Source: Myxococcus stipitatus DSM 14675 | Lineage (GTDB): Bacteria; Myxococcota; Myxococcia; Myxococcales; Myxococcaceae | DNA: 64,000 nucleotides | Direction: 5' to 3' | Assembly (NCBI RefSeq): GCF_000331735.1 | Contig: NC_020126.1 | Coordinates: 9,179,501-9,243,500 of the forward strand | In this document: piece after piece, positions 1 through 64,000 of the stretch | How positions within the stretch are numbered: the stretch's first letter is position 1 | Layout: every line of letters starts with the position of its first letter | Program-made: the position numbers and the translations under genes | Notes under the pieces: generated by a model | Seen by the model: only the letters and a program-made list of their open reading frames with translations | What the model was told of the DNA's origin: nothing | The model's database searches: none

Positions 1-435
1 ACCCTGGAGTGCTCGCTGAGCGCCCCCGCGCAGGTGAAGGCGGGCGAGCCGGTGGAGGTGGTGTTCAAGCTCACCAACACCACGAAGCAGCCCCTCTATG
101 TCCTCAAGTGGCACACGCCGCTGGAGGGCCTGCGCAACGACATCTTCACGGTGACGCGCGCGGGCTCCGCGGCGGAGCTGTCCTACGGCGGCCCCATGAT
201 GAAGCGCGGGCCACCGGATGCGTCGGCCTACGCGACCATCGCCCCGGGCGAGTCGGTGGAAGGCCGCGTGGACCTGGGCCTCGCCTACGAGCTCAACCAG
301 CCGGGCACCTACCACGTCACCTTCCGCGGGCCGCTGATGGACGTCACCTCCGACGCCGCGAAGGTCCCCGCGCTCTCGGGTGAGTTCCACGACACCGCGG
401 TGAAGTGCCCCCCGGTCGACATCACCGTCACCTGA
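1..435 (+). CDS. Partial protein with M35-protease-type N-terminal beta domain
   Basis: The frame is open from the left edge to a TGA at 433-435, so the start lies outside the window. The visible 144 residues look like the beta-sandwich that precedes the catalytic domain in peptidyl-Lys (M35/deuterolysin-type) metallopeptidases: a 'AGEPVEVVFKLTN' strand, 'LYVLKWHTPLEGL' and 'NDIFTVTR', then 'PGESVEGRVDL' and a closing 'PGTYHVTF' strand. No HExxH zinc site follows before the stop, so the product probably lacks protease activity and may be a free-standing copy of the domain, acting as a binding or inhibitory module. The two cysteines, one near the left edge and one near the C-terminus, could form a disulfide, which would fit secretion. 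The family assignment rests on motif resemblance only. Confidence 0.7.
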   Translation, partial: TLECSLSAPAQVKAGEPVEVVFKLTNTTKQPLYVLKWHTPLEGLRNDIFTVTRAGSAAELSYGGPMMKRGPPDASAYATIAPGESVEGRVDLGLAYELNQPGTYHVTFRGPLMDVTSDAAKVPALSGEFHDTAVKCPPVDITVT

Positions 436-455
436 ACCACCGCTCGCGCGCGGCG

Positions 456-1376
456 TCAGTTCATCACCAGCCGCGCGCGCTGCCGGGCCGGGCGGATGTG
501 GGCGCGGGCTCCCGCGCCGAACACCAGGAAGTCGTCCTCCATGCCGTCGCTGAAGATGACGCCCCCGGACGGCATCCTCGACTCCAGCACCAGCTCCGCT
601 TCCGGCGTCACGAAGCCGCCGACGATGCCCGCGCTCGAGTTGCGGCTGATGAACGGCTCGCGCACCACGAAGGCCAGCCGCGCCTCCTCCCACGACAGCC
701 GCCACGCCTCTCCGGGGACGCCACCCGTGCGCTCGGTGAGGCCCCGCGCCAGCGTGAAGATGGAGGACAGCCACCCGCTGGAGCCCACGCCCGTGGACAC
801 CAGCACCCCGCTGGAGGACTGCGACTCCTCCTGCCCCGCATGGCTCAGCCGGTAGCGCGCCGACACGTGCGTGCGAGCACCGATGAACAAGTCGTTGAAG
901 CCCAGCAGCCGCTGCCCGTCCTCCAGCGACGCCTCCGCGAGCGTGACCTCGCGGAAGCGCGCCCGGCCCTCCAGCACCCGCCGCACGGCGCCCCGCGCGC
1001 CCTGGACGTCGTACGGGAGCAGCACGCCGTCGAACCGCTCCGGGTCCGGATTCACGCCCACCAGCGGCTGCTCGCCCACGTACTTGGCGACGTTCGCCAC
1101 CAGCCCGTCCTGTCCCGCGACGACCACCAGCTCCTTGCCGCTGAAGAGGAACGTGGGAACGAGGCTCCGGTCCACCTGCTGCACCGGCAGCCCCACGCCC
1201 AGCGCGTCCCGGAGCCTGTCCACCGAGCGGTTGTAGGCGGCGTCCTCCCGCTCGAACTCGTCGAAGTCCTGCCCCGCGTGCTCCACGTAGAACTTCGCCT
1301 GCTTCTTCGTGTTGAAGCGCTCCACCAGGCCCGCCAGCCGCGTGTGCCGGGTGACCAGGACGATCTTCTCGAACAT
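456..1376 (-). CDS. NAD kinase-like protein
   Basis: 306 residues with the layout of the NAD(+)/NADH kinase family. A GGDG-like nucleotide motif appears as G-Q-D-G (residues 88-91). The NE-type motif region is 'FNDLFIG' (about 160-166), and a glycine/serine-rich 'STGVGSSGWL' segment (194-203) matches the NADK 'TPTGSTAY' loop. The second glycine of GGDG is replaced by Gln, so substrate or activity may differ from housekeeping NadK. The gene lies 22 bp downstream of the SPFH gene on the same strand and is very likely cotranscribed with it. The family assignment is good; kinase activity is inferred. Confidence 0.75.
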   Translation of the reverse strand: MFEKIVLVTRHTRLAGLVERFNTKKQAKFYVEHAGQDFDEFEREDAAYNRSVDRLRDALGVGLPVQQVDRSLVPTFLFSGKELVVVAGQDGLVANVAKYVGEQPLVGVNPDPERFDGVLLPYDVQGARGAVRRVLEGRARFREVTLAEASLEDGQRLLGFNDLFIGARTHVSARYRLSHAGQEESQSSSGVLVSTGVGSSGWLSSIFTLARGLTERTGGVPGEAWRLSWEEARLAFVVREPFISRNSSAGIVGGFVTPEAELVLESRMPSGGVIFSDGMEDDFLVFGAGARAHIRPARQRARLVMN

Positions 1377-1398
1377 GGCGCGTGCCCTCCGTCGGTGC

Positions 1399-2403
1399 TC
1401 AGCGCTCGCGCGCGGGCGGCTTCGCGGCGGGGAGCGACGGGGCCTTGTGGCCTCCCGCTCCCATCAGCGACTGCAACAGCTCCGGCGACACGTTCAGCTC
1501 GCCGATGCGATGCGCATTCTCCGCCATCTCCCGGAAGGCGAGCGCGATGTTCAACGCCGGGTCCCCGCCTCCCGCCGACGCCGCCATCAGCGTCTTCCAG
1601 TCCACGCCCCGCACCGGCGCCAGCGTCTTCTCCAGCGCGTAGGCGCGCGCGTCCGCGGCCTGCTTCTCGTTCTGGGTCCAGCGCTCCATCAGCGCCGAGC
1701 GCTGCTCCTCCACCGCGATGTCCCCCGCCATCTTCGCCTCGCGAATCTGCCGCTGGCGCTCCTGCACGGCGAGCTCCGTCGCCAGCTCGCTCTCCTTGAT
1801 GCGGCGCTCCTGCTCCACGGCCGCGTTGCGGCGCGCGTAGATGGCCTCGTCCGCCTGCCGCTGCAGCCCCTCACGAGCCTCCGCCTCCAGCGCGCGCGCC
1901 ATCTCCGGCGTGGGCTTCACGGACAACAGCGAGAACGCCATCACCTCCACCCCCAGCGCCCGGATGGACTCCGCCGTCGCCAGCGACGCCAGCACCTCCG
2001 CCTCGATGGTCTGCGCGCTCACCAACACCTCCCGCAGCGACAGGCGCTGCACCACCGTGCGCGCCCGCACCTGCGCCACCTGCACCAGCCGCTCCGGCAG
2101 CGACTCCGGGTCCTCCGACTGGTACCGCCCCGAGGACCCCAGCGAGTAGTCCAGCAGCGAGGCCACCTTGCGCGCGTCCGCGACCCGGAAGGTGAGCTGC
2201 CCCTGCATCGTCACCGCCTGGAAGTCGCGCGTCGCCTCGTTGAAGACGAAGGGCGCGTCCGCGCTCGACAGCGGCACGCTCACCAGCGTCGCGGACGGCT
2301 TCCAGTAGAAGAACGAGAGCCCCACGCCCTCCCGCACCACCTTCCCGCCCTTGAACTGCATCACATACGACGTCGGTGTCGCCTTCATGTACCCGATGCT
2401 CAT
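1399..2403 (-). CDS. SPFH/Band-7 domain protein
   Basis: 334 residues. The N-terminal half is a Band-7/SPFH fold ('FKGGKVVREG', 'VPLSSADAPFVF', 'QGQLTFRV'). It is followed by a long charged alpha-helical stretch (roughly residues 195-270, rich in Ala/Glu/Arg/Gln), likely coiled coil, as in prohibitin/stomatin-type scaffold proteins that oligomerise at membranes. I see no clear N-terminal membrane anchor, so it may attach peripherally. The start has a strong GGGAGGG ribosome site a few bases upstream. It is the first gene of a two-gene unit with the NAD kinase-like protein. A sigma70-like promoter containing a 27-bp dyad lies 37-65 bp upstream. Confidence 0.8.
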   Translation of the reverse strand: MSIGYMKATPTSYVMQFKGGKVVREGVGLSFFYWKPSATLVSVPLSSADAPFVFNEATRDFQAVTMQGQLTFRVADARKVASLLDYSLGSSGRYQSEDPESLPERLVQVAQVRARTVVQRLSLREVLVSAQTIEAEVLASLATAESIRALGVEVMAFSLLSVKPTPEMARALEAEAREGLQRQADEAIYARRNAAVEQERRIKESELATELAVQERQRQIREAKMAGDIAVEEQRSALMERWTQNEKQAADARAYALEKTLAPVRGVDWKTLMAASAGGGDPALNIALAFREMAENAHRIGELNVSPELLQSLMGAGGHKAPSLPAAKPPARER

Positions 2404-2804
2404 GGGCCCTCCCCCGTTGCTTCGTGTATTTCCAACACAGACTTAGTGTCCCCGAGACACCCAGTCAAGTCAAAGAGCCGCCGCTCCCTTCCCTGCTCCC
2501 GGGCGGCGGGGCGAGGAGCCGCCTCCCCGCTCCGCCCGGGCCACCCTCCCGGGTGACGGGCGCACTGTTCCTTGCGACGCTTTGTCGGCTCGTGGAGTTC
2601 CGCCCTCGTCATGGACGAGCGAACCGGCCATGCGCAGCGTTACAGAGAGGCCCTGGCCCGACCCCCCCTTCTGGACAGGGTGCGAAAGACGACGCGGTGA
2701 CCCATGAAGGGAAAGGACGCGACATACCCGCCCTGGCGAGTCATGCGGACGGCCCCCCGACAGGGGAGGCCCCGGCCTTGCAATCGCGGAGGATGGGACA
2801 CGAC
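2404..2804. other. Divergent intergenic region without genes
   Basis: About 400 bp separate the divergent SPFH and metallophosphoesterase genes. Besides the promoter/dyad at 2440-2468 it contains a GC-rich hairpin (arms within 2506-2530, GCGGGG...CCCCGC with a bulge). No convincing coding potential is visible. Confidence 0.5.
2440..2468 (-). promoter_or_regulatory. Sigma70-like promoter with embedded dyad, for the SPFH gene
   Basis: On the minus strand, -35 TTGACT (2463-2468) and -10 TAAGTC (2440-2445) are separated by exactly 17 bp. The interval holds a dyad, GACT-N2-GTGTC-N5-GACAC-N2-AGTC (2440-2466), that overlaps both hexamers. This is the geometry of a repressor operator that blocks polymerase. 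The hexamers and dyad are read directly; regulation is inferred. Confidence 0.6.
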
Positions 2805-3512
2805 ATGCACATCGCGGTGATATCCGACCTGCACCTGGGCAGGCGCGACGCAGCAGACCACTTCGGCCACGAAGACTCCGCCTTCGCCCGCTTCCTGCGC
2901 GTGCTGGAGGGCAACTTCGAGCGCATCGTCCTGCTCGGGGACATCTTCGAGACGCTCACCTGCAAGACTCCGGGCCACCAGGCGACGGAGCTCGCGGCCG
3001 CCCGCGCCGCCCATCCGGAATTGGTGCGCCGCTTCTCCCAGCCCCAGTACCAGTACATCCACGGCAACCACGACCTCGTCGCGGGAGCCCTGTTCGGCGC
3101 CCCCGAGCAGCTGGTCCTGGAGGCCGACGGCGTGAGGATGCTGTTCACCCACGGACACCACCACGACTGGGTCATCCGCAGGGCGCGCTGGCTGTCGGAG
3201 GCCGCCGTGTGGACCGGCGCGTGGCTGCGCCGCATGCGCCTGCGCACGATGTTCCGCATGTTCCAGGCGCTGGATGCCCGGCTCATGCCCGCGCTGCCGG
3301 ACCCCTCGCGGTGCACGTTCCAGCAGTGGGCCATCGCCCGCGCCACCGACAGCGCGGCGGACATCGTCATCACCGGCCACACCCACCAGGGCATGCGCGT
3401 GGAGCACGGCAGCCGGCTGTTCCTCAACAGCGGCACGTGCTCGGAGGGCCAGTTCTCCTTCCTCAGCCTGGACACCCGCGCCGGACAGTACGCGCTGCAC
3501 ACGCACTGGTGA
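2805..3512 (+). CDS. Metallophosphoesterase (calcineurin-like)
   Basis: 235 residues with the full set of binuclear metallophosphoesterase motifs in order: DLH (residues 8-10), GDIFE (45-49), GNHD (87-90), a His-rich HGHHHD (116-121) and the C-terminal GHTHQG. The arrangement resembles UDP-2,3-diacylglucosamine hydrolase/YfcE-like phosphoesterases, but the substrate cannot be told from sequence. The ATG at 2805 is preferred because GGAGG (2788-2792) lies 12 nt upstream. The in-frame ATG at 2793 directly abuts that site, and the frame is open further upstream without family similarity. The protein starts straight into the first beta strand, so it is probably cytoplasmic. Confidence 0.85.
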   Translation: MHIAVISDLHLGRRDAADHFGHEDSAFARFLRVLEGNFERIVLLGDIFETLTCKTPGHQATELAAARAAHPELVRRFSQPQYQYIHGNHDLVAGALFGAPEQLVLEADGVRMLFTHGHHHDWVIRRARWLSEAAVWTGAWLRRMRLRTMFRMFQALDARLMPALPDPSRCTFQQWAIARATDSAADIVITGHTHQGMRVEHGSRLFLNSGTCSEGQFSFLSLDTRAGQYALHTHW

Positions 3513-3590
3513 CCCGCCGAGCGGACAGAAGGCCAGGCGCCCTCACGTTCCGCTCGCTCCCACCCCCGACGGGCGAAGTAACATCGGCGG

Positions 3591-4382
3591 ATGTTCAGGC
3601 GGCTCACCCAAGCGCTCCGCAAGCTCACGCGGCGGATTCCAGGCGCGGGCACCCAGGAAGCAACCTCCCGTGGCGGCGAGGTCGCCCCGGGCGAGTCCCC
3701 GGACCGCTCCCGCCGAACCTCCGCCGCGCGCCGGGCCTCGCGGCGCGACGCCCCCGCGGCCCGCTACTTCGACCTGCACGACGACTTCCGCCAGCCCGCG
3801 CGGCGTGAGCTGAGCGACCCGACGTCCGTCGACGGGCGGAAGATGGACTCCGTCTGGCTCTTCACCTCCGGGGCCCCCGTGCGGCACCGAGGACGGCTGA
3901 AGCTCACCACGGAGCCCCCCGGCCCCCCGCTCGACTTCTCCCTGGCCGGCGCGGGCCTCACCCCCGTGGTCAGCGCCTCCGTCGCCGCCGTCTTCCGCGA
4001 GCTGGCCCCGGACGACGTGCAGCTGCTCCCCGTGGAAGTCGAGGGCGAGCGCGAGCGCTACTTCATCGTCGTCGCCACCCGCCTGGTGCGCTGCATCGAC
4101 GAGCGCGCCTGTGACGAGGTTTCCCACTACACCGGCGAGGACGCCCCGCCGGAGCGCGTGGGCCACTACCGCACCGTGCGCGGCCTGCGCATCGACCCGG
4201 CGAAGACGGAGGGGGCCCGCGTGCTGCGGACGTGGGGCTGGCCCGTCAGCCTCATCGTCTCCGAGGGCATCAAGGAGGCCCTGGAGCACGCCGGCATCCG
4301 AGGCGCCCGTTTCACGGAAGTCACCCAGCCCCCGCCGTCACCCCGGCGCCGCAAATCCCGCCGCAAACCCCGGCGCGGTTGA
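3591..4382 (+). CDS. Imm11-family (DUF1629, MXAN_0049-type) immunity-like protein
   Basis: 263 residues. After a basic, low-complexity N-terminus (about 50 residues) comes the 'YFDLHDDF' opening typical of the myxobacterial Imm11/DUF1629 family, followed by 'FSLAGAGLTPVVS', 'FRELAPDDVQLLPVEVEG' and 'WPVSLIVSEGIKEALEHAGIRGARFTEV', the family's terminal alpha-beta block. Members are considered antidotes to polymorphic or contact-delivered toxins. No toxin gene (PAAR, Rhs, nuclease domain) is visible next to it, so this is an orphan copy. The C-terminus ends in a strongly basic Arg/Lys tail. Confidence 0.75.
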   Translation: MFRRLTQALRKLTRRIPGAGTQEATSRGGEVAPGESPDRSRRTSAARRASRRDAPAARYFDLHDDFRQPARRELSDPTSVDGRKMDSVWLFTSGAPVRHRGRLKLTTEPPGPPLDFSLAGAGLTPVVSASVAAVFRELAPDDVQLLPVEVEGERERYFIVVATRLVRCIDERACDEVSHYTGEDAPPERVGHYRTVRGLRIDPAKTEGARVLRTWGWPVSLIVSEGIKEALEHAGIRGARFTEVTQPPPSPRRRKSRRKPRRG

Positions 4383-4503
4383 CCCACCTGATTCCCTGAG
4401 TCTGATAGTCCAATTTTGCTTGACACCCCAGGAGTCACGAACTTGTGGGGTAGTCAAACGAACTATATCTTTCTCGCCTTACCGCTAATTCCTGAGGCGA
4501 CAG

Positions 4504-5742
4504 TTGGACAGGCTCGAAGCGCCGGTGCCGGCTCCCGTTGAAGAAGGCTATTTCGGGAAATACAGAATCCTTCAAAGGCTCGCGGCGGGCGGGATGGCGC
4601 ACCTCTTCCTGGCCTCCATCGACGGGCCGGATGGCTTCTCCAAGCCGTGTGTCATCAAGCGGGTGCTGCCGGAGTACGCGAGCCTGGAGGCCTTCAGCCG
4701 GATGTTCGCGGACGAGGCGAAGGTCGCCGCGCTGCTGACGCATCCCAACATCGTGCAGGTCTTCGACTTCGGGAAGATCGAGGGCCAGTACTACCTGGCC
4801 ATGGAGTGGATCCAGGGGCAGTCGTTGGACCGGGTGCTGCGGCACGCGTGGAAGGCGCACTTCCCCTTGGGCCAGCGGGTGGCGGTGGACGTGGGCATCG
4901 CGGTGGCGGACGCGCTGGCGTACGCGCACGCGAAGACGCTGCCGGACGGCACGCCGCTCAAGCTGGTGCACCGCGACGTCACGCCGGGCAACGTGCTGGT
5001 GTCGCGCGACGGCATCGTCAAGCTGGCCGACTTCGGCATCGTGAAGAGCGCGGTCAACGTCGAGCGCACCAGCGTGGGCGTGGTGAAGGGCAAGTACGCG
5101 TACATGTCCCCGGAGCAGATCACCAACCGGGAGCTGGACCACCGCTCGGACCTGTTCTCGCTGGGCATCGTCCTCTACGAGGCGTCCACGGGGCGGCGGC
5201 TGTTCAAGCGCGACTCGGTGGAGGCGACCATCATCGCCGCCACCCAGGCGCAGGTGACGCCGCCCTCGGAGGTCTCGCCGGGCTTCGCGCCGGAGCTGGA
5301 GCGCATCATCCTGCGCCTGCTGGAGAAGGACCCCGACGCGCGCTACCAGAGTGCTCGCGAGCTCTCGCAAGACCTGGAGCGCTTCCGCGCGTCGCGCCAC
5401 TGGACGTCGGGCGGGCGCGAGCTGGCGACGCTGGTGACGTCGCTGTTCCCCGCCGACAAGACGGGCCACAACATCACCGCGCTGTCCGCGTTCGCCTCCG
5501 CCTCCACCAGCGGCATGACGAGCGAGCGCACACCCGCGCCCGACACGAAGCCGCCTCCGCCGGTGGAGGAGCGCACGTCGCCCACCACGCGCAGCCCGCC
5601 CTCCATGGTGGCCAGCGTCCTGAGCGTGGCCACGCCCGGGGGGATGCTGGTGGCGGACGAGAAGCCCTTTCCCTGGCCTGTCGTCCTGACCGCGGGAGCC
5701 GCGGCCTGCGCCAGTGCCTTGTTCTGGTACTTCGTCACCTGA
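4504..5742 (+). CDS. Membrane-anchored Ser/Thr protein kinase
   Basis: 412 residues, using a TTG start at 4504 with GAGG 6 nt upstream; a GTG at 4525 is the alternative, since the first in-frame ATG lies inside the glycine loop. The Hanks-type kinase domain spans about residues 17-285: glycine loop 'LAAGGMAHLFLA', catalytic Lys in 'CVIKRV', loop 'HRDVTPGNVL', 'DFGIV' and 'SPEQ'. All catalytic residues are present. A disordered Pro/Ser/Thr linker leads to one C-terminal transmembrane segment (about 389-411) with almost nothing beyond it, so it is a tail-anchored cytoplasmic kinase without an outside sensor. It is followed at 55 bp by a PEGA protein and then by a TonB receptor, on the same strand. 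Confidence 0.9.
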   Translation: MDRLEAPVPAPVEEGYFGKYRILQRLAAGGMAHLFLASIDGPDGFSKPCVIKRVLPEYASLEAFSRMFADEAKVAALLTHPNIVQVFDFGKIEGQYYLAMEWIQGQSLDRVLRHAWKAHFPLGQRVAVDVGIAVADALAYAHAKTLPDGTPLKLVHRDVTPGNVLVSRDGIVKLADFGIVKSAVNVERTSVGVVKGKYAYMSPEQITNRELDHRSDLFSLGIVLYEASTGRRLFKRDSVEATIIAATQAQVTPPSEVSPGFAPELERIILRLLEKDPDARYQSARELSQDLERFRASRHWTSGGRELATLVTSLFPADKTGHNITALSAFASASTSGMTSERTPAPDTKPPPPVEERTSPTTRSPPSMVASVLSVATPGGMLVADEKPFPWPVVLTAGAAACASALFWYFVT

Positions 5743-5797
5743 GTGACGGCCCCTGCGCCTGGGCGGACGCGGCGCGCGCGGTGAGACCGAGAAGCAG

Positions 5798-6862
5798 ATG
5801 AAACAGAAGACCTGGATTGCCGTCATCGTCGTCGGAACCCTCGCGCTCAACGCCATGGCGTACGTCGTGGTGCGCAAGCGCCGCGCGCCGGTGCCCCTGC
5901 CCTCCGCGACGGCGCCCCTGCCCTCCACGGCGGTCCAGTCCCCGCCCGCCGTCGCCCAGCAGCCCGCGGCCGCGCCTCCCGTCGAGGACCCGAACGAGGG
6001 CCTGTCCCGCGCCCGCCGCGCCGCGGGCCTCGCCGCGCTGGAGGACCGCGACTACGACACCGCCGTCAGCGAGTTCACCGAGGCGCTGAGCCTGCGCAAG
6101 ACGCCGGGCGGAGACCTGGTGGACCTGCTGCGCATCGCCACCGACCTCCAGTCGCGCGAGCGGAGCCGGACGGCCCGCGCCGAGCAGGCCAAGCCGCCGC
6201 GAGAGCCTCCGCAGCGAGCCACGCCCCGGACGCGCGCCGCGCGAGTCGCCGCCGCCCGCGTCCAGGCCCCCAAGGAAGAGCCCGCGCCGCAGCCGGAGGA
6301 GGCCCGAGGCGGCCTGCTGCTCGTGACGTCCACGCCTCCGGGGCTCGTGGTGCAGGTGGATGGCAAGGCCGTGGACATGACCCCCGCGCGGCTGCCCCTT
6401 CGCGCGGGGACGTACCGGGTGGCGCTGGTGCAGGGAGACCGCAAGCTGGTGGAGGAGTCGGTGGAGCTGGATGAGGACAGCGTGCGCTCCATCAACCGCG
6501 ACGTGAGTGACTTGCTGGCCCCGCCGCCCGCGGTGGCCGCGCGTCCGACCGCGCCCACCTCGCCCGCGGCCAGTGCCGCGCCGACTCCCGCGCCGCCCAT
6601 CGCCGCTCCGGCGCCGACCCCCACGCCCGCGCACGCGGAGGCGAGGGTGGCCGCGACGGGGCGAGGGGAGCTCGACATCAGCTCGCCGTCCCTCTACGGC
6701 GAGGTCTGGGTCAACAACCGGCCCTATGGATTTCCGCCGCTCGTGGCCCAGAACCTCCCCGCGGGTCCGGCTCGCGTGGAGGTCCGGGTGAACGGCGAAG
6801 TGAAGCGCCGCCTGAGTGTCGAGGTCGAGCCGGGTCGCCGCACCGCCGTCCGGGTGCGCTGA
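5798..6862 (+). CDS. PEGA-domain membrane-anchored protein
   Basis: 354 residues. One N-terminal transmembrane segment (residues 6-22) is followed by a Pro/Ala-rich linker, a TPR-like helical pair (about 70-110, 'DYDTAVSEFTEALSL'), and two PEGA-type beta modules. The first begins 'GGLLLVTSTPPGLVVQVDG'; the second starts at 'GELDISSPSLYGEVWVNN' and ends at the C-terminus. PEGA modules are extracytoplasmic beta domains, often found with bacterial kinases and surface proteins. Its position between a kinase and a TonB receptor suggests it is the periplasmic part of a signalling or envelope unit; that is inference. Confidence 0.75.
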   Translation: MKQKTWIAVIVVGTLALNAMAYVVVRKRRAPVPLPSATAPLPSTAVQSPPAVAQQPAAAPPVEDPNEGLSRARRAAGLAALEDRDYDTAVSEFTEALSLRKTPGGDLVDLLRIATDLQSRERSRTARAEQAKPPREPPQRATPRTRAARVAAARVQAPKEEPAPQPEEARGGLLLVTSTPPGLVVQVDGKAVDMTPARLPLRAGTYRVALVQGDRKLVEESVELDEDSVRSINRDVSDLLAPPPAVAARPTAPTSPAASAAPTPAPPIAAPAPTPTPAHAEARVAATGRGELDISSPSLYGEVWVNNRPYGFPPLVAQNLPAGPARVEVRVNGEVKRRLSVEVEPGRRTAVRVR

Positions 6863-6945
6863 CCTCCTCACCGCGCGTCGCGCCCCAGCACCTGTTCCGA
6901 CGAGGGCCTTCGACGCCCACGCCCCGTCTTTGCCCAGAGGTCCCC

Positions 6946-9003
6946 ATGTCCCGCCGTCACTGGCCCCGACTGTCGTCGCTGCTGCTGCTGTTGTGCGGTC
7001 CCTCCGCCCTGGCGCAATGGGAGCCGGAGTCCACCGAGCCCCCTCCCGCCGAGCCCGCCACCACCGGGGCGCAGGAGGAGCTGCCGCTCGACGGTGAGTC
7101 GGAGGTGCACAGCCAGGTCGCCTCGTTCGCCATCACCAGGCTGCGTGACTCGCCCGCCGTGGTGACGTCCATGACGGGCGAGGAGATTCGCAACTCCGGC
7201 GCCCGGGACTTGATGGACGTGTTGCTCCAGATACCGGGTTTCTTCTTCGGCGTGGACACCCAGGGCGCGGTGGGCCCGGGCTTCCGAGGGCTGTGGGGTT
7301 ACGAGGGCAAGGTGCTGCTCGTGGTGGACGGCAAGGAGCTCAACGAGCAGCTCTACTCCACCCTGCAGCTGGGCAACGAGCTGCCCGTCGAGCTGATTGA
7401 GCGCATCGAGGTGGTGCGCGGTCCGGGCTCGGTCATCTACGGCGGCAACGCGGAGCTGGCCGTCATCAACGTGATTACGCGCGGCGTGCAGGGCAGCACG
7501 GACCTGATGGTGTCCGGCACGTATGGACAGCTCGCGAAGTCGAACGGGCGGCGCGGCCTGACGCTGTCGGGCCGCAAGGTCTTCGAGTCCGCGCCGGGCC
7601 TGAGCGTCTTCGCCTCCGCGTCCATGGGCCAGGGTCAGCGCAGCGACGCGGAGTTCCGCGACTTCTTCGGCAACACGGCGGAGATGGGCGGCAACACGCG
7701 GCTGAACCCGACGACGGTGCAGGCGGGCGTGGGCTACAAGGACTTGCAGCTCAGCGTGCTGTACCAGCGCTACTCCACGTCGGCCATCATCGCCTTCGAC
7801 GAGGTGCTGGAGACGCCCTCCGCCAGCGACTTCGAGTCCTTCCACGCGGAGCTGAGCAACCGCTTCCGCCCCACCGAGCGGGTGGAGATCATCCCGCGCT
7901 TCAACCTCACCCTCGCGGAGCCGTTCCGCGACTCGGACCGGGGCTCGGAGTTCTATTACGAGAAGCAGGTGATGCGGCTGCGCGGCCGGACGATGGCGCG
8001 GTGGGCGGCGCTGGACTACCTCCAGCTCACCGGCGGCGTGGACGTGGCGTCGGACCAGGGCAAGCTCAAGGGCCCGGCGAACGTGGGCCTCCAGACGCCC
8101 TTCGGCGAGGATGAGACGCTGAGCGTCTCGTACCTCAACATCGCGGGCTTCGTGGAGGCGTTCTCGGAGAACCCCATCGCCACGGTGGTGGCGGGCGCGC
8201 GGTACGAGAACCACAGCGACTTCGGCAGCTCCTTCGTCCCCCGGCTGGTGCTCCTGCGCGCGTTCGGCCCGTTCAGCGCCAAGGCGCTGTTCAGCCGCGC
8301 GTTCCGTGCGCCGGGCATCGAGAACATCAGCCTGGGCGCCGACGTGCGGCCCGAGCGCACCACCGTGTACGAGCTGGAGGGCACGCTGCGCTTCGGCGAG
8401 AACCACGCGCTGAGCGCCAACGCGTTCGACGTGGGCGTGTCGGACCCCATCATCTACTCGTACGACGCGGTGGCGAACGAGGAGGTGTACCGGAACCTGG
8501 GACGCCTCGGCAGCCGGGGCATCGAGCTGGACTACCACATCAAGGGCCCCTGGGGCCGCGCGGCGCTGAGCTACTCGTTCTATGCGCCGTCGGGCCGCAA
8601 TGACGTGGAGGACTACCAGGTGCCGGGGCACTCGAATGCCTTCACGGGGATGCCCACGCACAAGGCCTCGCTGTCCGGCAGCGTGAAGGTGATGCCGTGG
8701 CTGTCGGTGAACCCCACCGCGGTGCTGGTGGGGCGGCGCTTCGCCGTGGACGTCCCTGATGAGCGAGGCAGCTCCCCCGTGGAGGAGCTCCCCACGCAGC
8801 TCTTGCTCAACCTCTACGTGCGCGCGGAGAACGTGGGGACGCAGGGGCTGGAGATTGGCGCGGGCGTGTACAACATCCTCGGCACGAACTTCCGCATCGC
8901 GCAGCCATACAACGGCGGGCATGCGCCCATGCCCGTGTTCTCCCGCGAGTTCCTGGTGAAGCTCACGTACCTGTTCGACCCGGGGATGATGGAGCAGCCG
9001 TAG
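6946..9003 (+). CDS. TonB-dependent outer-membrane receptor
   Basis: 685 residues. A signal peptide (residues 1-24, ending 'GPSALAQ') is followed by a plug domain with 'DSPAVVTSMTGEEIRNSGARDLMDVLLQIPG' organisation, the 'VVRGPGSVIYGGNAELAVINVITRG' signature, and a long series of beta-barrel strands ending in an aromatic residue region ('LVKLTYLFDPG'). The ligand is not evident; the locus has no riboswitch or siderophore gene. AGAGG lies 5 nt before the ATG. It probably shares a transcript with the upstream PEGA protein and kinase (83-bp gap). Confidence 0.85.
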   Translation: MSRRHWPRLSSLLLLLCGPSALAQWEPESTEPPPAEPATTGAQEELPLDGESEVHSQVASFAITRLRDSPAVVTSMTGEEIRNSGARDLMDVLLQIPGFFFGVDTQGAVGPGFRGLWGYEGKVLLVVDGKELNEQLYSTLQLGNELPVELIERIEVVRGPGSVIYGGNAELAVINVITRGVQGSTDLMVSGTYGQLAKSNGRRGLTLSGRKVFESAPGLSVFASASMGQGQRSDAEFRDFFGNTAEMGGNTRLNPTTVQAGVGYKDLQLSVLYQRYSTSAIIAFDEVLETPSASDFESFHAELSNRFRPTERVEIIPRFNLTLAEPFRDSDRGSEFYYEKQVMRLRGRTMARWAALDYLQLTGGVDVASDQGKLKGPANVGLQTPFGEDETLSVSYLNIAGFVEAFSENPIATVVAGARYENHSDFGSSFVPRLVLLRAFGPFSAKALFSRAFRAPGIENISLGADVRPERTTVYELEGTLRFGENHALSANAFDVGVSDPIIYSYDAVANEEVYRNLGRLGSRGIELDYHIKGPWGRAALSYSFYAPSGRNDVEDYQVPGHSNAFTGMPTHKASLSGSVKVMPWLSVNPTAVLVGRRFAVDVPDERGSSPVEELPTQLLLNLYVRAENVGTQGLEIGAGVYNILGTNFRIAQPYNGGHAPMPVFSREFLVKLTYLFDPGMMEQP

Positions 9004-9015
9004 CCGCCGCGTCAC

Positions 9016-9672
9016 TCAGGGGTGACGCTCCAGGACGATGTCGCGCTTCGCGAGCCACAGGCCGTCGGAGTCGCGCTCCAGTCGGATGATGCCGCCTCCG
9101 CCTCGGAACTCCTGGCTGGCGCGGTACTCCGGCGTCACCCCGAACTCGCCGTCGAAGACGACGTCGTCGATGTAGTACGCGCGGCGGCCGGGCTCCTGGA
9201 TGACCAGGTGGATGTGCGCCGGGAGCGTGTCGTTGGGATAGGGCGCGGGCTTGATGGTGTTGAAGGTGTAGACGCCATCCGCACCCGTCTTCGCCCAGCC
9301 GCGCAGGCGGCCGTGCCGGCGGCTCCACTCGGACTCATCTCTCCCGTTCGCGTAGAGCCCCTCCGCGTTGGTGTGGTGCGCGTAGATGACGACCCCGGCG
9401 ACGGGCTTGCGGCCATCAACACTCAGGACCCTGCCCGTCAGGCGCAGCCGCTCGCCGGGCTCCGCGCTGTTGGCCAACTGCACCGTGGCGGGGAGCGTCG
9501 AGTGCTCCCGCTCCAGGATGGCCTCGCAGCCTTCGCAAACATAGAGGTTGGCCCTGGCACGGGACGTCAAGTCTCCACTGGCCTCGGCCGAGGTCGCCAA
9601 CGAGCACCCCACCCCACCCACCACACAAGCCCCCAGCCCCCACAACACGGAACGCCTATCGAGCTCTTGCAT
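9016..9672 (-). CDS. Secreted intradiol ring-cleavage dioxygenase-like lipoprotein
   Basis: 218 residues. The N-terminus carries twin arginines ('DRRSVLWGLG') and a lipobox-like 'GGVGC', fitting Tat export and lipidation. The C-terminal 140 residues match the catechol/protocatechuate intradiol dioxygenase fold: 'GRVLSVDGRKPVAGVVIYAHHTN', a candidate iron-ligand Tyr in 'GLYANG', 'GWAKTGADGVYTFNTIKP' and the 'PAHIH' His-X-His iron site. Exported members are known in many bacteria, usually with unknown aromatic substrates. The ribosome site is locked in a hairpin (9675-9693). It follows the SDR gene by 89 bp on the same strand. Confidence 0.8.
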   Translation of the reverse strand: MQELDRRSVLWGLGACVVGGVGCSLATSAEASGDLTSRARANLYVCEGCEAILEREHSTLPATVQLANSAEPGERLRLTGRVLSVDGRKPVAGVVIYAHHTNAEGLYANGRDESEWSRRHGRLRGWAKTGADGVYTFNTIKPAPYPNDTLPAHIHLVIQEPGRRAYYIDDVVFDGEFGVTPEYRASQEFRGGGGIIRLERDSDGLWLAKRDIVLERHP

Positions 9673-9674
9673 GT

Positions 9675-9693
9675 GTTCCCTGTAACCGGGAAC
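9675..9693 (-). promoter_or_regulatory. Hairpin over the dioxygenase ribosome-binding site
   Basis: On the minus strand GTTCCC and GGGAAC pair perfectly around a 7-nt loop. The right arm contains the AGGGA Shine-Dalgarno sequence 7 nt before the ATG (9672), so the stem should mask the site in mRNA. Whether it is used for control is inferred. Confidence 0.45.
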
Positions 9694-9761
9694 TTACCCG
9701 TTGATTCCGACAGACGGTGCTCTTGTGGTGCGGAGCACGGGCGCGCAGCGGTGTCAGGCCC

Positions 9762-10622
9762 TCACGCGGCGCCGCTGGAGGCCGAGGCGGCGAGCATCTT
9801 CCTCCGCCGTCGCTTCATCCCCGCAATCAGCAGCCGCTGGTAGAGCGTGGGCAGCAGCCGCTGCAGCAGGTCGATGAACACGGCATCCATGCCGATGAGC
9901 TGGCGGCGTCGGTTCTTCTGGATTGCCGCGAGGATGTTCTCCGCGGCCTGCTCGGGCGTGGTGGCGAACGCCTTCTCGAAGTCCTTCGAGGAGCGCTCAT
10001 CCGTCCACCCCGGTCGCATCGTCACCCGCGCGTTGCGCGCGATGTTCGTCTTGATGCCGCCCGGGTGGACACACGTGGCGCCGATGGCGTCGGACTCCAC
10101 CTCCAGCTCCTGCCGCAGCGCCTCCGTGAAGCCCTTCACCGCGAACTTCGCCGAGTTGTACGCCGCCTGCGTCGGCACCCCAATCAGCCCGAACACGCTG
10201 GAGACGTTGACGACGTGCCCCTCCCCCGCCGCCTTCAGGTGCGGCAGGAAGGCCTTCGTCCCGTACACCACGCCCCAGAAGTTGATGTTCATCAGCCACT
10301 CGAAGTCCTCGTATCGGGTGTCTTCGATGGTGGCCCCCAGCGCCACGCCCGCGTTGTTGATGATGACGTGGACCGCGCCGAACTCGCGCGCCACCTCATC
10401 CGCCCAGGTGTGCACCTGCTCGCGCTTCGCGACGTCCACCCGGTCCACCCGGACGCGCACGCCCTTCGCCCGGCACAGCGCCTCCGTCTCGGCCAGTCCG
10501 CTCATGTTCACATCGGACAGCGCGACGTGACAGCCCTTGCTCGCCAACAACACCGCCGTCGCGCGACCGATGCCCGAGCCCGCGCCCGTAATCGCCGCGA
10601 CCTTGTCTTTCACCGTCTTCAT
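9762..10622 (-). CDS. Short-chain dehydrogenase/reductase (SDR)
   Basis: 286 residues with all classical SDR motifs: cofactor loop 'GAGSGIGRA' near the N-terminus, 'NNAG', a catalytic Ser in 'NVSSVFG' and the 'YNSAK' Tyr/Lys pair. The Asp at the end of the second strand ('LSDVNMSG') favours NAD(H). The C-terminus is unusually basic ('KRRRRK'), as in SDRs paired with flavin monooxygenases. The ATG at 10622 has GGAG 6 nt upstream. It begins 25 bp after the monooxygenase stop, so the two probably act on one substrate, interconverting an alcohol and a ketone before Baeyer-Villiger oxidation. Confidence 0.88.
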   Translation of the reverse strand: MKTVKDKVAAITGAGSGIGRATAVLLASKGCHVALSDVNMSGLAETEALCRAKGVRVRVDRVDVAKREQVHTWADEVAREFGAVHVIINNAGVALGATIEDTRYEDFEWLMNINFWGVVYGTKAFLPHLKAAGEGHVVNVSSVFGLIGVPTQAAYNSAKFAVKGFTEALRQELEVESDAIGATCVHPGGIKTNIARNARVTMRPGWTDERSSKDFEKAFATTPEQAAENILAAIQKNRRRQLIGMDAVFIDLLQRLLPTLYQRLLIAGMKRRRRKMLAASASSGAA

Positions 10623-10647
10623 CGTTGGCTCCGTTTCGCACACCACG

Positions 10648-12174
10648 TCATCCGCGCGCCAGAGCCCGCGGCCGCAGCCCCACCTCACGCCCCCGCGAGC
10701 GTCCGTGCCGCTCGATGGCGACGTACTCCGAGGGCTCGAACGCGGAGACACGGTGCTTGAACGCGAAGGTGAACCCGGGCCACAGCGTGGAGTTGCGCCC
10801 CGTCGCATCCAGGTACCAGCTCCTGCACCCACCCCGCAGCCACACCGTGCGCGCCATCCGGGCGTCCACGTCCCGCACGAACGCCTCCTGCGCGTCCGGC
10901 GTCGGCTCCACCGCGGCGAGACCTCGGCCCTCCAGGTAGCGCAGCGCGTTCAGCACGTGCTCCACCTGGCTCTCCATCATCAGGAGCACCGTCGTGTGTC
11001 CCAGCCCCGTGTTGGGCCCCAGCACCATGAAGAAGTTGGGGAAGCCGCTCACCGACGTCCCCAGGTGCGCCTTCATCGTGCCCGCCCACGCCTCCTCCAG
11101 CGTGCGCCCGTCCCGCCCTCGGATGCACCGCGCGAACGCCGGCTCCGTCACGCGGAAGCCCGTGCCCAGGATGAGCGTGTCCACCGGGTACTCGGCCCCG
11201 GACGTGCTGACGACGGAGTGCTCGCGCACCTCCTGGAGCGCCTCGGTGACGACGTCGACGTTGGGGCGCGTCAGCGCGGGCAGGTAGTCGTCCGAGACGA
11301 GCACGCGCTTGCAGCCCATGACGTAGTCGGGCCGCAGCTTCGCGCGCAGCGCCTCATCCGGAACGGAGCGGGCCAGATGCCGGCGCGCCTCGTACTGCGC
11401 CAGCCGGATGATCCACGGGTACATGAACGCGAGCGCGGACAGCTCCCACTTCAGGTAGAGCGCCGCGCGCATCAACCACCGCACGCCCGGCACCCGCGAG
11501 TACAGCCAGCGTGTCCACGCCGCGATGGGGCGGTCATTGCGCGGCAGCACCCATGGCGGCGTGCGCTGGAAGAGCACCAGCTTCTCCACCTCCGGCTGGA
11601 TGGCCGGAACGAACTGCACCGCCGACGCGCCCGTGCCCACCACCGCCACCGTGCGGCCCTTCAGGGAGTAGTCGTGGTCCCACTGGGACGAGTGCATCAC
11701 CTTGCCGCGGAAGCGCTCCAGCCCCGCCACCTCCGGCAGCGCGGGCACATCGAAGGCCCCCGCCGCGAGGATGAGGACGTCCGCGGTGAAGAGCCCCTCC
11801 GACGTCCGCAGCCGCCAGTGCTGCGCGCTGTCGTCCCAGCGCGCGTCCTCGACGGTGTGCTTCAGGCGGACGTGCCCGAGCACTCCGAACCGCGTCGCGC
11901 AGTCGCGCAGGTACGCCTGGATCTCCGACCGGGGCGAGTACACCCGGGACCAGTGCGGATTCGGCGCGAAGGAGAACGAGTACAGGTGCGAGGGGACGTC
12001 ACACGCGCACCCGGGATAGTCGTTGTCGCGCCAGACGCCGCCCAGCTCGGCGCTCCGCTCGAAGAGGACGAAGTCCTCCACGCCCTCCTGCCTGAGCCGG
12101 ATGGCCGTGCCCAGGCCACCGAACCCACCGCCGACAATGGCCACGTGGAAGTGCCGCGAGCGCGACAGGGACAT
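10648..12174 (-). CDS. Baeyer-Villiger-type flavin monooxygenase
   Basis: 508 residues. The N-terminal FAD-binding 'GGGFGGLG' and the second dinucleotide motif 'GTGASA' flank the Baeyer-Villiger fingerprint FxGxxxHxxxW(D), seen as 'FRGKVMHSSQWD'. Further matches are the 'WDHDYSLKGRTVAVVG' block and the C-terminal 'GFPNFFMVLGPNTGLGH'. These enzymes insert oxygen next to a ketone using NADPH and FAD. The ATG at 12174 has GGAGG 5 nt upstream. It sits 49 bp downstream of mntP and upstream of the SDR gene, all on the minus strand; the link to the hprK-rapZ genes may be only readthrough. Confidence 0.88.
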   Translation of the reverse strand: MSLSRSRHFHVAIVGGGFGGLGTAIRLRQEGVEDFVLFERSAELGGVWRDNDYPGCACDVPSHLYSFSFAPNPHWSRVYSPRSEIQAYLRDCATRFGVLGHVRLKHTVEDARWDDSAQHWRLRTSEGLFTADVLILAAGAFDVPALPEVAGLERFRGKVMHSSQWDHDYSLKGRTVAVVGTGASAVQFVPAIQPEVEKLVLFQRTPPWVLPRNDRPIAAWTRWLYSRVPGVRWLMRAALYLKWELSALAFMYPWIIRLAQYEARRHLARSVPDEALRAKLRPDYVMGCKRVLVSDDYLPALTRPNVDVVTEALQEVREHSVVSTSGAEYPVDTLILGTGFRVTEPAFARCIRGRDGRTLEEAWAGTMKAHLGTSVSGFPNFFMVLGPNTGLGHTTVLLMMESQVEHVLNALRYLEGRGLAAVEPTPDAQEAFVRDVDARMARTVWLRGGCRSWYLDATGRNSTLWPGFTFAFKHRVSAFEPSEYVAIERHGRSRGREVGLRPRALARG

Positions 12175-12223
12175 GGAGCCTCCAGACGGCCACTGTGCCC
12201 CACCCGAGGCCCCGCTGAAAACC

Positions 12224-12775
12224 TCAGGCGGACAGATGCTCCACGAGTGTCTTGGTGCCGATACCGATGAGCACCAGGCCGCCCAGGATTTCGATGCTGG
12301 TGCCGAAGCGCTCCCCCAGCCGCTTGCCGGCCCACGCACCCAGGATGCTCAGCACGAAGGTCAGCACGCCGATGAGGCCCGTCGAATAGAAGATGCCCAG
12401 CTCCAGCGCGGGCAGCGTCACGCCCACCGCGAGCGCGTCGATGCTCGTGGCCACGCCCAGCGTCAGCAGCATGGACAGCTTGATGCCGACGGGGGCGGAG
12501 GCGCGCTCCTCCTCGTCGTGGGAGAACGCCTCCCAAATCATGTGCCCGCCCACCAGCGCGAGCAGGCCAAAGGCAATCCAATGGTCGATGGCCGCGAAGT
12601 GCGTGAGGATGGCCTTGCCCCCCAGCGCGCCGCCCAGCGACATGCCGAACTGGAAGACGCCGAAGGTGAGCGCCAGCTTGAAGATGTCCGGCGGCCGGGC
12701 CCCGCGGATGGCCATGCCGCCCGACACCGCGGTGGCATCCATCGCCACCCCGAGCGCGAGCAGAAGCAGCGTCAT
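12224..12775 (-). CDS. mntP: Manganese efflux pump MntP
   Basis: 183 residues, about the usual length of MntP (near 190), with six predicted membrane helices in two halves. Each half carries the conserved acidic motif: 'ALGVAMDATAVSGG' near the start and 'TLGVATSIDALAVGV' in the middle. These aspartates are essential in the family. The ATG at 12775 is chosen because GGGAG lies 6 nt upstream; the ATG at 12781 abuts that site. It starts just after the rapZ stop, so it is cotranscribed with it. No Mn riboswitch (yybP-ykoY) is evident. Confidence 0.9.
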   Translation of the reverse strand: MTLLLLALGVAMDATAVSGGMAIRGARPPDIFKLALTFGVFQFGMSLGGALGGKAILTHFAAIDHWIAFGLLALVGGHMIWEAFSHDEEERASAPVGIKLSMLLTLGVATSIDALAVGVTLPALELGIFYSTGLIGVLTFVLSILGAWAGKRLGERFGTSIEILGGLVLIGIGTKTLVEHLSA

Positions 12776-12787
12776 CTCCATCTCCCG

Positions 12788-13647
12788 CTATTCCTTCTCG
12801 ATGTCGCGGTCCCAGAGCTGAACGCGGGTGTTCTCGTCGCTCAGCCGCCGGGTGAGCTCCGCGGCGATGGCCACCGAGCGGTGCTTGCCGCCGGTGCACC
12901 CCAGCGCCACCGTGAGGTACGCCTTCCCCTCCTTCTGGTAGCGCGGGAAGAGGAAGCGGCAGAGGTCCTCCACCTTCTCGAGGAACTGCTGCGTCTCCTC
13001 GCGGTCCAGCACGTAGGCGGAGACCTTGGGAACCTTGCCCGTCAGCCCCTTCAGCTCCGGGACGAAGTACGGGTTGGGCAGGAAGCGCACGTCCAGCACC
13101 AGGTCCGCCTGCGGCGGCACGCCGTACCGATAGCCGAACGACATCACCGACAGGCTGGGGCCCTTGGCGGGCTCCGGGCTGAAGCGCGCCTGCACCATGC
13201 GCTTCAGGTCATGGACGTTCAGCACCGACGAGTCGATGACCTGGTCGGCGATCTCACGCAAATCCCTCAGCGCGGCGCGCTCCGCCTGGATGCCGTCCGC
13301 GACGGTGCCGGTGGGCGCCAGCGGGTGGCGGCGGCGCGTCTCGCTGAAGCGGCGGATGAGGCTGTCATCGCTGGAGTCGAGGAACAGCACCTCCACGTGG
13401 TGACCGGCGCGACGGACCTCGTCGAGGATGCGCGGCGCCTCCTTGAGGAAGACCCCCTCGCGCGCGTCCACCACCAACGCCATGCGCTCGATGTGGCCCC
13501 CGCCCGCCAGCTCCGTGAGCTTGGGCAACAACACCACCGGCAGGTTGTCGATGCAGAAGAACCCCGAGTCCTCCAACGCGCGGATGGCGGTGGACTTGCC
13601 GGAGCCGGACATGCCGGTGATGACGACCAACTGTTTCGCGGGCGCGG

Positions 13648-13651
<4 letters not shown>
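12788..13651 (-). CDS. rapZ: RapZ-type RNase adapter / P-loop ATPase
   Basis: 287 residues, the usual family length. Walker A 'GMSGSGKSTA' lies at the N-terminus, 'CIDNLPVVLLP' follows, and the C-terminal half has 'FGYRYGVPPQADLVLDVRFLPNPY' and 'GCTGGKHRSVAIA', all diagnostic for RapZ (YvcJ/YhbJ). In enterobacteria RapZ binds GlmZ/GlmY RNAs to control glucosamine-6-phosphate synthase; in other phyla the target is unclear. Translation starts at GTG 13651, which overlaps the hprK stop by 4 bp (GTGA), so the two are translationally coupled. The pairing of hprK and rapZ is common in proteobacterial nitrogen-PTS clusters. Confidence 0.93.
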
Positions 13652-14613
<962 letters not shown>

Positions 14614-14804
14614 CGTCGGGGCCTGGAATATCACCGGTAGGGGCGTTTGAGTCGAAGTGCACGCCCGGCGTGGCGTCCCCCACCTCCACCCCCGCTTTCC
14701 CACCCAGGCGCCGACCCGTCCTCTCCCGGACAGTCCCTTGGCCCCTCAACAATGTGCCCGGTGGGGATTTCCCGCCGCCGCGCGCATTGCTAAGCCCCGG
14801 ACCC

Positions 14805-15149
14805 ATGTCCGATTGCCTCTTTTGCAAGATTCGAGACGGCCAAATCCCGGCCAAAGTGGTCTACCAGGATGACACCTGCCTGGCGTTCGAGGACATCAAC
14901 CCCCAGGCGCCCACCCACGTGCTGTTCATCCCTCGCAAGCACATCGCGACGGTGAACGACATCACGGAGGGGGACGAGGCCACGGTGGGCCACCTCTTCA
15001 CGGCGGCGGCCAAGCTGGCGCACCAGCGGGGCCACGACGCGAATGGCTACCGGGTGGTGATGAACACGAACCGGGACGCGGGCCAGACGGTGTTCCACAT
15101 CCATCTGCACCTGCTGGCGGGCCGTCCGCTCATGTGGCCGCCGGGCTGA
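14805..15149 (+). CDS. HIT-family nucleotide hydrolase (HinT-like)
   Basis: 114 residues, typical HinT length. It opens with 'CLFCKIRDGQIPA' and ends with the histidine triad 'HIHLHLL' followed by 'GRPLMWPPG', as in purine-nucleoside phosphoramidase HinT. Cys4 and Cys7 could bind zinc together with a downstream His ('PTHVLFIPRKH'). The protein is cytoplasmic. It is divergent from hprK across 190 bp in which I see no strong promoter match. Confidence 0.93.
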   Translation: MSDCLFCKIRDGQIPAKVVYQDDTCLAFEDINPQAPTHVLFIPRKHIATVNDITEGDEATVGHLFTAAAKLAHQRGHDANGYRVVMNTNRDAGQTVFHIHLHLLAGRPLMWPPG

Positions 15150-15246
15150 AGCCCGTCCACCTGGCTGGGGGGTGGGCGCATACACCGGCCGCCCCTTCTG
15201 TTTCGCGGGTGCTAGCGTTCCGCGCTGGCGACAAGGTGCGCCCGCA

Positions 15247-16017
15247 ATGCCCTTCAGCACGGAATCGTCTCCCAGCAATCGACGCGCATACACGGTGCTC
15301 TCGCTGCTGCTCGCGGCGGTCGCCGGTGAAGTGAATGCGACGGGCTTCGTCGCGCTCGGCATGCACACCTCGCACATGTCCGGGAACATGGCGGTGCTGG
15401 GCGAGTCGCTCGCGCAGGGTGAGCGAAGCCTGGCGGTGCTCGCCGCGCAGTTGTTGGTGTCCTTCGTGCTGGGCGCGGTGTGCGCGGCGGCGCTGCTGGA
15501 TGCGTCCCGTCACCGCTCGCGCGGGCGGCACGTCGCGGCGCTGCTGGTGGAGGTGCTGCTGCTCGCGGGCATTGGCATGGCGCTGGGGGCCTCGCCGGGC
15601 TCGCGCGCGCCGGTGCTGCTGTGGGGCCTGTCCTTCGTCATGGGGTTGCAGAACGCGCTCGTCACCCGCGTGTCCGGCGCGGTGGTGCGCACCACGCATG
15701 TCACGGGCGTGCTGACGGACATCGGCATCCAGGTGGTGCGGATGTTCGCGTGGGTGCGGGACGGCGCGCGAGGACAGGGCTTCTCCGGCGTGGTGCGCCA
15801 GCTTCGCGCCCTGCCCTCCGCCATCGAGTTCGAGCGCACCCGGCTCCACCTGGGGCTGGCCCTGTCGTTCCTCGTGGGGTGCACCGGCGGCCCGTTCCTC
15901 TACATGCGGCATGGGCCCGCGGCGCTGGGGTTGCCGTGCGCGGTGTTGCTGCTGCTCATCGGCCTGGACCTGAGCCCCGCGGCCCAGCGGCATCCCGGCT
16001 CCGCGTCTCGCGCGTGA
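15247..16017 (+). CDS. YoaK/DUF1275-family membrane protein
   Basis: 256 residues with about six hydrophobic segments. The pattern 'GEVNATGFVALGMHTSHMSGN' in the first third and 'LSFVMGLQNALVTRVSGAVVRTTHVTGVLTDIG' in the middle are the two halves of the DUF1275 (YoaK) signature. The function of the family is not established; some members have been proposed as transporters. Its stop is separated by a single base from the stop of the convergent synthase-like gene, so the two 3' ends are packed end to end. Confidence 0.85.
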   Translation: MPFSTESSPSNRRAYTVLSLLLAAVAGEVNATGFVALGMHTSHMSGNMAVLGESLAQGERSLAVLAAQLLVSFVLGAVCAAALLDASRHRSRGRHVAALLVEVLLLAGIGMALGASPGSRAPVLLWGLSFVMGLQNALVTRVSGAVVRTTHVTGVLTDIGIQVVRMFAWVRDGARGQGFSGVVRQLRALPSAIEFERTRLHLGLALSFLVGCTGGPFLYMRHGPAALGLPCAVLLLLIGLDLSPAAQRHPGSASRA

Positions 16018-16018
16018 G

Positions 16019-18499
16019 TCAGTCCGCCGCGGGCTGAGCCACGGCCGGAGGTCCCGAGGCGGCCTCGATGTCCATGACGCTCGCGTTGGGGCCGCCCTGG
16101 CGGACCGCCTGCAACACGCTGCTGCGGTCATCCGTCCAGATGAAGTCCGGCTCGCCTCGCAGCCCCAACCGGCGCACGCGCGCGGTGGAGCGGGTGAAGG
16201 TGGGGCCCCAGGAGAACTCCTTGTCCTGGCTCAGCAGCATCCAGTTGCTGCGCAGGGCGTCTCCTTGCGTCTCGTGGAAGACGAACGTCGCGTGCATCCC
16301 CAAGCGGCGGGCGTGCGCGAGCGTCACCGGCACCAGGTCCAGGTGGACGTTGCTGATGTGCAGCGCGAGGACGCCGTGCGGGCCCAGGTGCTTGCGGTAG
16401 AGGGACACGGCCTCCTCGGTGAGCAGGTGCACGGGCACCGCGTCCGAGGAGAAGACGTCCAGCGCCAGCACGTCGAAGGCGTTGGGCTCGCCGCGCTCCA
16501 GCTCCTGCTCCAGGGAGATGCGCGCGTCGCCCTCCACCACGTCGATCTTCGCGGGCGAGTCGCCGAGGTAGCTGAAGAAGCCCCCTTCACCGCGTGCCAA
16601 TGCGATGACCGCGGGGTTGATTTCATAGAATCGGCCGACGTCGCCCTTCTCGAGCAGCGCGGCGCTTGTCCCGACGCCCAGGCCCAGCACGCCCACGCGC
16701 AGCCCCGGCGGAAGGCCCACGGCCTCGCGCAGGCGGCGCTGCTCGATGATGGCGTGCCCCAGGCCGGACTGCCGCGTGAAGTACGTGGTCGGCTCCGCGC
16801 GGCGCTCCGGCGCGACGTACTGCCAGCCGTGCGTGATGGCGCCATGGCGCAGGCTGAAGAGGTGGTTGTTCGGCTGGCCCGCGTTCTGCTCCATCACCCG
16901 CACCACGCCGAAGAAGTTGCGCGCGCTGAAGAGGGCCCGGTCGAGCTCGCGGTTCACGGTCAGGAACAGGTTCGCCGTCACCATGACGAGCATCGCGCCG
17001 CGCAGCACCCGGCGGCCGCGCTGGCTCCACGTCTCGCCCGAGGGGCCTCGCACCATGCCCGCGAACGCCACCGCGCAGCAGCCCCCCAGCGAGAGGGGGT
17101 ATTCCCAGTACGCGCGGAAGAGGGCCGTGGCCACGCCGCTGACGAACAGCGCGCCCAGCACGCCGCCCGCGGACACCCACAGGTAGAAGGCGCTCAGGTG
17201 GCGGGGCGAGGGCCGCATCCGGTACAGCTCGCCATGGCACACCATGCAGCCGGCGAAGAGGGATACGGCGTAGGCGAGCAGCTGCAAGGGCAGCGGGAAG
17301 TGGGGCCCCGCAGCGTGTGCATGCGCCACCGCCGCGCCGGAGCCGATGAGCAGCACCGAGTAGAGGGTGCGCGAGTAGAAGGACTCGCGCGAGAAGGCGA
17401 TGATGAACGTGAGCAGGTAGACGGCGAGGGGCAGCACCCAGAGGAAGGGGCCCGCCGCCACGTCCTGCGAGAGCTGGTTCGTCGTCGCGAGCAACAACAC
17501 CGACGCGCACATCGACAGGACCAGCCACGTCAGCGTCTTGCCCACGCCGGGCCGTGCGTCCGCGTCCGGCGGGGTGATGGCCGTGCCCCGAGCCTCCTGC
17601 TTCATCGCCGCGAACGCGGCCTCCGCGTCCAGCGGCTCGCGCCCCGCCCCTGACGTGTCGCTCGAGCGAGTCGCGTCCGCGCTCGATGTGGCGGAAAGCA
17701 ACTCGTGTCCCGCCGTCGTCAGCGCCTCGGCACCGTGTGCCGATGTTTCGCTCGGTCGAGTCGCGTCCGCGCTCGACGTGGCGGCGCGCGACTCGTGTCC
17801 CGCCGTCGTCAGCGCCTCGGCACCGTGTGCCGATGTGTCGCTCGGCCGAGTCGCGTCCGCGCTCGACGTGGCGACGACGGCTCCCTCTCGCTCATGTCGC
17901 AGCACATCCACCGCGCACACCGCGCAGGCCACCGCGAAGAGGACGAAGCCGACGCCCCAGCCCCACGCCTGCGCGCCTCGCCCCACCCACGGCTCCACCA
18001 GGAACGGATAGCCCAGCAGCGCCAGCAGCGAGCCCACGTTGGACAGCGCGTACAGCGCATACGGCGAGCGTCCGGGACGCGCTCGCGCGAACCACGACTG
18101 GAGCAGCGGCCCCGTCGTGCTCAGCACGAAGAACGGCAGGCCGATGGTGACCGCCAGCATCGCGAGCAGCCTGGGCACCGCCCACTCCGAGCCAGAGGGC
18201 CGCCACTCGGCGCCCGGCGCGACCGGTGACCCGACCCACAGTGCCCTCAGGGCCAACAGCACCACCGCCCCGCCCACCACGGCCAGGTGCACCTTCGCCT
18301 GCGTCCGCGCCGTCAGCCTGGAGGCCAGCCCATGCGCGTACGCGTAACCTCCCAGGAGCGCCACCTGGAAGAAGAGCATGCACGCCGTCCAGACGCCGGG
18401 CGTCCCGCCGTACCACGGCAGCGCATAGCGTCCCGCCAGGGGCTGGACCCCGAACAACAGGAAGGCGCTGGTGAAGATGGCGACGGCGTAACGAAGCAT
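16019..18499 (-). CDS. Fused multi-pass membrane protein and spermidine-synthase-like protein
   Basis: 826 residues. The N-terminal half has a first group of transmembrane helices, a long hydrophilic insert of about 120 residues built from a 30-residue repeat, and a second helix group. The C-terminal domain (about residues 570-800) resembles the Rossmann methyltransferase fold of spermidine synthases: 'GVLGLGVGTSAALLEKG', acidic 'FYEINPAVI', 'VVEGDARISLEQE' and 'DVLALDVFSSDAVPVHLLTEEA'. Such membrane-fused synthases are widespread, but their product is unproven. It follows cstA by 21 bp on the same strand and is probably cotranscribed with it. Confidence 0.8.
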   Translation of the reverse strand: MLRYAVAIFTSAFLLFGVQPLAGRYALPWYGGTPGVWTACMLFFQVALLGGYAYAHGLASRLTARTQAKVHLAVVGGAVVLLALRALWVGSPVAPGAEWRPSGSEWAVPRLLAMLAVTIGLPFFVLSTTGPLLQSWFARARPGRSPYALYALSNVGSLLALLGYPFLVEPWVGRGAQAWGWGVGFVLFAVACAVCAVDVLRHEREGAVVATSSADATRPSDTSAHGAEALTTAGHESRAATSSADATRPSETSAHGAEALTTAGHELLSATSSADATRSSDTSGAGREPLDAEAAFAAMKQEARGTAITPPDADARPGVGKTLTWLVLSMCASVLLLATTNQLSQDVAAGPFLWVLPLAVYLLTFIIAFSRESFYSRTLYSVLLIGSGAAVAHAHAAGPHFPLPLQLLAYAVSLFAGCMVCHGELYRMRPSPRHLSAFYLWVSAGGVLGALFVSGVATALFRAYWEYPLSLGGCCAVAFAGMVRGPSGETWSQRGRRVLRGAMLVMVTANLFLTVNRELDRALFSARNFFGVVRVMEQNAGQPNNHLFSLRHGAITHGWQYVAPERRAEPTTYFTRQSGLGHAIIEQRRLREAVGLPPGLRVGVLGLGVGTSAALLEKGDVGRFYEINPAVIALARGEGGFFSYLGDSPAKIDVVEGDARISLEQELERGEPNAFDVLALDVFSSDAVPVHLLTEEAVSLYRKHLGPHGVLALHISNVHLDLVPVTLAHARRLGMHATFVFHETQGDALRSNWMLLSQDKEFSWGPTFTRSTARVRRLGLRGEPDFIWTDDRSSVLQAVRQGGPNASVMDIEAASGPPAVAQPAAD
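17659..17878 (-). repeat. 90-bp in-frame tandem repeat inside the membrane/synthase fusion
   Basis: Units begin at 17659, 17749 and 17839 with a 90-bp period (about 2.4 copies, few mismatches). Each encodes 30 residues rich in Ser, Ala, Thr and Asp ('SSADATRPSDTSAHGAEAL'). The block forms a flexible loop between membrane helices and is likely to vary in copy number between strains. Confidence 0.85.
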
Positions 18500-18520
18500 G
18501 AACAGGACCTGGCAACCCGC

Positions 18521-20212
18521 TCAGACAGCGGGCGCCGGAGCGGGAGGAGGACGGCGAGCCAGCAGCGCGCGCGCCCCCACCGTGAAGAGAGACAGCGCCA
18601 ACGCCAACAACACCACGGCCACCACGCCATTTACCCGAGACACCGCCGAGCTCATCGGCAGGAGCGCCTCGCGCACCAGGAGCACCAGGCTGGTGACCGT
18701 CACCGCCCCCACGAACACCATGGGCACCAGCGCGTAACCGAACGGCCGCCCCGTGCGCTTGAGCCAGACACACACCCCCAGCAGCGACAGCGAGGCCAGC
18801 AGCTGGTTCGACGTGCCGAACAACGTCCAGAACGAGCGCCACGCCCCCGTCCCCGCCAGGAACACGAAAAGCAGCGGCACACCACACGTCACCAGCGTGG
18901 CCACCATCGCCGCGCCCCGCCCCTTCTTCCCCGTCAGCTCCTGGAGGATGTAGCGCCCCAGCCGCGTGGACACGTCCAACGTGTCGAACACGAACGTCGA
19001 GAACGCCATCGCCCCGAACGTCGTCGCGAAGACGAGGTGCTCCTTGCCCAGCACCGTGACGAGGAAGCGCCCCAGGCCCGCGCCATACACCGCGCCCGGC
19101 GCCTTGCCCGTCAGGTCCGCCTTCGTGGCGATCATCACCGTCGCCAGCGCGATGACGGCCACGAAGCCCTCCAGCAACATCGCCCCGTACCCCACCGGCT
19201 TGCAGTGCGGCTCCTGGTCGATCTGCTTCGACGTGGTGCCCGAACACACCAGCCCGTGGAAGCCCGAGCACGCGCCACACGCGATGGTGACGAAGAGGAA
19301 CGGGAACAACATGCCCGAAGGCCCCGCCACCTCGAACCCCACGAAGGCCGGCTGCTGAATCGACAGCTCGCCGCTCAGCCCGCCGTAGAAGATGCCCACC
19401 ACGCCCACCGCCAGCGCGGCGTAGAGGACGAAGCCTCCCAGGTATCCACGCGGCTGCAAGAGCACCCAGACCGGCGTGAGCGACGCGACGAAGCAGTACG
19501 CCAGGATGAGCGCCGCCCAGCTCTTCGCGTCCATCACCAGCAGCGTGGACATGCGCGTGCCCAGGAACACCACGCCCAGCGTCGCGGGCACGAAGATGAG
19601 CGTCTGGAGCCACAGCGGGGGCTTCAGGTACCGATCCACCAACCCCATCACCACCGCGAGCACCAGGTACGCGATGGACGCGAAGGCCACCGCGCCGCCC
19701 GGGTTGAAGCGGAACGTGAGGCCCTCCAGCTCCGCGTCGCCGCTCACGAACGTGGCGGCCGTCGCATCCGTGAAGGCGACGATGACGTAGACGAGCGCCA
19801 CCCAGATGAAGGCCAGCATCGCCAGCCCCGCAGTGGGCCCCAGGTGGCTGCGCACCACCTCCGCGATGGAGACCGCGCCGTGCCGCACGCTGGCCACCAA
19901 CGTCGCGAAGTCATGCATCGCCCCGATGAACACCGCCCCCACCGCAATCCACAGGAGCGCCGGCAGCCAGCCGAACTGCTGCGCCGCCAGGATGGGGCCC
20001 GCGATAGGGCCCGCCGCGGCAATCGCGCTGAAGTGCTGCCCCAACAGGTAGAAGGGCTTCGTCGGCACGAAGTCCACGCCGTCGTGCTTCGTGTGCGCGG
20101 GCGTGGGGACCTCGCGGTCCAACCGGAACTGCCGGGCGATGAAGCCCCCGTAGAAGCGATAGCCCAGGGCCAGCACCGCCAGGAACACTCCGGCAATCAG
20201 AGGGAGGCTCAT
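18521..20212 (-). CDS. cstA: Carbon starvation protein A (CstA) family transporter
   Basis: 563 residues with more than a dozen hydrophobic segments and the family pattern throughout: 'GYRFYGGFIARQFRLD' at the start, 'HFSAIAAAGPIAGPILAAQQFGWLPALLWI', 'FVTIACGACSGFHGLVCSGTTSKQI' and 'KAPGAVYGAGLGRFL'. CstA/BtsT proteins import peptides or pyruvate during nutrient limitation, which suits an amino-acid-feeding predator. It precedes the membrane/synthase fusion gene and is preceded by a strong hairpin after the large kinase gene. Confidence 0.93.
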   Translation of the reverse strand: MSLPLIAGVFLAVLALGYRFYGGFIARQFRLDREVPTPAHTKHDGVDFVPTKPFYLLGQHFSAIAAAGPIAGPILAAQQFGWLPALLWIAVGAVFIGAMHDFATLVASVRHGAVSIAEVVRSHLGPTAGLAMLAFIWVALVYVIVAFTDATAATFVSGDAELEGLTFRFNPGGAVAFASIAYLVLAVVMGLVDRYLKPPLWLQTLIFVPATLGVVFLGTRMSTLLVMDAKSWAALILAYCFVASLTPVWVLLQPRGYLGGFVLYAALAVGVVGIFYGGLSGELSIQQPAFVGFEVAGPSGMLFPFLFVTIACGACSGFHGLVCSGTTSKQIDQEPHCKPVGYGAMLLEGFVAVIALATVMIATKADLTGKAPGAVYGAGLGRFLVTVLGKEHLVFATTFGAMAFSTFVFDTLDVSTRLGRYILQELTGKKGRGAAMVATLVTCGVPLLFVFLAGTGAWRSFWTLFGTSNQLLASLSLLGVCVWLKRTGRPFGYALVPMVFVGAVTVTSLVLLVREALLPMSSAVSRVNGVVAVVLLALALSLFTVGARALLARRPPPAPAPAV

Positions 20213-20229
20213 GCCCGGAGGCTTTCCCG

Positions 20230-20272
20230 CGCGGGACTTCCGGTCAACACCCTGACTCCTGGAAGTCCCGTG
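20230..20272 (-). terminator. Hairpin between the large kinase gene and cstA
   Basis: CGGGACTTCC (20232-20241) pairs perfectly with GGAAGTCCCG (20261-20270). The stem extends to about 12 pairs with one G-U, around a 19-nt loop. It lies about 16 bp after the kinase stop and just upstream of cstA. No T-run follows, as is usual in this GC range; it could also act in the cstA leader. Confidence 0.55.
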
Positions 20273-20287
20273 AACGCGTCAGGCGCT

Positions 20288-23200
20288 TCACTCGGCCACC
20301 TTGTCCAACTGCTGCTGCACGATTTTCTTGAACTGCCTCACCTTGTCGAGGAGGACCGGGTCCGTCTCTCCCCCCGGAGAGGTCTCAATCTGCTCGCGCA
20401 GGTCGTCCCGCTTGAGGCACAGGTGCCCCAGGTCATCGCAGGAGCGGAACTCCTCCAGCGTCTTGAACAGCGCCAGGGTGGCCTTCCACTCCCGCTTGAG
20501 CTCGGAGACGTTTCGACCCGCGCCGCCGGAGATGATCTTCACCCGGGGCCCGCTGGCGCGCTTCGACACCGCGGGCTTCGTGCTCCCGGGGGACAGCGGC
20601 GCCAGCAGCGTGTTGTCCTCCGGCAGCTGGGAGTCGTCGCTCTTCGAAGGGGCCCGAGCCGCCGCCTCGGGAGCCGCCGCGGGTGCGTCCACCACCGTGG
20701 GCGCGGTGTCCGGAGCGTCCTCGGGCAGGGCTCCGTCGCGCGCAGGGACTTCGGTGGGGGCTCCCTGTAATGGCGCGCCGGGAGCGCGGGCCTTGGGCGT
20801 CGGAGTCACCTCACGCGCGGGGCCCAGGCCCAGCTGCCGCATCACGGCCTTGCGCACCTCGGGCGCCAGGGCGAGCGCGGTCGTCCCCGCGACCAGCGCG
20901 ACCAGCACGCCCGTCACCACGACGACGGCGGTTCGCGAGGAGCGACGGGGCATGGCCGTCTTCCGGGTGTCCTCTCCAGGCCCTCGGCTGGACGGACGGG
21001 CTGGCACCGACGTGCGCCGCGTCTCATCGTGCGAGGGCATGGACACGCGCACGTCCACATCCTCTTCGTCGTCGTCATCGACGGGCACCGGCACCGGGGC
21101 GGGCGCGGGCCGGATGGCGGACGTCGACCCCGTGCGCCGGCCCTGCACCGGGGCCATGCCCGGCGAGGACTGACGAACCCGCCGCGGGCCAGTCTTCGGA
21201 CGGGCCGTGCCCAGCCGCTCCTCGTGCTCGCGCACCGCGCCTTCCGCGTCACGCAGGAAGCTCGCATCCAACACCACGCGCGGCTGCGTGTCCTCGTGCA
21301 GCATGGCGGCGGAGCGAGGCTGCGTGTCCGCCTCGCGAGGAGCACGCGGGTCGGTGTCTCCGTCGCGCGGCCCTCGAGGCTGCGTGTCGTCCGAGCGCTC
21401 CGTCCGCGAGGGCCGGGACCCGCGCGGATTCGTGTCCATCTCCTCGATGCGGGAGGACGGCTCGCCGTAGCCCATCTGCTCGGGCGTGACGACCGGGAGG
21501 TCGCCCTCCTCCTCGAGCGCTCCACGTGCGACGAGCGGGGGCTCGGTGTCCTCGGCGCGTGCGTCACCGACCCGCGACTCCTCGGTCAGGGACTCGTACG
21601 CCGGGGAATCGCCTCGGAGGTCGAACGCTTCGTCGGAGCCACCGGAGCGCCCCACGGCTCCAGGCGCGGCGACGGCGGGCATCATCAGCGCCCCCGTCCG
21701 CGCTGGCGCACCCGCCACTGACGAGGACCCCGTCACCGGCCGCTGCCCTTGCGCCAGAGGGGCCTGTTGCGCACCCGCGGGCCGCTGTGGAGACATCCCC
21801 GGGACCGCGGGCATCGACATCGCCGCCGAGCGCTGCGGTGAGCCGGGAGGCGGCGCCCCTGGTGGGGACATCCCCGGGACCGCGGGCATCGACATCGCCG
21901 CCGAGCGCTGCGGTGAGCCGGGAGGCGGCGCTCCTTGCGGAGACAGCCCCTGGACAGCGGGCATCGACATCGACGCCGAGCGCTGCGGTGAGCCGGGGGG
22001 CGGCGCTCCTTGCGGAGCCATCCCCGGGACCGCGGGCATCGACATCGACGCCGAGCGCTGCGGTGAACCCGGAGGGGCCATCCCCGCGGCACCGGGCATC
22101 GGCCGCTGCGGAGTCCCCGGCGGAGGCGGCTGCCCCGTGACCGCGGGCATCACCATCACGCCCGTGCGCGGAGGAGAACCCGGCGGCGGAAGCCCCGCGA
22201 CGGCGGGCATCGCCATCGGTCCCGACCGCGTCGGAGAACCCGGCGGCGGCGCCCCCTGCGGAGGCGGCAACCCCGGGACAGCGGGCATCGCCATCGGTCC
22301 CGACCGCGAGGGCGAACCCGGCGGCGGCGAGCCCTGAGGAGGCAGCCCCGGGATGGCCGGCATCGCCAGGGGCCCCGACCGCGAGGGCGAACCCGGAGGC
22401 GGAGGCGCCGTCGGACCCGACAGCGACGGTCGCTGCGGCGTCACCGGGGACGGAGCCGGCGGCCTCCCCCCCATGAACGGCGCGGGCTGCCGAGGCCGCG
22501 TGTCCTCACCCGGCGAGCGCAGCGGCTCTCCGCGCGGCTCCGTGTTCTCCGGCGGAACCACCAGCTCCGGCTCCAGCGACAGCCCCATCACCGCGCCGAC
22601 GGGCCGGAGCTCCAGCTCCGTGGGCCGCATGTCCGAGCGCGGCGCGACCACGGGCGGGGGAGGCAGGGCCTCCGGGGGCAGCGGCGCGAACGACACCTCC
22701 ATCGACAACATCCCCGGCCGAGGCAGGGGCTCGATGGCCGGAGCCGGCACGAGCGGAGGACGGGCCTCGGGCTCCGGCGCCACCTCCACCGAAGGCGACG
22801 TGTCCTGACTCAGCCGGGCCGCGCGAGCGCGCGCCTCCTCCTCCAGCGCCTCCACGGGGAAGGCGGGCCGCGTGGCCTCGTCGATGGGGATGCCCGGCCG
22901 CGTCTCGCCATCGTTCACCGGACCGCCGCCATCGCGGTTGCGCGGCGTGGGGTGGAAGGACAGCGCCTCCACCGGACCATCCAGGCGAATCGTCTTCGCC
23001 GGCAGCATCGCGCCCGCGGGCAGCGTGGGACGCGGCGCGGGACCTCCTTCGTCCGGCTCCACCGCGCGCGACTCGGAGGTGCCCCCACCGCGAGGCACGT
23101 CCCGGAGGCTCGTCAGCAACCGCCGCTCGAACTGGAAGTCCGCCGCGAACAGCTCCCGCATGAAGCGGCTGACGCTCTCCGGCCCCGCGCTGGGGTCGAT

Positions 23201-24124
23201 CTCCATCAAGCACGCCTGGAGCCGCCCGCGGAACTCCTCCGCCGACTGGAAGCGCTGCGCGGGGTCCACCTCCAGCGCCTTGGCCACCAGCGCCGTCACC
23301 GCGCGCGGCGTGAGCGGCTCCACCTCGTCCAGCGGGGCCACCTTCGGGTTGGCCACCACCGACATCAGCTCGCCCGGGTGGATGCCGTCGAAGGGGTTCT
23401 TCCCGGAGATGAGCTCGTAGAGCGTCAACCCCACCGCGTACAGGTCGCTGCGGCGGTCCACCGGCTGGTGCCGCGCCTGCTCCGGGGACATGTAGAGGAA
23501 CTTGCCCAGGATGATGCTCGGGTTCGTCTTCGCCGCCGACAGCCGGCTCTTGGCCAGCCCGAAGTCGATGACCTTCACCTCCCCCTCGTAGGAGATGAGG
23601 ATGTTCTGCGGCGAGATGTCGCGGTGGACCAGCTTCAGGTCCTCCCCGTCGTCATCCTTCTTGCGGTGCGCATAGGCGAGCGCGTCCAGCACCCGGCCCA
23701 TGACGTAGAGGATGAACGTCAGCGGCAGCGGCACCTGGCGGTCCCGGACGCGCGCGGCCACCTTGCGCAGGTCCTTGCCGTCCACGTGCTCGAGGGCCAT
23801 GTACGCCTCGCCCTCGTGCAGGCCCATGTCCAGCACCTGCGCGATGGAGCCATGGCTCAGCCGCACCAGCGTGCGAGCCTCCCCGACGAAGCGCTCGACG
23901 AAGTCCGAGTCCTCCGCGAGCTGCGGGAGGATCTTCTTGATGACGCACAGCTTCTCGAAGCCCTGCGCGCCCTCCAGGCGAGCGAGGTAGATCTCTCCCA
24001 TGCCGCCCGTCCCCAGGTGGGACAGGAGGGTGTACCGGCCAAAGGGCTGGGGCCGGAAGGGGCGCAGCCGGGCGGAAGGATTGTGAGCGTTCATGGGGGA
24101 GGGGGTTCCACCACTGGGGCCCAT
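20288..24124 (-). CDS. Large membrane-spanning Ser/Thr protein kinase with proline-rich repeats
   Basis: 1278 residues. The kinase domain occupies about residues 28-300 with all key residues: 'LGTGGMGEIYLA', 'CVIKKI', 'HRDISPQNIL', 'DFGLAKS' and 'SPEQ'. A disordered, proline-rich segment follows, containing four near-identical 25-residue units (PPGSPQRSA...MSMPAVPGM) and degenerate copies. Next is a stretch rich in Asp/Thr/Arg ('DTQPR'), one transmembrane helix (about 1060-1085) and a periplasmic C-terminus with a helical end. The start is ambiguous: ATG 24124 gives a short leader, ATG 24094 ('MNAHNPS') is the alternative, and neither has a strong ribosome site. The downstream hairpin at 20230-20272 probably ends the transcript. 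The upstream FHA protein may be its phospho-dependent partner. Confidence 0.9.
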   Translation of the reverse strand: MGPSGGTPSPMNAHNPSARLRPFRPQPFGRYTLLSHLGTGGMGEIYLARLEGAQGFEKLCVIKKILPQLAEDSDFVERFVGEARTLVRLSHGSIAQVLDMGLHEGEAYMALEHVDGKDLRKVAARVRDRQVPLPLTFILYVMGRVLDALAYAHRKKDDDGEDLKLVHRDISPQNILISYEGEVKVIDFGLAKSRLSAAKTNPSIILGKFLYMSPEQARHQPVDRRSDLYAVGLTLYELISGKNPFDGIHPGELMSVVANPKVAPLDEVEPLTPRAVTALVAKALEVDPAQRFQSAEEFRGRLQACLMEIDPSAGPESVSRFMRELFAADFQFERRLLTSLRDVPRGGGTSESRAVEPDEGGPAPRPTLPAGAMLPAKTIRLDGPVEALSFHPTPRNRDGGGPVNDGETRPGIPIDEATRPAFPVEALEEEARARAARLSQDTSPSVEVAPEPEARPPLVPAPAIEPLPRPGMLSMEVSFAPLPPEALPPPPVVAPRSDMRPTELELRPVGAVMGLSLEPELVVPPENTEPRGEPLRSPGEDTRPRQPAPFMGGRPPAPSPVTPQRPSLSGPTAPPPPGSPSRSGPLAMPAIPGLPPQGSPPPGSPSRSGPMAMPAVPGLPPPQGAPPPGSPTRSGPMAMPAVAGLPPPGSPPRTGVMVMPAVTGQPPPPGTPQRPMPGAAGMAPPGSPQRSASMSMPAVPGMAPQGAPPPGSPQRSASMSMPAVQGLSPQGAPPPGSPQRSAAMSMPAVPGMSPPGAPPPGSPQRSAAMSMPAVPGMSPQRPAGAQQAPLAQGQRPVTGSSSVAGAPARTGALMMPAVAAPGAVGRSGGSDEAFDLRGDSPAYESLTEESRVGDARAEDTEPPLVARGALEEEGDLPVVTPEQMGYGEPSSRIEEMDTNPRGSRPSRTERSDDTQPRGPRDGDTDPRAPREADTQPRSAAMLHEDTQPRVVLDASFLRDAEGAVREHEERLGTARPKTGPRRVRQSSPGMAPVQGRRTGSTSAIRPAPAPVPVPVDDDDEEDVDVRVSMPSHDETRRTSVPARPSSRGPGEDTRKTAMPRRSSRTAVVVVTGVLVALVAGTTALALAPEVRKAVMRQLGLGPAREVTPTPKARAPGAPLQGAPTEVPARDGALPEDAPDTAPTVVDAPAAAPEAAARAPSKSDDSQLPEDNTLLAPLSPGSTKPAVSKRASGPRVKIISGGAGRNVSELKREWKATLALFKTLEEFRSCDDLGHLCLKRDDLREQIETSPGGETDPVLLDKVRQFKKIVQQQLDKVAE
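21786..22085 (-). repeat. 75-bp in-frame repeats in the large kinase linker
   Basis: Four copies with a 75-bp period (homologous points at 21811, 21886, 21961 and 22036) encode a 25-residue unit of PPGSPQRSA / MSMPAVPGM type. Shorter, degenerate copies continue to about 22380. The unit holds several Ser/Thr residues next to Pro or Arg and could be phosphorylated. Confidence 0.85.
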
Positions 24125-24174
24125 TGAACCCTGTTCAGGCCCACGCCATCAACCCGTCATCCGGACGCGGGGGG

Positions 24175-25854
24175 TCACCGCAGGCCCGGGTTGGTGAGTT
24201 GGCCCTCTTCTTCGTCCAGCACCTCGAAGGCGGCCACCTTCTCCCGAGGCGGGCGGACCAGGCGCTCCCCCAGGGGCATCACGTCGAAGCGAGCCCCCAC
24301 GGCGGCCAGCGCCTTGCCCGTCAGCAGCACCTGCCCGGGGTTGCCCGTCGCGGCCAGCCACCCCGCGATGGGCATCCCTTCTCCTACAGCCGTGTAGTCC
24401 GAACGGACCTCCGAGCCGATCATCCCCACCAGCGCCCGGGTGGTGTGCAGGGCCATCCGCAGCTCGCAACGCTCGTTCACCGGCCGCCGGCTCATGGCCC
24501 GCTCCCAGTCCGAGCGCAGCGCCAGCGCCGCCCGCACCGCCCGCACCGGGTCATCGCCCTTCGTGTAGGGCACGCCGAACAGGGCCCGCATGGACTCGCT
24601 CAGGAAGCCCTCCACCGTGGCCTCGAAGCTGAACACGATGCCCGACGCCCGGGCGTGGAAGTCGCTGAGCAGCTGCGTGGCCTTGGCCGCCCCCAGCTTC
24701 GGCGCCAGGGCCCCGAAGCCCATCAGCTCCACATGCAACACAGTGACGGTGCGCTCCTCCAGCCCGGGGAGGCGTCCGCCCTGGCGCTGGGCCTCGGAGA
24801 CGCGGCGCTCGGCGACGTCGGGCGGATGGAAGCGCTCCAGCGCCCGGCGCACCCGCTCCATCGTCGGCCCGCCTTCGCGCGGGGAGAACTTCTGCACGCC
24901 CGTGGCCACCAGGTGCGCCACCGCCGAGCAGGCATCCAGCATGGGCTCCAGCCCATCCCCCTTCGCGGCGGTGTTGACGTAGAGGACCCCCGCGTAGGGC
25001 GGCTCCGCGCCGATGGGGATGCACAGCACGCTGTCCACGCCGTAGAGGATGACGCTCTCGCGCGCGGCGAAGCGGCGGTCGTCTCGCACGTCGCCCACGG
25101 CGAGCGCCCGGCCCTGGCGCAGCGCCTCGTCGACGATGGCGTCGGAGACGGGCACCTCGCCCTTGGCCAGCTTGCCTCGGTGGCGCACCGCCGCCGGCAC
25201 CATCGCGCCGGTGGGGTGCTTGAGGAGCACGACGGCGGTGGTGGCGTCCGTGCGCTCCAGCAGCCGGTCCATCGTCGTGTCCAGGAAGGTGGAGAGCGTG
25301 GAGGCCGTGGCGAGCGCCTCCGCGGTGCGGAACATCAGCACCAGCGTCTCCTGCCCCACGCGTGGACTGGCCGCGGCCACGGGGGACGGCGAGCCGAAGT
25401 CCTCGAAGGGCACCGGCCCCACGTTGTCCAACAGGCGCAGGACGTCCGCGTCCTTCACGCTCTTGGCCAGGAGCACCGACGGGCCCACGTCCTGCCCATG
25501 GCCGAAGCGCAGGACTCCGCCCGCGCCCAGGTTCACCATCTCCGTGGCGGCGTTCTCCACGGTGTTGGGCTGGCGGACCGCGAGCGTGTTCTCCCCCAGC
25601 GACACCGAGTCCCCAGGAGACAACTGCCGGGAGCCCTGCAGCGCCGCGCCGTTGACGCGGCTGCCGTTGCGGCTGCCCAGGTCCTCGATGCGGAGGATGT
25701 CCGCGTCGACGTAGAGCCGCGCGTGCCGACGCGACACGAGGTCGCCGCCCAGGACGATGTCGTTCTCGTCCGCGCGGCCCAGGCTCGTGACGCCTTCAGG
25801 CAGGTCGTAGGACGTATCGAAGTAGCCGGGCCCGTTGATGATGATCTGCCACAT
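24175..25854 (-). CDS. FHA-GAF protein with degenerate class III cyclase-like domain
   Basis: 559 residues. An N-terminal FHA domain (about 1-95) has the phosphothreonine-binding pattern 'LGRADENDIVL', 'VSRRHARL' and 'GSRNGSRVNG'. A GAF-like domain follows (about 170-330, 'LYGVDSVLCIPIG'). The C-terminal 180 residues align with class III nucleotide cyclases, but the two metal Asp positions are Glu ('HVELMGF' and 'SESMRALFG'), and the transition-state Asn and Arg are Pro and Trp ('GEGMPIAGWL'). Classical cyclase activity therefore seems unlikely; a scaffold or nucleotide sensor is more plausible. The gene lies upstream of the large kinase on the same strand (50-bp gap), so FHA binding of the phosphorylated kinase is an attractive inference. 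Confidence 0.85.
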   Translation of the reverse strand: MWQIIINGPGYFDTSYDLPEGVTSLGRADENDIVLGGDLVSRRHARLYVDADILRIEDLGSRNGSRVNGAALQGSRQLSPGDSVSLGENTLAVRQPNTVENAATEMVNLGAGGVLRFGHGQDVGPSVLLAKSVKDADVLRLLDNVGPVPFEDFGSPSPVAAASPRVGQETLVLMFRTAEALATASTLSTFLDTTMDRLLERTDATTAVVLLKHPTGAMVPAAVRHRGKLAKGEVPVSDAIVDEALRQGRALAVGDVRDDRRFAARESVILYGVDSVLCIPIGAEPPYAGVLYVNTAAKGDGLEPMLDACSAVAHLVATGVQKFSPREGGPTMERVRRALERFHPPDVAERRVSEAQRQGGRLPGLEERTVTVLHVELMGFGALAPKLGAAKATQLLSDFHARASGIVFSFEATVEGFLSESMRALFGVPYTKGDDPVRAVRAALALRSDWERAMSRRPVNERCELRMALHTTRALVGMIGSEVRSDYTAVGEGMPIAGWLAATGNPGQVLLTGKALAAVGARFDVMPLGERLVRPPREKVAAFEVLDEEEGQLTNPGLR

Positions 25855-25940
25855 CGAATGCCCGACATTACACGACTCTCCCGGCTCATGAGAGAAGGAG
25901 ACGTCGCGCGACAGGGGGGACCGCAGTGACCCGGACTGAT

Positions 25941-25983
25941 GGCGCGAAAGTCTCGCGCCGCGTCAAGACTGGCAGTGTGCCAG
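25941..25983. other. Two adjacent inverted repeats upstream of the FHA gene
   Basis: GGCGCGA and TCGCGCC (25941-25959, 5-nt loop) and CTGGCA and TGCCAG (25969-25983, 3-nt loop) are perfect dyads 9 bp apart. They lie between the Rieske stop and the FHA-GAF start. They may act as a transcription end for the B12 unit or as operators for the FHA gene. A TTGACG hexamer lies between them on the minus strand, but no good -10 follows. Confidence 0.4.
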
Positions 25984-26013
25984 GAGCCTCGCAAGTGCCC
26001 TGGGGGCTGGGGT

Positions 26014-26502
26014 TCAGCGAGGGCGGAGGATGAAGACGGAGTCCTGCCGGCGCACGGCGGTGAAGGCCCTGAGGGGGCGCTGGGCGGGCCCCTGGAGCAC
26101 CGCGCCATCCAGGGCGAAGCGGGAGCCGTGGCAGGGGCACTCCATGACGCCCTCCCGGGGGAGCCAGTCCACGGTGCAGTCGCCATGGGTGCAGATGCGC
26201 CACAGCGCGACGTAGCAGCCGGGGCGCGCGTGGACGAGCACCACGTCCAGGAGCGCCTCCGGCAGGCGCACCGGGGCGTGGCCTCCCGGTGTCTCCAGTC
26301 CCGGGTGGTCGGAGAGCCGCACCTCCACCCAGCCCTCCTCGGCGGAGCCCGGCGACGGCGCGCCGGGGCAGACACCGTCGGGCGGCAGGTCCAGGACCTC
26401 GGCCTGCCGCCACTCACCGCCGCACCCCACTCCCAGCGTGGCCAGGGCGCAGCCGCCCTGGGCCAACGAGAGGAGCACGGCGCGGCGGTCGAGCTTCGTC
26501 AC
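26014..26502 (-). CDS. Exported Rieske [2Fe-2S] protein in the B12-regulated operon
   Basis: 162 residues. The N-terminus has twin arginines ('LDRRAVLLSLAQGG') and a lipobox-like 'TLGVGC', consistent with folded export by Tat and lipid anchoring. The C-terminal half holds an intact Rieske cluster: Cys-Thr-His in 'ICTHGDC' and Cys-x-x-His in 'CPCHGSRF', so a [2Fe-2S] centre is expected. The GTG start (26502) overlaps the stop of the preceding lipoprotein gene by 4 bp (GTGA), coupling translation. As last gene of the riboswitch-controlled unit it may handle electrons for cobalamin, for example reduction before or during uptake; that role is inferred. Confidence 0.85.
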   Translation of the reverse strand: MTKLDRRAVLLSLAQGGCALATLGVGCGGEWRQAEVLDLPPDGVCPGAPSPGSAEEGWVEVRLSDHPGLETPGGHAPVRLPEALLDVVLVHARPGCYVALWRICTHGDCTVDWLPREGVMECPCHGSRFALDGAVLQGPAQRPLRAFTAVRRQDSVFILRPR

Positions 26503-27212
26503 GGCGCGACAGGCAGCGGCGCGCCGTTCACCACGGCGACACCGTCCAAATCGAAGCCCGCGGAGGTTCCCGAGGCACCGTTGGTCCCCGAGTCCTGGAT
26601 GCGCACGTAGCGGGCGCGGCTCAAGCCCACAGTGGCCAGGTCGAAGCCGTCTCCCCCCGCGACTGCCGGGTCCGTGGCGCTGATGCCCGCGGCCGGGTTG
26701 GCCGTCACGGGGCGCACGCCCGCGCAGCCCGGGAAGTTGTTCGCCCGGTCCGAGGCAGCGCACGGGAAGGTGAACCACTGCACCCCGTCATCGCTGACGG
26801 ACACCTGGCCTCGCTCGGTGAAGGCCGCCGGGCCGCCCGCGATGAGGAAGGGGTTCTCGAAGACGAGCAGGTCCACGCCCGGACCATCCACCACCGCGAG
26901 GTCCGTGAAGCGCAGCGTGATGGAGCCGGACTTGCCCAGCGACAACACGTCGAGCGAGCCGCTGTCGAGCCCCGCGCCCACCGGAGGGCCCAGGACGATG
27001 GACGGGAAGCGGTCCTGCCCGAAGCCCGCGCCGGGGCCTGGGAGGAACTCGACGACCTCATCCGCGTAGGGGTCCGAGGGGGCTGTGACGCTCGCGTCCG
27101 GCGCCGAGCCCGAGTCCTCCGGGCCCGCGTCCCCCAGGGGAGCGGAGGGGTCGCCGTCTCCGCAGGCCGTCAGTCCCGCGAGCAGCGCGAGCAGGGGTAT
27201 CCGGCGCGTCAC
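26499..27212 (-). CDS. Surface lipoprotein of the B12-regulated operon
   Basis: 237 residues. A signal peptide with lipobox ('LLAGLTAC') is followed by a short acidic linker and a beta-rich domain: 'VVEFLPGPGAGFGQDRFPSIVLGPP', 'LDVLSLGKSGSITLRFTD', 'GVDLLVFENPF' and 'DGFDLATVGLSRARYVRIQD'. The pattern resembles cell-surface jelly-roll proteins that occur next to cobalamin receptors in other bacteria. Two Cys ('FPCAAS' and 'FPGCAG') could bridge. GTG 27212 overlaps the upstream stop (GTGA). I infer a ligand-binding role at the outer face of the envelope; no enzymatic motif is seen. Confidence 0.7.
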   Translation of the reverse strand: MTRRIPLLALLAGLTACGDGDPSAPLGDAGPEDSGSAPDASVTAPSDPYADEVVEFLPGPGAGFGQDRFPSIVLGPPVGAGLDSGSLDVLSLGKSGSITLRFTDLAVVDGPGVDLLVFENPFLIAGGPAAFTERGQVSVSDDGVQWFTFPCAASDRANNFPGCAGVRPVTANPAAGISATDPAVAGGDGFDLATVGLSRARYVRIQDSGTNGASGTSAGFDLDGVAVVNGAPLPVAP

Positions 27213-28774
27213 GGCGCCACCCGGAGGCGGACCAGACGCCGGCCGTTCTTGTCGGACACACCCACCAGCACGTCGGAGCCCAGCGGCTCCAACATCGTCA
27301 CGCGGGTGCACTGGTTCGGATAGACGAGCACGGGCGTGCGCGCGCCCACGGTGACGGTGTCGCCGTGCGCGTTCGTGGAGAGCGCGAAGCGCGACACGTC
27401 GGTGCTCACGAAGGCGGTGAAGTCCTCGTTGTAGCCGCCGCGGTTGACCACCACGCCTGAGCCGAAGGAGGAGGCGCCGTTGAAGTCGGTGCCCACGTCG
27501 ATGGCCGCCTGCGTGCTGATGTCCAGCGGCGTCCCGGAGGTGAGGGCCGCGGAGAGCGGCGCGGGCGCCACGCCGTAGAGGACGTTGATGAAGTCGCCGC
27601 TGAAGAGGCCCAGCGCGGCGACGCCGTTGTCCGCCACCGAGGTGAAGCCACTGGCCACGGTGCCCTGCGGGAAGTTGACCGCGCGCACCGTGCCCATCGG
27701 CGAAGCCGAGGTCACCAGGCCGTAGACGCCCAGCCCGGTGGGCAGCGAGCCCAGACCGCCGCCGTTGATGAGCACCGCGCTCACGTCGTCCCAGGAGAAG
27801 GCCGCGGCGGTGAAGTTCTTGGCCGCGGAGAGGTAGGTCGAGTTCGCGGGCGTGGCGAAGTCGTAGAGGGCCACGGAGCCCGGCGCGCCCGAGATGCCCA
27901 GGGTGTAGCCCGCCAGGAGGCGGAAGCCGTCATTCACCACGTAGCCGCCCGAGAAGACCTGGGCGCTGCCCGCCTGGTCCGCCGGGGAGACGACGTCATA
28001 GAGCTTCGTCGTGGTCGGCTGGAGGTTGGGCCACGTGCCCAGCGAGTACAGCGCGGCGGCCTTGCCGCTGCCCTGAATGGCGTAGAGGGAGTACGTGGGG
28101 CCCGGCGAGGAGCCCACGGCGGCGACGCCGTCCGGCAGGGCGACCGACTCGGCCGCGACGAAGCCCGGCTGGAGCTGGAGCGTTCCGAGCTTCGGGTCAT
28201 ACGGGGTCGTCGCGCAGTCGACGCCTGCGTCGGTCGCCGGCCCGCCATCGGTCGGCTCACCCGCGTCCGGCTGTCCCGCGTCCGTCGGCTCACCCGCGTC
28301 CGGCTGTCCCGCGTCCGTCGGCTCACCCGCGTCCGGCTGTCCCGCGTCCGTCGGCTCGCCCGCGTCCGGCTGTCCCGCGTCCGTCGGCTCACCCGCGTCC
28401 GGCAGCCCGGCATCCGTCGGGCCCGCGTCCAGAGGGCCAGCGTCCGGCTGTCCCGCGTCCGTCGGCCCCGAGTCAGGCTGCCCCGAATCAGGCTGCCCCG
28501 AGTCGGGCCGCCCCGCGTCGGGCTGGCCCGCGTCCGGCGTCCCCGCGTCATCGAGCGGAGGCGTCACGATGGGAACGGTGTCGCACTTCTCATCGCGGCA
28601 GACCCACTGCTCGCCAGCGGGGGCGTCGCCGTTGTCGGAGCGGCAGTCGAACTGGTCGACGCACTCGGGGCGGCAGCCGGTGCCGAGCAGGGCCACCGCG
28701 AAGGTGGACACGGCCAGGGAAGCGGTCTTCATCCAGGGCGTTGCGCGTTTGGCTTCAGCGATTCTCGTCAGCAT
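27209..28774 (-). CDS. Lipoprotein with Asp-Ala-Gly-rich linker and beta-propeller-like domain, under a B12 riboswitch
   Basis: 521 residues, starting at ATG 28774 with GAGGG 7 nt upstream. A signal peptide with lipobox ('LLGTGC') precedes a small Cys-containing segment (C-x5-C...'WVCRDEKC'). Then comes a linker of repeated 'DAGQPDAGEPT' units (33-bp DNA repeat), which acts as an acidic tether, and a C-terminal beta-rich domain of about 350 residues with repeated short blades ('VALPDGVAAVGSSPGPTYSLYAI', 'GGYVVNDGFRLLAGYT'). It is the first gene after the second cobalamin riboswitch and is coupled by GTGA overlap to two further genes. This suggests a surface protein for B12 capture; direct binding is unproven. 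Confidence 0.75.
   Translation of the reverse strand: MLTRIAEAKRATPWMKTASLAVSTFAVALLGTGCRPECVDQFDCRSDNGDAPAGEQWVCRDEKCDTVPIVTPPLDDAGTPDAGQPDAGRPDSGQPDSGQPDSGPTDAGQPDAGPLDAGPTDAGLPDAGEPTDAGQPDAGEPTDAGQPDAGEPTDAGQPDAGEPTDAGQPDAGEPTDGGPATDAGVDCATTPYDPKLGTLQLQPGFVAAESVALPDGVAAVGSSPGPTYSLYAIQGSGKAAALYSLGTWPNLQPTTTKLYDVVSPADQAGSAQVFSGGYVVNDGFRLLAGYTLGISGAPGSVALYDFATPANSTYLSAAKNFTAAAFSWDDVSAVLINGGGLGSLPTGLGVYGLVTSASPMGTVRAVNFPQGTVASGFTSVADNGVAALGLFSGDFINVLYGVAPAPLSAALTSGTPLDISTQAAIDVGTDFNGASSFGSGVVVNRGGYNEDFTAFVSTDVSRFALSTNAHGDTVTVGARTPVLVYPNQCTRVTMLEPLGSDVLVGVSDKNGRRLVRLRVAP
28251..28415 (-). repeat. 33-bp in-frame repeats (acidic linker)
   Basis: Five units starting at 28251, 28284, 28317, 28350 and 28383 (exact 33-bp period, last one diverged) encode DAGQPDAGEPT-type 11-mers. 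The repeat lies between the lipid anchor and the folded domain of the lipoprotein. Confidence 0.9.
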
Positions 28775-28929
28775 CCTCGGTCCCTCTTCCGCCCCCACGG
28801 GCAGGTGGGCTTCTGGGAGGACGCGGCCGAAGGCGGACCCGAGCACCCTCGAGGTGCGCGGAGCGGAATGCTGACGCCTCCGCCGCCTCCCCTCGGAGGC
28901 CTCGGTGATGTCCGTACCCGGAGGCACGG

Positions 28930-29121
28930 GTCCTTGGCAGGTTTTCGGACTCACAGGCGCGGGTGCCTTCCAGGCACCCTTCTACTGGCCGTCGCTTCCC
29001 AGCCCCGTGGAGGGCCAGTGCTTCACATGACGGCGGTCGTTCCTGCATACCGCTGCGGGGCAGTCCCGGATTCGCACCGGGTTCCCTAGAGCCGCCGTGA
29101 CCTCACGACGGCACCAAAGAC
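28930..29121 (-). ncRNA. Cobalamin (B12) riboswitch 2
   Basis: Read on the minus strand, the element begins near 29120 with TTTGGTGCCG. It continues through the conserved AGGGAACCCGGTGCGAATCC block (about 29090-29070) and a 'GACTGCCCCGCAGC' core. A B12-box-like 'GGGAAGCGACGGCCAGTAGAAG' region and the diagnostic 'GTGAGTCCGAAAACCTGCC' at the 3' side (about 28955-28936) follow. Spacing and order fit the adenosylcobalamin family. It precedes the lipoprotein/lipoprotein/Rieske unit, about 150 nt before the first start codon, and starts about 8 nt after a good -10 box. Confidence 0.93.
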
Positions 29122-29128
29122 GCGGGCC

Positions 29129-29157
29129 GGGATATGGCGGGCGACGGACGTTGTCAA
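29129..29157 (-). promoter_or_regulatory. Sigma70-type promoter for riboswitch 2
   Basis: A perfect -35 TTGACA (29152-29157) is separated by 17 bp from -10 TATCCC (29129-29134). Transcription would start at about 29120, just at the first conserved bases of the riboswitch. Confidence 0.75.
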
Positions 29158-29171
29158 TGCCGCGCACCCCC

Positions 29172-29192
29172 GAGGACAGGCCGGATGTCCTC
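29172..29192 (-). terminator. Inverted repeat after the Stig1 lipoprotein gene
   Basis: GAGGACA and TGTCCTC form a perfect 7-bp stem with a 7-nt loop. It lies between the stop at 29239 and the promoter of riboswitch 2, in the position of a terminator separating the two B12-controlled transcripts. No T-run is present. Confidence 0.4.
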
Positions 29193-29238
29193 CTCGTGTG
29201 GGAGCAAAGGCCCCGCGGTGGACAGCGTGGATGTCGCA

Positions 29239-30837
29239 CTACCGGAGCGCGGTCACATCGATGGCGTTGGACACGGGGCGTCGAGGATCCAGGGGACACG
29301 CCTGCAACGCGGGGCCCTTGGCCGAGGGCGTCGAGTAACCCCTTCGCTCGACGAGGCGACCGTCCTCCACCTCGACGACGAAGACGCGCCCCGCGTTCGT
29401 GTCCGCCAGGTACACCGCGCCCTGGGCCACGGCGAAGCGGCTGGCCACGGACAGCATGCAGCCCGGGGTGCCGGGCTCACAGCCGGGACTCACCGCGTAG
29501 GACGCCACGGGCAGGTCGTCCTTCACGAGCACCAGGCCCGTGGCTCGCACCGACGTCGCGATGTAGCCGTTGGCCGGGTCGTAGAGGGCCTCGCCGATGC
29601 AGGCGACCACGAGCTGGTCCCCCACGGCCTCCACGTAACCGGCGTTGAGGCAGCGCTCGGCGCCCAGGTCGATGGCGCGGACCTCGCCGGTGGCGGGGTC
29701 GATGCGCGCGAGCATGCCGGGGCCGTTGGGCCGGTAGTCACGGAAGGGATTGAGGTTGGTGAGGGCCACGTAGACAGCGGAGCGCGTCGTCGTCACCGAG
29801 TAGGGCAGCGGCATCACCGTGCCGCCATCGAAGGGTTTCAGGTCCAGGCCGGTGAGCGGAATCGTGTCGACCTTGCGCGGTGACAACGGATTGGAGATGT
29901 CGACGCGCGCGACGGCGTTGCCGTTCCGGAAGCCCGAGCTCGCTGTGCCGAACAGCGGGATGTAGAGCAGGTCGCCGAAGCGCGCGAGCGCCTGGGGACT
30001 GGTGTTCGCGCCCAGGTTCACCTGCCCCACGGTGCGCAGGCCCAGGCCGTTGCCCTGCGCGGGACCTTCGCGCATCAGCACCTGGAGCGTGTTGGTCACG
30101 GAGTCGACGACGTAGACGTAGGGCGGGTCCACGAGGATGTCGTTGGGTGAGCCGGACGTCACCCCGAGCGAGTCCTCCTCGACCACCGTGCCCAGGTTGC
30201 CTCCGGCTGCTTGAAGCAGCTTGCCGTTGGTCATGTCGGCGGCGAGCACGAAGCCATCCCACGACGCGAGCGACTGCACCCCCGCGCCAAACTCCCGCCG
30301 AGGGCCGAGCTGGTCCGTCTCCGCCTGGATGCCCACGAGCTGACCGTTCGTGAAGCAAGCCGTCACCACGTCATAGGCACAGCGGCTCGAGCGACAGGAC
30401 TGCACGTCCGGACACGTGTTGCCACAAGCGCCGCAGTTGAGCGGGTCCGTGGCGCCATCCACGCAAGCACCGCCACAGCGCAGCAGTCCTTGCGAGCAAC
30501 CTTCACGGCACGTGCCCGACTCGCACACCTGTCCCGAGGCGCAGGCGGTGCCACAAGCGCCGCAATGGGCCACATCCGTCGCGGTGTCCACGCACGCGCC
30601 ACCACAGGCCTGCGTGCCCGCGCGGCATCCACAGACACCCTCCTGGCACACCTCGCTCGCGGAGCAGGTGGTGCCACAGGCGCCGCAGTTCGCGGAGTCG
30701 CCACGAGTGTCCACGCACGTGCCACCGCAGACCGAGAGGCCCGCGGTGCACACCACGCCCTCGTCGGGACACCCGGTGAGCACCAGGGCGAAGAGGCAGC
30801 ACAGCATCCACGTGAGCGAGCTTCCTCGCTCAGACAC
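29239..30837 (-). CDS. Stig1-repeat/beta-propeller lipoprotein (BtuG-like candidate)
   Basis: About 532 residues from GTG 30837; an ATG at 30981 would add 48 residues ahead of the signal peptide, so the start is uncertain. The lipobox is 'LVLTGC'. Then come three to four Stig1-type cysteine modules ('CGGTCVDTRGDSANCGACGTTC' pattern), typical of myxobacterial surface proteins. The remaining 380 residues look like a YncE-type beta-propeller with repeated blade patterns ('SPNDILVDPPYVYVVDS', 'GAVYLADTNAGRVFVVEV'). It follows the TonB receptor behind cobalamin riboswitch 1. In Bacteroides, BtuG is a B12-binding propeller lipoprotein encoded beside BtuB; an analogous role is inferred here, not shown. 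Confidence 0.8.
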   Translation of the reverse strand: MSERGSSLTWMLCCLFALVLTGCPDEGVVCTAGLSVCGGTCVDTRGDSANCGACGTTCSASEVCQEGVCGCRAGTQACGGACVDTATDVAHCGACGTACASGQVCESGTCREGCSQGLLRCGGACVDGATDPLNCGACGNTCPDVQSCRSSRCAYDVVTACFTNGQLVGIQAETDQLGPRREFGAGVQSLASWDGFVLAADMTNGKLLQAAGGNLGTVVEEDSLGVTSGSPNDILVDPPYVYVVDSVTNTLQVLMREGPAQGNGLGLRTVGQVNLGANTSPQALARFGDLLYIPLFGTASSGFRNGNAVARVDISNPLSPRKVDTIPLTGLDLKPFDGGTVMPLPYSVTTTRSAVYVALTNLNPFRDYRPNGPGMLARIDPATGEVRAIDLGAERCLNAGYVEAVGDQLVVACIGEALYDPANGYIATSVRATGLVLVKDDLPVASYAVSPGCEPGTPGCMLSVASRFAVAQGAVYLADTNAGRVFVVEVEDGRLVERRGYSTPSAKGPALQACPLDPRRPVSNAIDVTALR

Positions 30838-31025
30838 ACGGACGAGCGTGGACCGAGCCCCCGCGCGAAGCGGCCTCGAATCATGGCCTCCCGACACAGG
30901 CTCGCAGGGTGTCTCCCCGGCGCAGCGCTCCCACGAGGCGCGCTGCCCGTACACCATCGAAGCTCCGTCGAGCGTGGGCATCGGACTCTCGGCGAGAGGC
31001 GTTGAACCACGCCCTCGACACGGGC

Positions 31026-33101
31026 TCAGGGGGATGGGGGGCGCGATGCATGAGGTTCCTCGGTGACAGCAGGTGAGTCCCGGTCGAGCGCCACCGCCAG
31101 CGTCGCGTACACAGCGCGCCCCGGCAGCGGGAAGCCGGTGAAGTCATAGGCCCGGGCGTCGAGGAGGTTCTTCACCTCCACCGACAACGTGACGTCCGGC
31201 CGCCTCAAGAAGGTGCTCGAAGCCCCCGCGCTCCAGAACGTGCGCGACGGCAAGCTCCGAGTCCCCGTGCGATTCACGAACTGCGCGGCCTGATACAGCA
31301 CCTCGGTGCGGACGTTGAGCCAATCCGGCCCCGCTCGCACACGCCCCACCCACTTGTGGCGAGGACGATACGGCAACGGCTGATTGTAGAAGCGCGGATC
31401 GCCCAGCCGGTTCTGCGTGCGCAGCCACGTGTAACCCCCACTGGCCATCAGCCACGAGAACGGACGCGCCTCCACCTCCAGCTCCGCGCCCCACACTCGC
31501 GCGGCGTCGAAGTTGTAGGGACGCGCCGCCATGGGCGGATACAGCTCGTACGCGATGAGGTTCTCGTACAGCGCGCCGAAGCCCCCCGCCGTCACGCTCC
31601 ACCGAGCCCCCTCCTCCGCCGAGCTCCACACCAGCGCCGCGTCCGCATACAGCGCCCGCTCCGGCTTCAAGCCAGGATTGGGCAGCAACATGCCCTGCCG
31701 GATGTAGAGCTCCAGGAACGAAGGTGCCCGGTGAGACTGTCCCGCGTTGGCCCGCAGGCCCAAGCCACGCCCCAGCGACACCATCGCGCCGAGCTTCGGA
31801 GAGAAGAGCCAGTAGGGCCCCACGCGCTCCAGCCGCAGCGACGGCACCACCTCCAGGACGCCGTCGAACAACGTCCACTCGTCCATCGCCATGACGCTCG
31901 TGCGCCACCAGCTCGCGGCCTGTGAGTCCCGCGCATCGGTCACCTGCTCACCCGACGCGGCCACCGTGAGCGTCAGCACCTGTGAATCCCCGAGCGGCGT
32001 GCGCCCCTCCAACTCCACGCCCCCCACCGAGTGCCGCTGCGGCCCTCCCGCCGCGAGCAGGTCGCCCGTCACCTCCAACCCATCGCGCCGGAAGAAGCCC
32101 CGTGCACTCGCCTGCGCTCCCGCACCGCCCAAGGCTCCCGACCAGCGCACGCCCAACGAGAGCCGGTCCAGGTCCTGCCGCCCCGAGGACTGTGGGTTCT
32201 GCACCGTGCCCGGAATCGCGCGGTCCTCCAGCGCCAGCTCGGAGAGCACGTCCAACCGCGAGCCCCCCGGCAATCGGCGCCGGTAGCGGAGGAGCACCCC
32301 ACCCCCTCGCGCGTCATTGCGGGCCCGCGCTTCCGCGGTGACGGGATTGTCCACCGCGGGCAGCTCATCGAGCTCGTAGGCGAAGTCGCCCTCCGACCGC
32401 CCCGCATGCAGCAGCACGAGCGCATTCCCATCCAGCAGCGGCCCCGTGACGGCGACATGCCCCAGCGCCGTGTTCCAGCTCCCGTACGTCACCTCACCAC
32501 TGGCGCGCGCACTCGAGGAGGGTGCCCGCGTGACGATGTTCACCGCGCCGCCCAGCCCTCCCGAGCCGTAGCGCGTCCCCGCGCCCCCACGCAGCACCTC
32601 GAAGCGCTCCACGAGCGCGGCGGGGACTTGAGACAAATCCGCCATGCCGCCCGCGCCGTTGAGCGGAATCCCATCCAGGAACACCAACACGCCGTTCGAC
32701 GCCGCGCCGCGAACCACCAGGCTCTTGCTCTGCCCGTACCCTCCGGTGTCCTGCACCGCGAGCCCCACCGACCCGGCCAACAGCTCCGCCGTGTCGCGAG
32801 CCTCCCCCGCGCGCTCCGCCGCATCGATGAGGGTGATGGCCCCCGTCGGGTCCCTGCGCTCGGGTGACTCCGGAGGCGGAGGTGCCTTCCCCCGCACCAC
32901 CGTTCCCGAGGACGAGACCGGTGTCGGACTGGAACCTGGACTCGTCACCGCGTCCGGAGTGGGCTCGGCGGACGGCGCGCTCTCGGCGGACGGCGCGCTC
33001 TCGGCGGGCACGGCGTCTGCGTCTCGCGACTGCGCGCGGACGTCGCCAGCGAGGCTGAGCGCCAGGCACACCAGGTGCCCGGTGAAGAAGGTGCGCCGCA
33101 T
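31026..33101 (-). CDS. btuB: BtuB-like TonB-dependent cobalamin receptor
   Basis: 691 residues from ATG 33101, chosen because GGAAGG lies 6 nt upstream and a signal peptide follows directly ('MRRTFFTGHLVCLALSLAG'). After an acidic/Pro-rich stretch the plug domain shows 'TGAITLIDAAERAGEARDTAELLAGSVGLAVQDTGG', 'VFLDGIPLNGAGG' and 'EVLRGGAGTRYGSGGLGGAVNIVTR', followed by a 22-strand-type barrel ending near an aromatic/charged tail. Substrate assignment rests on the cobalamin riboswitch directly upstream (33170-33396), a context nearly specific for B12 uptake or synthesis. The inner-membrane partner (BtuCDF) and TonB are not in the window. Confidence 0.88.
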   Translation of the reverse strand: MRRTFFTGHLVCLALSLAGDVRAQSRDADAVPAESAPSAESAPSAEPTPDAVTSPGSSPTPVSSSGTVVRGKAPPPPESPERRDPTGAITLIDAAERAGEARDTAELLAGSVGLAVQDTGGYGQSKSLVVRGAASNGVLVFLDGIPLNGAGGMADLSQVPAALVERFEVLRGGAGTRYGSGGLGGAVNIVTRAPSSSARASGEVTYGSWNTALGHVAVTGPLLDGNALVLLHAGRSEGDFAYELDELPAVDNPVTAEARARNDARGGGVLLRYRRRLPGGSRLDVLSELALEDRAIPGTVQNPQSSGRQDLDRLSLGVRWSGALGGAGAQASARGFFRRDGLEVTGDLLAAGGPQRHSVGGVELEGRTPLGDSQVLTLTVAASGEQVTDARDSQAASWWRTSVMAMDEWTLFDGVLEVVPSLRLERVGPYWLFSPKLGAMVSLGRGLGLRANAGQSHRAPSFLELYIRQGMLLPNPGLKPERALYADAALVWSSAEEGARWSVTAGGFGALYENLIAYELYPPMAARPYNFDAARVWGAELEVEARPFSWLMASGGYTWLRTQNRLGDPRFYNQPLPYRPRHKWVGRVRAGPDWLNVRTEVLYQAAQFVNRTGTRSLPSRTFWSAGASSTFLRRPDVTLSVEVKNLLDARAYDFTGFPLPGRAVYATLAVALDRDSPAVTEEPHASRPPSP

Positions 33102-33169
33102 GCTCCGCCTTCCGCTCTCTCCATCGAAGAGAGAAGGCCACACGCCCATGTCGCCACGCGACACGGCCG

Positions 33170-33396
33170 CACCCCTGGGCAGGTCTCCTGGCTGATGAGC
33201 TCCGGCTCCAGGCGCACGTTGCGTCTGGCTGGAAGGGGGCTCCCACCTTCCCCTGGAGCGCCGTGAAGCGGTGGCCAGAGTGGCGACAACCGAAGTCCCC
33301 GGCCCTGACCTCAGGGCTGCCCATTCACAGTGGCGGGACCGCGCCGGAATCGCACCGGCTTCCCTCTTGAAAGCCCGACATGGGCACCCAAGGGCG
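33170..33396 (-). ncRNA. Cobalamin (B12) riboswitch 1
   Basis: On the minus strand the element starts near 33396 ('TTGGGTGCCCATG') and shows 'GAGGGAAGCCGGTGCGATTCC' (about 33370-33350), 'GGTCCCGCCACTGTGA' (the canonical core), a GGGAAGGTGGGAG box near 33245, and the 3' 'TCATCAGCCAGGAGACCTGCC' (about 33197-33177). Sequence and order fit the cobalamin riboswitch. It lies about 70 nt upstream of the btuB-like start codon, so its 3' end is close enough to control the ribosome site. Confidence 0.95.
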
Positions 33397-33401
33397 CACC
33401 C

Positions 33402-33430
33402 CTTCTAGGGGGTCACCCTGGTCGCGTCAA
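33402..33430 (-). promoter_or_regulatory. Sigma70-type promoter for riboswitch 1
   Basis: -35 TTGACG (33425-33430) and -10 TAGAAG (33402-33407) are spaced by 17 bp. The predicted start is at about 33395, the first bases of the riboswitch. The -35 lies within the 3' end of the FHA gene. Confidence 0.7.
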
Positions 33431-33937
33431 GCGCACCCGGGGCTGCTGAGGATACGAGCGCACGTAGCGCTCGAACGCACAGGCCTGGAGGAACACCACC
33501 TCCGCGCCCCCCAGCCGCAACGAGGCCCGCGTGAAGAGCGGCGACGGACGCCCCGGCACCACCAGCACGCCTTCCAGATACGTGCCGCCGTGGCTCTCCA
33601 GGTCCGTCACGCTCCACACCTCGGTGTGTGGCTCTGGACGAAAGCGTGCGTGCTGACGAGACACCGTGGGTTCGGGCAGAACGATGTCGCACTCTGGACT
33701 GCGCCCCACTGTCACCTCGGGGCCTCGGCCTGGGTAGCGGGGGCGCAGCTCGAAGACCATCGACTCCACGACGCGCGGAGGCGACGGGCCCATCAACGTC
33801 GGCGCTTCCTCCGGGCCCACCGAGCGAGGACGGCTCGGCATCGAATCCCACACCAGCACGGGCCACCCGACATCCCTCAACAAGGCATCGGGGTCATCCT
33901 GGAGCCGTGTCATCAACACGGACAATCGATGGAGCAC
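33413..33937 (-). CDS. FHA-domain protein
   Basis: 174 residues. GTG 33937 is chosen because GGAGG lies 7 nt upstream; a GTG at 34003 is less well placed. The N-terminus is a short helical segment. The FHA domain (about residues 65-160) has 'VTVGRSPECDIVL', 'VSRQHARF' and 'ESHGGTYLEG', with the phosphothreonine-contacting Arg, Ser and His residues in place. It is the last gene of the ECF sigma-factor operon and would read a phospho-signal, perhaps from one of the kinases. The promoter of the B12 receptor unit overlaps its 3' end. Confidence 0.85.
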   Translation of the reverse strand: MLHRLSVLMTRLQDDPDALLRDVGWPVLVWDSMPSRPRSVGPEEAPTLMGPSPPRVVESMVFELRPRYPGRGPEVTVGRSPECDIVLPEPTVSRQHARFRPEPHTEVWSVTDLESHGGTYLEGVLVVPGRPSPLFTRASLRLGGAEVVFLQACAFERYVRSYPQQPRVRLTRPG

Positions 33938-34030
33938 GTCGTGTCCTCCGGGCCGGAAGGAAGTGCGTTCGCGAAGCTGTGCACGCCCCCGCCATCTGTC
34001 CACCCCCTCGCGTCCGGGCCCCTTTTCTCT

Positions 34031-35278
34031 TCACTTCTCCCCGGCACAGGCGCGGCCCAGCGACAGCACGTCCTCGTCGTAGTGCAGGGCCAGCCCCCCC
34101 GAAGACTCAATCTGGCGGACGAAGACGGACCCGAACACCTCCGTGTTGCCGCTGAGGTTCAGCGCGGCCCCCGGTGCATACACGTTCCCCGCGAGCACGC
34201 TGCCCGCGGAGATGACCAGCGCGCCCGTCCCCGCGGAGTACACACGCACGCGCGCCGGAGCCTCCGGAGACCCCAGCAGGAACTGGCCCGCCACCGTCAC
34301 GTCCCCGCCGATGAACAAGTCCAGCTCCCCGGGCGGCACCACCTCCACGGACAGCCGCTCGCCCACGGTGATGCTGTCGCGCACGAACAGCGCCGTGCGC
34401 TCGCGCACCACCAGGTTCAACCGCCCCTGTCCCTCGACGCGCGTCAGGAAGAAGCGCCCACACGGCAGCTCCAGCGTGCGCTCGCCGCGGAAGTCCTCCA
34501 GCGTCGACGCGTCCAACCCCACGGCCGCGTTGTGGTTGTCGCGGGCGTGGTTCTCGATGAGGCCCCGGATGTCCAGCCGCGCGCCCTCGTCACACGCACA
34601 CGGCGCCACCGAGTCCACCGGCTCTCGCCGCACCTCCGAGGCCGTCACCGCGCCGGACATGACGCGCCCGGCGGGCACCGCCAGCTTCCCCTCCACCGTC
34701 AGCGAGGCCACGCCCACGTCCCCGCGCACCCACGCATCCCCCGTCACCTGCGCGGACACATTCCCGATGAGCGGCCCGCCGCTGTACAGCCCGCCCCCCA
34801 CCGTCAGGCCGCTGCCCAGCGAGATTCCATCCGGCCCTCCCGCACTCAGCCCGCCGCCCACCCGCAGCAAGTCGTTGGCGGAGACGCCGCCATTCGTCGC
34901 CACCGAGCCCCCCTCTCCCCCGGGGATGTACAACCCCTGCGTGCTGCGGAACGCGTCCGTCGTCATCGTCGCGCTCAGCGACAGCCGCTCACAGGTGCAC
35001 AACGCGAAGCGGAAGGCGCGCTCGGCCAGATGCCCGCTGCACACCTGCGCGCCCGTGACGCTGTCCCCCACCAGGAGCAGCGGCCCCGTCGACGCGCAGA
35101 ACGCCTCCAGGTCATCGGGCGTCGGCTTCGGCCCACTGTCCGACGAGGCCACCGGCCCGCCGCCCCCGTCCTCCGTGTTGATGAGGGCCACCGGGTCCCT
35201 CACGGTGCACGCGGCGCTCGCGCAGAGACAGCCCAGCACCCCGTACCGCTTCCACCCAGACACCCACGAGTGAGTCAT
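34031..35278 (-). CDS. Lipoprotein with Gly-rich beta-repeat (DUF7305-like) domain
   Basis: 415 residues. Signal peptide with lipobox-like 'CASAAC', then an acidic linker. The rest is beta-rich and glycine-rich with short right-handed-helix-like repeats ('GGGLSAGGPDGISLGSGLTVGGGLYSGG', 'TVEGKLAVPAGRVM', 'DLFIGGDVTVAGQFLLGS', 'GNVYAPGAALNLSGNTEVFGSVFVRQ'). This pattern is shared with surface proteins carrying DUF7305 and suggests a beta-helix. Several Cys, including the 'LCTCE' and 'APCACDE' pairs, could form disulfides. The ATG overlaps the preceding stop by 4 bp (ATGA). Function unknown. Confidence 0.75.
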   Translation of the reverse strand: MTHSWVSGWKRYGVLGCLCASAACTVRDPVALINTEDGGGGPVASSDSGPKPTPDDLEAFCASTGPLLLVGDSVTGAQVCSGHLAERAFRFALCTCERLSLSATMTTDAFRSTQGLYIPGGEGGSVATNGGVSANDLLRVGGGLSAGGPDGISLGSGLTVGGGLYSGGPLIGNVSAQVTGDAWVRGDVGVASLTVEGKLAVPAGRVMSGAVTASEVRREPVDSVAPCACDEGARLDIRGLIENHARDNHNAAVGLDASTLEDFRGERTLELPCGRFFLTRVEGQGRLNLVVRERTALFVRDSITVGERLSVEVVPPGELDLFIGGDVTVAGQFLLGSPEAPARVRVYSAGTGALVISAGSVLAGNVYAPGAALNLSGNTEVFGSVFVRQIESSGGLALHYDEDVLSLGRACAGEK

Positions 35279-36060
35279 CGCGTCGAAATCTCCCTCAGTC
35301 GCATCCGAGCCGCCACTCCATGGGGTGATTCAGGGTGCGACTGGAGGAAGGACTCCAGCGCGCGAGCCTCCCCCGCCGTATCGCCCAAGGCCCTGAGCGC
35401 CTCCGCGACACCGTGGCCCGCCTCCTCCGCCAACATGCCTCGGGGCCAGCCGCGCAGGGCCTCTTCGTATTGCCGCAGCGCGCCGCGCGCATCCCCCAGG
35501 TGCTCCAGCCGCAGCGCCCCCGAGGCCACTCGCGCGACATAGGCCGGGGTCCCTTGCGGCTCGCTCCGGATGACCCGCAGGTAGAGCGCCTCGGCCGCCT
35601 TCCATTGCCCCCCGGCCCGGTGCGCGTTGGCTCGCCGCAGCAGGTCCTCCGGCGCGGGCATGACGGACCGCTCCCGCACCGCGCCGACCTTGGCGGGACG
35701 GACGGGCGCCTCGGCCACCTGCGTCACGGCGGGCGGCTCTGCGGGCACGGAATCGACACTCGCCGACGCCATCACCACCGGGTCCACGGGGGCCCGCGCG
35801 AGCGGCGGGCTCCCTCGCGTCACCTGCCATCCCGCCGCGGCGGCGGCCCCCACCACGAGCAGTCCTCCGCTCAGCCACCACTCGAGGCGCCGACGGGGGC
35901 GCGACGGAGGCGACGGCGCATCCACCGTGGCCAGGAGCGCGGCGCGCACCAGCGCGGTGGACCGCTGACGCGACATCCGACGCGCCGGGCCCGCGGCGTC
36001 ATCCAGGGACCCGAGCAGGTCCGGCGCGGCCCCGTCATCCTCATCCAGGAGCCGGCTCAT
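35275..36060 (-). CDS. Single-pass TPR protein, candidate anti-sigma partner
   Basis: 261 residues. A cytoplasmic N-terminus of about 60 residues, which lacks the HxxxCxxC zinc motif of ZAS anti-sigma factors, precedes one transmembrane helix ('WLSGGLLVVGAAAAAGW'). A Pro-rich linker then leads to a periplasmic TPR block (about 150-255, 'AEALYLRVIRSEPQGTPAY', 'GDARGALRQYEEALRGWP'). Translation starts at ATG 36060 overlapping the ECF sigma stop (ATGA). The arrangement sigma factor, membrane protein, surface lipoprotein suggests it holds the sigma factor and senses the envelope through the TPRs; this is inferred from gene order. Confidence 0.75.
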   Translation of the reverse strand: MSRLLDEDDGAAPDLLGSLDDAAGPARRMSRQRSTALVRAALLATVDAPSPPSRPRRRLEWWLSGGLLVVGAAAAAGWQVTRGSPPLARAPVDPVVMASASVDSVPAEPPAVTQVAEAPVRPAKVGAVRERSVMPAPEDLLRRANAHRAGGQWKAAEALYLRVIRSEPQGTPAYVARVASGALRLEHLGDARGALRQYEEALRGWPRGMLAEEAGHGVAEALRALGDTAGEARALESFLQSHPESPHGVAARMRLREISTR

Positions 36061-36644
36061 CGCGGGCCTCCCTCCTCCCCTGTCGCCAACGCGCGGAGCG
36101 CCGCGCGCCCCAGCCGCAGCCGGCTGCGAATCGTCTCGAAGGGAATCCCCAGCTCGTCGGCCACCTCCGGCACGCTCATCCCCAGCACATGGTGCAGCAC
36201 CATCGCATGACGCTGCTCGTCTGGGACACGGTCCAACAACATCACCATGCGGCGGCGGTGGACGTACTCGTCCGGAGGCGCGTCCTCGGAGGGCACCGAC
36301 ACCAGGTCCAACGCCTCCTCCTCTCCCCGCCGGGCCTCCGTGCCTCGCGCGCGCTTCAGCCACGCGAAGGTCGTCCGCGCCACCACCCGGTCCACCCACG
36401 ACGGGAACGGCCCCTCCCCCCGGTAGGAGGGGAGCCCTCGTATCAGCGCGATGAGCGACTCCTGCGAGATGTCCTCCACGTCCCCATCTCCCCGCACCAG
36501 GTAGCGCACGAGGTTGCGCACCCGAGGCAGCAACTCCATCAGCAAGGACTCGGTGGCCTCGCGCCGTCCCTGGATGGCCGCCTGGACGCGAGGGTCCACC
36601 CCAGGGCGCGCTCTGCCGATGGCTTCGGGACCCGTGCTCGTCAT
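36057..36644 (-). CDS. ECF-type RNA polymerase sigma factor
   Basis: 195 residues from ATG 36644; no strong ribosome site is seen there, and the frame remains open further upstream. Region 2 shows 'VRNLVRYLVRGDGDVEDISQESLIALIRGLPSYRGEGPFPSWV', the usual ECF -10 recognition region. Region 4 shows 'VPDEQRHAMVLHHVLGMSVPEVADELGIPFETIRSRL', the helix-turn-helix for the -35. The protein ends in a short Gly-rich tail and is coupled to the TPR membrane protein. It likely drives this operon and a wider envelope regulon. Confidence 0.88.
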   Translation of the reverse strand: MTSTGPEAIGRARPGVDPRVQAAIQGRREATESLLMELLPRVRNLVRYLVRGDGDVEDISQESLIALIRGLPSYRGEGPFPSWVDRVVARTTFAWLKRARGTEARRGEEEALDLVSVPSEDAPPDEYVHRRRMVMLLDRVPDEQRHAMVLHHVLGMSVPEVADELGIPFETIRSRLRLGRAALRALATGEEGGPR

Positions 36645-36687
36645 CGGCTGGATGGAGAAGCGCCGTGACGAAACCGGGTCATGGGCC

Positions 36688-37773
36688 TCAAGGCATGACC
36701 ACCAGGGCCAGCACCCCTCGCGGCCGTATCCCCCAGCCTTCGTTGCGGACGACGAAGTTTCCGTCCTCGGAGTAACCCAGGAGCGGCCGGCCCATGACGG
36801 CATCCGCCGCGACGAAGGCCTCCACTCCGACGCGCCGCGAAAAACGCCAGCGCAGGGACATCTCCGGGCCGGCCAGCACCGCGGGGGTGAACTTGGGCTG
36901 GGTGGCCTGGATGAGCTTGAACCGGGACTCCGTCTTCCGGCTGAAGGCGAGCGCCCCCACCCCCGCGCCCAGGCCCCAGCGGAAGGTGCCCGTGTCGAAG
37001 AGCGTCATGTCCGCCCACAGGCCCGCGGCGTACTGGTCCAGCTCCACCTCCGTGCGCCCGTCGTCGAGCACCTCGCCCAGGCCCGCGAGCACCTGGAAGC
37101 GCACGCGCACCGGGCGGAACTCCCAGCCGGAGCCCAGCCACAGCCCCTGATGTCCCGACGACGAATAGCCATCCAACACGGCCATGCCGCCCACCAGCAC
37201 CTGCCAGCGCAAGGGCGTGTCGTCCTCGGCGGCCGGGGGCATGGCCCACAGCTCGGGAGGAAGGGGCAGGTCCTCGCGCGGCGCGACGGCGGGGGGCGGG
37301 GCCTCCACCACCTCACCCAGCGGCTGGCCCGCCTCCACCGCGCGCAGGGCGGAGCGCACGACGAGCGCCACCGCCTCCGCGCCCGCGGACCACTCCAGCG
37401 CGCCGGGGGCCCCTTCCAGCCGGGCCGTGCGCACGAAGAGGTGGCGGCTCGCGGGCTGCGCGAAGTGGATTCGCACCTCCGGCCCCGCGCGCTGGAACCA
37501 GAGCACCGCGCGGGCATGGTGGGCCCCGGCCAGCTCGACGACGGAGCGCCACTGCGCCTGGGGCGAGCCCTCCCAGGGCGGCGCCGGCATGGCGCGCAGC
37601 TCGACGGGAAGGTCGCTGCTCTGGCCGCGCACCCGCTCGAGCAGGGCGCCATCCTCCTCGGTGGTGACACACGCCACGGCGAGCCAGGGACTGGCCGCCT
37701 CCGCGCGCGACACGCCACCCAGGCAGAGGGCGGCGACGAGCCCCAGCCGAATCAACACGACGCCCGATGCCAT
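36688..37773 (-). CDS. Exported protein with C-terminal beta-barrel-like domain
   Basis: 361 residues. A signal peptide ('MASGVVLIRLGLVAALCLGG', cleaved after 'SRAEA') is followed by an alpha/beta N-terminal half ('LAVACVTTEEDGALLERVRGQ', 'HARAVLWFQRAGPEVRIHFA'). The C-terminal half consists of amphipathic strands rich in Trp/Gly, with 'GLWLGSGWEFRPVRVRFQVLAG' and 'FRWGLGAGVGALAFSRK', as in small outer-membrane barrels. I do not recognise a family. It is the first gene of the ECF operon (43 bp ahead of the sigma factor start) and may be an outer-membrane partner in sensing. Confidence 0.7.
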   Translation of the reverse strand: MASGVVLIRLGLVAALCLGGVSRAEAASPWLAVACVTTEEDGALLERVRGQSSDLPVELRAMPAPPWEGSPQAQWRSVVELAGAHHARAVLWFQRAGPEVRIHFAQPASRHLFVRTARLEGAPGALEWSAGAEAVALVVRSALRAVEAGQPLGEVVEAPPPAVAPREDLPLPPELWAMPPAAEDDTPLRWQVLVGGMAVLDGYSSSGHQGLWLGSGWEFRPVRVRFQVLAGLGEVLDDGRTEVELDQYAAGLWADMTLFDTGTFRWGLGAGVGALAFSRKTESRFKLIQATQPKFTPAVLAGPEMSLRWRFSRRVGVEAFVAADAVMGRPLLGYSEDGNFVVRNEGWGIRPRGVLALVVMP

Positions 37774-37898
37774 GCCCGCGAGGCTAGCGTTTGAAGCCCG
37801 CACACGGGAAGCCCTGGCGGGCGCACACCTCCGCTCACTGTCGCCGCGCAACCATCCGCGGGCGGACGGTCCGTCTGGACGCGATGGAGCGGACGGCG

Positions 37899-39155
37899 TC
37901 AGCGCCGGGCGCTCGGCGCGGTGCGCAATTCGCGGCTGACGCGCTCCGCCTCGCGGAAGACCCGCAGGAGGTTGCCGCCCAGGAACTTGTGGAGCTGCTC
38001 GCGGGTGTAGCCCCGGGCCAGCAGCGCCTCGGTGATGCGCGGCAGGTCCGCCACGGAGTCGATGGACTGCGGCGTGGAGTTGATGCCGTCGAAGTCGGAG
38101 CCCATGCCCACGTGGTCCACGCCGGCCACCTTGGCGATGTGGTCGATGTGGTCGATGAGGGACTCGAGCGGCGGGCGCCGCACCTTGGCGGCCCACTCCC
38201 AGCTCGCCGCCCCCTCCACCCGGAACTTCGTGGCGGCATCCGCGCCCTGGTGCTTCGCCGTCAGGGCCTCCAGGGCGGCGTTGCGCTCGGGCGCCATGGC
38301 CGCGTACGACTGGCGATAGGTGTCGTCGATGAACGCGGAGAAGTAGTTCACCATGACGACGCCCCCGTTGGCGGCGACCGCCTTGAGCATCTCGTCCGTC
38401 ATGTTGCGCGGGTGGTCGGTCAGCGCGCGGGCCGACGAGTGCGACGCGATGACCGGCGCGCGCGTCACCTTCAGCGTGTCGAAGAACGTCTTGTCGGACA
38501 CGTGGGAGATGTCCACGAGCATGCCCAGCCGGTTCATCTCGCGCACGACGTCGCGGCCGAAGTCGGTGAGGCCGTCATGGTGCTTCACGGCCGCGTCGGT
38601 GATGTCGCCCGAGGAGTCCGCCCACTCGTTCGTGTTGGACCAGGTGAGCGTCATGTAGCGCACGCCCAGCCGGTAGAAGTCGCGCAGCACACCCAGGTCG
38701 TTCTGGATGGCGTGGCCGCCCTCGACGCCCAGCAGCGTGGCCAGCTTCTTCTGCTTGCCCGCGCGCGCGGCGACGATGTCCTTGGAGGAGAGCGCCAGCA
38801 CCATCTGGTCCGGGTACTTCTCCACCGCGTTGAGCACCGTGTCGATGAGGCGCAGCGCGCGGTGGGTGTACTGCCCGGCGAACTCCTTGGGCTCCACCCA
38901 GATGGAGAAGAAGGCGGCGCCCAGGTTGCCCGCGCGGGCGCGCGACAGGTCCAGGTGTCCCTGCCCGTTGGGGGGCTGCGAGCCCAGGTCGAAGCCCTCC
39001 TCCAGCATGCGCAGCGGCGTGTCCACGTGCGTGTCGATGATGAGCGCCGACTCGTGGATGGCCCGGGCCTTCGCGGAGACCGGCGCGGGAGCCACGGGAG
39101 GAGCCGCGAGCGCGGGCGCGGAGAGGAGCAGTGCGGCGAGGACGAAGCGGTTCAC
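37899..39155 (-). CDS. Exported membrane-type dipeptidase (peptidase M19)
   Basis: 418 residues from GTG 39155, with GAGG about 7 nt upstream. The signal peptide ends near 'APALAAPP'. The M19 renal-dipeptidase motifs are in order: zinc ligands in 'IDTHVDTPL', Glu in 'GVEGGHAI', 'YMTLTWSNTNEWADSSGD', 'VDISHVSD', 'ASHSSARALTDHPRNMTDEM' and a final 'HVGMGSDFDG'. These enzymes cleave dipeptides (including those with D-residues) in the periplasm or outside. A second, unrelated dipeptidase (C69) is encoded a kilobase away, in line with peptide feeding. Confidence 0.93.
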   Translation of the reverse strand: MNRFVLAALLLSAPALAAPPVAPAPVSAKARAIHESALIIDTHVDTPLRMLEEGFDLGSQPPNGQGHLDLSRARAGNLGAAFFSIWVEPKEFAGQYTHRALRLIDTVLNAVEKYPDQMVLALSSKDIVAARAGKQKKLATLLGVEGGHAIQNDLGVLRDFYRLGVRYMTLTWSNTNEWADSSGDITDAAVKHHDGLTDFGRDVVREMNRLGMLVDISHVSDKTFFDTLKVTRAPVIASHSSARALTDHPRNMTDEMLKAVAANGGVVMVNYFSAFIDDTYRQSYAAMAPERNAALEALTAKHQGADAATKFRVEGAASWEWAAKVRRPPLESLIDHIDHIAKVAGVDHVGMGSDFDGINSTPQSIDSVADLPRITEALLARGYTREQLHKFLGGNLLRVFREAERVSRELRTAPSARR

Positions 39156-39340
39156 GCGGGCACCTCGTGACGGCGGGACGCGCGAACTCTTCCATGGAGC
39201 CCTGTCCTCGTCCAACCGTGGAGGTCGTGCGTGCTCTCGCGCCGCGAGAGGCCCCTGGAGCCCCTCCACCCGTCCCCGACGCAGGACACCTCCGGGCCCC
39301 CTGCACGGTGCTCGAAGCCCCTCTCCTGGGGACGCAGGTC

Positions 39341-39356
39341 TGGCACGGCGACTGCT
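39341..39356 (+). promoter_or_regulatory. Sigma54-like promoter upstream of the small protein/ComEA pair
   Basis: TGGCACG-N4-CTGC fits the sigma54 consensus TGGCACG-N4-TTGC with one mismatch and correct GG-N10-GC spacing (-24/-12). It lies 80 nt before the start at 39437. Enhancer-binding-protein sites were not identified. Confidence 0.4.
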
Positions 39357-39436
39357 CATGCCGACGTCGACCTCAGGCGGTCGAGCCGGAGAGGGCCGCG
39401 CCGTGGTGGCGCGGTCGAGCGTGGTGGAGGTGGATG

Positions 39437-39685
39437 ATGCTGATGGCGGGGAAGCGATTGGCGGTGTTTTCCATTCGCGAGGGCAAGGGCGGGAGCATCT
39501 GGGTGCGCGCGGGCAGCGCGTTCGTGAACAAGGACGGCTCGCTCAACGTGCTGCTGGATGTGCTGCCCTTGGACGGCAAGCTGCACGTGCGGGAGGCGGC
39601 GGAGAAGCGGGACACGCCGGGGCTGGGCGGCCGGTACGCCCCCGAGCTGGGACTGGACGCGGCCCCCGTGGGAGGCCATTCGTGA
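39437..39685 (+). CDS. Small conserved-looking protein of unknown function
   Basis: 82 residues. GGAGG at 39426-39430 is 6 nt ahead of ATG 39437 (an ATG at 39434 is also possible). The N-terminus 'KRLAVFSIREGKGGSIWVRAGSAFVNKDGSLNVLLDVLPLDGKLHVRE' has a compact beta pattern. It is soluble, without signal peptide or membrane segment. I do not recognise a family. It is translationally coupled (GTGA) to the ComEA-like gene and so may work with it. Confidence 0.7.
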   Translation: MLMAGKRLAVFSIREGKGGSIWVRAGSAFVNKDGSLNVLLDVLPLDGKLHVREAAEKRDTPGLGGRYAPELGLDAAPVGGHS

Positions 39686-40038
39686 GGGCCGCGTGGGGAT
39701 TGCTCGCGCTGGGCCTCTTCATGGGAGGGCCTGGCGTGGCGGACGCGGCCCCCGCCTCGCGCACCCAGTACTCGGGCGTGGTGAACCTCAACGAGGCGTC
39801 CGCCTCCGAGCTCGACCTGCTGCCGGGCGTCGGTGAGAAGGCGGCGCAGCGCATCATCCAGCACCGGGGCAAGCGGCCCTTCCAGCGCGTGGAGGAGCTC
39901 GTCCGCGTGAAGGGCTTCGGACGGAAGAAGTTCCTCAAGCTCAAGGCCCACCTGACCCTGAGCGGCCCCACCACGCTGAAGGTGGAGCAGGTGGCCCCGA
40001 CCCTGGAAGGAAAGGAGGTGGTCGCCGCGAACAACTGA
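39682..40038 (+). CDS. ComEA-like exported helix-hairpin-helix protein
   Basis: 118 residues from GTG 39682, with GGGAGG 7 nt upstream and a 4-bp overlap with the preceding stop. A signal peptide ('AWGLLALGLFMGGPGVADAA') precedes one (HhH)2 domain: 'VNLNEASASELDLLPGVGEKAAQRIIQHRG' and 'RVEELVRVKGFGRKKFLKLKAHL'. This is the DNA-binding module of ComEA, which holds incoming DNA in the periplasm during transformation. The length and lack of a membrane anchor fit the Gram-negative short ComEA form. Other competence genes are not in the window. Confidence 0.85.
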   Translation: MRAAWGLLALGLFMGGPGVADAAPASRTQYSGVVNLNEASASELDLLPGVGEKAAQRIIQHRGKRPFQRVEELVRVKGFGRKKFLKLKAHLTLSGPTTLKVEQVAPTLEGKEVVAANN

Positions 40039-40064
40039 CCTGACCTTTTATTCGGGAGTGAGTG

Positions 40065-40100
40065 CCGCCGCCCGGGTTTCCCTCGTGGCCCGGGCGGTGG
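40065..40100 (+). terminator. GC-rich terminator-like hairpin after the ComEA-like gene
   Basis: CCGCCGCCCGGG (40065-40076) pairs with CCCGGGCGGTGG (40089-40100) over 12 pairs (one G-U), with a 12-nt loop. It starts 26 bp after the stop. It lacks a T-run. Confidence 0.55.
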
Positions 40101-40194
40101 CCCTGCCGAGACCCGACCTCGTGCCCGGGGGACGACCAGGCACGGCGCACGGGACGTTTGTATCCGGGACCCGGCTGGTAGAGCATCCGCGCCC

Positions 40195-41916
40195 ATGAAC
40201 CGACGACTGCCCCGACTGCTCACCGCGCTGCCTGTCTCGGCCGCGCTGGTTGCTCCGCCCGTGCTCGCGTGTACCAGCATGCTGGTCAACAAGGGCGCCA
40301 CGGCGGATGGCGCCACGCTGATGACCTACGCCGCGGACGCGCACGAGCTGTATGGCGAGCTGTACCACACGCCCGCGCGCCGCCACGCGGCCGGCGCCCA
40401 GCGCGACATCATCGAGTGGGACACCGGCAAGTTCCTGGGCCGCATCCCCGAGGCGCCGGTGACGTACTCCGTCATCGGCAACATGAACGAGCACCAGCTC
40501 TCCATCGGCGAGTCCACCTTCACGGGCCGCAAGGAGCTGGAGGGGCCCGCGGGCATCATCGACTACGGCTCGCTCATCTACATCACGCTGGAGCGCGCCA
40601 GGACGGCGCGCGAGGCCATCACCGTGATGACGAAGCTGGTGGCCGAGCACGGCTATGCCTCCACCGGCGAGTCCTTCTCCATCGCCGACCCGAAGGAGGC
40701 CTGGCTCCTGGAGATGATTGGCAAGGGCGAGGGGAAGAAGGGCGCGGTGTGGGTGGCGCGCAAGCTGCCCGAAGGGCACATCACCGCGCACGCCAACCAG
40801 TCGCGCATCGAGCAGTTCCCGCTGAACGACCCGGAGAACACGCTCTACTCGCCGGACGTCATCTCGTTCGCGCGCGAGAAGGGCTGGTTCAAGGGCGCGG
40901 ACAAGGACTTCAGCTTCGCGGAGACGTACCACCCGCTCGACTTCGGCGGGCAGCGCTTCTCCGAGGCGCGTGTGTGGAGCATCTTCCGCCGCGCGGCGCC
41001 GTCGCGGAACTTCGGCCCGGAGTACGCGGATGGCTCCGCGCCGGGCAAGCGGCTGCCCCTGTGGGTGAAGCCGGACCAGAAGCTGTCCGTGCAGGACGTC
41101 ATGGGGCTGATGCGGGACCACTTCGAGAACACGCCCCTGGACATGTCCAAGGACGTGGGCGCCGGCCCCTACGCGATGCCCTACCGCTGGCGGCCCATGA
41201 CGTGGGAGGTGGACGGCAAGAAGTACGTCCACGAGCGCGCCATCTCCACGCAGCAGACGGGCTTCTCCTTCGTCGCGCAGATGCGCGCCTCCATGCCGGC
41301 CCCCATCGGCGGCGTGCTGTGGTTCGGCGTGGATGACACGTCCATGACTGTCTACACGCCCATGTACGCGGGCATCCGCGAGGTGCCCCGGAACTTCTCC
41401 CAGGGCGTGGCCAGCCGCGGCGCCTTCTCCTGGGACTCGTCCTTCTGGGTGTTCAACTGGGTGTCCAACCAGGCCTATGCGCGCTGGAGCGACGTCTCCG
41501 TGGACGTGCACAAGGAGCAGGGCGCGCTGGAGGGGCAGTTCCTGGCGGACCAGGCGGACATCGAGCGCACCGCGCTGGAGCACTACAAGCGCAGCCCGGA
41601 GGAGGCCCGCCGCTTCCTCACCACGTACTCCGTCCAGCAGGGTGAGAAGGTCCACGCGCGCTGGAAGAAGCTCGGGGAGACGCTGCTCGTGAAGTACATC
41701 GACGGCAACGTCCGCGACGAGCAGGGCAAGGTGAACCACCCGAAGTACCCGGACGGCTGGTACCGCCGCATCGCCCAGGAGAAGGGCAAGAGCCTGCAGA
41801 TGCCCCCGGAGCCGGAGGCCCCCAAGCCGGCCCCGGCCCCCGCTCCGGTGGCCGCCCCCGCCCCCAAGGCGGCGCCGGCCCAGCCCGCGAAGCCCACCGT
41901 GGCCCCGGCCCCGTAG
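40195..41916 (+). CDS. Exported dipeptidase of peptidase family C69
   Basis: 573 residues. Signal peptidase cleavage after Ala25 would expose Cys26 in 'LACTSMLV', the N-terminal nucleophile of C69 (PepD-type, Ntn-hydrolase) dipeptidases. Family patterns continue: 'GATADGATLMTYAADAHELYGEL', 'YSVIGNMNEHQLSIGESTFTGRKEL', 'VMTKLVAEHGYASTGESFSIADPKEAWLLEMIGKG' and 'ISTQQTGFSFVAQMRASMP'. The last about 35 residues are Pro/Ala-rich and disordered. It acts outside the cytoplasm on dipeptides. A hairpin at 41939-41967 follows. Confidence 0.92.
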   Translation: MNRRLPRLLTALPVSAALVAPPVLACTSMLVNKGATADGATLMTYAADAHELYGELYHTPARRHAAGAQRDIIEWDTGKFLGRIPEAPVTYSVIGNMNEHQLSIGESTFTGRKELEGPAGIIDYGSLIYITLERARTAREAITVMTKLVAEHGYASTGESFSIADPKEAWLLEMIGKGEGKKGAVWVARKLPEGHITAHANQSRIEQFPLNDPENTLYSPDVISFAREKGWFKGADKDFSFAETYHPLDFGGQRFSEARVWSIFRRAAPSRNFGPEYADGSAPGKRLPLWVKPDQKLSVQDVMGLMRDHFENTPLDMSKDVGAGPYAMPYRWRPMTWEVDGKKYVHERAISTQQTGFSFVAQMRASMPAPIGGVLWFGVDDTSMTVYTPMYAGIREVPRNFSQGVASRGAFSWDSSFWVFNWVSNQAYARWSDVSVDVHKEQGALEGQFLADQADIERTALEHYKRSPEEARRFLTTYSVQQGEKVHARWKKLGETLLVKYIDGNVRDEQGKVNHPKYPDGWYRRIAQEKGKSLQMPPEPEAPKPAPAPAPVAAPAPKAAPAQPAKPTVAPAP

Positions 41917-41938
41917 TCCCCACCGCGTCGGTCCTACC

Positions 41939-41967
41939 CCTCCCTGGCGGGCAACCCGCTGGGGAGG
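41939..41967 (+). terminator. Terminator-like hairpin after the C69 dipeptidase gene
   Basis: CCTCCCTGGCGGG and CCCGCTGGGGAGG pair over 13 positions (two G-U) with a 3-nt CAA loop, 22 bp after the stop. A very stable stem without T-run. Confidence 0.6.
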
Positions 41968-42196
41968 CTGGCCCCTGGAGCCCCTCGGCGGGAGCAGCCC
42001 GGCGAGGGCCTCCAGGACCCCTCCCCCGGGGTGGACGGCCAGGCAGCCGCCGGGGGAGCCCCGAGCGAGGCGGGATGCGAAAGCCTCACACGGCTTGCCG
42101 GTGACTGGTACACAACGGATTTTGGACGGCGGGGGGAACGCGAAGAGATACACCTCCTGCGACGCGACAGACTTGGCAGAGACAGGGAGGCGGCAG

Positions 42197-42757
42197 GTGA
42201 AGGAAGATGAAGTGATGAAGGAAACGGCCACTGGGGAGCCGGAACCCCACGAAGGCGAGCGGCTCAAGGGCCCGCCGCTCGGTGAAGTGCTCGAGTTCAT
42301 GCGGCTGCTGTGGGCCGTGGACCACGGGCTGCAGTCCACCTCGAAGCGGATGGAGTCGACGCTGGGCCTCACCGGTCCGCAGCGGCTGGTCATCCGGCTG
42401 GTGGGACGCTTCCCCGGCATCACCGCGGGCACGCTGGCGCAGATTCTCCATGTCCACCCCAGCACCCTGACGGGCGTGCTCAAGCGGCTGGAGAAGCGCG
42501 GCCTGCTGGAGCGCAAGTCGGACCCGCTGGACGGACGCAAGGCGCTGTTCGCGCTCACCGAGTCCGGCCGCTCGCTCGACATCCCCTCCGAGGGCACCGT
42601 CGAGTCCGCCGTGCAGCGGGTGCTCGCTCGCATGTCGCGCAACCGCATCCTCGCCACCCAGGACGTGCTCACCGCGCTCGCCCAGGAGTTGGGAGGCGTC
42701 CCCGCGCCGGCCGAGTCCGCCGAGGAGTCCTCGGACGGCAAGCCGGACGCTCGCTGA
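42197..42757 (+). CDS. MarR-family transcriptional regulator
   Basis: 186 residues. GTG 42197 is chosen because GGGAGG lies 6 nt upstream; ATG 42215 is an alternative. The winged helix-turn-helix is clear: 'GLTGPQRLVIRLVGRFPGITAGTLAQILHVHPSTLTGVLKRLEKRGLLERKSDPLDGRKALFALTESG' organisation, including the 'DPLDGRK' wing of MarR proteins. An acidic N-terminal and an Ala/Glu-rich C-terminal extension are present. It likely binds a palindrome near its own promoter. Its target genes are not obvious; the GGCA/TGCC dyad before the next gene is a candidate. Confidence 0.88.
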   Translation: MKEDEVMKETATGEPEPHEGERLKGPPLGEVLEFMRLLWAVDHGLQSTSKRMESTLGLTGPQRLVIRLVGRFPGITAGTLAQILHVHPSTLTGVLKRLEKRGLLERKSDPLDGRKALFALTESGRSLDIPSEGTVESAVQRVLARMSRNRILATQDVLTALAQELGGVPAPAESAEESSDGKPDAR

Positions 42758-43059
42758 GCAGGAAGGCAGCAACCCACACCCCCGAGGGCCGGCCCCCGCT
42801 GGCCCCTTGAGCCTTCCCCGCGGAAACCATGCCCCAGGGCCCCGCCTCGCCGCCGTGCCGCGAGGCCCGTTGGTGCCCTGGCCGCGCGTTGCCTCCCGGA
42901 CCCTCCCCCCGCCTCGTCCTTCGTCCTCCGGACACCCCCCACCCGCCCCAAGAGAAATCCGGAGGCTCAAGCACCTCGCGGCCCGTCGGCCGTTGCTAGA
43001 GAATCGGGAAATAGGCACCCCTGTCAGGGGTTGCCTCGACTCCGAGCGGACAGGACAGC
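42758..43059 (+). promoter_or_regulatory. Intergenic region with palindrome before the DUF4175 gene
   Basis: The 302 bp contain no gene. At 43014-43035 lies GGCA-CCCCTG-T-CAGGGG-T-TGCC, a dyad with 6-bp perfect inner arms and 4-bp outer arms (one bulge). It sits 24 bp before the GTG start and may be an operator for the neighbouring MarR protein or a leader hairpin. An AT-richer stretch (42991-43013) upstream could hold the promoter. Confidence 0.45.
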
Positions 43060-46000
43060 GTGAACCTCGACACCCCGCAGAGCCCAGGCCCCGAGCTGCC
43101 GCCCCCGCCTCCTCCGCCTCCGAGCGCGCCCACCCCGGTGGGAGTGTCCTCGCGAGGCCGGGGCGTGGAGGCGCTGCTCCAGGCCGTGCGCGTGCGGCAG
43201 CGGCGCTTCCTGTGGCTCCAGGGCGCGGCGCTCGGGGTGCTGGCCGCCGCCGCGCTGACGGTGGGCGGCGGGCTGCTGGGGCTGGTGGCCCCGAGGGTGG
43301 GCGGCTCCCTCGTGGGAATCGCGGTGCCGGTGGGGGTGGCGCTGGCGTGTGTCTTCGGGCTGTGGCTCGCGCGGCGGCGCGTGGGCGACGACGTGCTCAC
43401 CGCGCGGCGGGTGGGCCAGCGTCGGCCGGAGCTGTCCCTGGACGTGCTGGCCGCGGTGGAGCTGATGCGCGAGCGCGGCGGACACGCCAACGGCTCGCCG
43501 GAGCTGGCGGACGCGTTCCTCCAGCAGATGGACCAGCGCGTGCGCACCGTGGACGTGCGCGCCATCGTCGACGTGCGCCCCGTCCAGCGCGCGGGCCTCC
43601 TCGGCTTCGGCGGGCTCCTGCTCCTCGCGCTGGTGCTGGGCATCTGGGGCGAGAAGTGGAGCGCGGGGCTCAAGCGCATCGTGGAGGTGTCGCGCGCGCC
43701 GGAGACGCAGGCCCAGGCGGAGCCCATCACCGGGGACATCGAGCTGACGTACCGCTACCCCGCCTACACGGGCCTGTCCCAGCGCACCGTCCCCGGCACC
43801 GACGGCGCGGTGAGCGCGCCCGCGGGCACCGAGGTCCAGCTCAAGACGCGCTCGGACCGCGCCATCGAGCGCGCGGAGCTGGTCCTCAACGGCACCGAGT
43901 CCGTGCCCCTGAAGGTCACCGGCAACCGGGACTTGGAGGGCACCTTCATCGCGAAGCAGAGCGGCCACTACCGCTTCGTCTTCTACGGCAAGCGCGAGAA
44001 GCCCCTCGCGGTGGGCCCGGACATCTCGCTCACGGTGGAGGCCGACAAGCCGCCGCAGGTGACGCTGATGACGCCCGCGGCGGAGCTGGAGGTGGACCCG
44101 GGGCAGAAGGTGACGCTCAAGTACGAGGCCACCGACGACTACGGCCTGTCGTCCCTGTCGCTCGTGTTCCGCAAGCCGGGCGCGCAGCAGGACACGCGCG
44201 TGCAGCTGCGGCGCGAGGACGGACGGCGCAGCCGCGACACGTACGCGTGGGACTTGGGCTCGCTCAAGGTGGACCCCGGCGACCGGATTACGTACTTCGT
44301 GGAGGCCCAGGACAACGACGCGGTGGAGGGCCCCAAGAAGGGCGTCAGCCGCACGCAGGTGCTGCGCATCTACTCCGCCGCCGAGCACCACCGCGCCGCG
44401 CTGGAGAAGGCCGAGCAGCTGTGGGGCCGCATGGTGGACCACCTCGCGGACCGCCTGGAGGGGCCGGACCGGGAGAAGCAGAAGGACCCGCAGGCCATCG
44501 CCGCCGCGGGCTCGGTGGACACCAGCGGCCAGCAGCTCATCACCGACATGCGCACCCTGGCGCAGACGCTGTCGCGCGAGCGCGACGTGCCCTCCGAGCT
44601 GGTCTCCGCGCTCGCCAACATCTCCGAGTCGCTGGGCAGCCACATCGGCGGCACCGCGGACTTCCGCCGCCTCTACCTGCGCACGCAGCGCGCGCGGGGC
44701 GAGGACTGGGGCACCGGCAACCGCCTGTCCGCCGTGGTGACGGAGGAGATTGGCGAGCTGGAGAAGGACATCCTCTACCTGGAGGCGCTGCTGGACCGGC
44801 AGAAGCTGGAGGCGCTCCAGGAGATGGCCAAGCAGCTCTCGCAGGAGCGGCGCGAGCTGTCGCGGCTCATCGAGGAGTTCAAGGCGAACCCGGACGAGTC
44901 CGCGCGCCAGGCGGTGATGGAGCAGATTCAGCAGCTCAAGGCGCGCATCCAGGAGCTGATGCAGCGCATGGCGGAGATGCGCAAGGGCATCCGCGACGAG
45001 CACCTCAACGCCGAGGCCCTGTCCGAGATGATGAAGGACCAGGACCTGCAAAGCGCCCTGGACGACGTGGAGAAGCTGATGCGCGAGGGCAAGACGGACG
45101 AGGCGCTCGCGAAGCTCCAGGAGCTGGGCATGCAGATGGACGAGATGCTCAAGGGCCTGGACGACGCCAACGAGGAGTTCGGCGGGGAGCAGTACCCGGA
45201 GCTGGCGGAGAAGTTCGGCAAGTTCATGGAGGACCTGAAGGGCACCGTGGACGAGCAGCAGCGCGTGGCGGACCAGACGCGCAAGCTGCGCGACCAGGCC
45301 CGGGCGCAGAACAAGGAGCGGCTGAGCGAGCGCGGCCAGGCCATCAAGGACGACCTGATGCGCAAGGTGCAGCAGGCCCAGCAGACCTACGACAAGCTCA
45401 ACCCGGAGCACCTCAACAGCCGCGCCGCGCGCCCGCTGGAGGAGATTCAGTCCGAGCTGAGCAACGTGGAGAACGCGCTGAAGGTGAATGACTTCGACCT
45501 GGCCTCGGAGGCCGCCACGCGCGCGGAGGACGCGGCCCGGCAATTGTCCACGCTGGGCGAGCAGCAGAAGCAGCTCGACGAGATGTTCGGCAACCCGCCC
45601 GAGGTGCGCCAGCAGTCCGCGGAGCTGGCCCAGCGGCTGGAGCGCGACGCGCGCAACGTGCAGGACATCAACCGCCAGCTCCAGTCGCTCTTCCCGCCTC
45701 CCGGCTCGCAGCTCTCCCAGCAGGAGAAGCAGCAGCTCCAGCAGCTCTCCCAGGAGCAGCAGCAGCTGGAGCAGCGCACGCAGAACCTGCGTCAGCAGAT
45801 GGAGGAGATGGAGCAGACGGCGCCGCTGTTCGGCGAGGAGGCCGCGCAGCAGATGGAGGGCGTGGGCCAGCGCATGGGTGAGGCCGCGCAGCGGATGCAG
45901 GGCAAGGACCCGGGCCGAGGCTACGGCGAGCAGCAGGCGGCGCTGGAGGGCCTGCGCCAGTTCCAGCAGCAGATGCAGCAGGGCCAGAAGGGCCGCAAGG

Positions 46001-46206
46001 GCGGACTGCCCTTGCCGGGCGGCATGAGCGGACGCAAGCAGGGCAACGCGGGCAGGGACCCGAAGGACCAGGTGGAGCTGCCGGACGAGGATGCCTTCCA
46101 GGCGCCCAAGGAGTTCCGCAAGGACCTGCTGGACGCGATGAAGCAGGGCGCGCCGGAGAAGTACCGCGAGCAGGTGAAGCGCTACTACGAGGAGCTGGTG
46201 AAGTGA
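43060..46206 (+). CDS. DUF4175-type large membrane protein with coiled coil
   Basis: 1048 residues from GTG 43060. After a Pro-rich start, three hydrophobic segments (about residues 45-70, 82-105 and 182-200) form the membrane part. Ig-like beta domains follow ('PITGDIELTYRYPAYTGLSQRTVPG', 'ASPDIS...EADKPPQVTLMTP' region). The remaining 550 residues are a long Gln/Glu/Arg-rich coiled coil, ending in a Gly/Lys-rich low-complexity segment and a helical tail. This resembles the DUF4175 family seen near MoxR-type AAA genes. The role is probably envelope-related but unproven. The stop overlaps the GTG of the peptidase-MA gene by 4 bp (GTGA), so the two act together. Confidence 0.8.
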   Translation: MNLDTPQSPGPELPPPPPPPPSAPTPVGVSSRGRGVEALLQAVRVRQRRFLWLQGAALGVLAAAALTVGGGLLGLVAPRVGGSLVGIAVPVGVALACVFGLWLARRRVGDDVLTARRVGQRRPELSLDVLAAVELMRERGGHANGSPELADAFLQQMDQRVRTVDVRAIVDVRPVQRAGLLGFGGLLLLALVLGIWGEKWSAGLKRIVEVSRAPETQAQAEPITGDIELTYRYPAYTGLSQRTVPGTDGAVSAPAGTEVQLKTRSDRAIERAELVLNGTESVPLKVTGNRDLEGTFIAKQSGHYRFVFYGKREKPLAVGPDISLTVEADKPPQVTLMTPAAELEVDPGQKVTLKYEATDDYGLSSLSLVFRKPGAQQDTRVQLRREDGRRSRDTYAWDLGSLKVDPGDRITYFVEAQDNDAVEGPKKGVSRTQVLRIYSAAEHHRAALEKAEQLWGRMVDHLADRLEGPDREKQKDPQAIAAAGSVDTSGQQLITDMRTLAQTLSRERDVPSELVSALANISESLGSHIGGTADFRRLYLRTQRARGEDWGTGNRLSAVVTEEIGELEKDILYLEALLDRQKLEALQEMAKQLSQERRELSRLIEEFKANPDESARQAVMEQIQQLKARIQELMQRMAEMRKGIRDEHLNAEALSEMMKDQDLQSALDDVEKLMREGKTDEALAKLQELGMQMDEMLKGLDDANEEFGGEQYPELAEKFGKFMEDLKGTVDEQQRVADQTRKLRDQARAQNKERLSERGQAIKDDLMRKVQQAQQTYDKLNPEHLNSRAARPLEEIQSELSNVENALKVNDFDLASEAATRAEDAARQLSTLGEQQKQLDEMFGNPPEVRQQSAELAQRLERDARNVQDINRQLQSLFPPPGSQLSQQEKQQLQQLSQEQQQLEQRTQNLRQQMEEMEQTAPLFGEEAAQQMEGVGQRMGEAAQRMQGKDPGRGYGEQQAALEGLRQFQQQMQQGQKGRKGGLPLPGGMSGRKQGNAGRDPKDQVELPDEDAFQAPKEFRKDLLDAMKQGAPEKYREQVKRYYEELVK

Positions 46207-47969
46207 GGAACGGCCTGGGAAATCGCTGGGTGGTGCTCGCGCTGGTGGTGGGGCTGGCCGGGCCCGCCGCCGCGCAGGACGCGGCGCTCAAGGACGAGGC
46301 GAAGACGCGGCTGGGCCTGGTGGAGCAGAGCCTGGATGACTGGGACGTGCCCGGCGCGCGGCGCGCGCTGTCCGAGGTGGAGAAGCTGATTCCCGCCGAC
46401 GTGGAGCCGCTCAACTACTTCCAGGGCCGGGTGGCCTTCGAGGAGGGCCGCTACGACGACGCGGTGGAGCTGCTCACGGGCGCCCGCATCGAGGACAAGC
46501 CGGGCAGCTACCTGCGGCTGGCCAAGGACACGCGGGACATCGTCAAGAGCCACGAGCGCGCGGAGAGCGAGCACTTCGTCTTCCTGTACCCCAAGGGCAA
46601 GGAGCAGGTGCTGGTGCCCTACGCGCTGGAGACGCTGGAGGGCATCCACCGCGCCATGGCGGAGGACCTGGGGTGGACGCCTCCGGGCGGGAAGATTCGC
46701 GTGGAGGTGGTGAACAACGCGCGCGAGCTGTCGAAGGTGAGCACGCTCACCGAGAAGCAGATTCGCACCACGGGCACCATCGCCATCTGCAAGTTCAACA
46801 AGCTGATGGTGACCAGCCCCAAGGCCGTCGCGCAGGGCTACGACTGGCAGGACACGCTGGCGCACGAGTACATCCACCTGGTGGTGAGCCAGATGAGCCG
46901 CAACTCGGTGCCCATCTGGCTGCACGAGGGGCTGGCCAAGTTCCTGGAGTCGCGCTGGCGCGGCAAGGCGGGCCTGGCGATGACGCCCTCCACGCAGGCG
47001 CTGCTCGGCAAGCGGGTGAAGGCGGACACGCTCATCCCGTTCGAGAAGATGCACCCGTCCATCGCGCTCCTGCCCACGGCGGAGGACGCGGCCACGGCGT
47101 TCGCGGAGGTGTTCTACGCCATCGACTACGTGCACCAGTCCAAGGGCGCGGCGGGGCTGCGCGCGGTGGTGGGCGAGCTGAAGGCGGGGCAGACGGACCG
47201 GAAGGCGGTGGAGGCGGCGATGGGCATGAGCTTCCCCCTCTTCGAGAAGGCGTGGCTGGCGCACATCAAGAAGCAGCCCTTCCCGGCGGAGCTGGTGCCT
47301 CGCGATGACCGGGTGGTGTTGAAGGAGGACGCCAAGGGCAAGGTGAAGGACGACAGCGAGAAGAAGGGGCGTGAAATCTCCTTCGGCGACTTCAACGAGG
47401 TGGCGGAGGTGCCGGCGCGCAAGTTCGCGCACCTGGGGGAGCTCCTGCGCGAGCGCAACCGCGTGAAGGCCGCCGCCGAGGAGTACGCCAAGGCGCACAA
47501 GCTGGTGGGCGACAAGTACGAGTCCGTCTCGAACAAGTACGCGCTGGCGCTCCTGGAGCTCAAGCGGCTGGACGAGGCGGAGTCCGTGCTGCGCGGCAGC
47601 CTGCGCGTGCACCCTGGCTCCCCCGCGACGAACGTCCACCTGGGCCGCATCCTGCTGCACCGCAAGGACTACCCGAAGTCGAAGACGGCGTACCTGGAGG
47701 CGCTCGCGTCGGACCCGTTCGACCCGGAGATTCACGTGGCGCTCACGCGCATCCACGACGCGCTGGGCGAGACGGCGCTGTCGACGCGCGCGAAGACGGC
47801 CACGGCGGTGCTCACCGGCTTGAAGCCCGCGGAGGTGGAGCAGCTCGCGCAGCGCTTCCTGCGTGACGATGGCGCGCTGTCGGAGACCACCGTGCCCGCG
47901 ACGGGCGGCGCACCCGCGAAGCCCACGGCGCCACCACCGGCGGCGCCACCTCCAGACGCGGGGCGCTGA
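46203..47969 (+). CDS. Exported peptidase MA-like metalloprotease with TPRs
   Basis: 588 residues. A signal peptide ('LALVVGLAGPAAAQ') is followed by TPR-like helices, then a gluzincin domain with zinc motif 'HEYIH' (about residue 221) and the downstream 'LHEGLAKFLES' Glu helix. A C-terminal TPR array ('AAAEEYAKAHKLVGDKY', 'LDEAESVLRGSLRVHPGSPATNVHLGR') follows, with a Pro/Ala tail. The catalytic residues look complete. Translation is coupled (GTGA) to the DUF4175 protein, which could anchor it. Substrate unknown. Confidence 0.85.
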   Translation: MRNGLGNRWVVLALVVGLAGPAAAQDAALKDEAKTRLGLVEQSLDDWDVPGARRALSEVEKLIPADVEPLNYFQGRVAFEEGRYDDAVELLTGARIEDKPGSYLRLAKDTRDIVKSHERAESEHFVFLYPKGKEQVLVPYALETLEGIHRAMAEDLGWTPPGGKIRVEVVNNARELSKVSTLTEKQIRTTGTIAICKFNKLMVTSPKAVAQGYDWQDTLAHEYIHLVVSQMSRNSVPIWLHEGLAKFLESRWRGKAGLAMTPSTQALLGKRVKADTLIPFEKMHPSIALLPTAEDAATAFAEVFYAIDYVHQSKGAAGLRAVVGELKAGQTDRKAVEAAMGMSFPLFEKAWLAHIKKQPFPAELVPRDDRVVLKEDAKGKVKDDSEKKGREISFGDFNEVAEVPARKFAHLGELLRERNRVKAAAEEYAKAHKLVGDKYESVSNKYALALLELKRLDEAESVLRGSLRVHPGSPATNVHLGRILLHRKDYPKSKTAYLEALASDPFDPEIHVALTRIHDALGETALSTRAKTATAVLTGLKPAEVEQLAQRFLRDDGALSETTVPATGGAPAKPTAPPPAAPPPDAGR

Positions 47970-48586
47970 GGGCACCTCGCGAAGGAGCGCACCGCTCCAC
48001 GAGTGCGCTGGCGACGGAGGCACTGCCTTTGCCGAGCCGCCTGCGCACCACCCCACGTGTGCGCTGGCGACGGAGGCACTGCCTTGCCGAGCCGCCTGCG
48101 CACCGCCCCACGTGTGCGCTGGCGACGGAGGCACTGCCTTGCCGAGCCGCCTGCGCACCGCTCCACGTGTGCGCTGGCGACGGAGGCGCTGCCTTTGCCG
48201 CGCCGCCTGCGCACCGCTCCACGTGTGCGCTGGCGACGGAGGCACTGCCTTGCCGAGCCGCCTGCGCACCGCTCCACGTGTGCGCTGGCGACGGAGGCGC
48301 TGCCTTTGCCGAGCCTCCAGCGCAATGGAGTGAGGAGCCGCCACTCCCGCTCCGACCTGCATGGGATGCAGTGGAGCCTCCAGCGCGAAAGCGCGTGGCA
48401 CCATGACTCCCGCGCCTCCGCGGGTGTTGGCGCGCCTCTCGCTGTCGCGGGGCAGCGACGGGCCCCATCCCAACGCACGCATGCACAGCCAGGTCCTCGC
48501 GCCCACGGGAGCAGGCCGGCGGGCGCTGAACCCCTCGCTCCTCGAGCGCGGCGCTCCGGGTGTCTACATTCAGGCGAGGAGGCGCC
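47970..48586. other. 617-bp gene-free region containing a minisatellite
   Basis: The first half is the 55/56-bp tandem repeat (47987-48319). The second half (48320-48586) contains short GC-rich inverted repeats, such as GCATG-GGATGC near 48360, but no convincing gene. Apparent long frames across the repeat are by-products of its sequence. Confidence 0.7.
47987..48319. repeat. Six-copy 55/56-bp tandem repeat
   Basis: Copies start at 47987, 48043, 48098, 48153, 48209 and 48264, with lengths 56, 55, 55, 56, 55 and 56 bp. They differ at only a few positions; the length change is one T in a CCTTTGCC/CCTTGCC run. The consensus begins GCGCACCGCTCCACGTGTGC. Because the period is not a multiple of three, the block is non-coding. 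It lies just after the peptidase-MA stop. Confidence 0.95.
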
Positions 48587-49015
48587 ATGGACATCCGGCC
48601 GCTCATCTCGCTGTCCGCCCGGCTGATGGAGCTCGCGGGCGTGGGCTCCATGGTGCTGGGCGCCCTGCTCGGCACGGGGCTCCTGCTGTTCCGTCGCCAG
48701 GGGCTCTCCGCTCCCGAGGCCTACCGGCGCTTCCGGCTCAACCTGGGCCGCGCCATCCTGCTCGGCCTGGAGTTCCTGGTCGCCGCCGACATCATCCGCA
48801 CCGTGAGCGACCAGCCCACGCTCTCGGGCGTCCTCGTGCTGGGCGTCATCGTCCTCATCCGGACGTTCCTCAGCTTCACCCTCACCGTTGAGCTCGAGGG
48901 TCGCTGGCCCTGGCAGCCCGAGCGCAAGCGCCCCGCAACCACCCCACCCGCCCTGCCCCCGCCACCCGGCAAGCTCGCCCGGCCCGAGGCCGCTGGCGCC
49001 AGCGCTCGACACTAG
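48587..49015 (+). CDS. DUF1622-type small membrane protein
   Basis: 142 residues. GAGGAGG lies about 5 nt before ATG 48587. Three hydrophobic segments are seen: 'GVGSMVLGALLGTGLLLF', 'LGLEFLVAADIIRTV' and 'GVLVLGVIVLIRTFLSFTLTVEL'. The 'RLNLGRAILLGLEFLVAADIIRTV' and 'IRTFLSFTLTVELEG' blocks are characteristic of DUF1622. The tail is Pro-rich and cytoplasmic. The family has no known function; it is distributed as a small inner-membrane protein. Confidence 0.82.
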   Translation: MDIRPLISLSARLMELAGVGSMVLGALLGTGLLLFRRQGLSAPEAYRRFRLNLGRAILLGLEFLVAADIIRTVSDQPTLSGVLVLGVIVLIRTFLSFTLTVELEGRWPWQPERKRPATTPPALPPPPGKLARPEAAGASARH

Positions 49016-49064
49016 CGCTCAGGACAGTTTTCGGAGACAGCCGGGTGCGCTAGGACACCGCCCC

Positions 49065-49343
49065 ATGTCCATCCGAAATCTCACTGTGGTGACCCTGCTG
49101 GCCCTCGGCTCGGTGCTCACCGGTTGCTCCAGCAACGCCGATACCATCTGCGACCGCCGCCGGGAGTGCATCAACGACGACCTCGACACGGACCGGTGCG
49201 CCGACGACATCAACGACTGGATTGATGACAAGAACACCAAGGACCGCAAGGAGCGCGTCGAGGAGTGCGCCGACTGCCTGTCGGGCCGCAGCTGCGCGGA
49301 AGCCCTGGAGCGATGCCTGGTCGACTGCGCCGGCATCCCCTGA
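49065..49343 (+). CDS. Small cysteine-rich lipoprotein
   Basis: 92 residues. Signal peptide with lipobox 'VLTGC' (Cys21), then a charged domain with eight further Cys ('TICDRRREC', 'DRCADD', 'ECADCLSGRSC' and 'ERCLVDCAG'), suggesting a disulfide-bonded helical knot. Many such small lipoproteins occur in myxobacteria; I recognise no named family. It precedes a strong hairpin that probably ends its transcript. Confidence 0.75.
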   Translation: MSIRNLTVVTLLALGSVLTGCSSNADTICDRRRECINDDLDTDRCADDINDWIDDKNTKDRKERVEECADCLSGRSCAEALERCLVDCAGIP

Positions 49344-49356
49344 GCGCTGAAACAGA

Positions 49357-49387
49357 CCGGGGCCCGCTGACTCGACGCGGGCCCCGG
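49357..49387. terminator. Bidirectional terminator hairpin
   Basis: CCGGGGCCCGC and GCGGGCCCCGG form a perfect 11-bp stem with a 9-nt loop between the convergent lipoprotein (stop 49343) and S9 peptidase (stop 49405) genes. It can serve both strands. Confidence 0.75.
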
Positions 49388-49404
49388 GGTGTCACCTGCT
49401 CACG

Positions 49405-51435
49405 CTACTTGCGCGTCCACTGGTCCAGCCAGGCCAGCACCTCGTCGTGCCACTGCAGGCTGTTGGCGGGGCGCAGGACCCAGTGGTTCTCCTCCGGGAA
49501 GTAGAGGAGCTTGGACGGGATGCCCTTGCGCTGGAGCGCGGTGAACGTGCCCAGGCCCTGCGTCTCCACGACGCGGAAGTCCTGCCCACCGTGCACCACC
49601 ATCATCGGCGTCTTCCACTTCGCGATGTGGTTGATGGGGCTGTGCTTGCCGTAGCCGTCCGGGTTCTCCCACGGCGTGCCCTTGTGCTCCCACTCCGGGA
49701 ACCACAGCTCCTCGGTGTCGAAGTAGCCCATGCGCTCGTCGAGGATGCCGTCGTGGTTGACCAGGCACTTGAAGCCGTCCGGCCAGTTCCCGGCAATCCA
49801 GTTGATCATGTACCCGCCGTAGCTCGCGCCCAGCGCGCACTTCTTCTCCTTGGAGATGAACGGGTAGCGCTGCAGCGCCGTCGCCACGCCCTTCTGCAGG
49901 TCCTCCAGCGGCTTGCCACCCCAGTCGTCGCGGATGGAGTCCGTGAAGGCCTGGCCGTAGCCCGTGGAGCCGTGGAAGTCGACCATCACCGCCACGTAGC
50001 CGCGGCCCGCGTACACCTGCGGGTTCCATCGGTAGTGGAAGTGGTTGCCGAACGAGCCCTGCGGTCCGCCATGGATGAGGAAGGCCAGCGGGTACTGGCG
50101 CTTCGGGTCGAAGTCCACCGGCTTCACCACGTACGCGCGCACCGTCTCGTTGTTCCAGCCCGGGAACTCGAACTGCTCGAAGCCGCCGAAGCGCACGCGC
50201 GCCAGCGCCTCCTGGTTCACGTCCGTCACCTGCTTCGCGCCGGAGCCATCCGCGTTCATCACGAACAGGTCCGCGGGCGAGTCCAGGTCGTCATACACGT
50301 AGACGATGCGGCCCCCGGCGGCCGGCTGCGGCGCGTCCGCGGTGCCGTCCTTCGTGAGCTGGCGCACGCCGCCCGCCACGTCCAGGGCGAAGATGGGCTG
50401 CTGGCCCAGGTGGTTCGCCGCCGCGTAGAGCGTCTTGCTGTCCGCGCTCCACGCCAGCGAGCCGGCGGAGCGGTCCCAGTCCTCGGCGAGCACGCGCTCC
50501 TGGCCGCCCGGCCACGCGCGGAGGATGACGCGGTAGCGGTCCGCCTCGTAGCCCGGGCGCGACATCGCCAGGTACGCGAGCGTCTTGCCGTCCGGGCTGA
50601 ACACGGGGCTGGTGTCCGTGGCGCGGTTCTTCTCGGTGAGCTTGCGCGGCTTCTGCTTGCCGTCCACCGGGGCCACGAACAGGTCCAGGTCGGTGGACCA
50701 GGACTCGGTGCGGCCCACGTCGCGAGCGGTGAAGACGACGCTCTTGCTGTCCGGCGTGAAGGTGTACTCCTCCGGGCCGCCGAAGGGCTTGGTCGGACCG
50801 TCCGCGTCCATGCCCTTCATCACGTCCACGGGCGCACCGCCGGCCACGGGGACGACGAACACGTGCGAGCGCCGGCCGTCCTTCCACGTGTCCCAGTGAC
50901 GGGCGAACAGCTTGTCGTAGGTGCGGCCGGTGGCCTTGCGCTTGGAGCGCTCCGCCTCGCGCTGGGGGGTGCACTCCAGCGTGCCGCAGTCGGGGAACAC
51001 CTCCATGCCCACGGCCAGCTTCGTGCCGTCGGGGGACAGCTTGAAGCTGCCGACGTCCACGGGGAGCTGCGTCACCTGGAGCGGCTCGCCGCCGTCCACC
51101 GGCAGGCGCCACACCTGCGAGGAGCCGCCGCGCGAGGAGAGGAAGAAGAGGCTCTTGCCGTCCTGGGCCCAGGTGGGGTCCGAGTCCGAGTCCGGATGCG
51201 ACGTGAGCTGGCGCGAGCCAGTCCCGTCCAGGTTGACGAGCCACAGGTCATTGCGGCCGCGATTGGCCTCCAGGTCCGTGGAGCGCAGGACGTAGACGAC
51301 CTGCTTCCCGTCGGGGGAGACGCGCGGGTTGCTCACCCGGCGCATCGAGACCATGTCGTGGTGGTTGAACGGCTGGGTCCGGGCCTGCGCCGGGGCTGCG
51401 GCGAGTGCCAGGGCCGCGACTAGCGACAGCGGCAA
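49405..51435 (-). CDS. Exported prolyl oligopeptidase-family serine peptidase (S9)
   Basis: 676 residues from TTG 51435, chosen because GGAGG lies 6 nt upstream and a signal peptide follows at once ('PLSLVAALALAAAPAQA'). The N-terminal half is a beta-propeller built of WD40-like PD40 repeats ('VSPDGKQVVYV', 'SPDGTKLAVGM', 'FSPDGKTLAYLAMS'). The C-terminal hydrolase has the triad: Ser in 'GASYGGYM', Asp in 'HGGQDFRV' and His in 'ENHWVLRP'. Members cleave dipeptides or short peptides (DPP/acylaminoacyl type). It acts in the periplasm or outside and fits the peptide-eating lifestyle. A stem-loop at 51497-51536 lies in its leader. Confidence 0.92.
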   Translation of the reverse strand: MPLSLVAALALAAAPAQARTQPFNHHDMVSMRRVSNPRVSPDGKQVVYVLRSTDLEANRGRNDLWLVNLDGTGSRQLTSHPDSDSDPTWAQDGKSLFFLSSRGGSSQVWRLPVDGGEPLQVTQLPVDVGSFKLSPDGTKLAVGMEVFPDCGTLECTPQREAERSKRKATGRTYDKLFARHWDTWKDGRRSHVFVVPVAGGAPVDVMKGMDADGPTKPFGGPEEYTFTPDSKSVVFTARDVGRTESWSTDLDLFVAPVDGKQKPRKLTEKNRATDTSPVFSPDGKTLAYLAMSRPGYEADRYRVILRAWPGGQERVLAEDWDRSAGSLAWSADSKTLYAAANHLGQQPIFALDVAGGVRQLTKDGTADAPQPAAGGRIVYVYDDLDSPADLFVMNADGSGAKQVTDVNQEALARVRFGGFEQFEFPGWNNETVRAYVVKPVDFDPKRQYPLAFLIHGGPQGSFGNHFHYRWNPQVYAGRGYVAVMVDFHGSTGYGQAFTDSIRDDWGGKPLEDLQKGVATALQRYPFISKEKKCALGASYGGYMINWIAGNWPDGFKCLVNHDGILDERMGYFDTEELWFPEWEHKGTPWENPDGYGKHSPINHIAKWKTPMMVVHGGQDFRVVETQGLGTFTALQRKGIPSKLLYFPEENHWVLRPANSLQWHDEVLAWLDQWTRK

Positions 51436-51496
51436 GGTGTCCTCCAGGGTAGGCCCGCGCGCTTGCCTCCAGACAAGCGGACGGGCGGGGCTTTCG

Positions 51497-51536
51497 AGGG
51501 TGGACCGTGCCCGCTCCTCCGGGCGCTGTCCACCTT
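51497..51536 (-). other. Nested stem-loop upstream of the S9 peptidase gene
   Basis: GGTGGAC and GTCCACC form the outer stem, extendable by two to three pairs. GCCC and GGGC form an inner stem around an 8-nt loop. It lies 60 nt upstream of the TTG start. A leader hairpin or an operator is possible. Confidence 0.4.
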
Positions 51537-51700
51537 GGGGCCCCGGAACATGCGAGCGCCCGCTGTATGCCCGGCGCGCCCAGAAAGAGCGCTGGCACAC
51601 GGCCAAGGAGGGTGGACCCCCACGCCGCGAGGACCGGGCGGGTGAGCCCTTGGCGCGAGGAAGCCATGACGTGGCGCGGCACCCGGGTTAGTGAGAGGGC

Positions 51701-52321
51701 ATGAGCGAGCCCATCACCGTCCGCGTCTGGTCCGACTTCGTCTGTCCCTGGTGCTACATCGGCCTCCAGGAGGTGAAGAAGCTCCGGCGGGAGTTCGACA
51801 TCGAGGTGGACTGGAAGCCGTACTTCCTCCGCCCCGAGACGCCGCCCGAGGGGCTCCCCCTCCCCGCCCACATCCGCGAGAAGCTCAAGGACCCGAACTA
51901 TCCGCTGAAGGTCCGGGCCGCGGAGGCCGGGCTGACGATGGTGTACGGGGAAATCATCCCCTCCACGCGGCGGGCGCACCAGGCGACGGAGTACGCGAGG
52001 ACGCAGGGCAAGCTGGAGGCGTACCACTCCGCCATCCTGCGCCGGTACTGGAGCGAGGGTCAGGACCTCTGGCAGTGGGACACGCTCCGAGGCGCGGCCG
52101 AAGAGGCGGGCCTGGACCCGGACGCGCTCCAGCGCGCCGTCGAGAGCGGCCAGTTCGAGAAGGTGGTGGAGGACTCCGTGCGCGAGGCCCGGGAGATGGG
52201 CGTCACCGCGGTGCCCACCTTCGTGCTGGGCGACCGCTTCGGCATCCAGGGCGCGCAGGACTACTCCGTGTTCCGTCAGGCGATGGAGCGGCTGGGCGCG
52301 AAGCCTCGCGCCACGAGCTGA
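51701..52321 (+). CDS. FrnE-type DsbA family oxidoreductase
   Basis: 206 residues without signal peptide. It starts 'ITVRVWSDFVCPWCYIGL', with active-site C-P-W-C at about residues 16-19, and has a large helical insertion ('RRAHQATEYARTQGKLEAYHSAILRRYWSEGQD') and the cis-Pro loop 'TAVPTFVLG'. The family is cytoplasmic, either oxidoreductase or 2-hydroxychromene-2-carboxylate isomerase-like. It points away from the S9 peptidase and converges with the FliB-like gene; a strong hairpin (52335-52364) lies between. Confidence 0.9.
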   Translation: MSEPITVRVWSDFVCPWCYIGLQEVKKLRREFDIEVDWKPYFLRPETPPEGLPLPAHIREKLKDPNYPLKVRAAEAGLTMVYGEIIPSTRRAHQATEYARTQGKLEAYHSAILRRYWSEGQDLWQWDTLRGAAEEAGLDPDALQRAVESGQFEKVVEDSVREAREMGVTAVPTFVLGDRFGIQGAQDYSVFRQAMERLGAKPRATS

Positions 52322-52334
52322 GCGGGGACGGACG

Positions 52335-52364
52335 CGTGCTCCTCAGAGGCCGTTGAGGAGCACG
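52335..52364. terminator. Bidirectional terminator hairpin
   Basis: CGTGCTCCTCA and TGAGGAGCACG pair over 11 bp with an 8-nt loop, immediately after the FrnE stop and overlapping the 3' end of the convergent FliB-like gene. It can end both transcripts. Confidence 0.75.
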
Positions 52365-53602
52365 AGCATCCGAGGCAGCGCGTCCACACCCGCGCCGCCC
52401 GAGAGGCCGTGCGCCAGGGAGTGCAGCTCCGGGGATTGCTCGAGGTGCTTCGCGCTGAGCTGGAAGCACTCCACCGCCGCGGCATCCAGCCGGGCCTGGG
52501 CATCGTCGGGCCGCGCTTCGCACAGCGCCGCCACCGTCGGGTGCCCTGACAGCGTCCAGCGCAGCACCGAGGCGCGCAGCGTCAGCTTGAAGACGTAGTC
52601 CATCAGCGACGGCGCATCGGTGAACGGCAGGCGCAGCCAGTGATTCACCGCGTAGTGCCGGAAGTACTGCTCCACGCGAGGGCCCTGCATGGCGTCCAGC
52701 GTCGCGCGGCGCTCGGCGTGGAGGGCCCAGACGTCCTCGGGCGAAGCCTCCGCGCCGCCGTAGGAGTCGAGCACTCCGCGCGCCCACCCATGGAACCGCG
52801 CGCTGCCCGCGGACCCCAGGCGCGACTTGAGCACGGTGCCGCAGATGGCGGCCCAGGGGCCTCCGGGGAGGGAGATGGAAGTCAGTTGCTGGTGCAACCC
52901 GGTGAGCGCTGGCGTGGACTCGAAGTCGCTCAGCGTCGCGGCCAGGAGGGCGTCGGCGCCTTCTTCGCGGAACGCCTCGGTGCCTCGGAAGTAGAAGGGC
53001 CCCAGCCTTCGCGCCAGCTCACCGAGCATGAACAGGCGCGAGGCGAACGGGAACTCGCGTCGCTCCAGGAGGTGCAGCGCCACGGAGCGCACCCGGTCCG
53101 CGTGTCGCGACCATGCGTCCTCGCTTCCCAGCTCGCGCGCCAGCTCGGGCCTTCCCGCGAGCGACGCCTCCACGGGCACCTGCTCCAGCGCGTCCTCCGC
53201 GAGCAGACACAAGCGGACCACTTCGGGACAGCCGAACGAGCCCGTCACCTCGAGCCGCTCCGCGCGGCGGGTGGGGACTCGCGGGAACATGGCGCACGCG
53301 TCCGGCAGCACGGCCTCGCCGTACTTCTGGTGCAGCGAGCACAGCTTGCGCGCATCGAGGAACGTGCAGTGCCCGTCCTCGCGCTTCGCGATGTACGCGG
53401 CCTCCGCGCCCGTGCCGCTTCCCGGGTCGGGCAGGACGAAGGACTGGACTCGCTCGGCGTCCGGCCCTCCGGCCACCGCGTCCTGGAGGATGCGCCAGCG
53501 CGACTGGCTCACGGGGACGACCAGGCCCGCGCAGCAGGTGTCCTCGCAGGACTCGGTGAGGCACTGGAAGCGCGTCAGGTACCGAGGCGCGGTGACGGAC
53601 AT
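52343..53602 (-). CDS. FliB-like (lysine-N-methylase family) protein
   Basis: 419 residues. The N-terminus has the cysteine cluster of FliB-type flagellin lysine-N-methylases: 'FQCLTESCEDTCC' (Cys14, 19, 23 and 24), with further Cys in 'GHCTFLDARKLCSLHQKYGE' and 'DACAMFPR'. The rest is alpha-helical with 'LAGRPELARELG' and 'EQYFRHYAVNHWLRLPF', the family's C-terminal pattern. FliB methylates flagellin in Salmonella, but myxobacteria have no flagella, so the substrate must differ. It is the last gene of a run behind the PilZ-DnaK and zinc-finger genes (14-bp gap). Confidence 0.85.
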   Translation of the reverse strand: MSVTAPRYLTRFQCLTESCEDTCCAGLVVPVSQSRWRILQDAVAGGPDAERVQSFVLPDPGSGTGAEAAYIAKREDGHCTFLDARKLCSLHQKYGEAVLPDACAMFPRVPTRRAERLEVTGSFGCPEVVRLCLLAEDALEQVPVEASLAGRPELARELGSEDAWSRHADRVRSVALHLLERREFPFASRLFMLGELARRLGPFYFRGTEAFREEGADALLAATLSDFESTPALTGLHQQLTSISLPGGPWAAICGTVLKSRLGSAGSARFHGWARGVLDSYGGAEASPEDVWALHAERRATLDAMQGPRVEQYFRHYAVNHWLRLPFTDAPSLMDYVFKLTLRASVLRWTLSGHPTVAALCEARPDDAQARLDAAAVECFQLSAKHLEQSPELHSLAHGLSGGAGVDALPRMLVLLNGL

Positions 53603-53616
53603 GGACCTCTTCGGGT

Positions 53617-53808
53617 TCAGACTTTGTCCGGCCGCTGAGCCACGACCGGGAGGGGACTGAAGGCTTCTCGGTCCAGGTGGGCGAACAAGCGCACCACGCA
53701 GGAGTCACAGATGGCGGCCCCGGCGGAGCCAGCATGGAGCCGGCCCGCGCGGGGCGCGGAGGCGCCGCAGAACGAGCAGCGCCGACGGGGGAGCGAGTGT
53801 TGAGACAA
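53617..53808 (-). CDS. Small C4 zinc-finger protein
   Basis: 63 residues starting at TTG 53808 with AAGGG about 9 nt upstream. Two Cys pairs, 'CSFCGA' and 'CDSCVV', are spaced by 21 residues, like the C4 zinc-binding domain at the N-terminus of ClpX, here without the ATPase. A short Arg-rich N-terminus precedes it. It lies between the PilZ-DnaK and FliB-like genes and may act as a small adaptor; the role is inferred from size and context. Confidence 0.75.
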   Translation of the reverse strand: MSQHSLPRRRCSFCGASAPRAGRLHAGSAGAAICDSCVVRLFAHLDREAFSPLPVVAQRPDKV

Positions 53809-53846
53809 GACGACGAATCCCTTTCACCCCTCGCGGGGTGGCGTGA

Positions 53847-56800
53847 CTACTTCCGGCCCAGCGCCTTCTTCACGAAGCGCCAGAAGCCACCCGCGCGCTC
53901 CTTCAGGTCCGCGCCGCGTCGGTCCTCGGCGGCCTTCACGGACTCCTTGCTGACCTGGAGCTGCTTCTGGAGCTCCTCGGGGGAGTAGCGCGTGGCCAGC
54001 GTGGCCTTCACTTCCCTGCGGGTGGAGTACTCGCGGGCCTCCACGTGGAGCACACACTCCGAATCCAGCTTGATGGTGACCGCGACTCGCACGGAGCCCT
54101 TCGGGCCCTTGGGCAGGCCCTCGATGCGCACGGTGCCCAGGTACTCGTTGGCGGAGATGTGGTTGTCCTCGCCCTGGAACAGGGACAGCTCGAGGACCTC
54201 CTCGTTGTCCTTGTTGGTGCTGATGGCGAAGGAGCGCTGGGCGGGGAGCGGGCTGTTGCGCTCGATGACGCGCTTGAAGGCGCCACCGGGCATGGCCACG
54301 CCCACCGTCATGGGCAGCACGTCGATGAGGACGACGCTGCTCACCTTGTCCACGGAGCCCGAGTACAGCGCCGCGCCGAGCGCCACGGCCTCGTCCGCGT
54401 TGACGCTGGCCTGCGGGCCCTTGCCGAACAGGCCCTTGAGCTTGTCGCGCACGAGCGGCATGCGGCTCATGCCGCCCACGAGGATGATGTCGTCGACCTC
54501 GCTGGCCTTGAGCTTCGCGTCGAGGAGCACGTCGCGCACGACGTCCACGGTGCGGCTGAGGAGCGGGTCGCAGATCTTCTCCAGCTCCTGGCGGTTCATC
54601 ACGACGCGCAAGTCCCGGGGGCGGCCCGCGTCGTCCATCATCAGCATGGGGATGTGGACCTCGAAGCTGGCGCGCTCGGAGAGGGCCATCTTCGCGCGCT
54701 CGGCGGCGTCGCTGACGCGCGACAGGGCGATGCCGTCGCCGTTGAAGGCGAGGCCCTCCTTCTCCTGGAAGCGCTGGAGGAGGAAGTCGACGATGAGGTT
54801 GTCGAAGTCGATACCACCCAGGAAGATGTCGCCGCCGGTGCCGAGCACCTCGAAGACGTTCTTCTCGATTTTGAGGATGGTGGCGTCGAAGGTACCGCCG
54901 CCGAGGTCGTAGACGAGGACCTTCTTGTTGAGCTCGCGGTTGAGGCCGTAGGCGAGCGCGGCGGAGGTGGGCTCGTTGAGGATGCGCTCGATCTTGAGGC
55001 CCGCGAGGATGCCGGACTTGCGGACGGCTTCGCGCTGGGGCTCGGAGTAGTACGCGGGGACGGTGACGACGGCGCGCTCGACCTTCTGGTTGAGGTGGGC
55101 CTCCGCCATCTCCTTGCACTCGCGCAGGATGATGGCCTGCACTTCCTCGAGCGAGAGCACCGAGTCGCCAATGCGCACGGCGGCGCGTCCCGCGGCATCG
55201 GGGACGATGTCGTAGTGGAAGCGCTCGCGGACCTGGTTCACCACGGCGCTGTCGTAGGGGCGGCCGACCAGTCGCTTCGCGCCGTAGATGGTGTGCTGGG
55301 GGCGGAGGACGAGCTGGTTCTTCGCGCGGTGGCTGACGAGCAGCTTGTTCTGGTTGTTGAGCGAGATGACCGACGGGATGGTGTTGTAGCCCTCGCGCGA
55401 GCGCAGGACGATGGGCCGCCCGTTGGACAGGAGCGCCACGCACGAGTTGGTGGTGCCCAGGTCGATGCCGATGACCGGGCCCGTGCCCGCGATGTGCGGA
55501 GGCGGCGGGAGGAAGACTGTCTTCGGCAGGCCGCGCTCATCGAGGGCCGGGGCCGCGGGCGCCGACTTCGCGACCGGCGTCACCAGCGTGGGCGTCGCGA
55601 CCGGCTCCGGGGCACGAGGTGCCTCGCGACGGACGTTCGGCAGCGAGGGTGAAGCCCCAGGCGGAGGTGGGACTCCCGCGCCCACCGACTGGAAGCCGGG
55701 CGGCGGCGGTGGCACACCCGCGTGCCCTCCCGACTGGAAGCCCGGCGGCGGCGGCGGGACTCCCGCGCCCACCGACTGAAAGCCGGGCGGTGGAGGTGGC
55801 ACACCCGCGTGCCCTCCCGACTGAAAGCCGGGCGGCGGCGGTGGCACACCGGCGTGCCCTCCCGACTGGAAGCCCGGCGGCGGAGGAGGAACCCCTGCGC
55901 CCCCCATCGACGGGTGCCCCATCGGTGGAGGAGGCGGAACGCCAGCAGGCCCCATCGACTGGAAGCCCGGAGGAGGTGGCGGCGAGACTCCCGCGCCCCC
56001 CTTCGACTGCAACCCTGTCGGAGGAGGCGGCGGCTGGAACGCGGAGGCAGGAGGAGGCGGCGGCGCGGGAACACGCGGAGCCGCCACTCCAGGCGAGGCC
56101 CCCGCCTTCATGTCCGACACGTCGAGGTCGAACTCGAACGCCCCACCCAACGGTCGAGACGTCTTCGGATCCGGTGGCGGCGCGGCCGGAGGCAGCTCCT
56201 CCATCGCATCACTGAAATCCAGCTCGAACTCGAGACTCGCCTTGCTCTGCTTGTGCGCCGGAGACGAAGGAGGCGGCGGAGGCGGAGTCGCCGGACGCAC
56301 GGCCGACACAGGCGGCGGAGGCGGAGCCGACACCGGACGCACCGCGGGCGCCGACGGGAGCTCCTCCACCGCGTCGCTCAAGTCCAGGTCGAACTCCGTC
56401 GACCCACCACTCACCTTCGCTGCCACGGGAGCAGGAGGCGGAGCACTCGGACGAGCGGCGGGCGCGGCTGGAGGCAACTCCTCCATCGCGTCACTGAAAT
56501 CCAGCTCGAACTCCGCCCCACCCGCCTTCGCGGGCGGACGCGCAGGAGGCAGCTCCTCCATCGCATCACTGAAATCCAGCTCGAACTCCGCCCCACCCGC
56601 CTTCGCGGATACAGGCGCCGCCGGGCGCGCCTCCACCGCCTCACTCAAATCCAGCTCGAACTCGAGCCCCCCCGCCTTCGCCGAACCCACCGAAGCAACA
56701 GGCGCCGACGAGAGCGCCGCCTCCGACAGGTCCAGGTCGAACTCCATCGGCACGCCCACCTTCGACGGCGCCGACGCGGCGGACGAGGACTCCACCTCCA

Positions 56801-57551
56801 CGGTGATGCCCACCTCGATGGGCGCCTCGTCGAGAATCTCCCCCATCGCCATCGGGGCCTCGCCACCCTCCATCTCGAAGTCGAGCCCAGGCAACGGCTC
56901 GTCACCCGCCGAGATATCGGGAGGCGGCGGAGTGCTCGCGATGAGCTCATCGAGCGGGATGTCCACGTCGCTCTCCGCGGCCGGAGGCGGCGGAGAGAAA
57001 TCAAACGCCTCATCCAGCGCGGGCGCCGGAGGAGCCTCCAGGTCATCGAACAGCGAGTCGAGCGCCGCCCCCTGCACCGCACGCGGAGCCGGAGCCGCCA
57101 CGGGCTTCGCCTGCACGGGCGCAACCGCGGGTGTCAGCGGCGCAATCGCGGGAGCCAGCGGCGCCACGACCGGAGCAACCGCGGGCAGCGGCGCCACGGG
57201 GGCCACGGACGCCTCCGCGCCACGCTGCAACAACATCATGTCCACGAGCGCGCGGCTGGCCGGGTCCAGTTCCTGGAACTGGAGCCCCATGCCCGGAGGC
57301 CCCGAGGGGTCCCCCACTTCGCGAACCCAGCGCACGTCGGCGGTGCCGCGCAGCACGCGCACACCTCCGGCGATCTGCACCTCGAACTTGACGGGTGTCC
57401 CCACGGGCTGCGGGGTGCGCGAGCGGATGAACATCCCGCCCGGGCTCAGGTTGGTGGCGAACTCCTCCGCGAAGCTCCCCACGCTCTCATGCTTGAGCTT
57501 CACCAACAGACCCACTGATTTCCGGTCCGTGGTGCGCCTGCCTTGATCCAT
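53847..57551 (-). CDS. PilZ-Hsp70 (DnaK-like) fusion protein with repetitive linker
   Basis: 1234 residues. The N-terminus (about 10-110) is a PilZ-type domain ('KHESVGSFAEEFATNLSPGGMFIRS', 'TADVRWVREVGDPSGPPGMGLQF'). A 570-residue linker follows. Its first part repeats an acidic motif (EFELDFSDAMEELPP, about seven copies). Its second repeats a proline/glycine motif (PPPPPGFQS-GGHAGV). The C-terminal half is a complete Hsp70: 'IGIDLGTTNSCVALL' at about 695, 'GGGTFDATIL', 'GGDIFLGGIDFDN', 'VGGMSRMPLVRDKL' and a substrate-binding domain. PilZ domains often bind cyclic-di-GMP, but the RxxxR and D/NxSxxG residues should be checked. It is probably a chaperone tied to a signalling or motility complex. 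Confidence 0.9.
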   Translation of the reverse strand: MDQGRRTTDRKSVGLLVKLKHESVGSFAEEFATNLSPGGMFIRSRTPQPVGTPVKFEVQIAGGVRVLRGTADVRWVREVGDPSGPPGMGLQFQELDPASRALVDMMLLQRGAEASVAPVAPLPAVAPVVAPLAPAIAPLTPAVAPVQAKPVAAPAPRAVQGAALDSLFDDLEAPPAPALDEAFDFSPPPPAAESDVDIPLDELIASTPPPPDISAGDEPLPGLDFEMEGGEAPMAMGEILDEAPIEVGITVEVESSSAASAPSKVGVPMEFDLDLSEAALSSAPVASVGSAKAGGLEFELDLSEAVEARPAAPVSAKAGGAEFELDFSDAMEELPPARPPAKAGGAEFELDFSDAMEELPPAAPAARPSAPPPAPVAAKVSGGSTEFDLDLSDAVEELPSAPAVRPVSAPPPPPVSAVRPATPPPPPPSSPAHKQSKASLEFELDFSDAMEELPPAAPPPDPKTSRPLGGAFEFDLDVSDMKAGASPGVAAPRVPAPPPPPASAFQPPPPPTGLQSKGGAGVSPPPPPGFQSMGPAGVPPPPPMGHPSMGGAGVPPPPPGFQSGGHAGVPPPPPGFQSGGHAGVPPPPPGFQSVGAGVPPPPPGFQSGGHAGVPPPPPGFQSVGAGVPPPPGASPSLPNVRREAPRAPEPVATPTLVTPVAKSAPAAPALDERGLPKTVFLPPPPHIAGTGPVIGIDLGTTNSCVALLSNGRPIVLRSREGYNTIPSVISLNNQNKLLVSHRAKNQLVLRPQHTIYGAKRLVGRPYDSAVVNQVRERFHYDIVPDAAGRAAVRIGDSVLSLEEVQAIILRECKEMAEAHLNQKVERAVVTVPAYYSEPQREAVRKSGILAGLKIERILNEPTSAALAYGLNRELNKKVLVYDLGGGTFDATILKIEKNVFEVLGTGGDIFLGGIDFDNLIVDFLLQRFQEKEGLAFNGDGIALSRVSDAAERAKMALSERASFEVHIPMLMMDDAGRPRDLRVVMNRQELEKICDPLLSRTVDVVRDVLLDAKLKASEVDDIILVGGMSRMPLVRDKLKGLFGKGPQASVNADEAVALGAALYSGSVDKVSSVVLIDVLPMTVGVAMPGGAFKRVIERNSPLPAQRSFAISTNKDNEEVLELSLFQGEDNHISANEYLGTVRIEGLPKGPKGSVRVAVTIKLDSECVLHVEAREYSTRREVKATLATRYSPEELQKQLQVSKESVKAAEDRRGADLKERAGGFWRFVKKALGRK
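55680..56060 (-). repeat. Proline-glycine repeat region in the PilZ-DnaK linker
   Basis: Seven to eight imperfect units of about 45-63 bp encode PPPPPGFQS-GGHAGV/SVGAGV-type 15-20-mers. Separately, the acidic EFELDFSDAMEELPP motif is repeated further toward the N-terminus (about 56150-56760). Confidence 0.85.
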
Positions 57552-57636
57552 GACCTTCCACCATCGCGGTACACAGCACGCGGCTCAAGTAGGTTTTGGA
57601 CTCTCGGTTGGTTGCCAGGCCCCAGGGGGTCTCCAG

Positions 57637-57646
57637 GTGGGCCCAC
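57637..57646. promoter_or_regulatory. Palindrome between the PilZ-DnaK and membrane protein genes
   Basis: GTGGGCCCAC is a perfect 10-bp palindrome within CAGGT...ACCTG half-sites in the 146-bp divergent intergenic region. It may be an operator shared by both genes. Such short palindromes can occur by chance in this base composition. Confidence 0.3.
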
Positions 57647-57697
57647 GGCCTACCTGCACCTTCCTGTATCTTCCCAGCCCCGCGAGGAGTCCGCCGC

Positions 57698-58870
57698 ATG
57701 AGCACCGCCCCTCTCGCCGTGTCCCAGGCCGCCCCTCCCGCCCGCTGGCTGGTCAACCGCCGGCAAGACCTGCTCTCCACGCTGGGAGGGACGGGCGCGA
57801 GCCTCGCCCTGGTGGCGCTCCACGTCTGGGGAGGCGTCAGCAGCCTCGTGCTGTGGTGGGCCTGGGTCCTGGTGCTGGATGGGCCTCACCTCTTCGCCAC
57901 CGTGTCCCGCACGTACCTGGACGCCCGGGAATGGCGGACGCGGCGCCGGCTGCTCCTGGGCAGCCTGGGCTGGTTCGCGGTGGGGCCCGCGTGCTTCGCC
58001 CTCTCGCTCGCGCTGGGGACGAAGCTGCCCTTCCTGCTGTTCCTCACCTTCGCCGCCCTCTGGGCGTACTGGCATGTCGTGAGGCAGCACTACGGCTTGA
58101 TGTCCCTGTATCAGCGCAAGGCGGGTGAGGCCTCGCCCCTGGACCGCACGCTGGACCGCGTGACGCTGTATACGGGGCTGCTCGCGCCCTTCGTGGCCTT
58201 CGCCGTGAGCCATCCCACCGCGCGCAAGCAATTGGGCCTGACGGGGGAGCCCTCCTGGGAGCCCGTCGTCGCGGCGGCCTGCTTCACGCTGGTGCTGGCC
58301 GTGGTGCTCTTGAGCGCGGCGAGACAGCTGTGGCTCGGGCGCGCGGGAAAGCCGGTGAACGGGCCCAAGCTCTTGATGATGGCGTCGGCGGTGGGGCTGT
58401 CCGTGCTGGTGTTCTGGCCGTCCGTGTCATCGAAAATGGACTTCATCATGTTCGCCGTGGCGGTGACGGCGTTCCACAACGTGCAGTATCACGGCGTCGT
58501 CTGGTTCTATCACCGCAATCGCTATCACTCACCGGGCGCGGACACGGCGTCGTTCGGCTGGGCGCCCAAGGTCAGCCAGCGCTTCGCCATCTACGCTGTC
58601 TGCGGAGTTCTCTTCACACTGCTGTACCGAGGGCTGGGATGCGGCTTCGGCGCGCACCCGGGCTGTGCTGTGTTCGACGTGAAGCTCGCGCTGGGGGCGG
58701 GCCTCACGCTGCGGGACTTCATGGCGGGCTTCATCTGGGGCTTCGCGCTGCATCACTATTATCTGGACCAGAGAATCTGGCGGGTCAGCAGGGACGAAGG
58801 GCTGCACCGGGATCTGAAGCTGGGGGAGCACGGCTCACGAATGGCTCACCCTGAAGTGCGGACAGGTTGA
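57698..58870 (+). CDS. Histidine-rich multi-pass membrane protein of unknown function
   Basis: 390 residues, with GAGGAG about 9 nt upstream of ATG 57698. About eight hydrophobic segments are visible. Conserved-looking His clusters sit near membrane borders: 'DGPHLFATVSRTYLD', 'YWHVVRQHYGL', 'HNVQYHGVVWFYHRNRYH' and 'LHHYYLDQRIW'. Such HxxxH/HxxHH patterns recall di-iron membrane enzymes (desaturase, hydroxylase), but I cannot name the family. The C-terminus is short and basic. It is the only plus-strand gene in its immediate surroundings before the secreted protein at 58939. Confidence 0.75.
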   Translation: MSTAPLAVSQAAPPARWLVNRRQDLLSTLGGTGASLALVALHVWGGVSSLVLWWAWVLVLDGPHLFATVSRTYLDAREWRTRRRLLLGSLGWFAVGPACFALSLALGTKLPFLLFLTFAALWAYWHVVRQHYGLMSLYQRKAGEASPLDRTLDRVTLYTGLLAPFVAFAVSHPTARKQLGLTGEPSWEPVVAAACFTLVLAVVLLSAARQLWLGRAGKPVNGPKLLMMASAVGLSVLVFWPSVSSKMDFIMFAVAVTAFHNVQYHGVVWFYHRNRYHSPGADTASFGWAPKVSQRFAIYAVCGVLFTLLYRGLGCGFGAHPGCAVFDVKLALGAGLTLRDFMAGFIWGFALHHYYLDQRIWRVSRDEGLHRDLKLGEHGSRMAHPEVRTG

Positions 58871-58887
58871 AACCCAGCCGAGCCACC

Positions 58888-59673
58888 CTAGCTTCCAGGC
58901 CTCCCGGGGGCACGGCTCCCTTTTTGAAGCAGGTCCCCATGACAAGCCGCACCCCACTGCCCCTCCTGGCGGTGTTCGCGATCCTCGCCTGGCTCACGCC
59001 TCGAGGAAGCTTCGCGCAGGACGCCCACACGGGAATGGTCTCTCACGGCAGCCACATCACCGTGCCCTCCGGCACCGTCGATGATTGGGCCCTCCACGTC
59101 TCCCCGCGCGATATGGGATTCGAGGAGCCCCGGTCCGAGAAGGACAACGCCTTCCTCAAGTTCGAGTGCTACGTGGTGCAGATAAACCAGTACACGTGGC
59201 AGGTCGTCGCCCGATACAAGATGCGACCCTGGGAAGGGGAGGGACTCTGGCACAACGGCTTCGCCAACTACCTGCTCGTCCGCAAGTAGGCCGGGTGAAA
59301 GCAGCCCTCGGTCGAGCACCGTCTCCACCCGCGCGAGTACGCCAGGCCCGCCTGGCTTCATCCCCTCGAACGCGCGGCGGCCCATGGGAGAATCCAGGTC
59401 GAAGCCCTCGTGAGTGAGCTTCAACCGCGTGCCCGTCCCCTCCGGCACGAGCTCCCAAGTGACGATGGTGTTCAGCGCGAATCGGAACCGGAACAAACGC
59501 TCCGGCTCCACCGCCAGCACTTCGCAGGGCTGCTTTCCCCACGGCCCCATATCCATCGTGAAGCGGTGGCCCACCTCGGCGCGGATATCGCCGGCGGCCC
59601 ACCAGCGGGAGACCTGCTCGGGCTCCGTGAGCGCACGCCACACGCGCGCCGGAGCCCGGGCATGCACAGGCAC
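58888..59673 (-). CDS. SRPBCC/AHSA1-type protein with long antisense C-terminal extension
   Basis: 262 codons from GTG 59673. The first about 130 residues are an AHSA1/START-like domain: 'PVHARAPARVWRALTEPEQVSRWW', 'GHRFTMDMGPWG', 'TIVTWELVPEGTGTRLKLTHEGFD' and 'AFEGMKPGGPGVLARVETVL'. Family members normally stop there. Here no stop occurs and the frame continues antisense through the whole 58939-59289 gene to 58888. The extra 130 residues show no recognisable domain. Either the stop has been lost or translation ends by other means. It lies 16 bp after the lipoprotein gene on the same strand. Confidence 0.6.
   Translation of the reverse strand: MPVHARAPARVWRALTEPEQVSRWWAAGDIRAEVGHRFTMDMGPWGKQPCEVLAVEPERLFRFRFALNTIVTWELVPEGTGTRLKLTHEGFDLDSPMGRRAFEGMKPGGPGVLARVETVLDRGLLSPGLLADEQVVGEAVVPESLPFPGSHLVSGDDLPRVLVYLHHVALELEEGVVLLGPGLLESHIARGDVEGPIIDGAGGHGDVAAVRDHSRVGVLREASSRREPGEDREHRQEGQWGAACHGDLLQKGSRAPGRPGS
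58939..59289 (+). CDS. Small exported protein of unknown function
   Basis: 116 residues. A signal peptide ('LPLLAVFAILAWLTPRGSFAQ') precedes a compact domain ('SGTVDDWALHVSPRDMGFEEPRSEKDNAFLKFECYVVQINQYTWQVVARYKMRP') with one Cys. I recognise no family. The gene lies entirely within the antisense of the SRPBCC frame, but its signal peptide and well-placed ATG argue that it is real. Confidence 0.65.
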   Translation: MTSRTPLPLLAVFAILAWLTPRGSFAQDAHTGMVSHGSHITVPSGTVDDWALHVSPRDMGFEEPRSEKDNAFLKFECYVVQINQYTWQVVARYKMRPWEGEGLWHNGFANYLLVRK

Positions 59674-59689
59674 AAACCCTCGTCGCGCC

Positions 59690-61042
59690 TCAGCGGGGTG
59701 TCACCACCCGAAGGAACGCGTCCTGGTTCCACGCGACGCCGGCGCCATCGCGCTGCCAGCCCGTGACGGCCCAGCCCAGCCCGGGCGCCGTCGCGATGCC
59801 CGTGGCCGAGAGCACGCAGTGTCCGCTCGAGCAGTCCTGGGGTGGCAGCGTCCGGGACTCCTGCCCCGCGCCATCCGCGTCGAAGCGGGTGAGCACGTCG
59901 CCGCACACCACCGCCACGGAGCCCGCGTCATCCACTGCCGCGGAGACACCCTCGCGCGACTCATCGCCGCACTCCGGCTGCTTGAGCCAGCGCACCTCGC
60001 CGTCCGCGCCCACGCCCAGCACGAACGGGCCGGACGTCCCCAGCGAAGTGCCGCCCCACATCAAGAGCCCCTTGAAGTCGCCGGCCACCGTCACCAATCC
60101 CTCCGGCCCCACCGCCACCGACGTCACGCGCCCGTTCGCCCCCGGCACCTCCCGGCCCCACACGAGCTTCCCCGCCTCGTCGAACTCGAGCACCACGAAG
60201 CCCTTGCGGTTCTCGTCGCCGAACGACTTGCCGTCCACCTCCAGCTTCCCCACCAGCTGTCCCGCCAGCACCGCGCGCCCCGATGGCGCCACCGCCGCCG
60301 CGCGCAGGGATGTGCCCTCCTCCGTCCCCGTGAACCGCCGCGTCCAGCGCACCGAGCCATCCGCCGCGAAGTGCGTCAGCACCGGGTCCTTCACCTCGCC
60401 GTCCCACTCCTCGCCCGCCACCAGCACGCCCCCCAGCAGGTCCGCGGACGACGACCAGACCTTCTGCCCCACGCGCCGCTGCCACTCCGGCATCCCGTCC
60501 TCGGAGAAGCGCACCAGGAAGCCGTCCTGCGCCTCCCCCAGGCCGAAGTTCGCCGAGTAGAGGAACGCGTTGCCCGACAGGAACACCGCCCCGTCCGTGC
60601 CCGGCGACGCCGCCACGCGCAGCTCCGACAGCCGCATCCGGGGATGGACCCGCGTCCAGCGGACCTTCCCCTCCGGCGAGTACCGGGCCACCACCACGCC
60701 CAGCCGCTCTCCCGCCACGGGCGCCCGGTCCCCGTCCTGCCGGGGTGTCTGGGACACCACCATGACGACATCCCCGCCGCGCCCCACGGCCACGCCCGTG
60801 CCGGTGTCGTCCTGCGTCCCGCCCTCCAGAATCCCCCAGACAGCGGCCTCTTTCGCCTCGGAGGGCTGGGCGGTCGACTCGGGGGTGGGGGTCGACGTGC
60901 CGGACGGAGCCTCCTTGCCTGGGGCCCCTGGCTCCGGGGCGTCCTTGCCCGAGCCGCAGCCCAGGCCCGCGCCCCAGAGGAGGCACACCGGCACCACCAC
61001 CCGCCAGCCTTGGAACCCACGTCCCGCTCGCTGTGACCGCAT
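59690..61042 (-). CDS. Lipoprotein with PQQ/beta-propeller-like repeats
   Basis: 450 residues. Signal peptide with lipobox-like 'GAGLGC', then a Pro/Thr/Glu-rich tether. The remaining 370 residues are repeated beta-propeller units ('VVVARYSPEGKVRWTRVHP', 'DGFLVRFSEDGMPEWQRRVG', 'DPVLTHFAADGSVRWTRRF' and 'FVVLEFDEAGKLVWGREVPG'), in the style of SBBP/PQQ-like repeats of surface lipoproteins. No catalytic motif is seen. It is followed at 16 bp by the SRPBCC frame and is divergent from the MoxR cluster. Confidence 0.8.
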   Translation of the reverse strand: MRSQRAGRGFQGWRVVVPVCLLWGAGLGCGSGKDAPEPGAPGKEAPSGTSTPTPESTAQPSEAKEAAVWGILEGGTQDDTGTGVAVGRGGDVVMVVSQTPRQDGDRAPVAGERLGVVVARYSPEGKVRWTRVHPRMRLSELRVAASPGTDGAVFLSGNAFLYSANFGLGEAQDGFLVRFSEDGMPEWQRRVGQKVWSSSADLLGGVLVAGEEWDGEVKDPVLTHFAADGSVRWTRRFTGTEEGTSLRAAAVAPSGRAVLAGQLVGKLEVDGKSFGDENRKGFVVLEFDEAGKLVWGREVPGANGRVTSVAVGPEGLVTVAGDFKGLLMWGGTSLGTSGPFVLGVGADGEVRWLKQPECGDESREGVSAAVDDAGSVAVVCGDVLTRFDADGAGQESRTLPPQDCSSGHCVLSATGIATAPGLGWAVTGWQRDGAGVAWNQDAFLRVVTPR

Positions 61043-61327
61043 GCACGCTCCCCGGAGCAGGGGTTCGCCTTGGTGCGTCCCGCGAACCGGCTCCGCCGCA
61101 AACGGTAAGCAGCGTGTCCTCGACGTGGCATTCCCCCTCCCCCTCGGGGGGCTGGCCTCGCCCGGGGGGTATGCAGCCGGGGCGCGACGGGGGCCTGGAG
61201 GCCCGGAACGGAGTGTATGACAGAGGAATAGGCCCTCGCTCCAACGGTTGCCACCTCACGACTCGGCGGCGCGCAGGGAGGAAACCGGTTGGTCCGAGCG
61301 CCGCTCGCGAACTAAGAGACTCCTTCC

Positions 61328-62356
<1,029 letters not shown>

Positions 62357-62362
62357 CGCGGC

Positions 62363-63241
62363 GTGGTGCTCGACGCCCAGACCCTGGCCCGCATCAAGGG
62401 CGTGAAGCTGCGCGCGCGCGCGGTGATGGAGGGCGTGCTGTCCGGCCTCCACAAGAGCCCTCACCAAGGGCAGAGCGTGGAGTTCGCCGAGCACAAGGAA
62501 TACGCCCCCGGCGACGAGCTGCGGCACCTCGACTGGAAGGCCTACGGCAAGTTCGACAAGTACTACGTCAAGCGCTTCGAGCATGAGACGAACCTGCGCT
62601 CGGTCATGGTCGTGGATGCGTCCGCCTCCATGGGCTACACGAGCGGCGCGCTGACGAAGCTGGACGTCGCCACCACGCTGGCCGGAGCGCTCTGCTACCT
62701 GCTGGTGCGTCAGCAGGACGCCGCGGGCCTGGCGCTGCTCACCGGCGGCAAGTGGAAGGACGTGCCGCCGCGCGCGTCCGCGGGCCACCTCAACGTGCTG
62801 ATGGAGACGCTGGACGCCACGACGCCGGGCGGCGGCACGGACCTGGGCAGCGCGGCGGACCACCTGGCGGAGGTGCTGCCCCGCCGCTCCACCGTCATCG
62901 TCCTGTCCGACGTGCTGGACGAGAAGCAGGACGCGCTCAAGCGGGTGCTCGCGCTGCGCCAGCGCAAGAACGACGTGTCGCTGTTCCACATCGTGGACCC
63001 GGCGGAGCTGACGTTCCCCTTCGATGACCCCACCCTCTTCCTGGACATGGAGGGCGAGGGGCGCATCGAGGTGAATCCGCGTGAAATCAAGGAGAGCTAC
63101 CTGGAGGAGTTCAACGCCTTCCTGGCGAACGTGAAGGCCTCCTGCGCGGAGGCGGACGTGGACTACGAGCTGGTGCGCACCGACGAGAAGCTGGACGACG
63201 TCCTCTTGCGCTACCTGGCCCGGCGCGGGAGGCGCGGGTGA
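62363..63241 (+). CDS. DUF58 protein with VWA-like domain
   Basis: 292 residues from GTG 62363. Diagnostic 'GDELRHLDWKAYGKFDKYYVKRFEHE' (about 55-80) is followed by a VWA-like MIDAS 'VVDASASMGY' and 'TVIVLSDVLDEK'. The family is known from MoxR clusters. No membrane segment is evident. The stop overlaps the next start by 4 bp (GTGA). Confidence 0.93.
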   Translation: MVLDAQTLARIKGVKLRARAVMEGVLSGLHKSPHQGQSVEFAEHKEYAPGDELRHLDWKAYGKFDKYYVKRFEHETNLRSVMVVDASASMGYTSGALTKLDVATTLAGALCYLLVRQQDAAGLALLTGGKWKDVPPRASAGHLNVLMETLDATTPGGGTDLGSAADHLAEVLPRRSTVIVLSDVLDEKQDALKRVLALRQRKNDVSLFHIVDPAELTFPFDDPTLFLDMEGEGRIEVNPREIKESYLEEFNAFLANVKASCAEADVDYELVRTDEKLDDVLLRYLARRGRRG

Positions 63242-64000
63242 CGTTCGGCAATCCGTGGATGCTCCTGGGCGCGCTCGGGGCCCTCATCCCCCTGCTGGTG
63301 CACCTGTTCGACCGGCGCCGCCCCAGGCCACACCCGTTCGGCCCGATGGCCTTCGTGCTGCGCAGCCAGAAGCGCACCGCCAGCCGGCTCAAGCTCAAGC
63401 GGCTGCTCCTGTACGCGCTGCGCACGCTCATCCTGCTGGCCATCCCCATTGCCCTCGCCAAGCCGGAGCTGTCGAGCGACGCGCACGCCGCGCAGGTGGT
63501 GAAGGGCCCCGCCGCCACGGCCATCATCCTGGACGCATCGCTGTCCATGCGCTGGTCGGATGGCACGTCGCTCTTCGAGCGGGGCCGGGACGAGGCGCGC
63601 GACGCGCTGAAGGACCTCCTGCCCGAGGAGCCCGCCACGGTGCTGGTCTGCACGGGCACGCCCACCGCACCGCCCACGCCGGGCTTCGACCGGGGCCGGC
63701 TGCGGGGAATCGTGGACGAGGCGAAGCCGACGTACGGCGGCGCGGACCTGTCGCGGTGCATGGAGATGGCGGCGCGCTCGCTGGAGGAGAACCCGCTGGC
63801 GGCCAAGCGGCTGGTGGTGGTCTCCGACATGGCGGCCACCGCGTTCCGGCTGGAGGCCCCGCCGCCCACGGTGAAGGGCCCCACGGGCACGCTGGTGAAG
63901 CCGGAGGTGGTGCTGCGCGACGTGGCCGAGGGACGCGACGCGCTCGACAACCACGCGGTGGTGGACCTGAAGGTGGAGCCCGCGCTGCAAGCGGGACCTC
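63238..64000 (+). CDS. BatA/VWA membrane protein, 3' end beyond window
   Basis: 254 residues are visible from GTG 63238. An N-terminal BatA-type membrane segment ('GNPWMLLGALGALIPLLVHLFDRRRPRPHPFG') is followed by a second hydrophobic segment ('LLYALRTLILLAIPIALAKPE'). A von Willebrand A domain with MIDAS 'ILDASLSMRW' and 'RLVVVSDMAATAF' follows. The frame is open to the right edge. With MoxR and DUF58 it forms the usual three-gene set; typical partners (DUF4159, BatB-like) may follow. Confidence 0.9.
   Translation, partial: MTFGNPWMLLGALGALIPLLVHLFDRRRPRPHPFGPMAFVLRSQKRTASRLKLKRLLLYALRTLILLAIPIALAKPELSSDAHAAQVVKGPAATAIILDASLSMRWSDGTSLFERGRDEARDALKDLLPEEPATVLVCTGTPTAPPTPGFDRGRLRGIVDEAKPTYGGADLSRCMEMAARSLEENPLAAKRLVVVSDMAATAFRLEAPPPTVKGPTGTLVKPEVVLRDVAEGRDALDNHAVVDLKVEPALQAGP

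Follow-up and report, generated by a model that had tools for sequence, protein, structure and literature searches.

The question raised by this locus is whether two minus-strand transcription units, each headed by a cobalamin riboswitch, together serve the capture of vitamin B12 in Myxococcus stipitatus, and through which proteins. Considering the regulatory elements, the encoded proteins and their distribution in other genomes, we regard it as probably a locus of two operons that serve to scavenge vitamin B12 (corrinoids), in which a BtuH-type lipoprotein, LP2, putatively binds cobalamin. The features lie as follows in the window, by which we mean the whole stretch of 64,000 nt that was analysed.

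33401 to 33429 (3' end +/- 1-2 bases), minus strand: promoter of unit 1 (TTGACG, 17-bp spacer, TAGAAG), from sequence and footprinting
33161 to 33406, minus strand: cobalamin riboswitch aptamer 1 (RF00174)
33107 to 33139, minus strand: conserved hairpin GGCCTTCTCTCTTCGATGGAGAGAGCGGAAGGC directly before the btuB start, near-invariant in 27 loci
31026 to 33101, minus strand: BtuB-type TonB-dependent outer-membrane receptor (P0001; PF00593 and PF07715 over cut-off)
29239 to 30843, minus strand: propeller lipoprotein with a Stig1 / MXAN_6577-like cysteine-rich N-terminus (P0002; NF041328, Stig1, AF2 model)
29128 to 29156, minus strand: promoter of unit 2 (TTGACA, 17-bp spacer, TATCCC), from sequence and footprinting
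28919 to 29133, minus strand: cobalamin riboswitch aptamer 2 (RF00174)
28885 to 28900, minus strand: conserved hairpin GCCTCCGAGGGGAGGC after aptamer 2 (leader alignment)
28789 to 28805, minus strand: conserved hairpin CCTGCCCGTGGGGGCGG before the LP1 start (leader alignment)
27209 to 28774, minus strand: LP1 lipoprotein (P0003), a Pro/Asp/Ala/Gly-rich linker and a C-terminal domain of ~330 aa
26499 to 27212, minus strand: LP2, BtuH-like lipoprotein (P0004; AF2 model, structure comparison, profile comparison)
26014 to 26502, minus strand: Rieske [2Fe-2S] protein with a twin-arginine type leader (P0005; PF00355, 40.5 bits vs cut-off 20.3)

Both riboswitches had been claimed in an earlier sequence-only reading, and an Rfam covariance search places them far above the RF00174 gathering score of 31.5, with 68.9 bits (E 6.7e-15) for aptamer 1 and 91.7 bits (E 2e-21) for aptamer 2, each match spanning model positions 1-189. 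Nothing further in the window reaches the threshold, and only three cobalamin riboswitches were found in the 10.35-Mb genome, two of them being those described here, 4 kb apart on one strand. The third heads a catabolic operon, not a transporter.

That reading had also put a sigma70-like promoter with 17-bp spacing before each riboswitch, which footprinting bears out: the pattern TTGACN-17-TANNNN is kept ahead of unit 1 in 25 of 27 relatives and, with the same spacing, ahead of unit 2 in 26 of 26. In the leader alignment of unit 2 the -35 element TTGACA is 100% identical in 26/26, against an average of 50% for the 60 nt upstream. The footprint of unit 1 carries less weight, since the -35 element there overlaps the 3'-terminal part of the FHA-domain gene upstream (33413-34003), where the baseline identity is 81%. 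A generic consensus promoter scan listed neither promoter, since it requires T as the last -10 base, and footprinting was used instead. The transcription start sites of both units are predictions from sequence. The leaders also contain conserved hairpins without U runs, and a scan found no intrinsic terminator near either of them. Hairpin GGCCTTCTCTCTTCGATGGAGAGAGCGGAAGGC, whose minimum free energy of -16.4 kcal/mol is not exceptional against shuffles and which carries no U run, is probably a translational expression platform. In the leader of unit 2, GCCTCCGAGGGGAGGC has a minimum free energy of -11.3 kcal/mol (z -3.0), and the stretch of CCTGCCCGTGGGGGCGG folds at -11.8 kcal/mol with a z of just -0.7.

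Unit 1 encodes the BtuB-type TonB receptor and the cysteine-rich propeller lipoprotein, and unit 2 encodes LP1, LP2 and the Rieske protein, whose genes are joined by GTGA overlaps at 27212-27209 (LP1/LP2) and 26502-26499 (LP2/Rieske), as had been proposed. Profile matches agree with the gene content named earlier, namely a TonB plug and barrel, a Stig1-type cysteine-rich domain and a Rieske domain. For the receptor, the B12 receptor model TIGR01779 ranks first among the NCBIfam models; because its 122.3 bits fall below the equivalog cut-off of 599.7 bits, the protein is filed as BtuB-type only. The lipoprotein encoded next to it has a lipobox (LTGC) and an AF2 model that is a beta-propeller, with no Pfam propeller match. 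The best Foldseek match of this model is BtuG3 bound to CNCbl, and by VIA the Z of 29 for BtuG is equal to or under that of other propellers. In sequence profiles, an archaeal surface-layer propeller scores much as the BtuG-like chains of the YncE family do, and a search for PDB relatives by sequence alone found just YncE-type and other propellers. By modelled fold and gene position the protein is a BtuG-like candidate, not separable from other propellers.

The case for unit 2 is carried by LP2. Its AF2 model (pLDDT 87) reaches a Z of 13.5 against BtuH2 (7BIZ), with 152 residues aligned at 20% identity, and a Z of 12.3 against the BtuH domain of BtuG1 (8BLW), compared with Z <=9.9 for unrelated folds; 8BLW is also the best Foldseek match (E 2.9e-4). 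On profile comparison with the BtuH family, which was seeded by one genome from a Bacteroidota scan with a short BtuH fragment, hhalign gave a score of 46.1 (P 5.3e-6, probability 86%, 47-column core), the controls reaching <=21.2 in 150 column shuffles, 15.1 on reversal and <=23.5 with other profiles. By sequence alone, the PDB yields a marginal 7BIZ match (E 0.45). In BtuH2, Asn399 and Phe401 contact the phosphate and the lower ligand / nucleotide loop of B12 (PMC8941943); with the numbering checked against the residues named in that paper, they align with LP2 N120 and F122, conserved in 40/40 and 39/40 relatives respectively. Compared with the BtuH domain, LP2 is shorter by ~80 residues in the part that holds the corrin contacts His476, Tyr510, Trp511 and Trp577, and no counterparts of His476, Tyr510 and Trp511 were identified in it. 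Model and profile suggest that LP2 is probably homologous to BtuH, a protein studied in gut Bacteroidetes and said, when described, to be without known structural homologues. Of the BtuG/BtuH analogy drawn in the sequence-only reading, the part concerning BtuH has thus become probable homology in fold and profile, and the part concerning BtuG stands as a likeness in fold and gene position only.

The relatives of LP2 have a wide distribution. In 35 of 50 genomes they lie behind a cobalamin riboswitch, either directly or by way of a neighbouring gene, for example that of a TonB receptor, and these genomes belong to Myxococcota, Verrucomicrobiota, Planctomycetota, Pseudomonadota and other phyla; 8 of the loci with LP2 relatives were re-scanned for the riboswitch. 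The other 15 relatives show no upstream riboswitch, some of their contigs ending early. Proteins of DUF4465, a B12-binding family (PMC13398666), adjoin the LP2 relative in ~8 of the loci with LP2 relatives and are fused with it in two (L161 and L168). LP2 itself was considered as a DUF4465/BtuJ protein and rejected, having no PF14717 match and an hhalign probability of 1.7%; PF14717 is found nowhere in the M. stipitatus genome. Fusions to DUF4465 are seen in some LP2 relatives all the same. Against NF033170, the LIC_13355 family of Leptospira, LP2 scores 42 bits (E 6e-11, model residues 79-215), below the cut-off of 120 bits, and is a distant relative only.

A rival explanation, unlikely in our judgement though it keeps some weight, is that the likeness of LP2 to BtuH goes no further than a jelly-roll fold (F5/8-type C / CBM32-like), and that LP2 binds a sugar or a protein and is the receptor's structural partner, not a B12 binder. 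It would accommodate the Z of 8-9.9 that CBM32 and other galactose-binding-like domains reach against the LP2 model, the corrin-contacting part of BtuH that has no identified counterpart, and the report that the distantly related LIC_13355 binds laminin and plasminogen (PMC11891782). However, BtuH stands 2.4-3.6 Z units over all other folds, and the profile match singles out BtuH, with its centre at the B12-touching Asn-x-Phe motif. The adjacency and fusion of LP2 relatives with DUF4465 proteins likewise argue against a mere shared fold.

As regards the partners of LP2, LP1 has no match in Pfam or NCBIfam and nothing in the PDB beyond the linker, and its profile does not significantly match that of the propeller; a propeller fold for it is a guess. 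Its homologues among the loci examined come only from Myxococcaceae and near relatives. The Rieske protein belongs with the redox proteins of respiratory type, its ligands CTH/CPCH being invariant in 14 relatives. No link between riboswitch, lipoprotein and Rieske protein was found in the literature.

That the two units form one B12-capture system had been proposed from the sequence, and comparison with other myxobacteria supports it. They adjoin in 24 of the 26 other genomes of the genus, the remaining two having the elements on separate contigs; throughout the order, nearly every riboswitch-led btuB locus has the propeller gene next after btuB, and many relatives carry btuF- and btuC-like genes between the two units. 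The likeness of LP2 to BtuH and the links of its relatives to riboswitches, TonB receptors and DUF4465 point the same way. At the M. stipitatus locus btuF and btuC are missing, and a search for btuFCD elsewhere in its genome found just FecCD-type systems with <=43% identity, the best BtuC match being 43%. CbiC is absent from the genome, and therefore M. stipitatus is probably unable to build the corrin ring. M. xanthus is reported to take up external B12, which it needs because it cannot make the vitamin (PMC8156234). It uses B12 in the CarH photoreceptor, and no B12 uptake system of this species was found named in the literature. With its RNA switches, importer and propeller, a BtuH-like LP2 and a key B12-synthesis gene absent, the locus is a good candidate for myxobacterial B12 collection and a specific one for the uptake seen in M. 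xanthus.

Capture of another corrinoid, an incomplete or alternative cobamide, in place of cobalamin itself seems to us rather improbable. In its favour, the contacts of BtuH2 are mainly with groups that every cobamide has rather than with the upper ligand (PMC8941943), and the receptor scores below the cobalamin equivalog cut-off. Both aptamers, however, are of the cobalamin family, and the use of external B12 reported for M. xanthus also speaks against it. That unit 2 has a B12-independent redox function switched on at B12 scarcity, and not one in uptake, is very unlikely. For it one may cite the respiratory type of the Rieske protein, the riboswitch control of B12-independent isozymes in other bacteria (metE, B12-independent ribonucleotide reductases) and the catabolic operon behind the third riboswitch. 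Against it stand the association of LP2 relatives in other genomes with TonB receptors and DUF4465, the constant position of unit 2 next to btuB in the genus, and the character of LP1 and LP2 as exported lipoproteins that match no catalytic family.

If the locus scavenges B12, low intracellular cobalamin would leave both operons on, and high cobalamin would turn them off, the probable mechanism being masking of the ribosome-binding sites and not termination. The outer-membrane channel would come from unit 1, with the propeller lipoprotein probably sitting on the receptor, by analogy with BtuG on BtuB in Bacteroides. Unit 2 would provide LP1 together with LP2, a short lipoprotein of the BtuH type for which binding of cobalamin through the nucleotide loop is probable, and a Rieske centre that might reduce the bound cobalt; surface display and transfer between the partners are presumed. 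A more speculative proposal, which we consider rather improbable, is that LP2 represents a widespread short form of the BtuH B12-binding domain used in several phyla outside Bacteroidetes, and that in myxobacteria it would form a reductive capture module with the co-translated Rieske protein, LP2 holding the corrinoid while the Rieske protein reduces Co(III) and so loosens the upper ligand, after which the corrinoid would pass to the receptor.

Amongst known systems, E. coli BtuB-BtuFCD likewise has a TonB-dependent receptor under a cobalamin riboswitch, and btuF/btuC-like neighbours occur in many relatives of M. stipitatus, but it has no lipoproteins of the kinds seen at this locus. The LIC_13355 family, to which the LP2 match is far under the cut-off, has no B12 link described in PMC11891782; a testable B12-binding hypothesis can be offered for this protein of Leptospira, whose present discussion is as an adhesin. 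DUF4465/BtuJ proteins are exported, B12-associated beta-sandwich proteins of TonB receptor loci that adjoin or are fused with LP2 relatives in several phyla, whereas LP2 is without a PF14717 match or a significant profile comparison. From the cobamide-uptake loci of Bacteroides thetaiotaomicron (BtuB, BtuG, BtuH, BtuJ, BtuK) the present locus differs in the Stig1-type cysteine-rich domain of its propeller, in an LP2 that lacks PKD domains and ~80 residues of the binding domain, in LP1 and the Rieske protein, for which no counterpart was found in the Bacteroides literature, and in having no DUF4465 in the genome and no btuF or btuC at the locus. It shares with them riboswitch-led operons, two riboswitches in one locus, a BtuB receptor with a neighbouring propeller lipoprotein, further lipoproteins and, in LP2, a match in fold and profile to the B12-binding domain of BtuH. 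The presence of the BtuH fold and part of its B12-contact motif downstream of cobalamin riboswitches in several phyla suggests that B12 capture by dedicated lipoproteins is a general strategy rather than a speciality of the gut.

The sequence-only reading had placed two cobalamin riboswitches on the minus strand, each behind its own promoter, and an Rfam covariance search recovers both elements, with boundaries that agree to within about ten bases and scores far over the cut-off of 31.5 bits:

33161-33406, minus strand, cobalamin riboswitch of unit 1 (Rfam, 68.9 bits)
28919-29133, minus strand, cobalamin riboswitch of unit 2 (Rfam, 91.7 bits)
Unit 1 promoter, TTGACG-17-TAGAAG (read in sequence)
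Unit 2 promoter, TTGACA-17-TATCCC (read in sequence)

Only three cobalamin riboswitches were found genome-wide (10,350,586 bp, one contig), and the two in the window lie 4 kb apart. Comparison with other myxobacteria bears out their association: of 26 further genomes in the genus, 24 have the two together on the same strand and two have them on separate contigs. The third (C1:2445814-2446024, in locus L073, C1:2436500-2448500 of this genome, G000) leads an operon with aminotransferase, aldehyde dehydrogenase, CoA-transferase and thiolase genes and no transport genes, named by reading these sequences and those of relatives; the operon may stand in for a B12-dependent catabolic route.

The promoters with 17-bp spacing were likewise upheld, since alignments showed TTGACN-17-TANNNN kept in 25 of 27 relatives for unit 1 and in 26 of 26 for unit 2. 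The TTGACA of unit 2 is invariant in the aligned relatives, against a mean identity of 50% over the preceding 60 nt; for unit 1 the conservation is less telling because its -35 box reaches into the 3' end of the FHA gene before it. A consensus promoter scan lists neither promoter because it demands T at the last -10 base. Behind each aptamer stands a highly conserved hairpin that lacks a U run, in unit 1 directly before GGAGC-ATG. As no intrinsic terminator was found near the leaders, both expression platforms more likely act at the level of translation.

Unit 1 was found to encode a TonB-dependent receptor (P0001), whose top curated match, to the B12 receptor family, falls well below the equivalog score, and the lipoprotein (P0002) that had been read as Stig1/beta-propeller, with a Stig1/MXAN_6577-like cysteine-rich N-terminus. 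The P0002 profile matches YncE-type propellers in PDB, and its AlphaFold model is a propeller (pLDDT 81) for which Foldseek ranks first BtuG3 with bound cyanocobalamin; VIA-align places BtuG level with or below other propellers. The propeller is reasonably likely to be BtuG-like. Among the riboswitch-led btuB loci read from this bacterial order, nearly all have the receptor followed by the propeller. Genes resembling btuF and btuC, recognised by reading sequences, come next in many relatives; this species and those closest to it have lost them at the locus, and the top BtuC match from the rest of this genome is 43% identical.

In unit 2 the genes for LP1, LP2 and a Rieske protein are joined, as proposed, through GTGA overlaps. 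LP1 matched no known family and LP2 no Pfam family. LP2 relatives, sought in 84,980 species genomes, occur in Myxococcota, with more distant ones in records titled Hydrogenedens, Planctomycetes, Verrucomicrobia, Burkholderiales, Gammaproteobacteria, Thermodesulfobacteriota and others, some of them metagenome bins that may be misnamed. By our own count, 35 of 50 mapped LP2-bearing genomes have a same-strand cobalamin riboswitch upstream of LP2 or of the neighbouring gene in its cluster, where chance would give well under one (about two elements per ~6 Mb genome); an Rfam re-scan of eight loci confirmed the elements in place. The Rieske gene adjoins LP2 at seven loci outside the genus, and a reductive role for its product is speculation. 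LP1 is not kept there, its position often being occupied by another family of small lipoproteins. At ten loci outside Myxococcaceae, a lipoprotein family lies between riboswitch and LP2 whose members contain one to three repeats of ~100 aa with CGGFSWT or a similar motif at the end; neither of the two members scanned matched Pfam, and the family is a further candidate B12-associated protein. Tandem duplication of LP1-LP2 was seen at eleven loci, in several genus genomes and Corallococcus.

LP2 relatives also adjoin proteins of DUF4465, a family with demonstrated B12 binding (PMC13398666), in Burkholderiales, Planctomycetes and Verrucomicrobia loci, identified by Pfam in two loci (L158, L160) and by a TPAYF-type motif in the others. 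Two proteins (loci L161 and L168) are LP2-DUF4465 fusions; that of L168 (1396-7428, record titled Rubripirellula sp.) carries an LP2-type domain and DUF4465-type TPAYF motifs in one chain of 2011 aa.

M. xanthus, which cannot synthesise B12, imports the vitamin and employs it in its CarH light switch (PMC8156234). A search that was positive in control genomes showed CbiC to be missing here and in most of the genus, whose members seem to have lost corrin synthesis or to have regained it in patches. Two genus genomes still hold CbiC (G012, contig C653; G019, contig C50), in each case with a further cobalamin riboswitch ~6 kb away. We consider the locus likely to be a B12-scavenging system; the earlier interpretation as one B12-capture system is largely right and its underlying observation right. 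The expectation that B12-controlled BtuG/BtuH-like lipoproteins are largely undescribed in myxobacteria also held: a literature search found no description of the locus or of such proteins there, the sole exception being a published mention of Myxococcota among DUF4465 holders.

BtuH of Bacteroides was published without known structural homologues and with its B12-contacting residues listed (PMC8941943). The LP2 model (pLDDT 87, core above 95) has as best Foldseek PDB match BtuB1G1 chain B (8BLW, E 2.9e-4), and in VIA-align it reaches Z 13.5 with BtuH2 (7BIZ, residues 317-592) and 12.3 with the BtuH domain of BtuG1 (8BLW, 392-660), the next, unrelated folds giving at most 9.9. Profile-profile comparison of LP2 with a BtuH family gathered from Bacteroidota scored 46.1 (P 5e-6); 150 column-shuffled BtuH profiles reached no more than 21.2, the reversed profile 15.1 and other profiles no more than 23.5. 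LP2 is very probably a divergent, homologous BtuH-type protein. The Leptospira lipoprotein LIC_13355, studied as a laminin- and plasminogen-binding protein, is a distant relative that LP2 weakly matches (NCBIfam NF033170 against window 26499-27212), and therefore may belong to the BtuH superfamily. LP2 is shorter than BtuH, and no LP2 equivalents were identified for the residues that contact the corrin. In the aligned core, BtuH2 Asn399 and Phe401, which contact the B12 phosphate and lower ligand respectively (PMC8941943), correspond to LP2 N120 (40/40 relatives) and F122 (39/40), with 7BIZ numbering checked on Gln333, Asn399, Phe401, His476, Tyr510, Trp511 and Trp577; like BtuH, LP2 is predicted with fair probability to bind B12.

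Follow-up and report, generated by a model that had tools for sequence, protein, structure and literature searches.

A minus-strand locus of Myxococcus stipitatus DSM 14675, in which a lipoprotein gene (hereafter LP1) directly follows the gene for a BtuB-like TonB-dependent receptor, raises the question of whether myxobacteria take up B12 through a lipoprotein-capped receptor of the kind described in Bacteroides. There, BtuG caps BtuB, achieves sub-picomolar capture of B12, and hands the ligand over upon closing (PMC10404256). Homologues of BtuG have been stated to occur in Bacteroidetes only (PMC6143338), and lipoprotein-capped transporters are seemingly exclusive to that phylum (PMC10404256). 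We found no paper on the myxobacterial locus, in a literature search that most subscription journals lie outside. To address this question, we analyzed a window of 64,000 nucleotides (the whole stretch of DNA under study) together with related loci from other Myxococcota.

Along the minus strand, the order of features is a cobalamin riboswitch (RF00174), the receptor, LP1, a second cobalamin riboswitch, two further lipoproteins (LP2 and LP3, the start of LP3 overlapping the stop of LP2), and a Rieske protein (Table 1). Because two of the three cobalamin riboswitches detected with RF00174 in the whole 10.35-Mb genome lie within 4.5 kb around LP1, we conclude that this arrangement is not due to chance. 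The receptor has the Plug and barrel domains (Pfam), and its best match in the PDB is E. coli BtuB (1nqf, E 2.8e-18); it scores below the cut-off of the NCBIfam B12-receptor model TIGR01779 (E 2.5e-35, 122 bits versus 599.7) and below the curated cut-off of PRK10641 (82.6 bits versus 836). Its signal peptide suggests that the true start lies near position 33101. E. coli BtuB has the plug, the barrel, and riboswitch control in common with this receptor, whereas it lacks a lipoprotein cap. LP2 gave no consistent match in Pfam or the PDB. A sequence-only reading of the window had described LP1 as a riboswitch-controlled lipoprotein directly behind a BtuB-like receptor, and as a pairing of Stig1 modules with a propeller. 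The first description is borne out by RF00174, the lipobox, the plug and barrel, and BtuB as the closest PDB relative, and the second by three PF04885 stretches, the AlphaFold2 model, and its PDB matches. That reading was sound for the receptor and LP1 and too narrow in leaving out the unit behind the second riboswitch, with LP2 and the BtuH-like LP3.

Table 1. Features of the B12 locus, in window coordinates.
Feature	Position	Strand	Evidence or remark
Cobalamin riboswitch 1 (RF00174), heads receptor and LP1	33161-33406	-	cmscan 68.9 bits, gathering threshold 31.5
BtuB-like TonB-dependent receptor, GTG ORF	31026-33164	-	PF00593 6e-32, PF07715 4e-19
LP1, Stig1/seven-bladed propeller lipoprotein (predicted), candidate BtuG-like cap	29239-30837	-	GTG start, 532 aa
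Signal peptide of LP1 with lipobox LTG-C23; Pro at mature +2, Val at +7	30769-30837	-	sequence
Three Stig1 modules, mature N-terminus of LP1	30391-30771	-	PF04885 and motif count
LP1 propeller domain (predicted), mature residues ~133-510	29242-30375	-	AlphaFold2 model, VIA-align
Cobalamin riboswitch 2 (RF00174), heads LP2-LP3	28919-29133	-	cmscan 91.7 bits
LP2 lipoprotein, Asp/Ala/Gly/Pro-rich linker and ~330-aa domain	27209-28774	-	synteny conserved
LP3, BtuH-like lipoprotein (candidate)	26499-27212	-	AlphaFold2 model, VIA-align, profile search

Two observations concern the surroundings. The third cobalamin riboswitch of the genome (2445814-2446024; positions 11815-12025 of locus L142) heads a non-transport operon with two class-III aminotransferases, an aldehyde dehydrogenase, a CoA-transferase pair, a thiolase, and a thioesterase. 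On either side of the B12 region of the window lie genes that appear to encode FHA-domain proteins (24175-25854 and 33413-34003), and the larger of them is also found close by in certain distant loci (L029, L032).

LP1 begins, like BtuG, with a lipoprotein signal; an in-frame ATG at 30981 is a possible alternative start, yet the signal peptide begins at 30837. In Myxococcus xanthus, inner-membrane lipoproteins commonly carry Lys at +2, and matrix lipoproteins Ala at +7 (PMC3222651). Proline and valine at these positions of LP1 fit neither pattern, which by exclusion suggests a place in the outer membrane. The mature N-terminus matches the Stig1 model PF04885 in three stretches (E 1.1e-16, 61.5 bits versus a cut-off of 24.1), and LP1 also exceeds the cut-off of NCBIfam NF041328, "MXAN_6577-like cysteine-rich" (147 bits versus 100). 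LP1 thus has its cysteine-rich modules in common with the STIG1 family and the MXAN_6577-like proteins, although these models span only its N-terminal spacer and leave the propeller outside. The C-terminal ~380 residues are not named by any Pfam model (NHL, E 0.58).

The AlphaFold2 model of LP1, built from 29 sequences, is confident and rich in beta structure (pLDDT 90, pTM 0.91), and its C-terminal domain matches seven-bladed propellers in the PDB, the fold of BtuG, by both Foldseek and VIA-align. We consider a seven-bladed propeller well supported as a prediction. In the Foldseek search of the PDB, BtuG structures occupied ranks 2, 4, 9, 11, 13, and 17, among others, amid LRP-type propellers, and alignment with ten BtuG entries by VIA-align gave Z scores of 28 to 30 (rmsd 2.7-3.2 over ~290-304 residues, 14-16% identity). 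The YVTN propeller 1l0q fits LP1 equally well or better (Z 34.6), as do propellers of the 6-phosphogluconolactonase type (Z 31-33). Because these other YVTN and lactonase propellers match just as well, the fold alone does not make LP1 a BtuG. The same matches could be taken to mean that LP1 is a lactonase- or 6-phosphogluconolactonase-type enzyme whose substrate would be the ligand or a surface polymer, and one Stig1-type relative (L125) does exceed the cut-off of the SGL/gluconolactonase model. LP1 itself, however, has no lactonase match in Pfam, its conserved residues are mainly glycine, proline, and cysteine, and we know of no propeller enzyme of this type in a B12 locus; we regard an enzymatic role as very improbable.

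Whether LP1 and BtuG share ancestry was judged from profile searches, since a search of the PDB with the single LP1 sequence returned no match. With a profile of 11 propeller domains, the top PDB matches were the BtuG1-type entries 8ptf, 8ptd, and 8blw (E 1.8e-8 to 1.8e-7), and the best-matching stretch covered one to two blades. A profile of five relatives that lack Stig1 ranked 1l0q first (4.6e-8) and BtuG1 next (3.5e-6), with BtuG proteins making up more than half of its 14 matches up to E 1. The full-length Stig1-type profile (A3) reached BtuG1 at a mere E 0.06, behind a fly NHL protein, so the link to BtuG varies with the alignment chosen. The Pfam model of BtuG, DUF5074 (PF16819), matched neither LP1 nor anything else in the M. 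stipitatus genome; one Stig1-less relative of LP1 matches it weakly and below the cut-off (E 6.5e-4). Among 193 Myxococcota genomes, 30 do encode DUF5074 proteins; those among the matches listed lie at positions that differ from those of LP1. As repeat motifs are common among propellers, the sequence evidence for shared ancestry is modest, and on it LP1 and BtuG are probably distant homologues within the YncE/YVTN superfamily. The sequence-only reading had left the choice between convergence and shared origin open, and the profile with BtuG1 at its top tilts that choice toward distant shared ancestry.

Comparing LP1 with BtuG directly (BtuG1-3 of Bacteroides thetaiotaomicron and relatives; PDB 8bmx, 8bn0, 3dsm, 8okv, 8blw), both are lipoproteins with a seven-bladed propeller, predicted in LP1, and their genes adjoin that of a BtuB-type receptor and are controlled by cobalamin riboswitches. 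Both are also acidic (net charge -8 for the LP1 propeller; -18 for BtuG2, PMC10404256), and they are distantly similar in sequence profiles. LP1 differs in its Stig1 spacer, its lack of a DUF5074 match, and its low identity in structural alignment, and no Bacteroidetes lipoprotein export signal is expected in it. LP1 therefore resembles BtuG in architecture and context, yet we stop short of assigning it to the BtuG family.

The Stig1 spacer itself varies across the Myxococcota. Most LP1 homologues have three modules by motif count and some have one or two, and homologues in distant Myxococcota (L130-L134, L136, L139), at the equivalent place in the riboswitch-receptor arrangement, have none, a distribution that fits the earlier suggestion of Stig1 as a myxobacterial addition. 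Profile matches indicate that these Stig1-less homologues are circularly permuted propellers: model positions 185-364 come before 9-167 in L130, positions 168-363 come before 9-143 in L136, and the first ~45 model positions lie at the C-terminus in L131-L134 and L139, although with weak individual scores. At the level of these profile matches, the presence of the spacer goes together with the point at which the propeller starts.

LP3 has no Pfam match, and its AlphaFold2 model is only moderate (pLDDT 67). Its best match by VIA-align was BtuH2 (7biz; Z 13.3, rmsd 2.6 over 150 residues, 21% identity) in residues 316-593, the region where B12 binds, followed by the BtuH domain of BtuG1 (8blw, Z 11.9), with all others at 9.3 or below. 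Foldseek alone put F5/8-type domains first, every E above 0.001. A widened LP3 profile returned the BtuH domain of BtuG1 as its top PDB match, at a weak E of 0.037 (8blw_B, 438-499), and aligned an invariant F-E-N stretch of LP3 with "ILGNAS" (G-N-A) of that domain. The pocket residues of BtuH2 include Gln333, Asn399, Phe401, His476, Tyr510, Trp511, and Trp577; BtuH2 uses Asn399 and Phe401, and its binding domain was described as having no structural homologue known at the time (PMC8941943). The N-x-F spacing of Asn399 and Phe401 recurs in LP3, which we take as a lead. With caution, we assign LP3 the predicted fold of the C-terminal B12-binding domain of BtuH. LP3 has this fold and its riboswitch context in common with BtuH2 and with the BtuH domain in the C-terminal part of 8blw chain B, and is unlike BtuH in lacking PKD domains and in its low identity. 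Of 19 loci with distant LP3 homologues, nine have a cobalamin riboswitch close to the homologue, and in five of 20 a receptor lies inside the stretch read. We also considered LP3 as a BtuJ (DUF4465) protein and rejected this assignment on the lack of a PF14717 match in Pfam; BtuJ structures are absent among the fold matches listed, which proves nothing either way.

Several further observations concern these families. In one Myxococcota genome (G046), a true DUF4465, BtuJ-type protein (L155, 1092-1271) comes right after a cobalamin riboswitch. Between LP3 and the Leptospira LIC_13355 lipoprotein family there is a weak match, below the cut-off (E 6e-11), and that family might thus be BtuH-like too. 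In Corallococcus (L074-L081, L084), the LP2-LP3 pair is often duplicated, and locus L074 has a third riboswitch (9630-9796) ahead of the second copy.

We then asked how firmly LP1 is tied to the receptor. Among 50 Myxococcota loci with a receptor that were scanned for riboswitches, chosen to span families rather than at random, 48 have an LP1 homologue directly downstream on the same strand, and RF00174 lies upstream of the receptor in 41 of the 48 that could be scored. The arrangement recurs in M. xanthus, Corallococcus, Citreicoccus, Archangium, and Hyalangium, and LP1 was present in all 25 genus members of the first search; of 195 Myxococcota genomes, 165 contain a match to the propeller profile, the weaker matches possibly being other propellers. 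(One Myxococcus-type locus, L085, with an LP1 propeller 79% identical, comes from a record titled Comamonas sp. KCTC 72670, a label that is probably wrong.) The sequence-only reading had named a non-propeller fold, or a lack of co-occurrence with BtuB-like receptors, as findings that would overturn it; both checks were run and neither overturns it, since LP1 is a predicted seven-bladed propeller that lies with such a receptor almost universally. Distances between receptors correlate with those between propellers (Pearson 0.97, 61 loci), a correlation that linkage and vertical inheritance would produce for any genes. One could argue that LP1 binds no ligand and serves as a structural or periplasm-facing partner of the receptor, or as a surface scaffold, leaving binding to the receptor and LP3, given that propellers are common scaffolds, that the fold of LP1 does not single out BtuG, and that many other myxobacterial proteins contain Stig1 modules. 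The strict one-to-one placement of LP1 behind the receptor and its profile link to BtuG1 speak against this role, which we consider unlikely.

Most exceptions come from several Myxococcus (L024-L027) with a paralogous receptor-LP1 pair, the receptor of which has no cobalamin riboswitch upstream even at a lax threshold. The paralogues cluster alike in receptor and propeller, indicating a joint duplication of the two genes. The paralogous pair adjoins a histidine kinase and a regulator that we identified as NtrC-like by reading its sequence (in L024, at 5159-13352, also DUF2804), and it possibly handles another ligand. The receptor-LP1 pair thus need not be specific to B12. By extension, the pair in M. 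stipitatus could import a metal chelate or a different tetrapyrrole and be merely co-regulated by B12, as the sub-threshold score of its receptor against the NCBIfam B12-receptor model might also hint. We find this improbable in view of the retention of the riboswitch across loci, BtuB as the closest relative of the receptor among solved structures, and the BtuH-like LP3 in the unit behind the second riboswitch.

Taken together, we think it probable that the locus encodes an outer-membrane import unit for B12 (cobamides) in which LP1 caps the BtuB-like receptor and LP3 acts as an extra trap. The reading rests on sequence, fold predictions, gene order, riboswitches, and conservation of the pair. 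From these we infer surface exposure, B12 binding, a cap complex, transport, and handover, as follows. At low internal B12, the first riboswitch would permit synthesis of the receptor and LP1. LP1 would be lipid-anchored in the outer membrane, with the cysteine-rich Stig1 modules as a spacer that keeps the propeller off the membrane, and the propeller would bind cobamides and sit as a cap over the receptor, which would import the ligand with TonB energy. The second riboswitch would add LP2 and the BtuH-like LP3 as further or auxiliary capture proteins. The division of labor would be that of Bacteroides BtuG and BtuB, the cap capturing and then handing over. A need for B12 import fits the organism, since CbiC was not found in the M. 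stipitatus genome and myxobacteria are reported to be unable to synthesize B12 de novo (PMC9304148).

More broadly, we lean slightly toward the view that Myxococcota use lipoprotein-capped BtuB importers of the pedal-bin type, with BtuG-like and BtuH-like surface lipoproteins that bind B12 and, in one branch, a cap that combines a cysteine-rich Stig1 spacer with a circular permutation of the propeller, such that these importers would not be exclusive to Bacteroidetes. LP1 and LP3 lend themselves to direct tests in Myxococcus, which is genetically tractable. If true, the B12-cap mechanism would extend to another phylum, that of predatory soil bacteria unable to make B12, and would explain how they scavenge the cofactor of the myxobacterial light sensor CarH.
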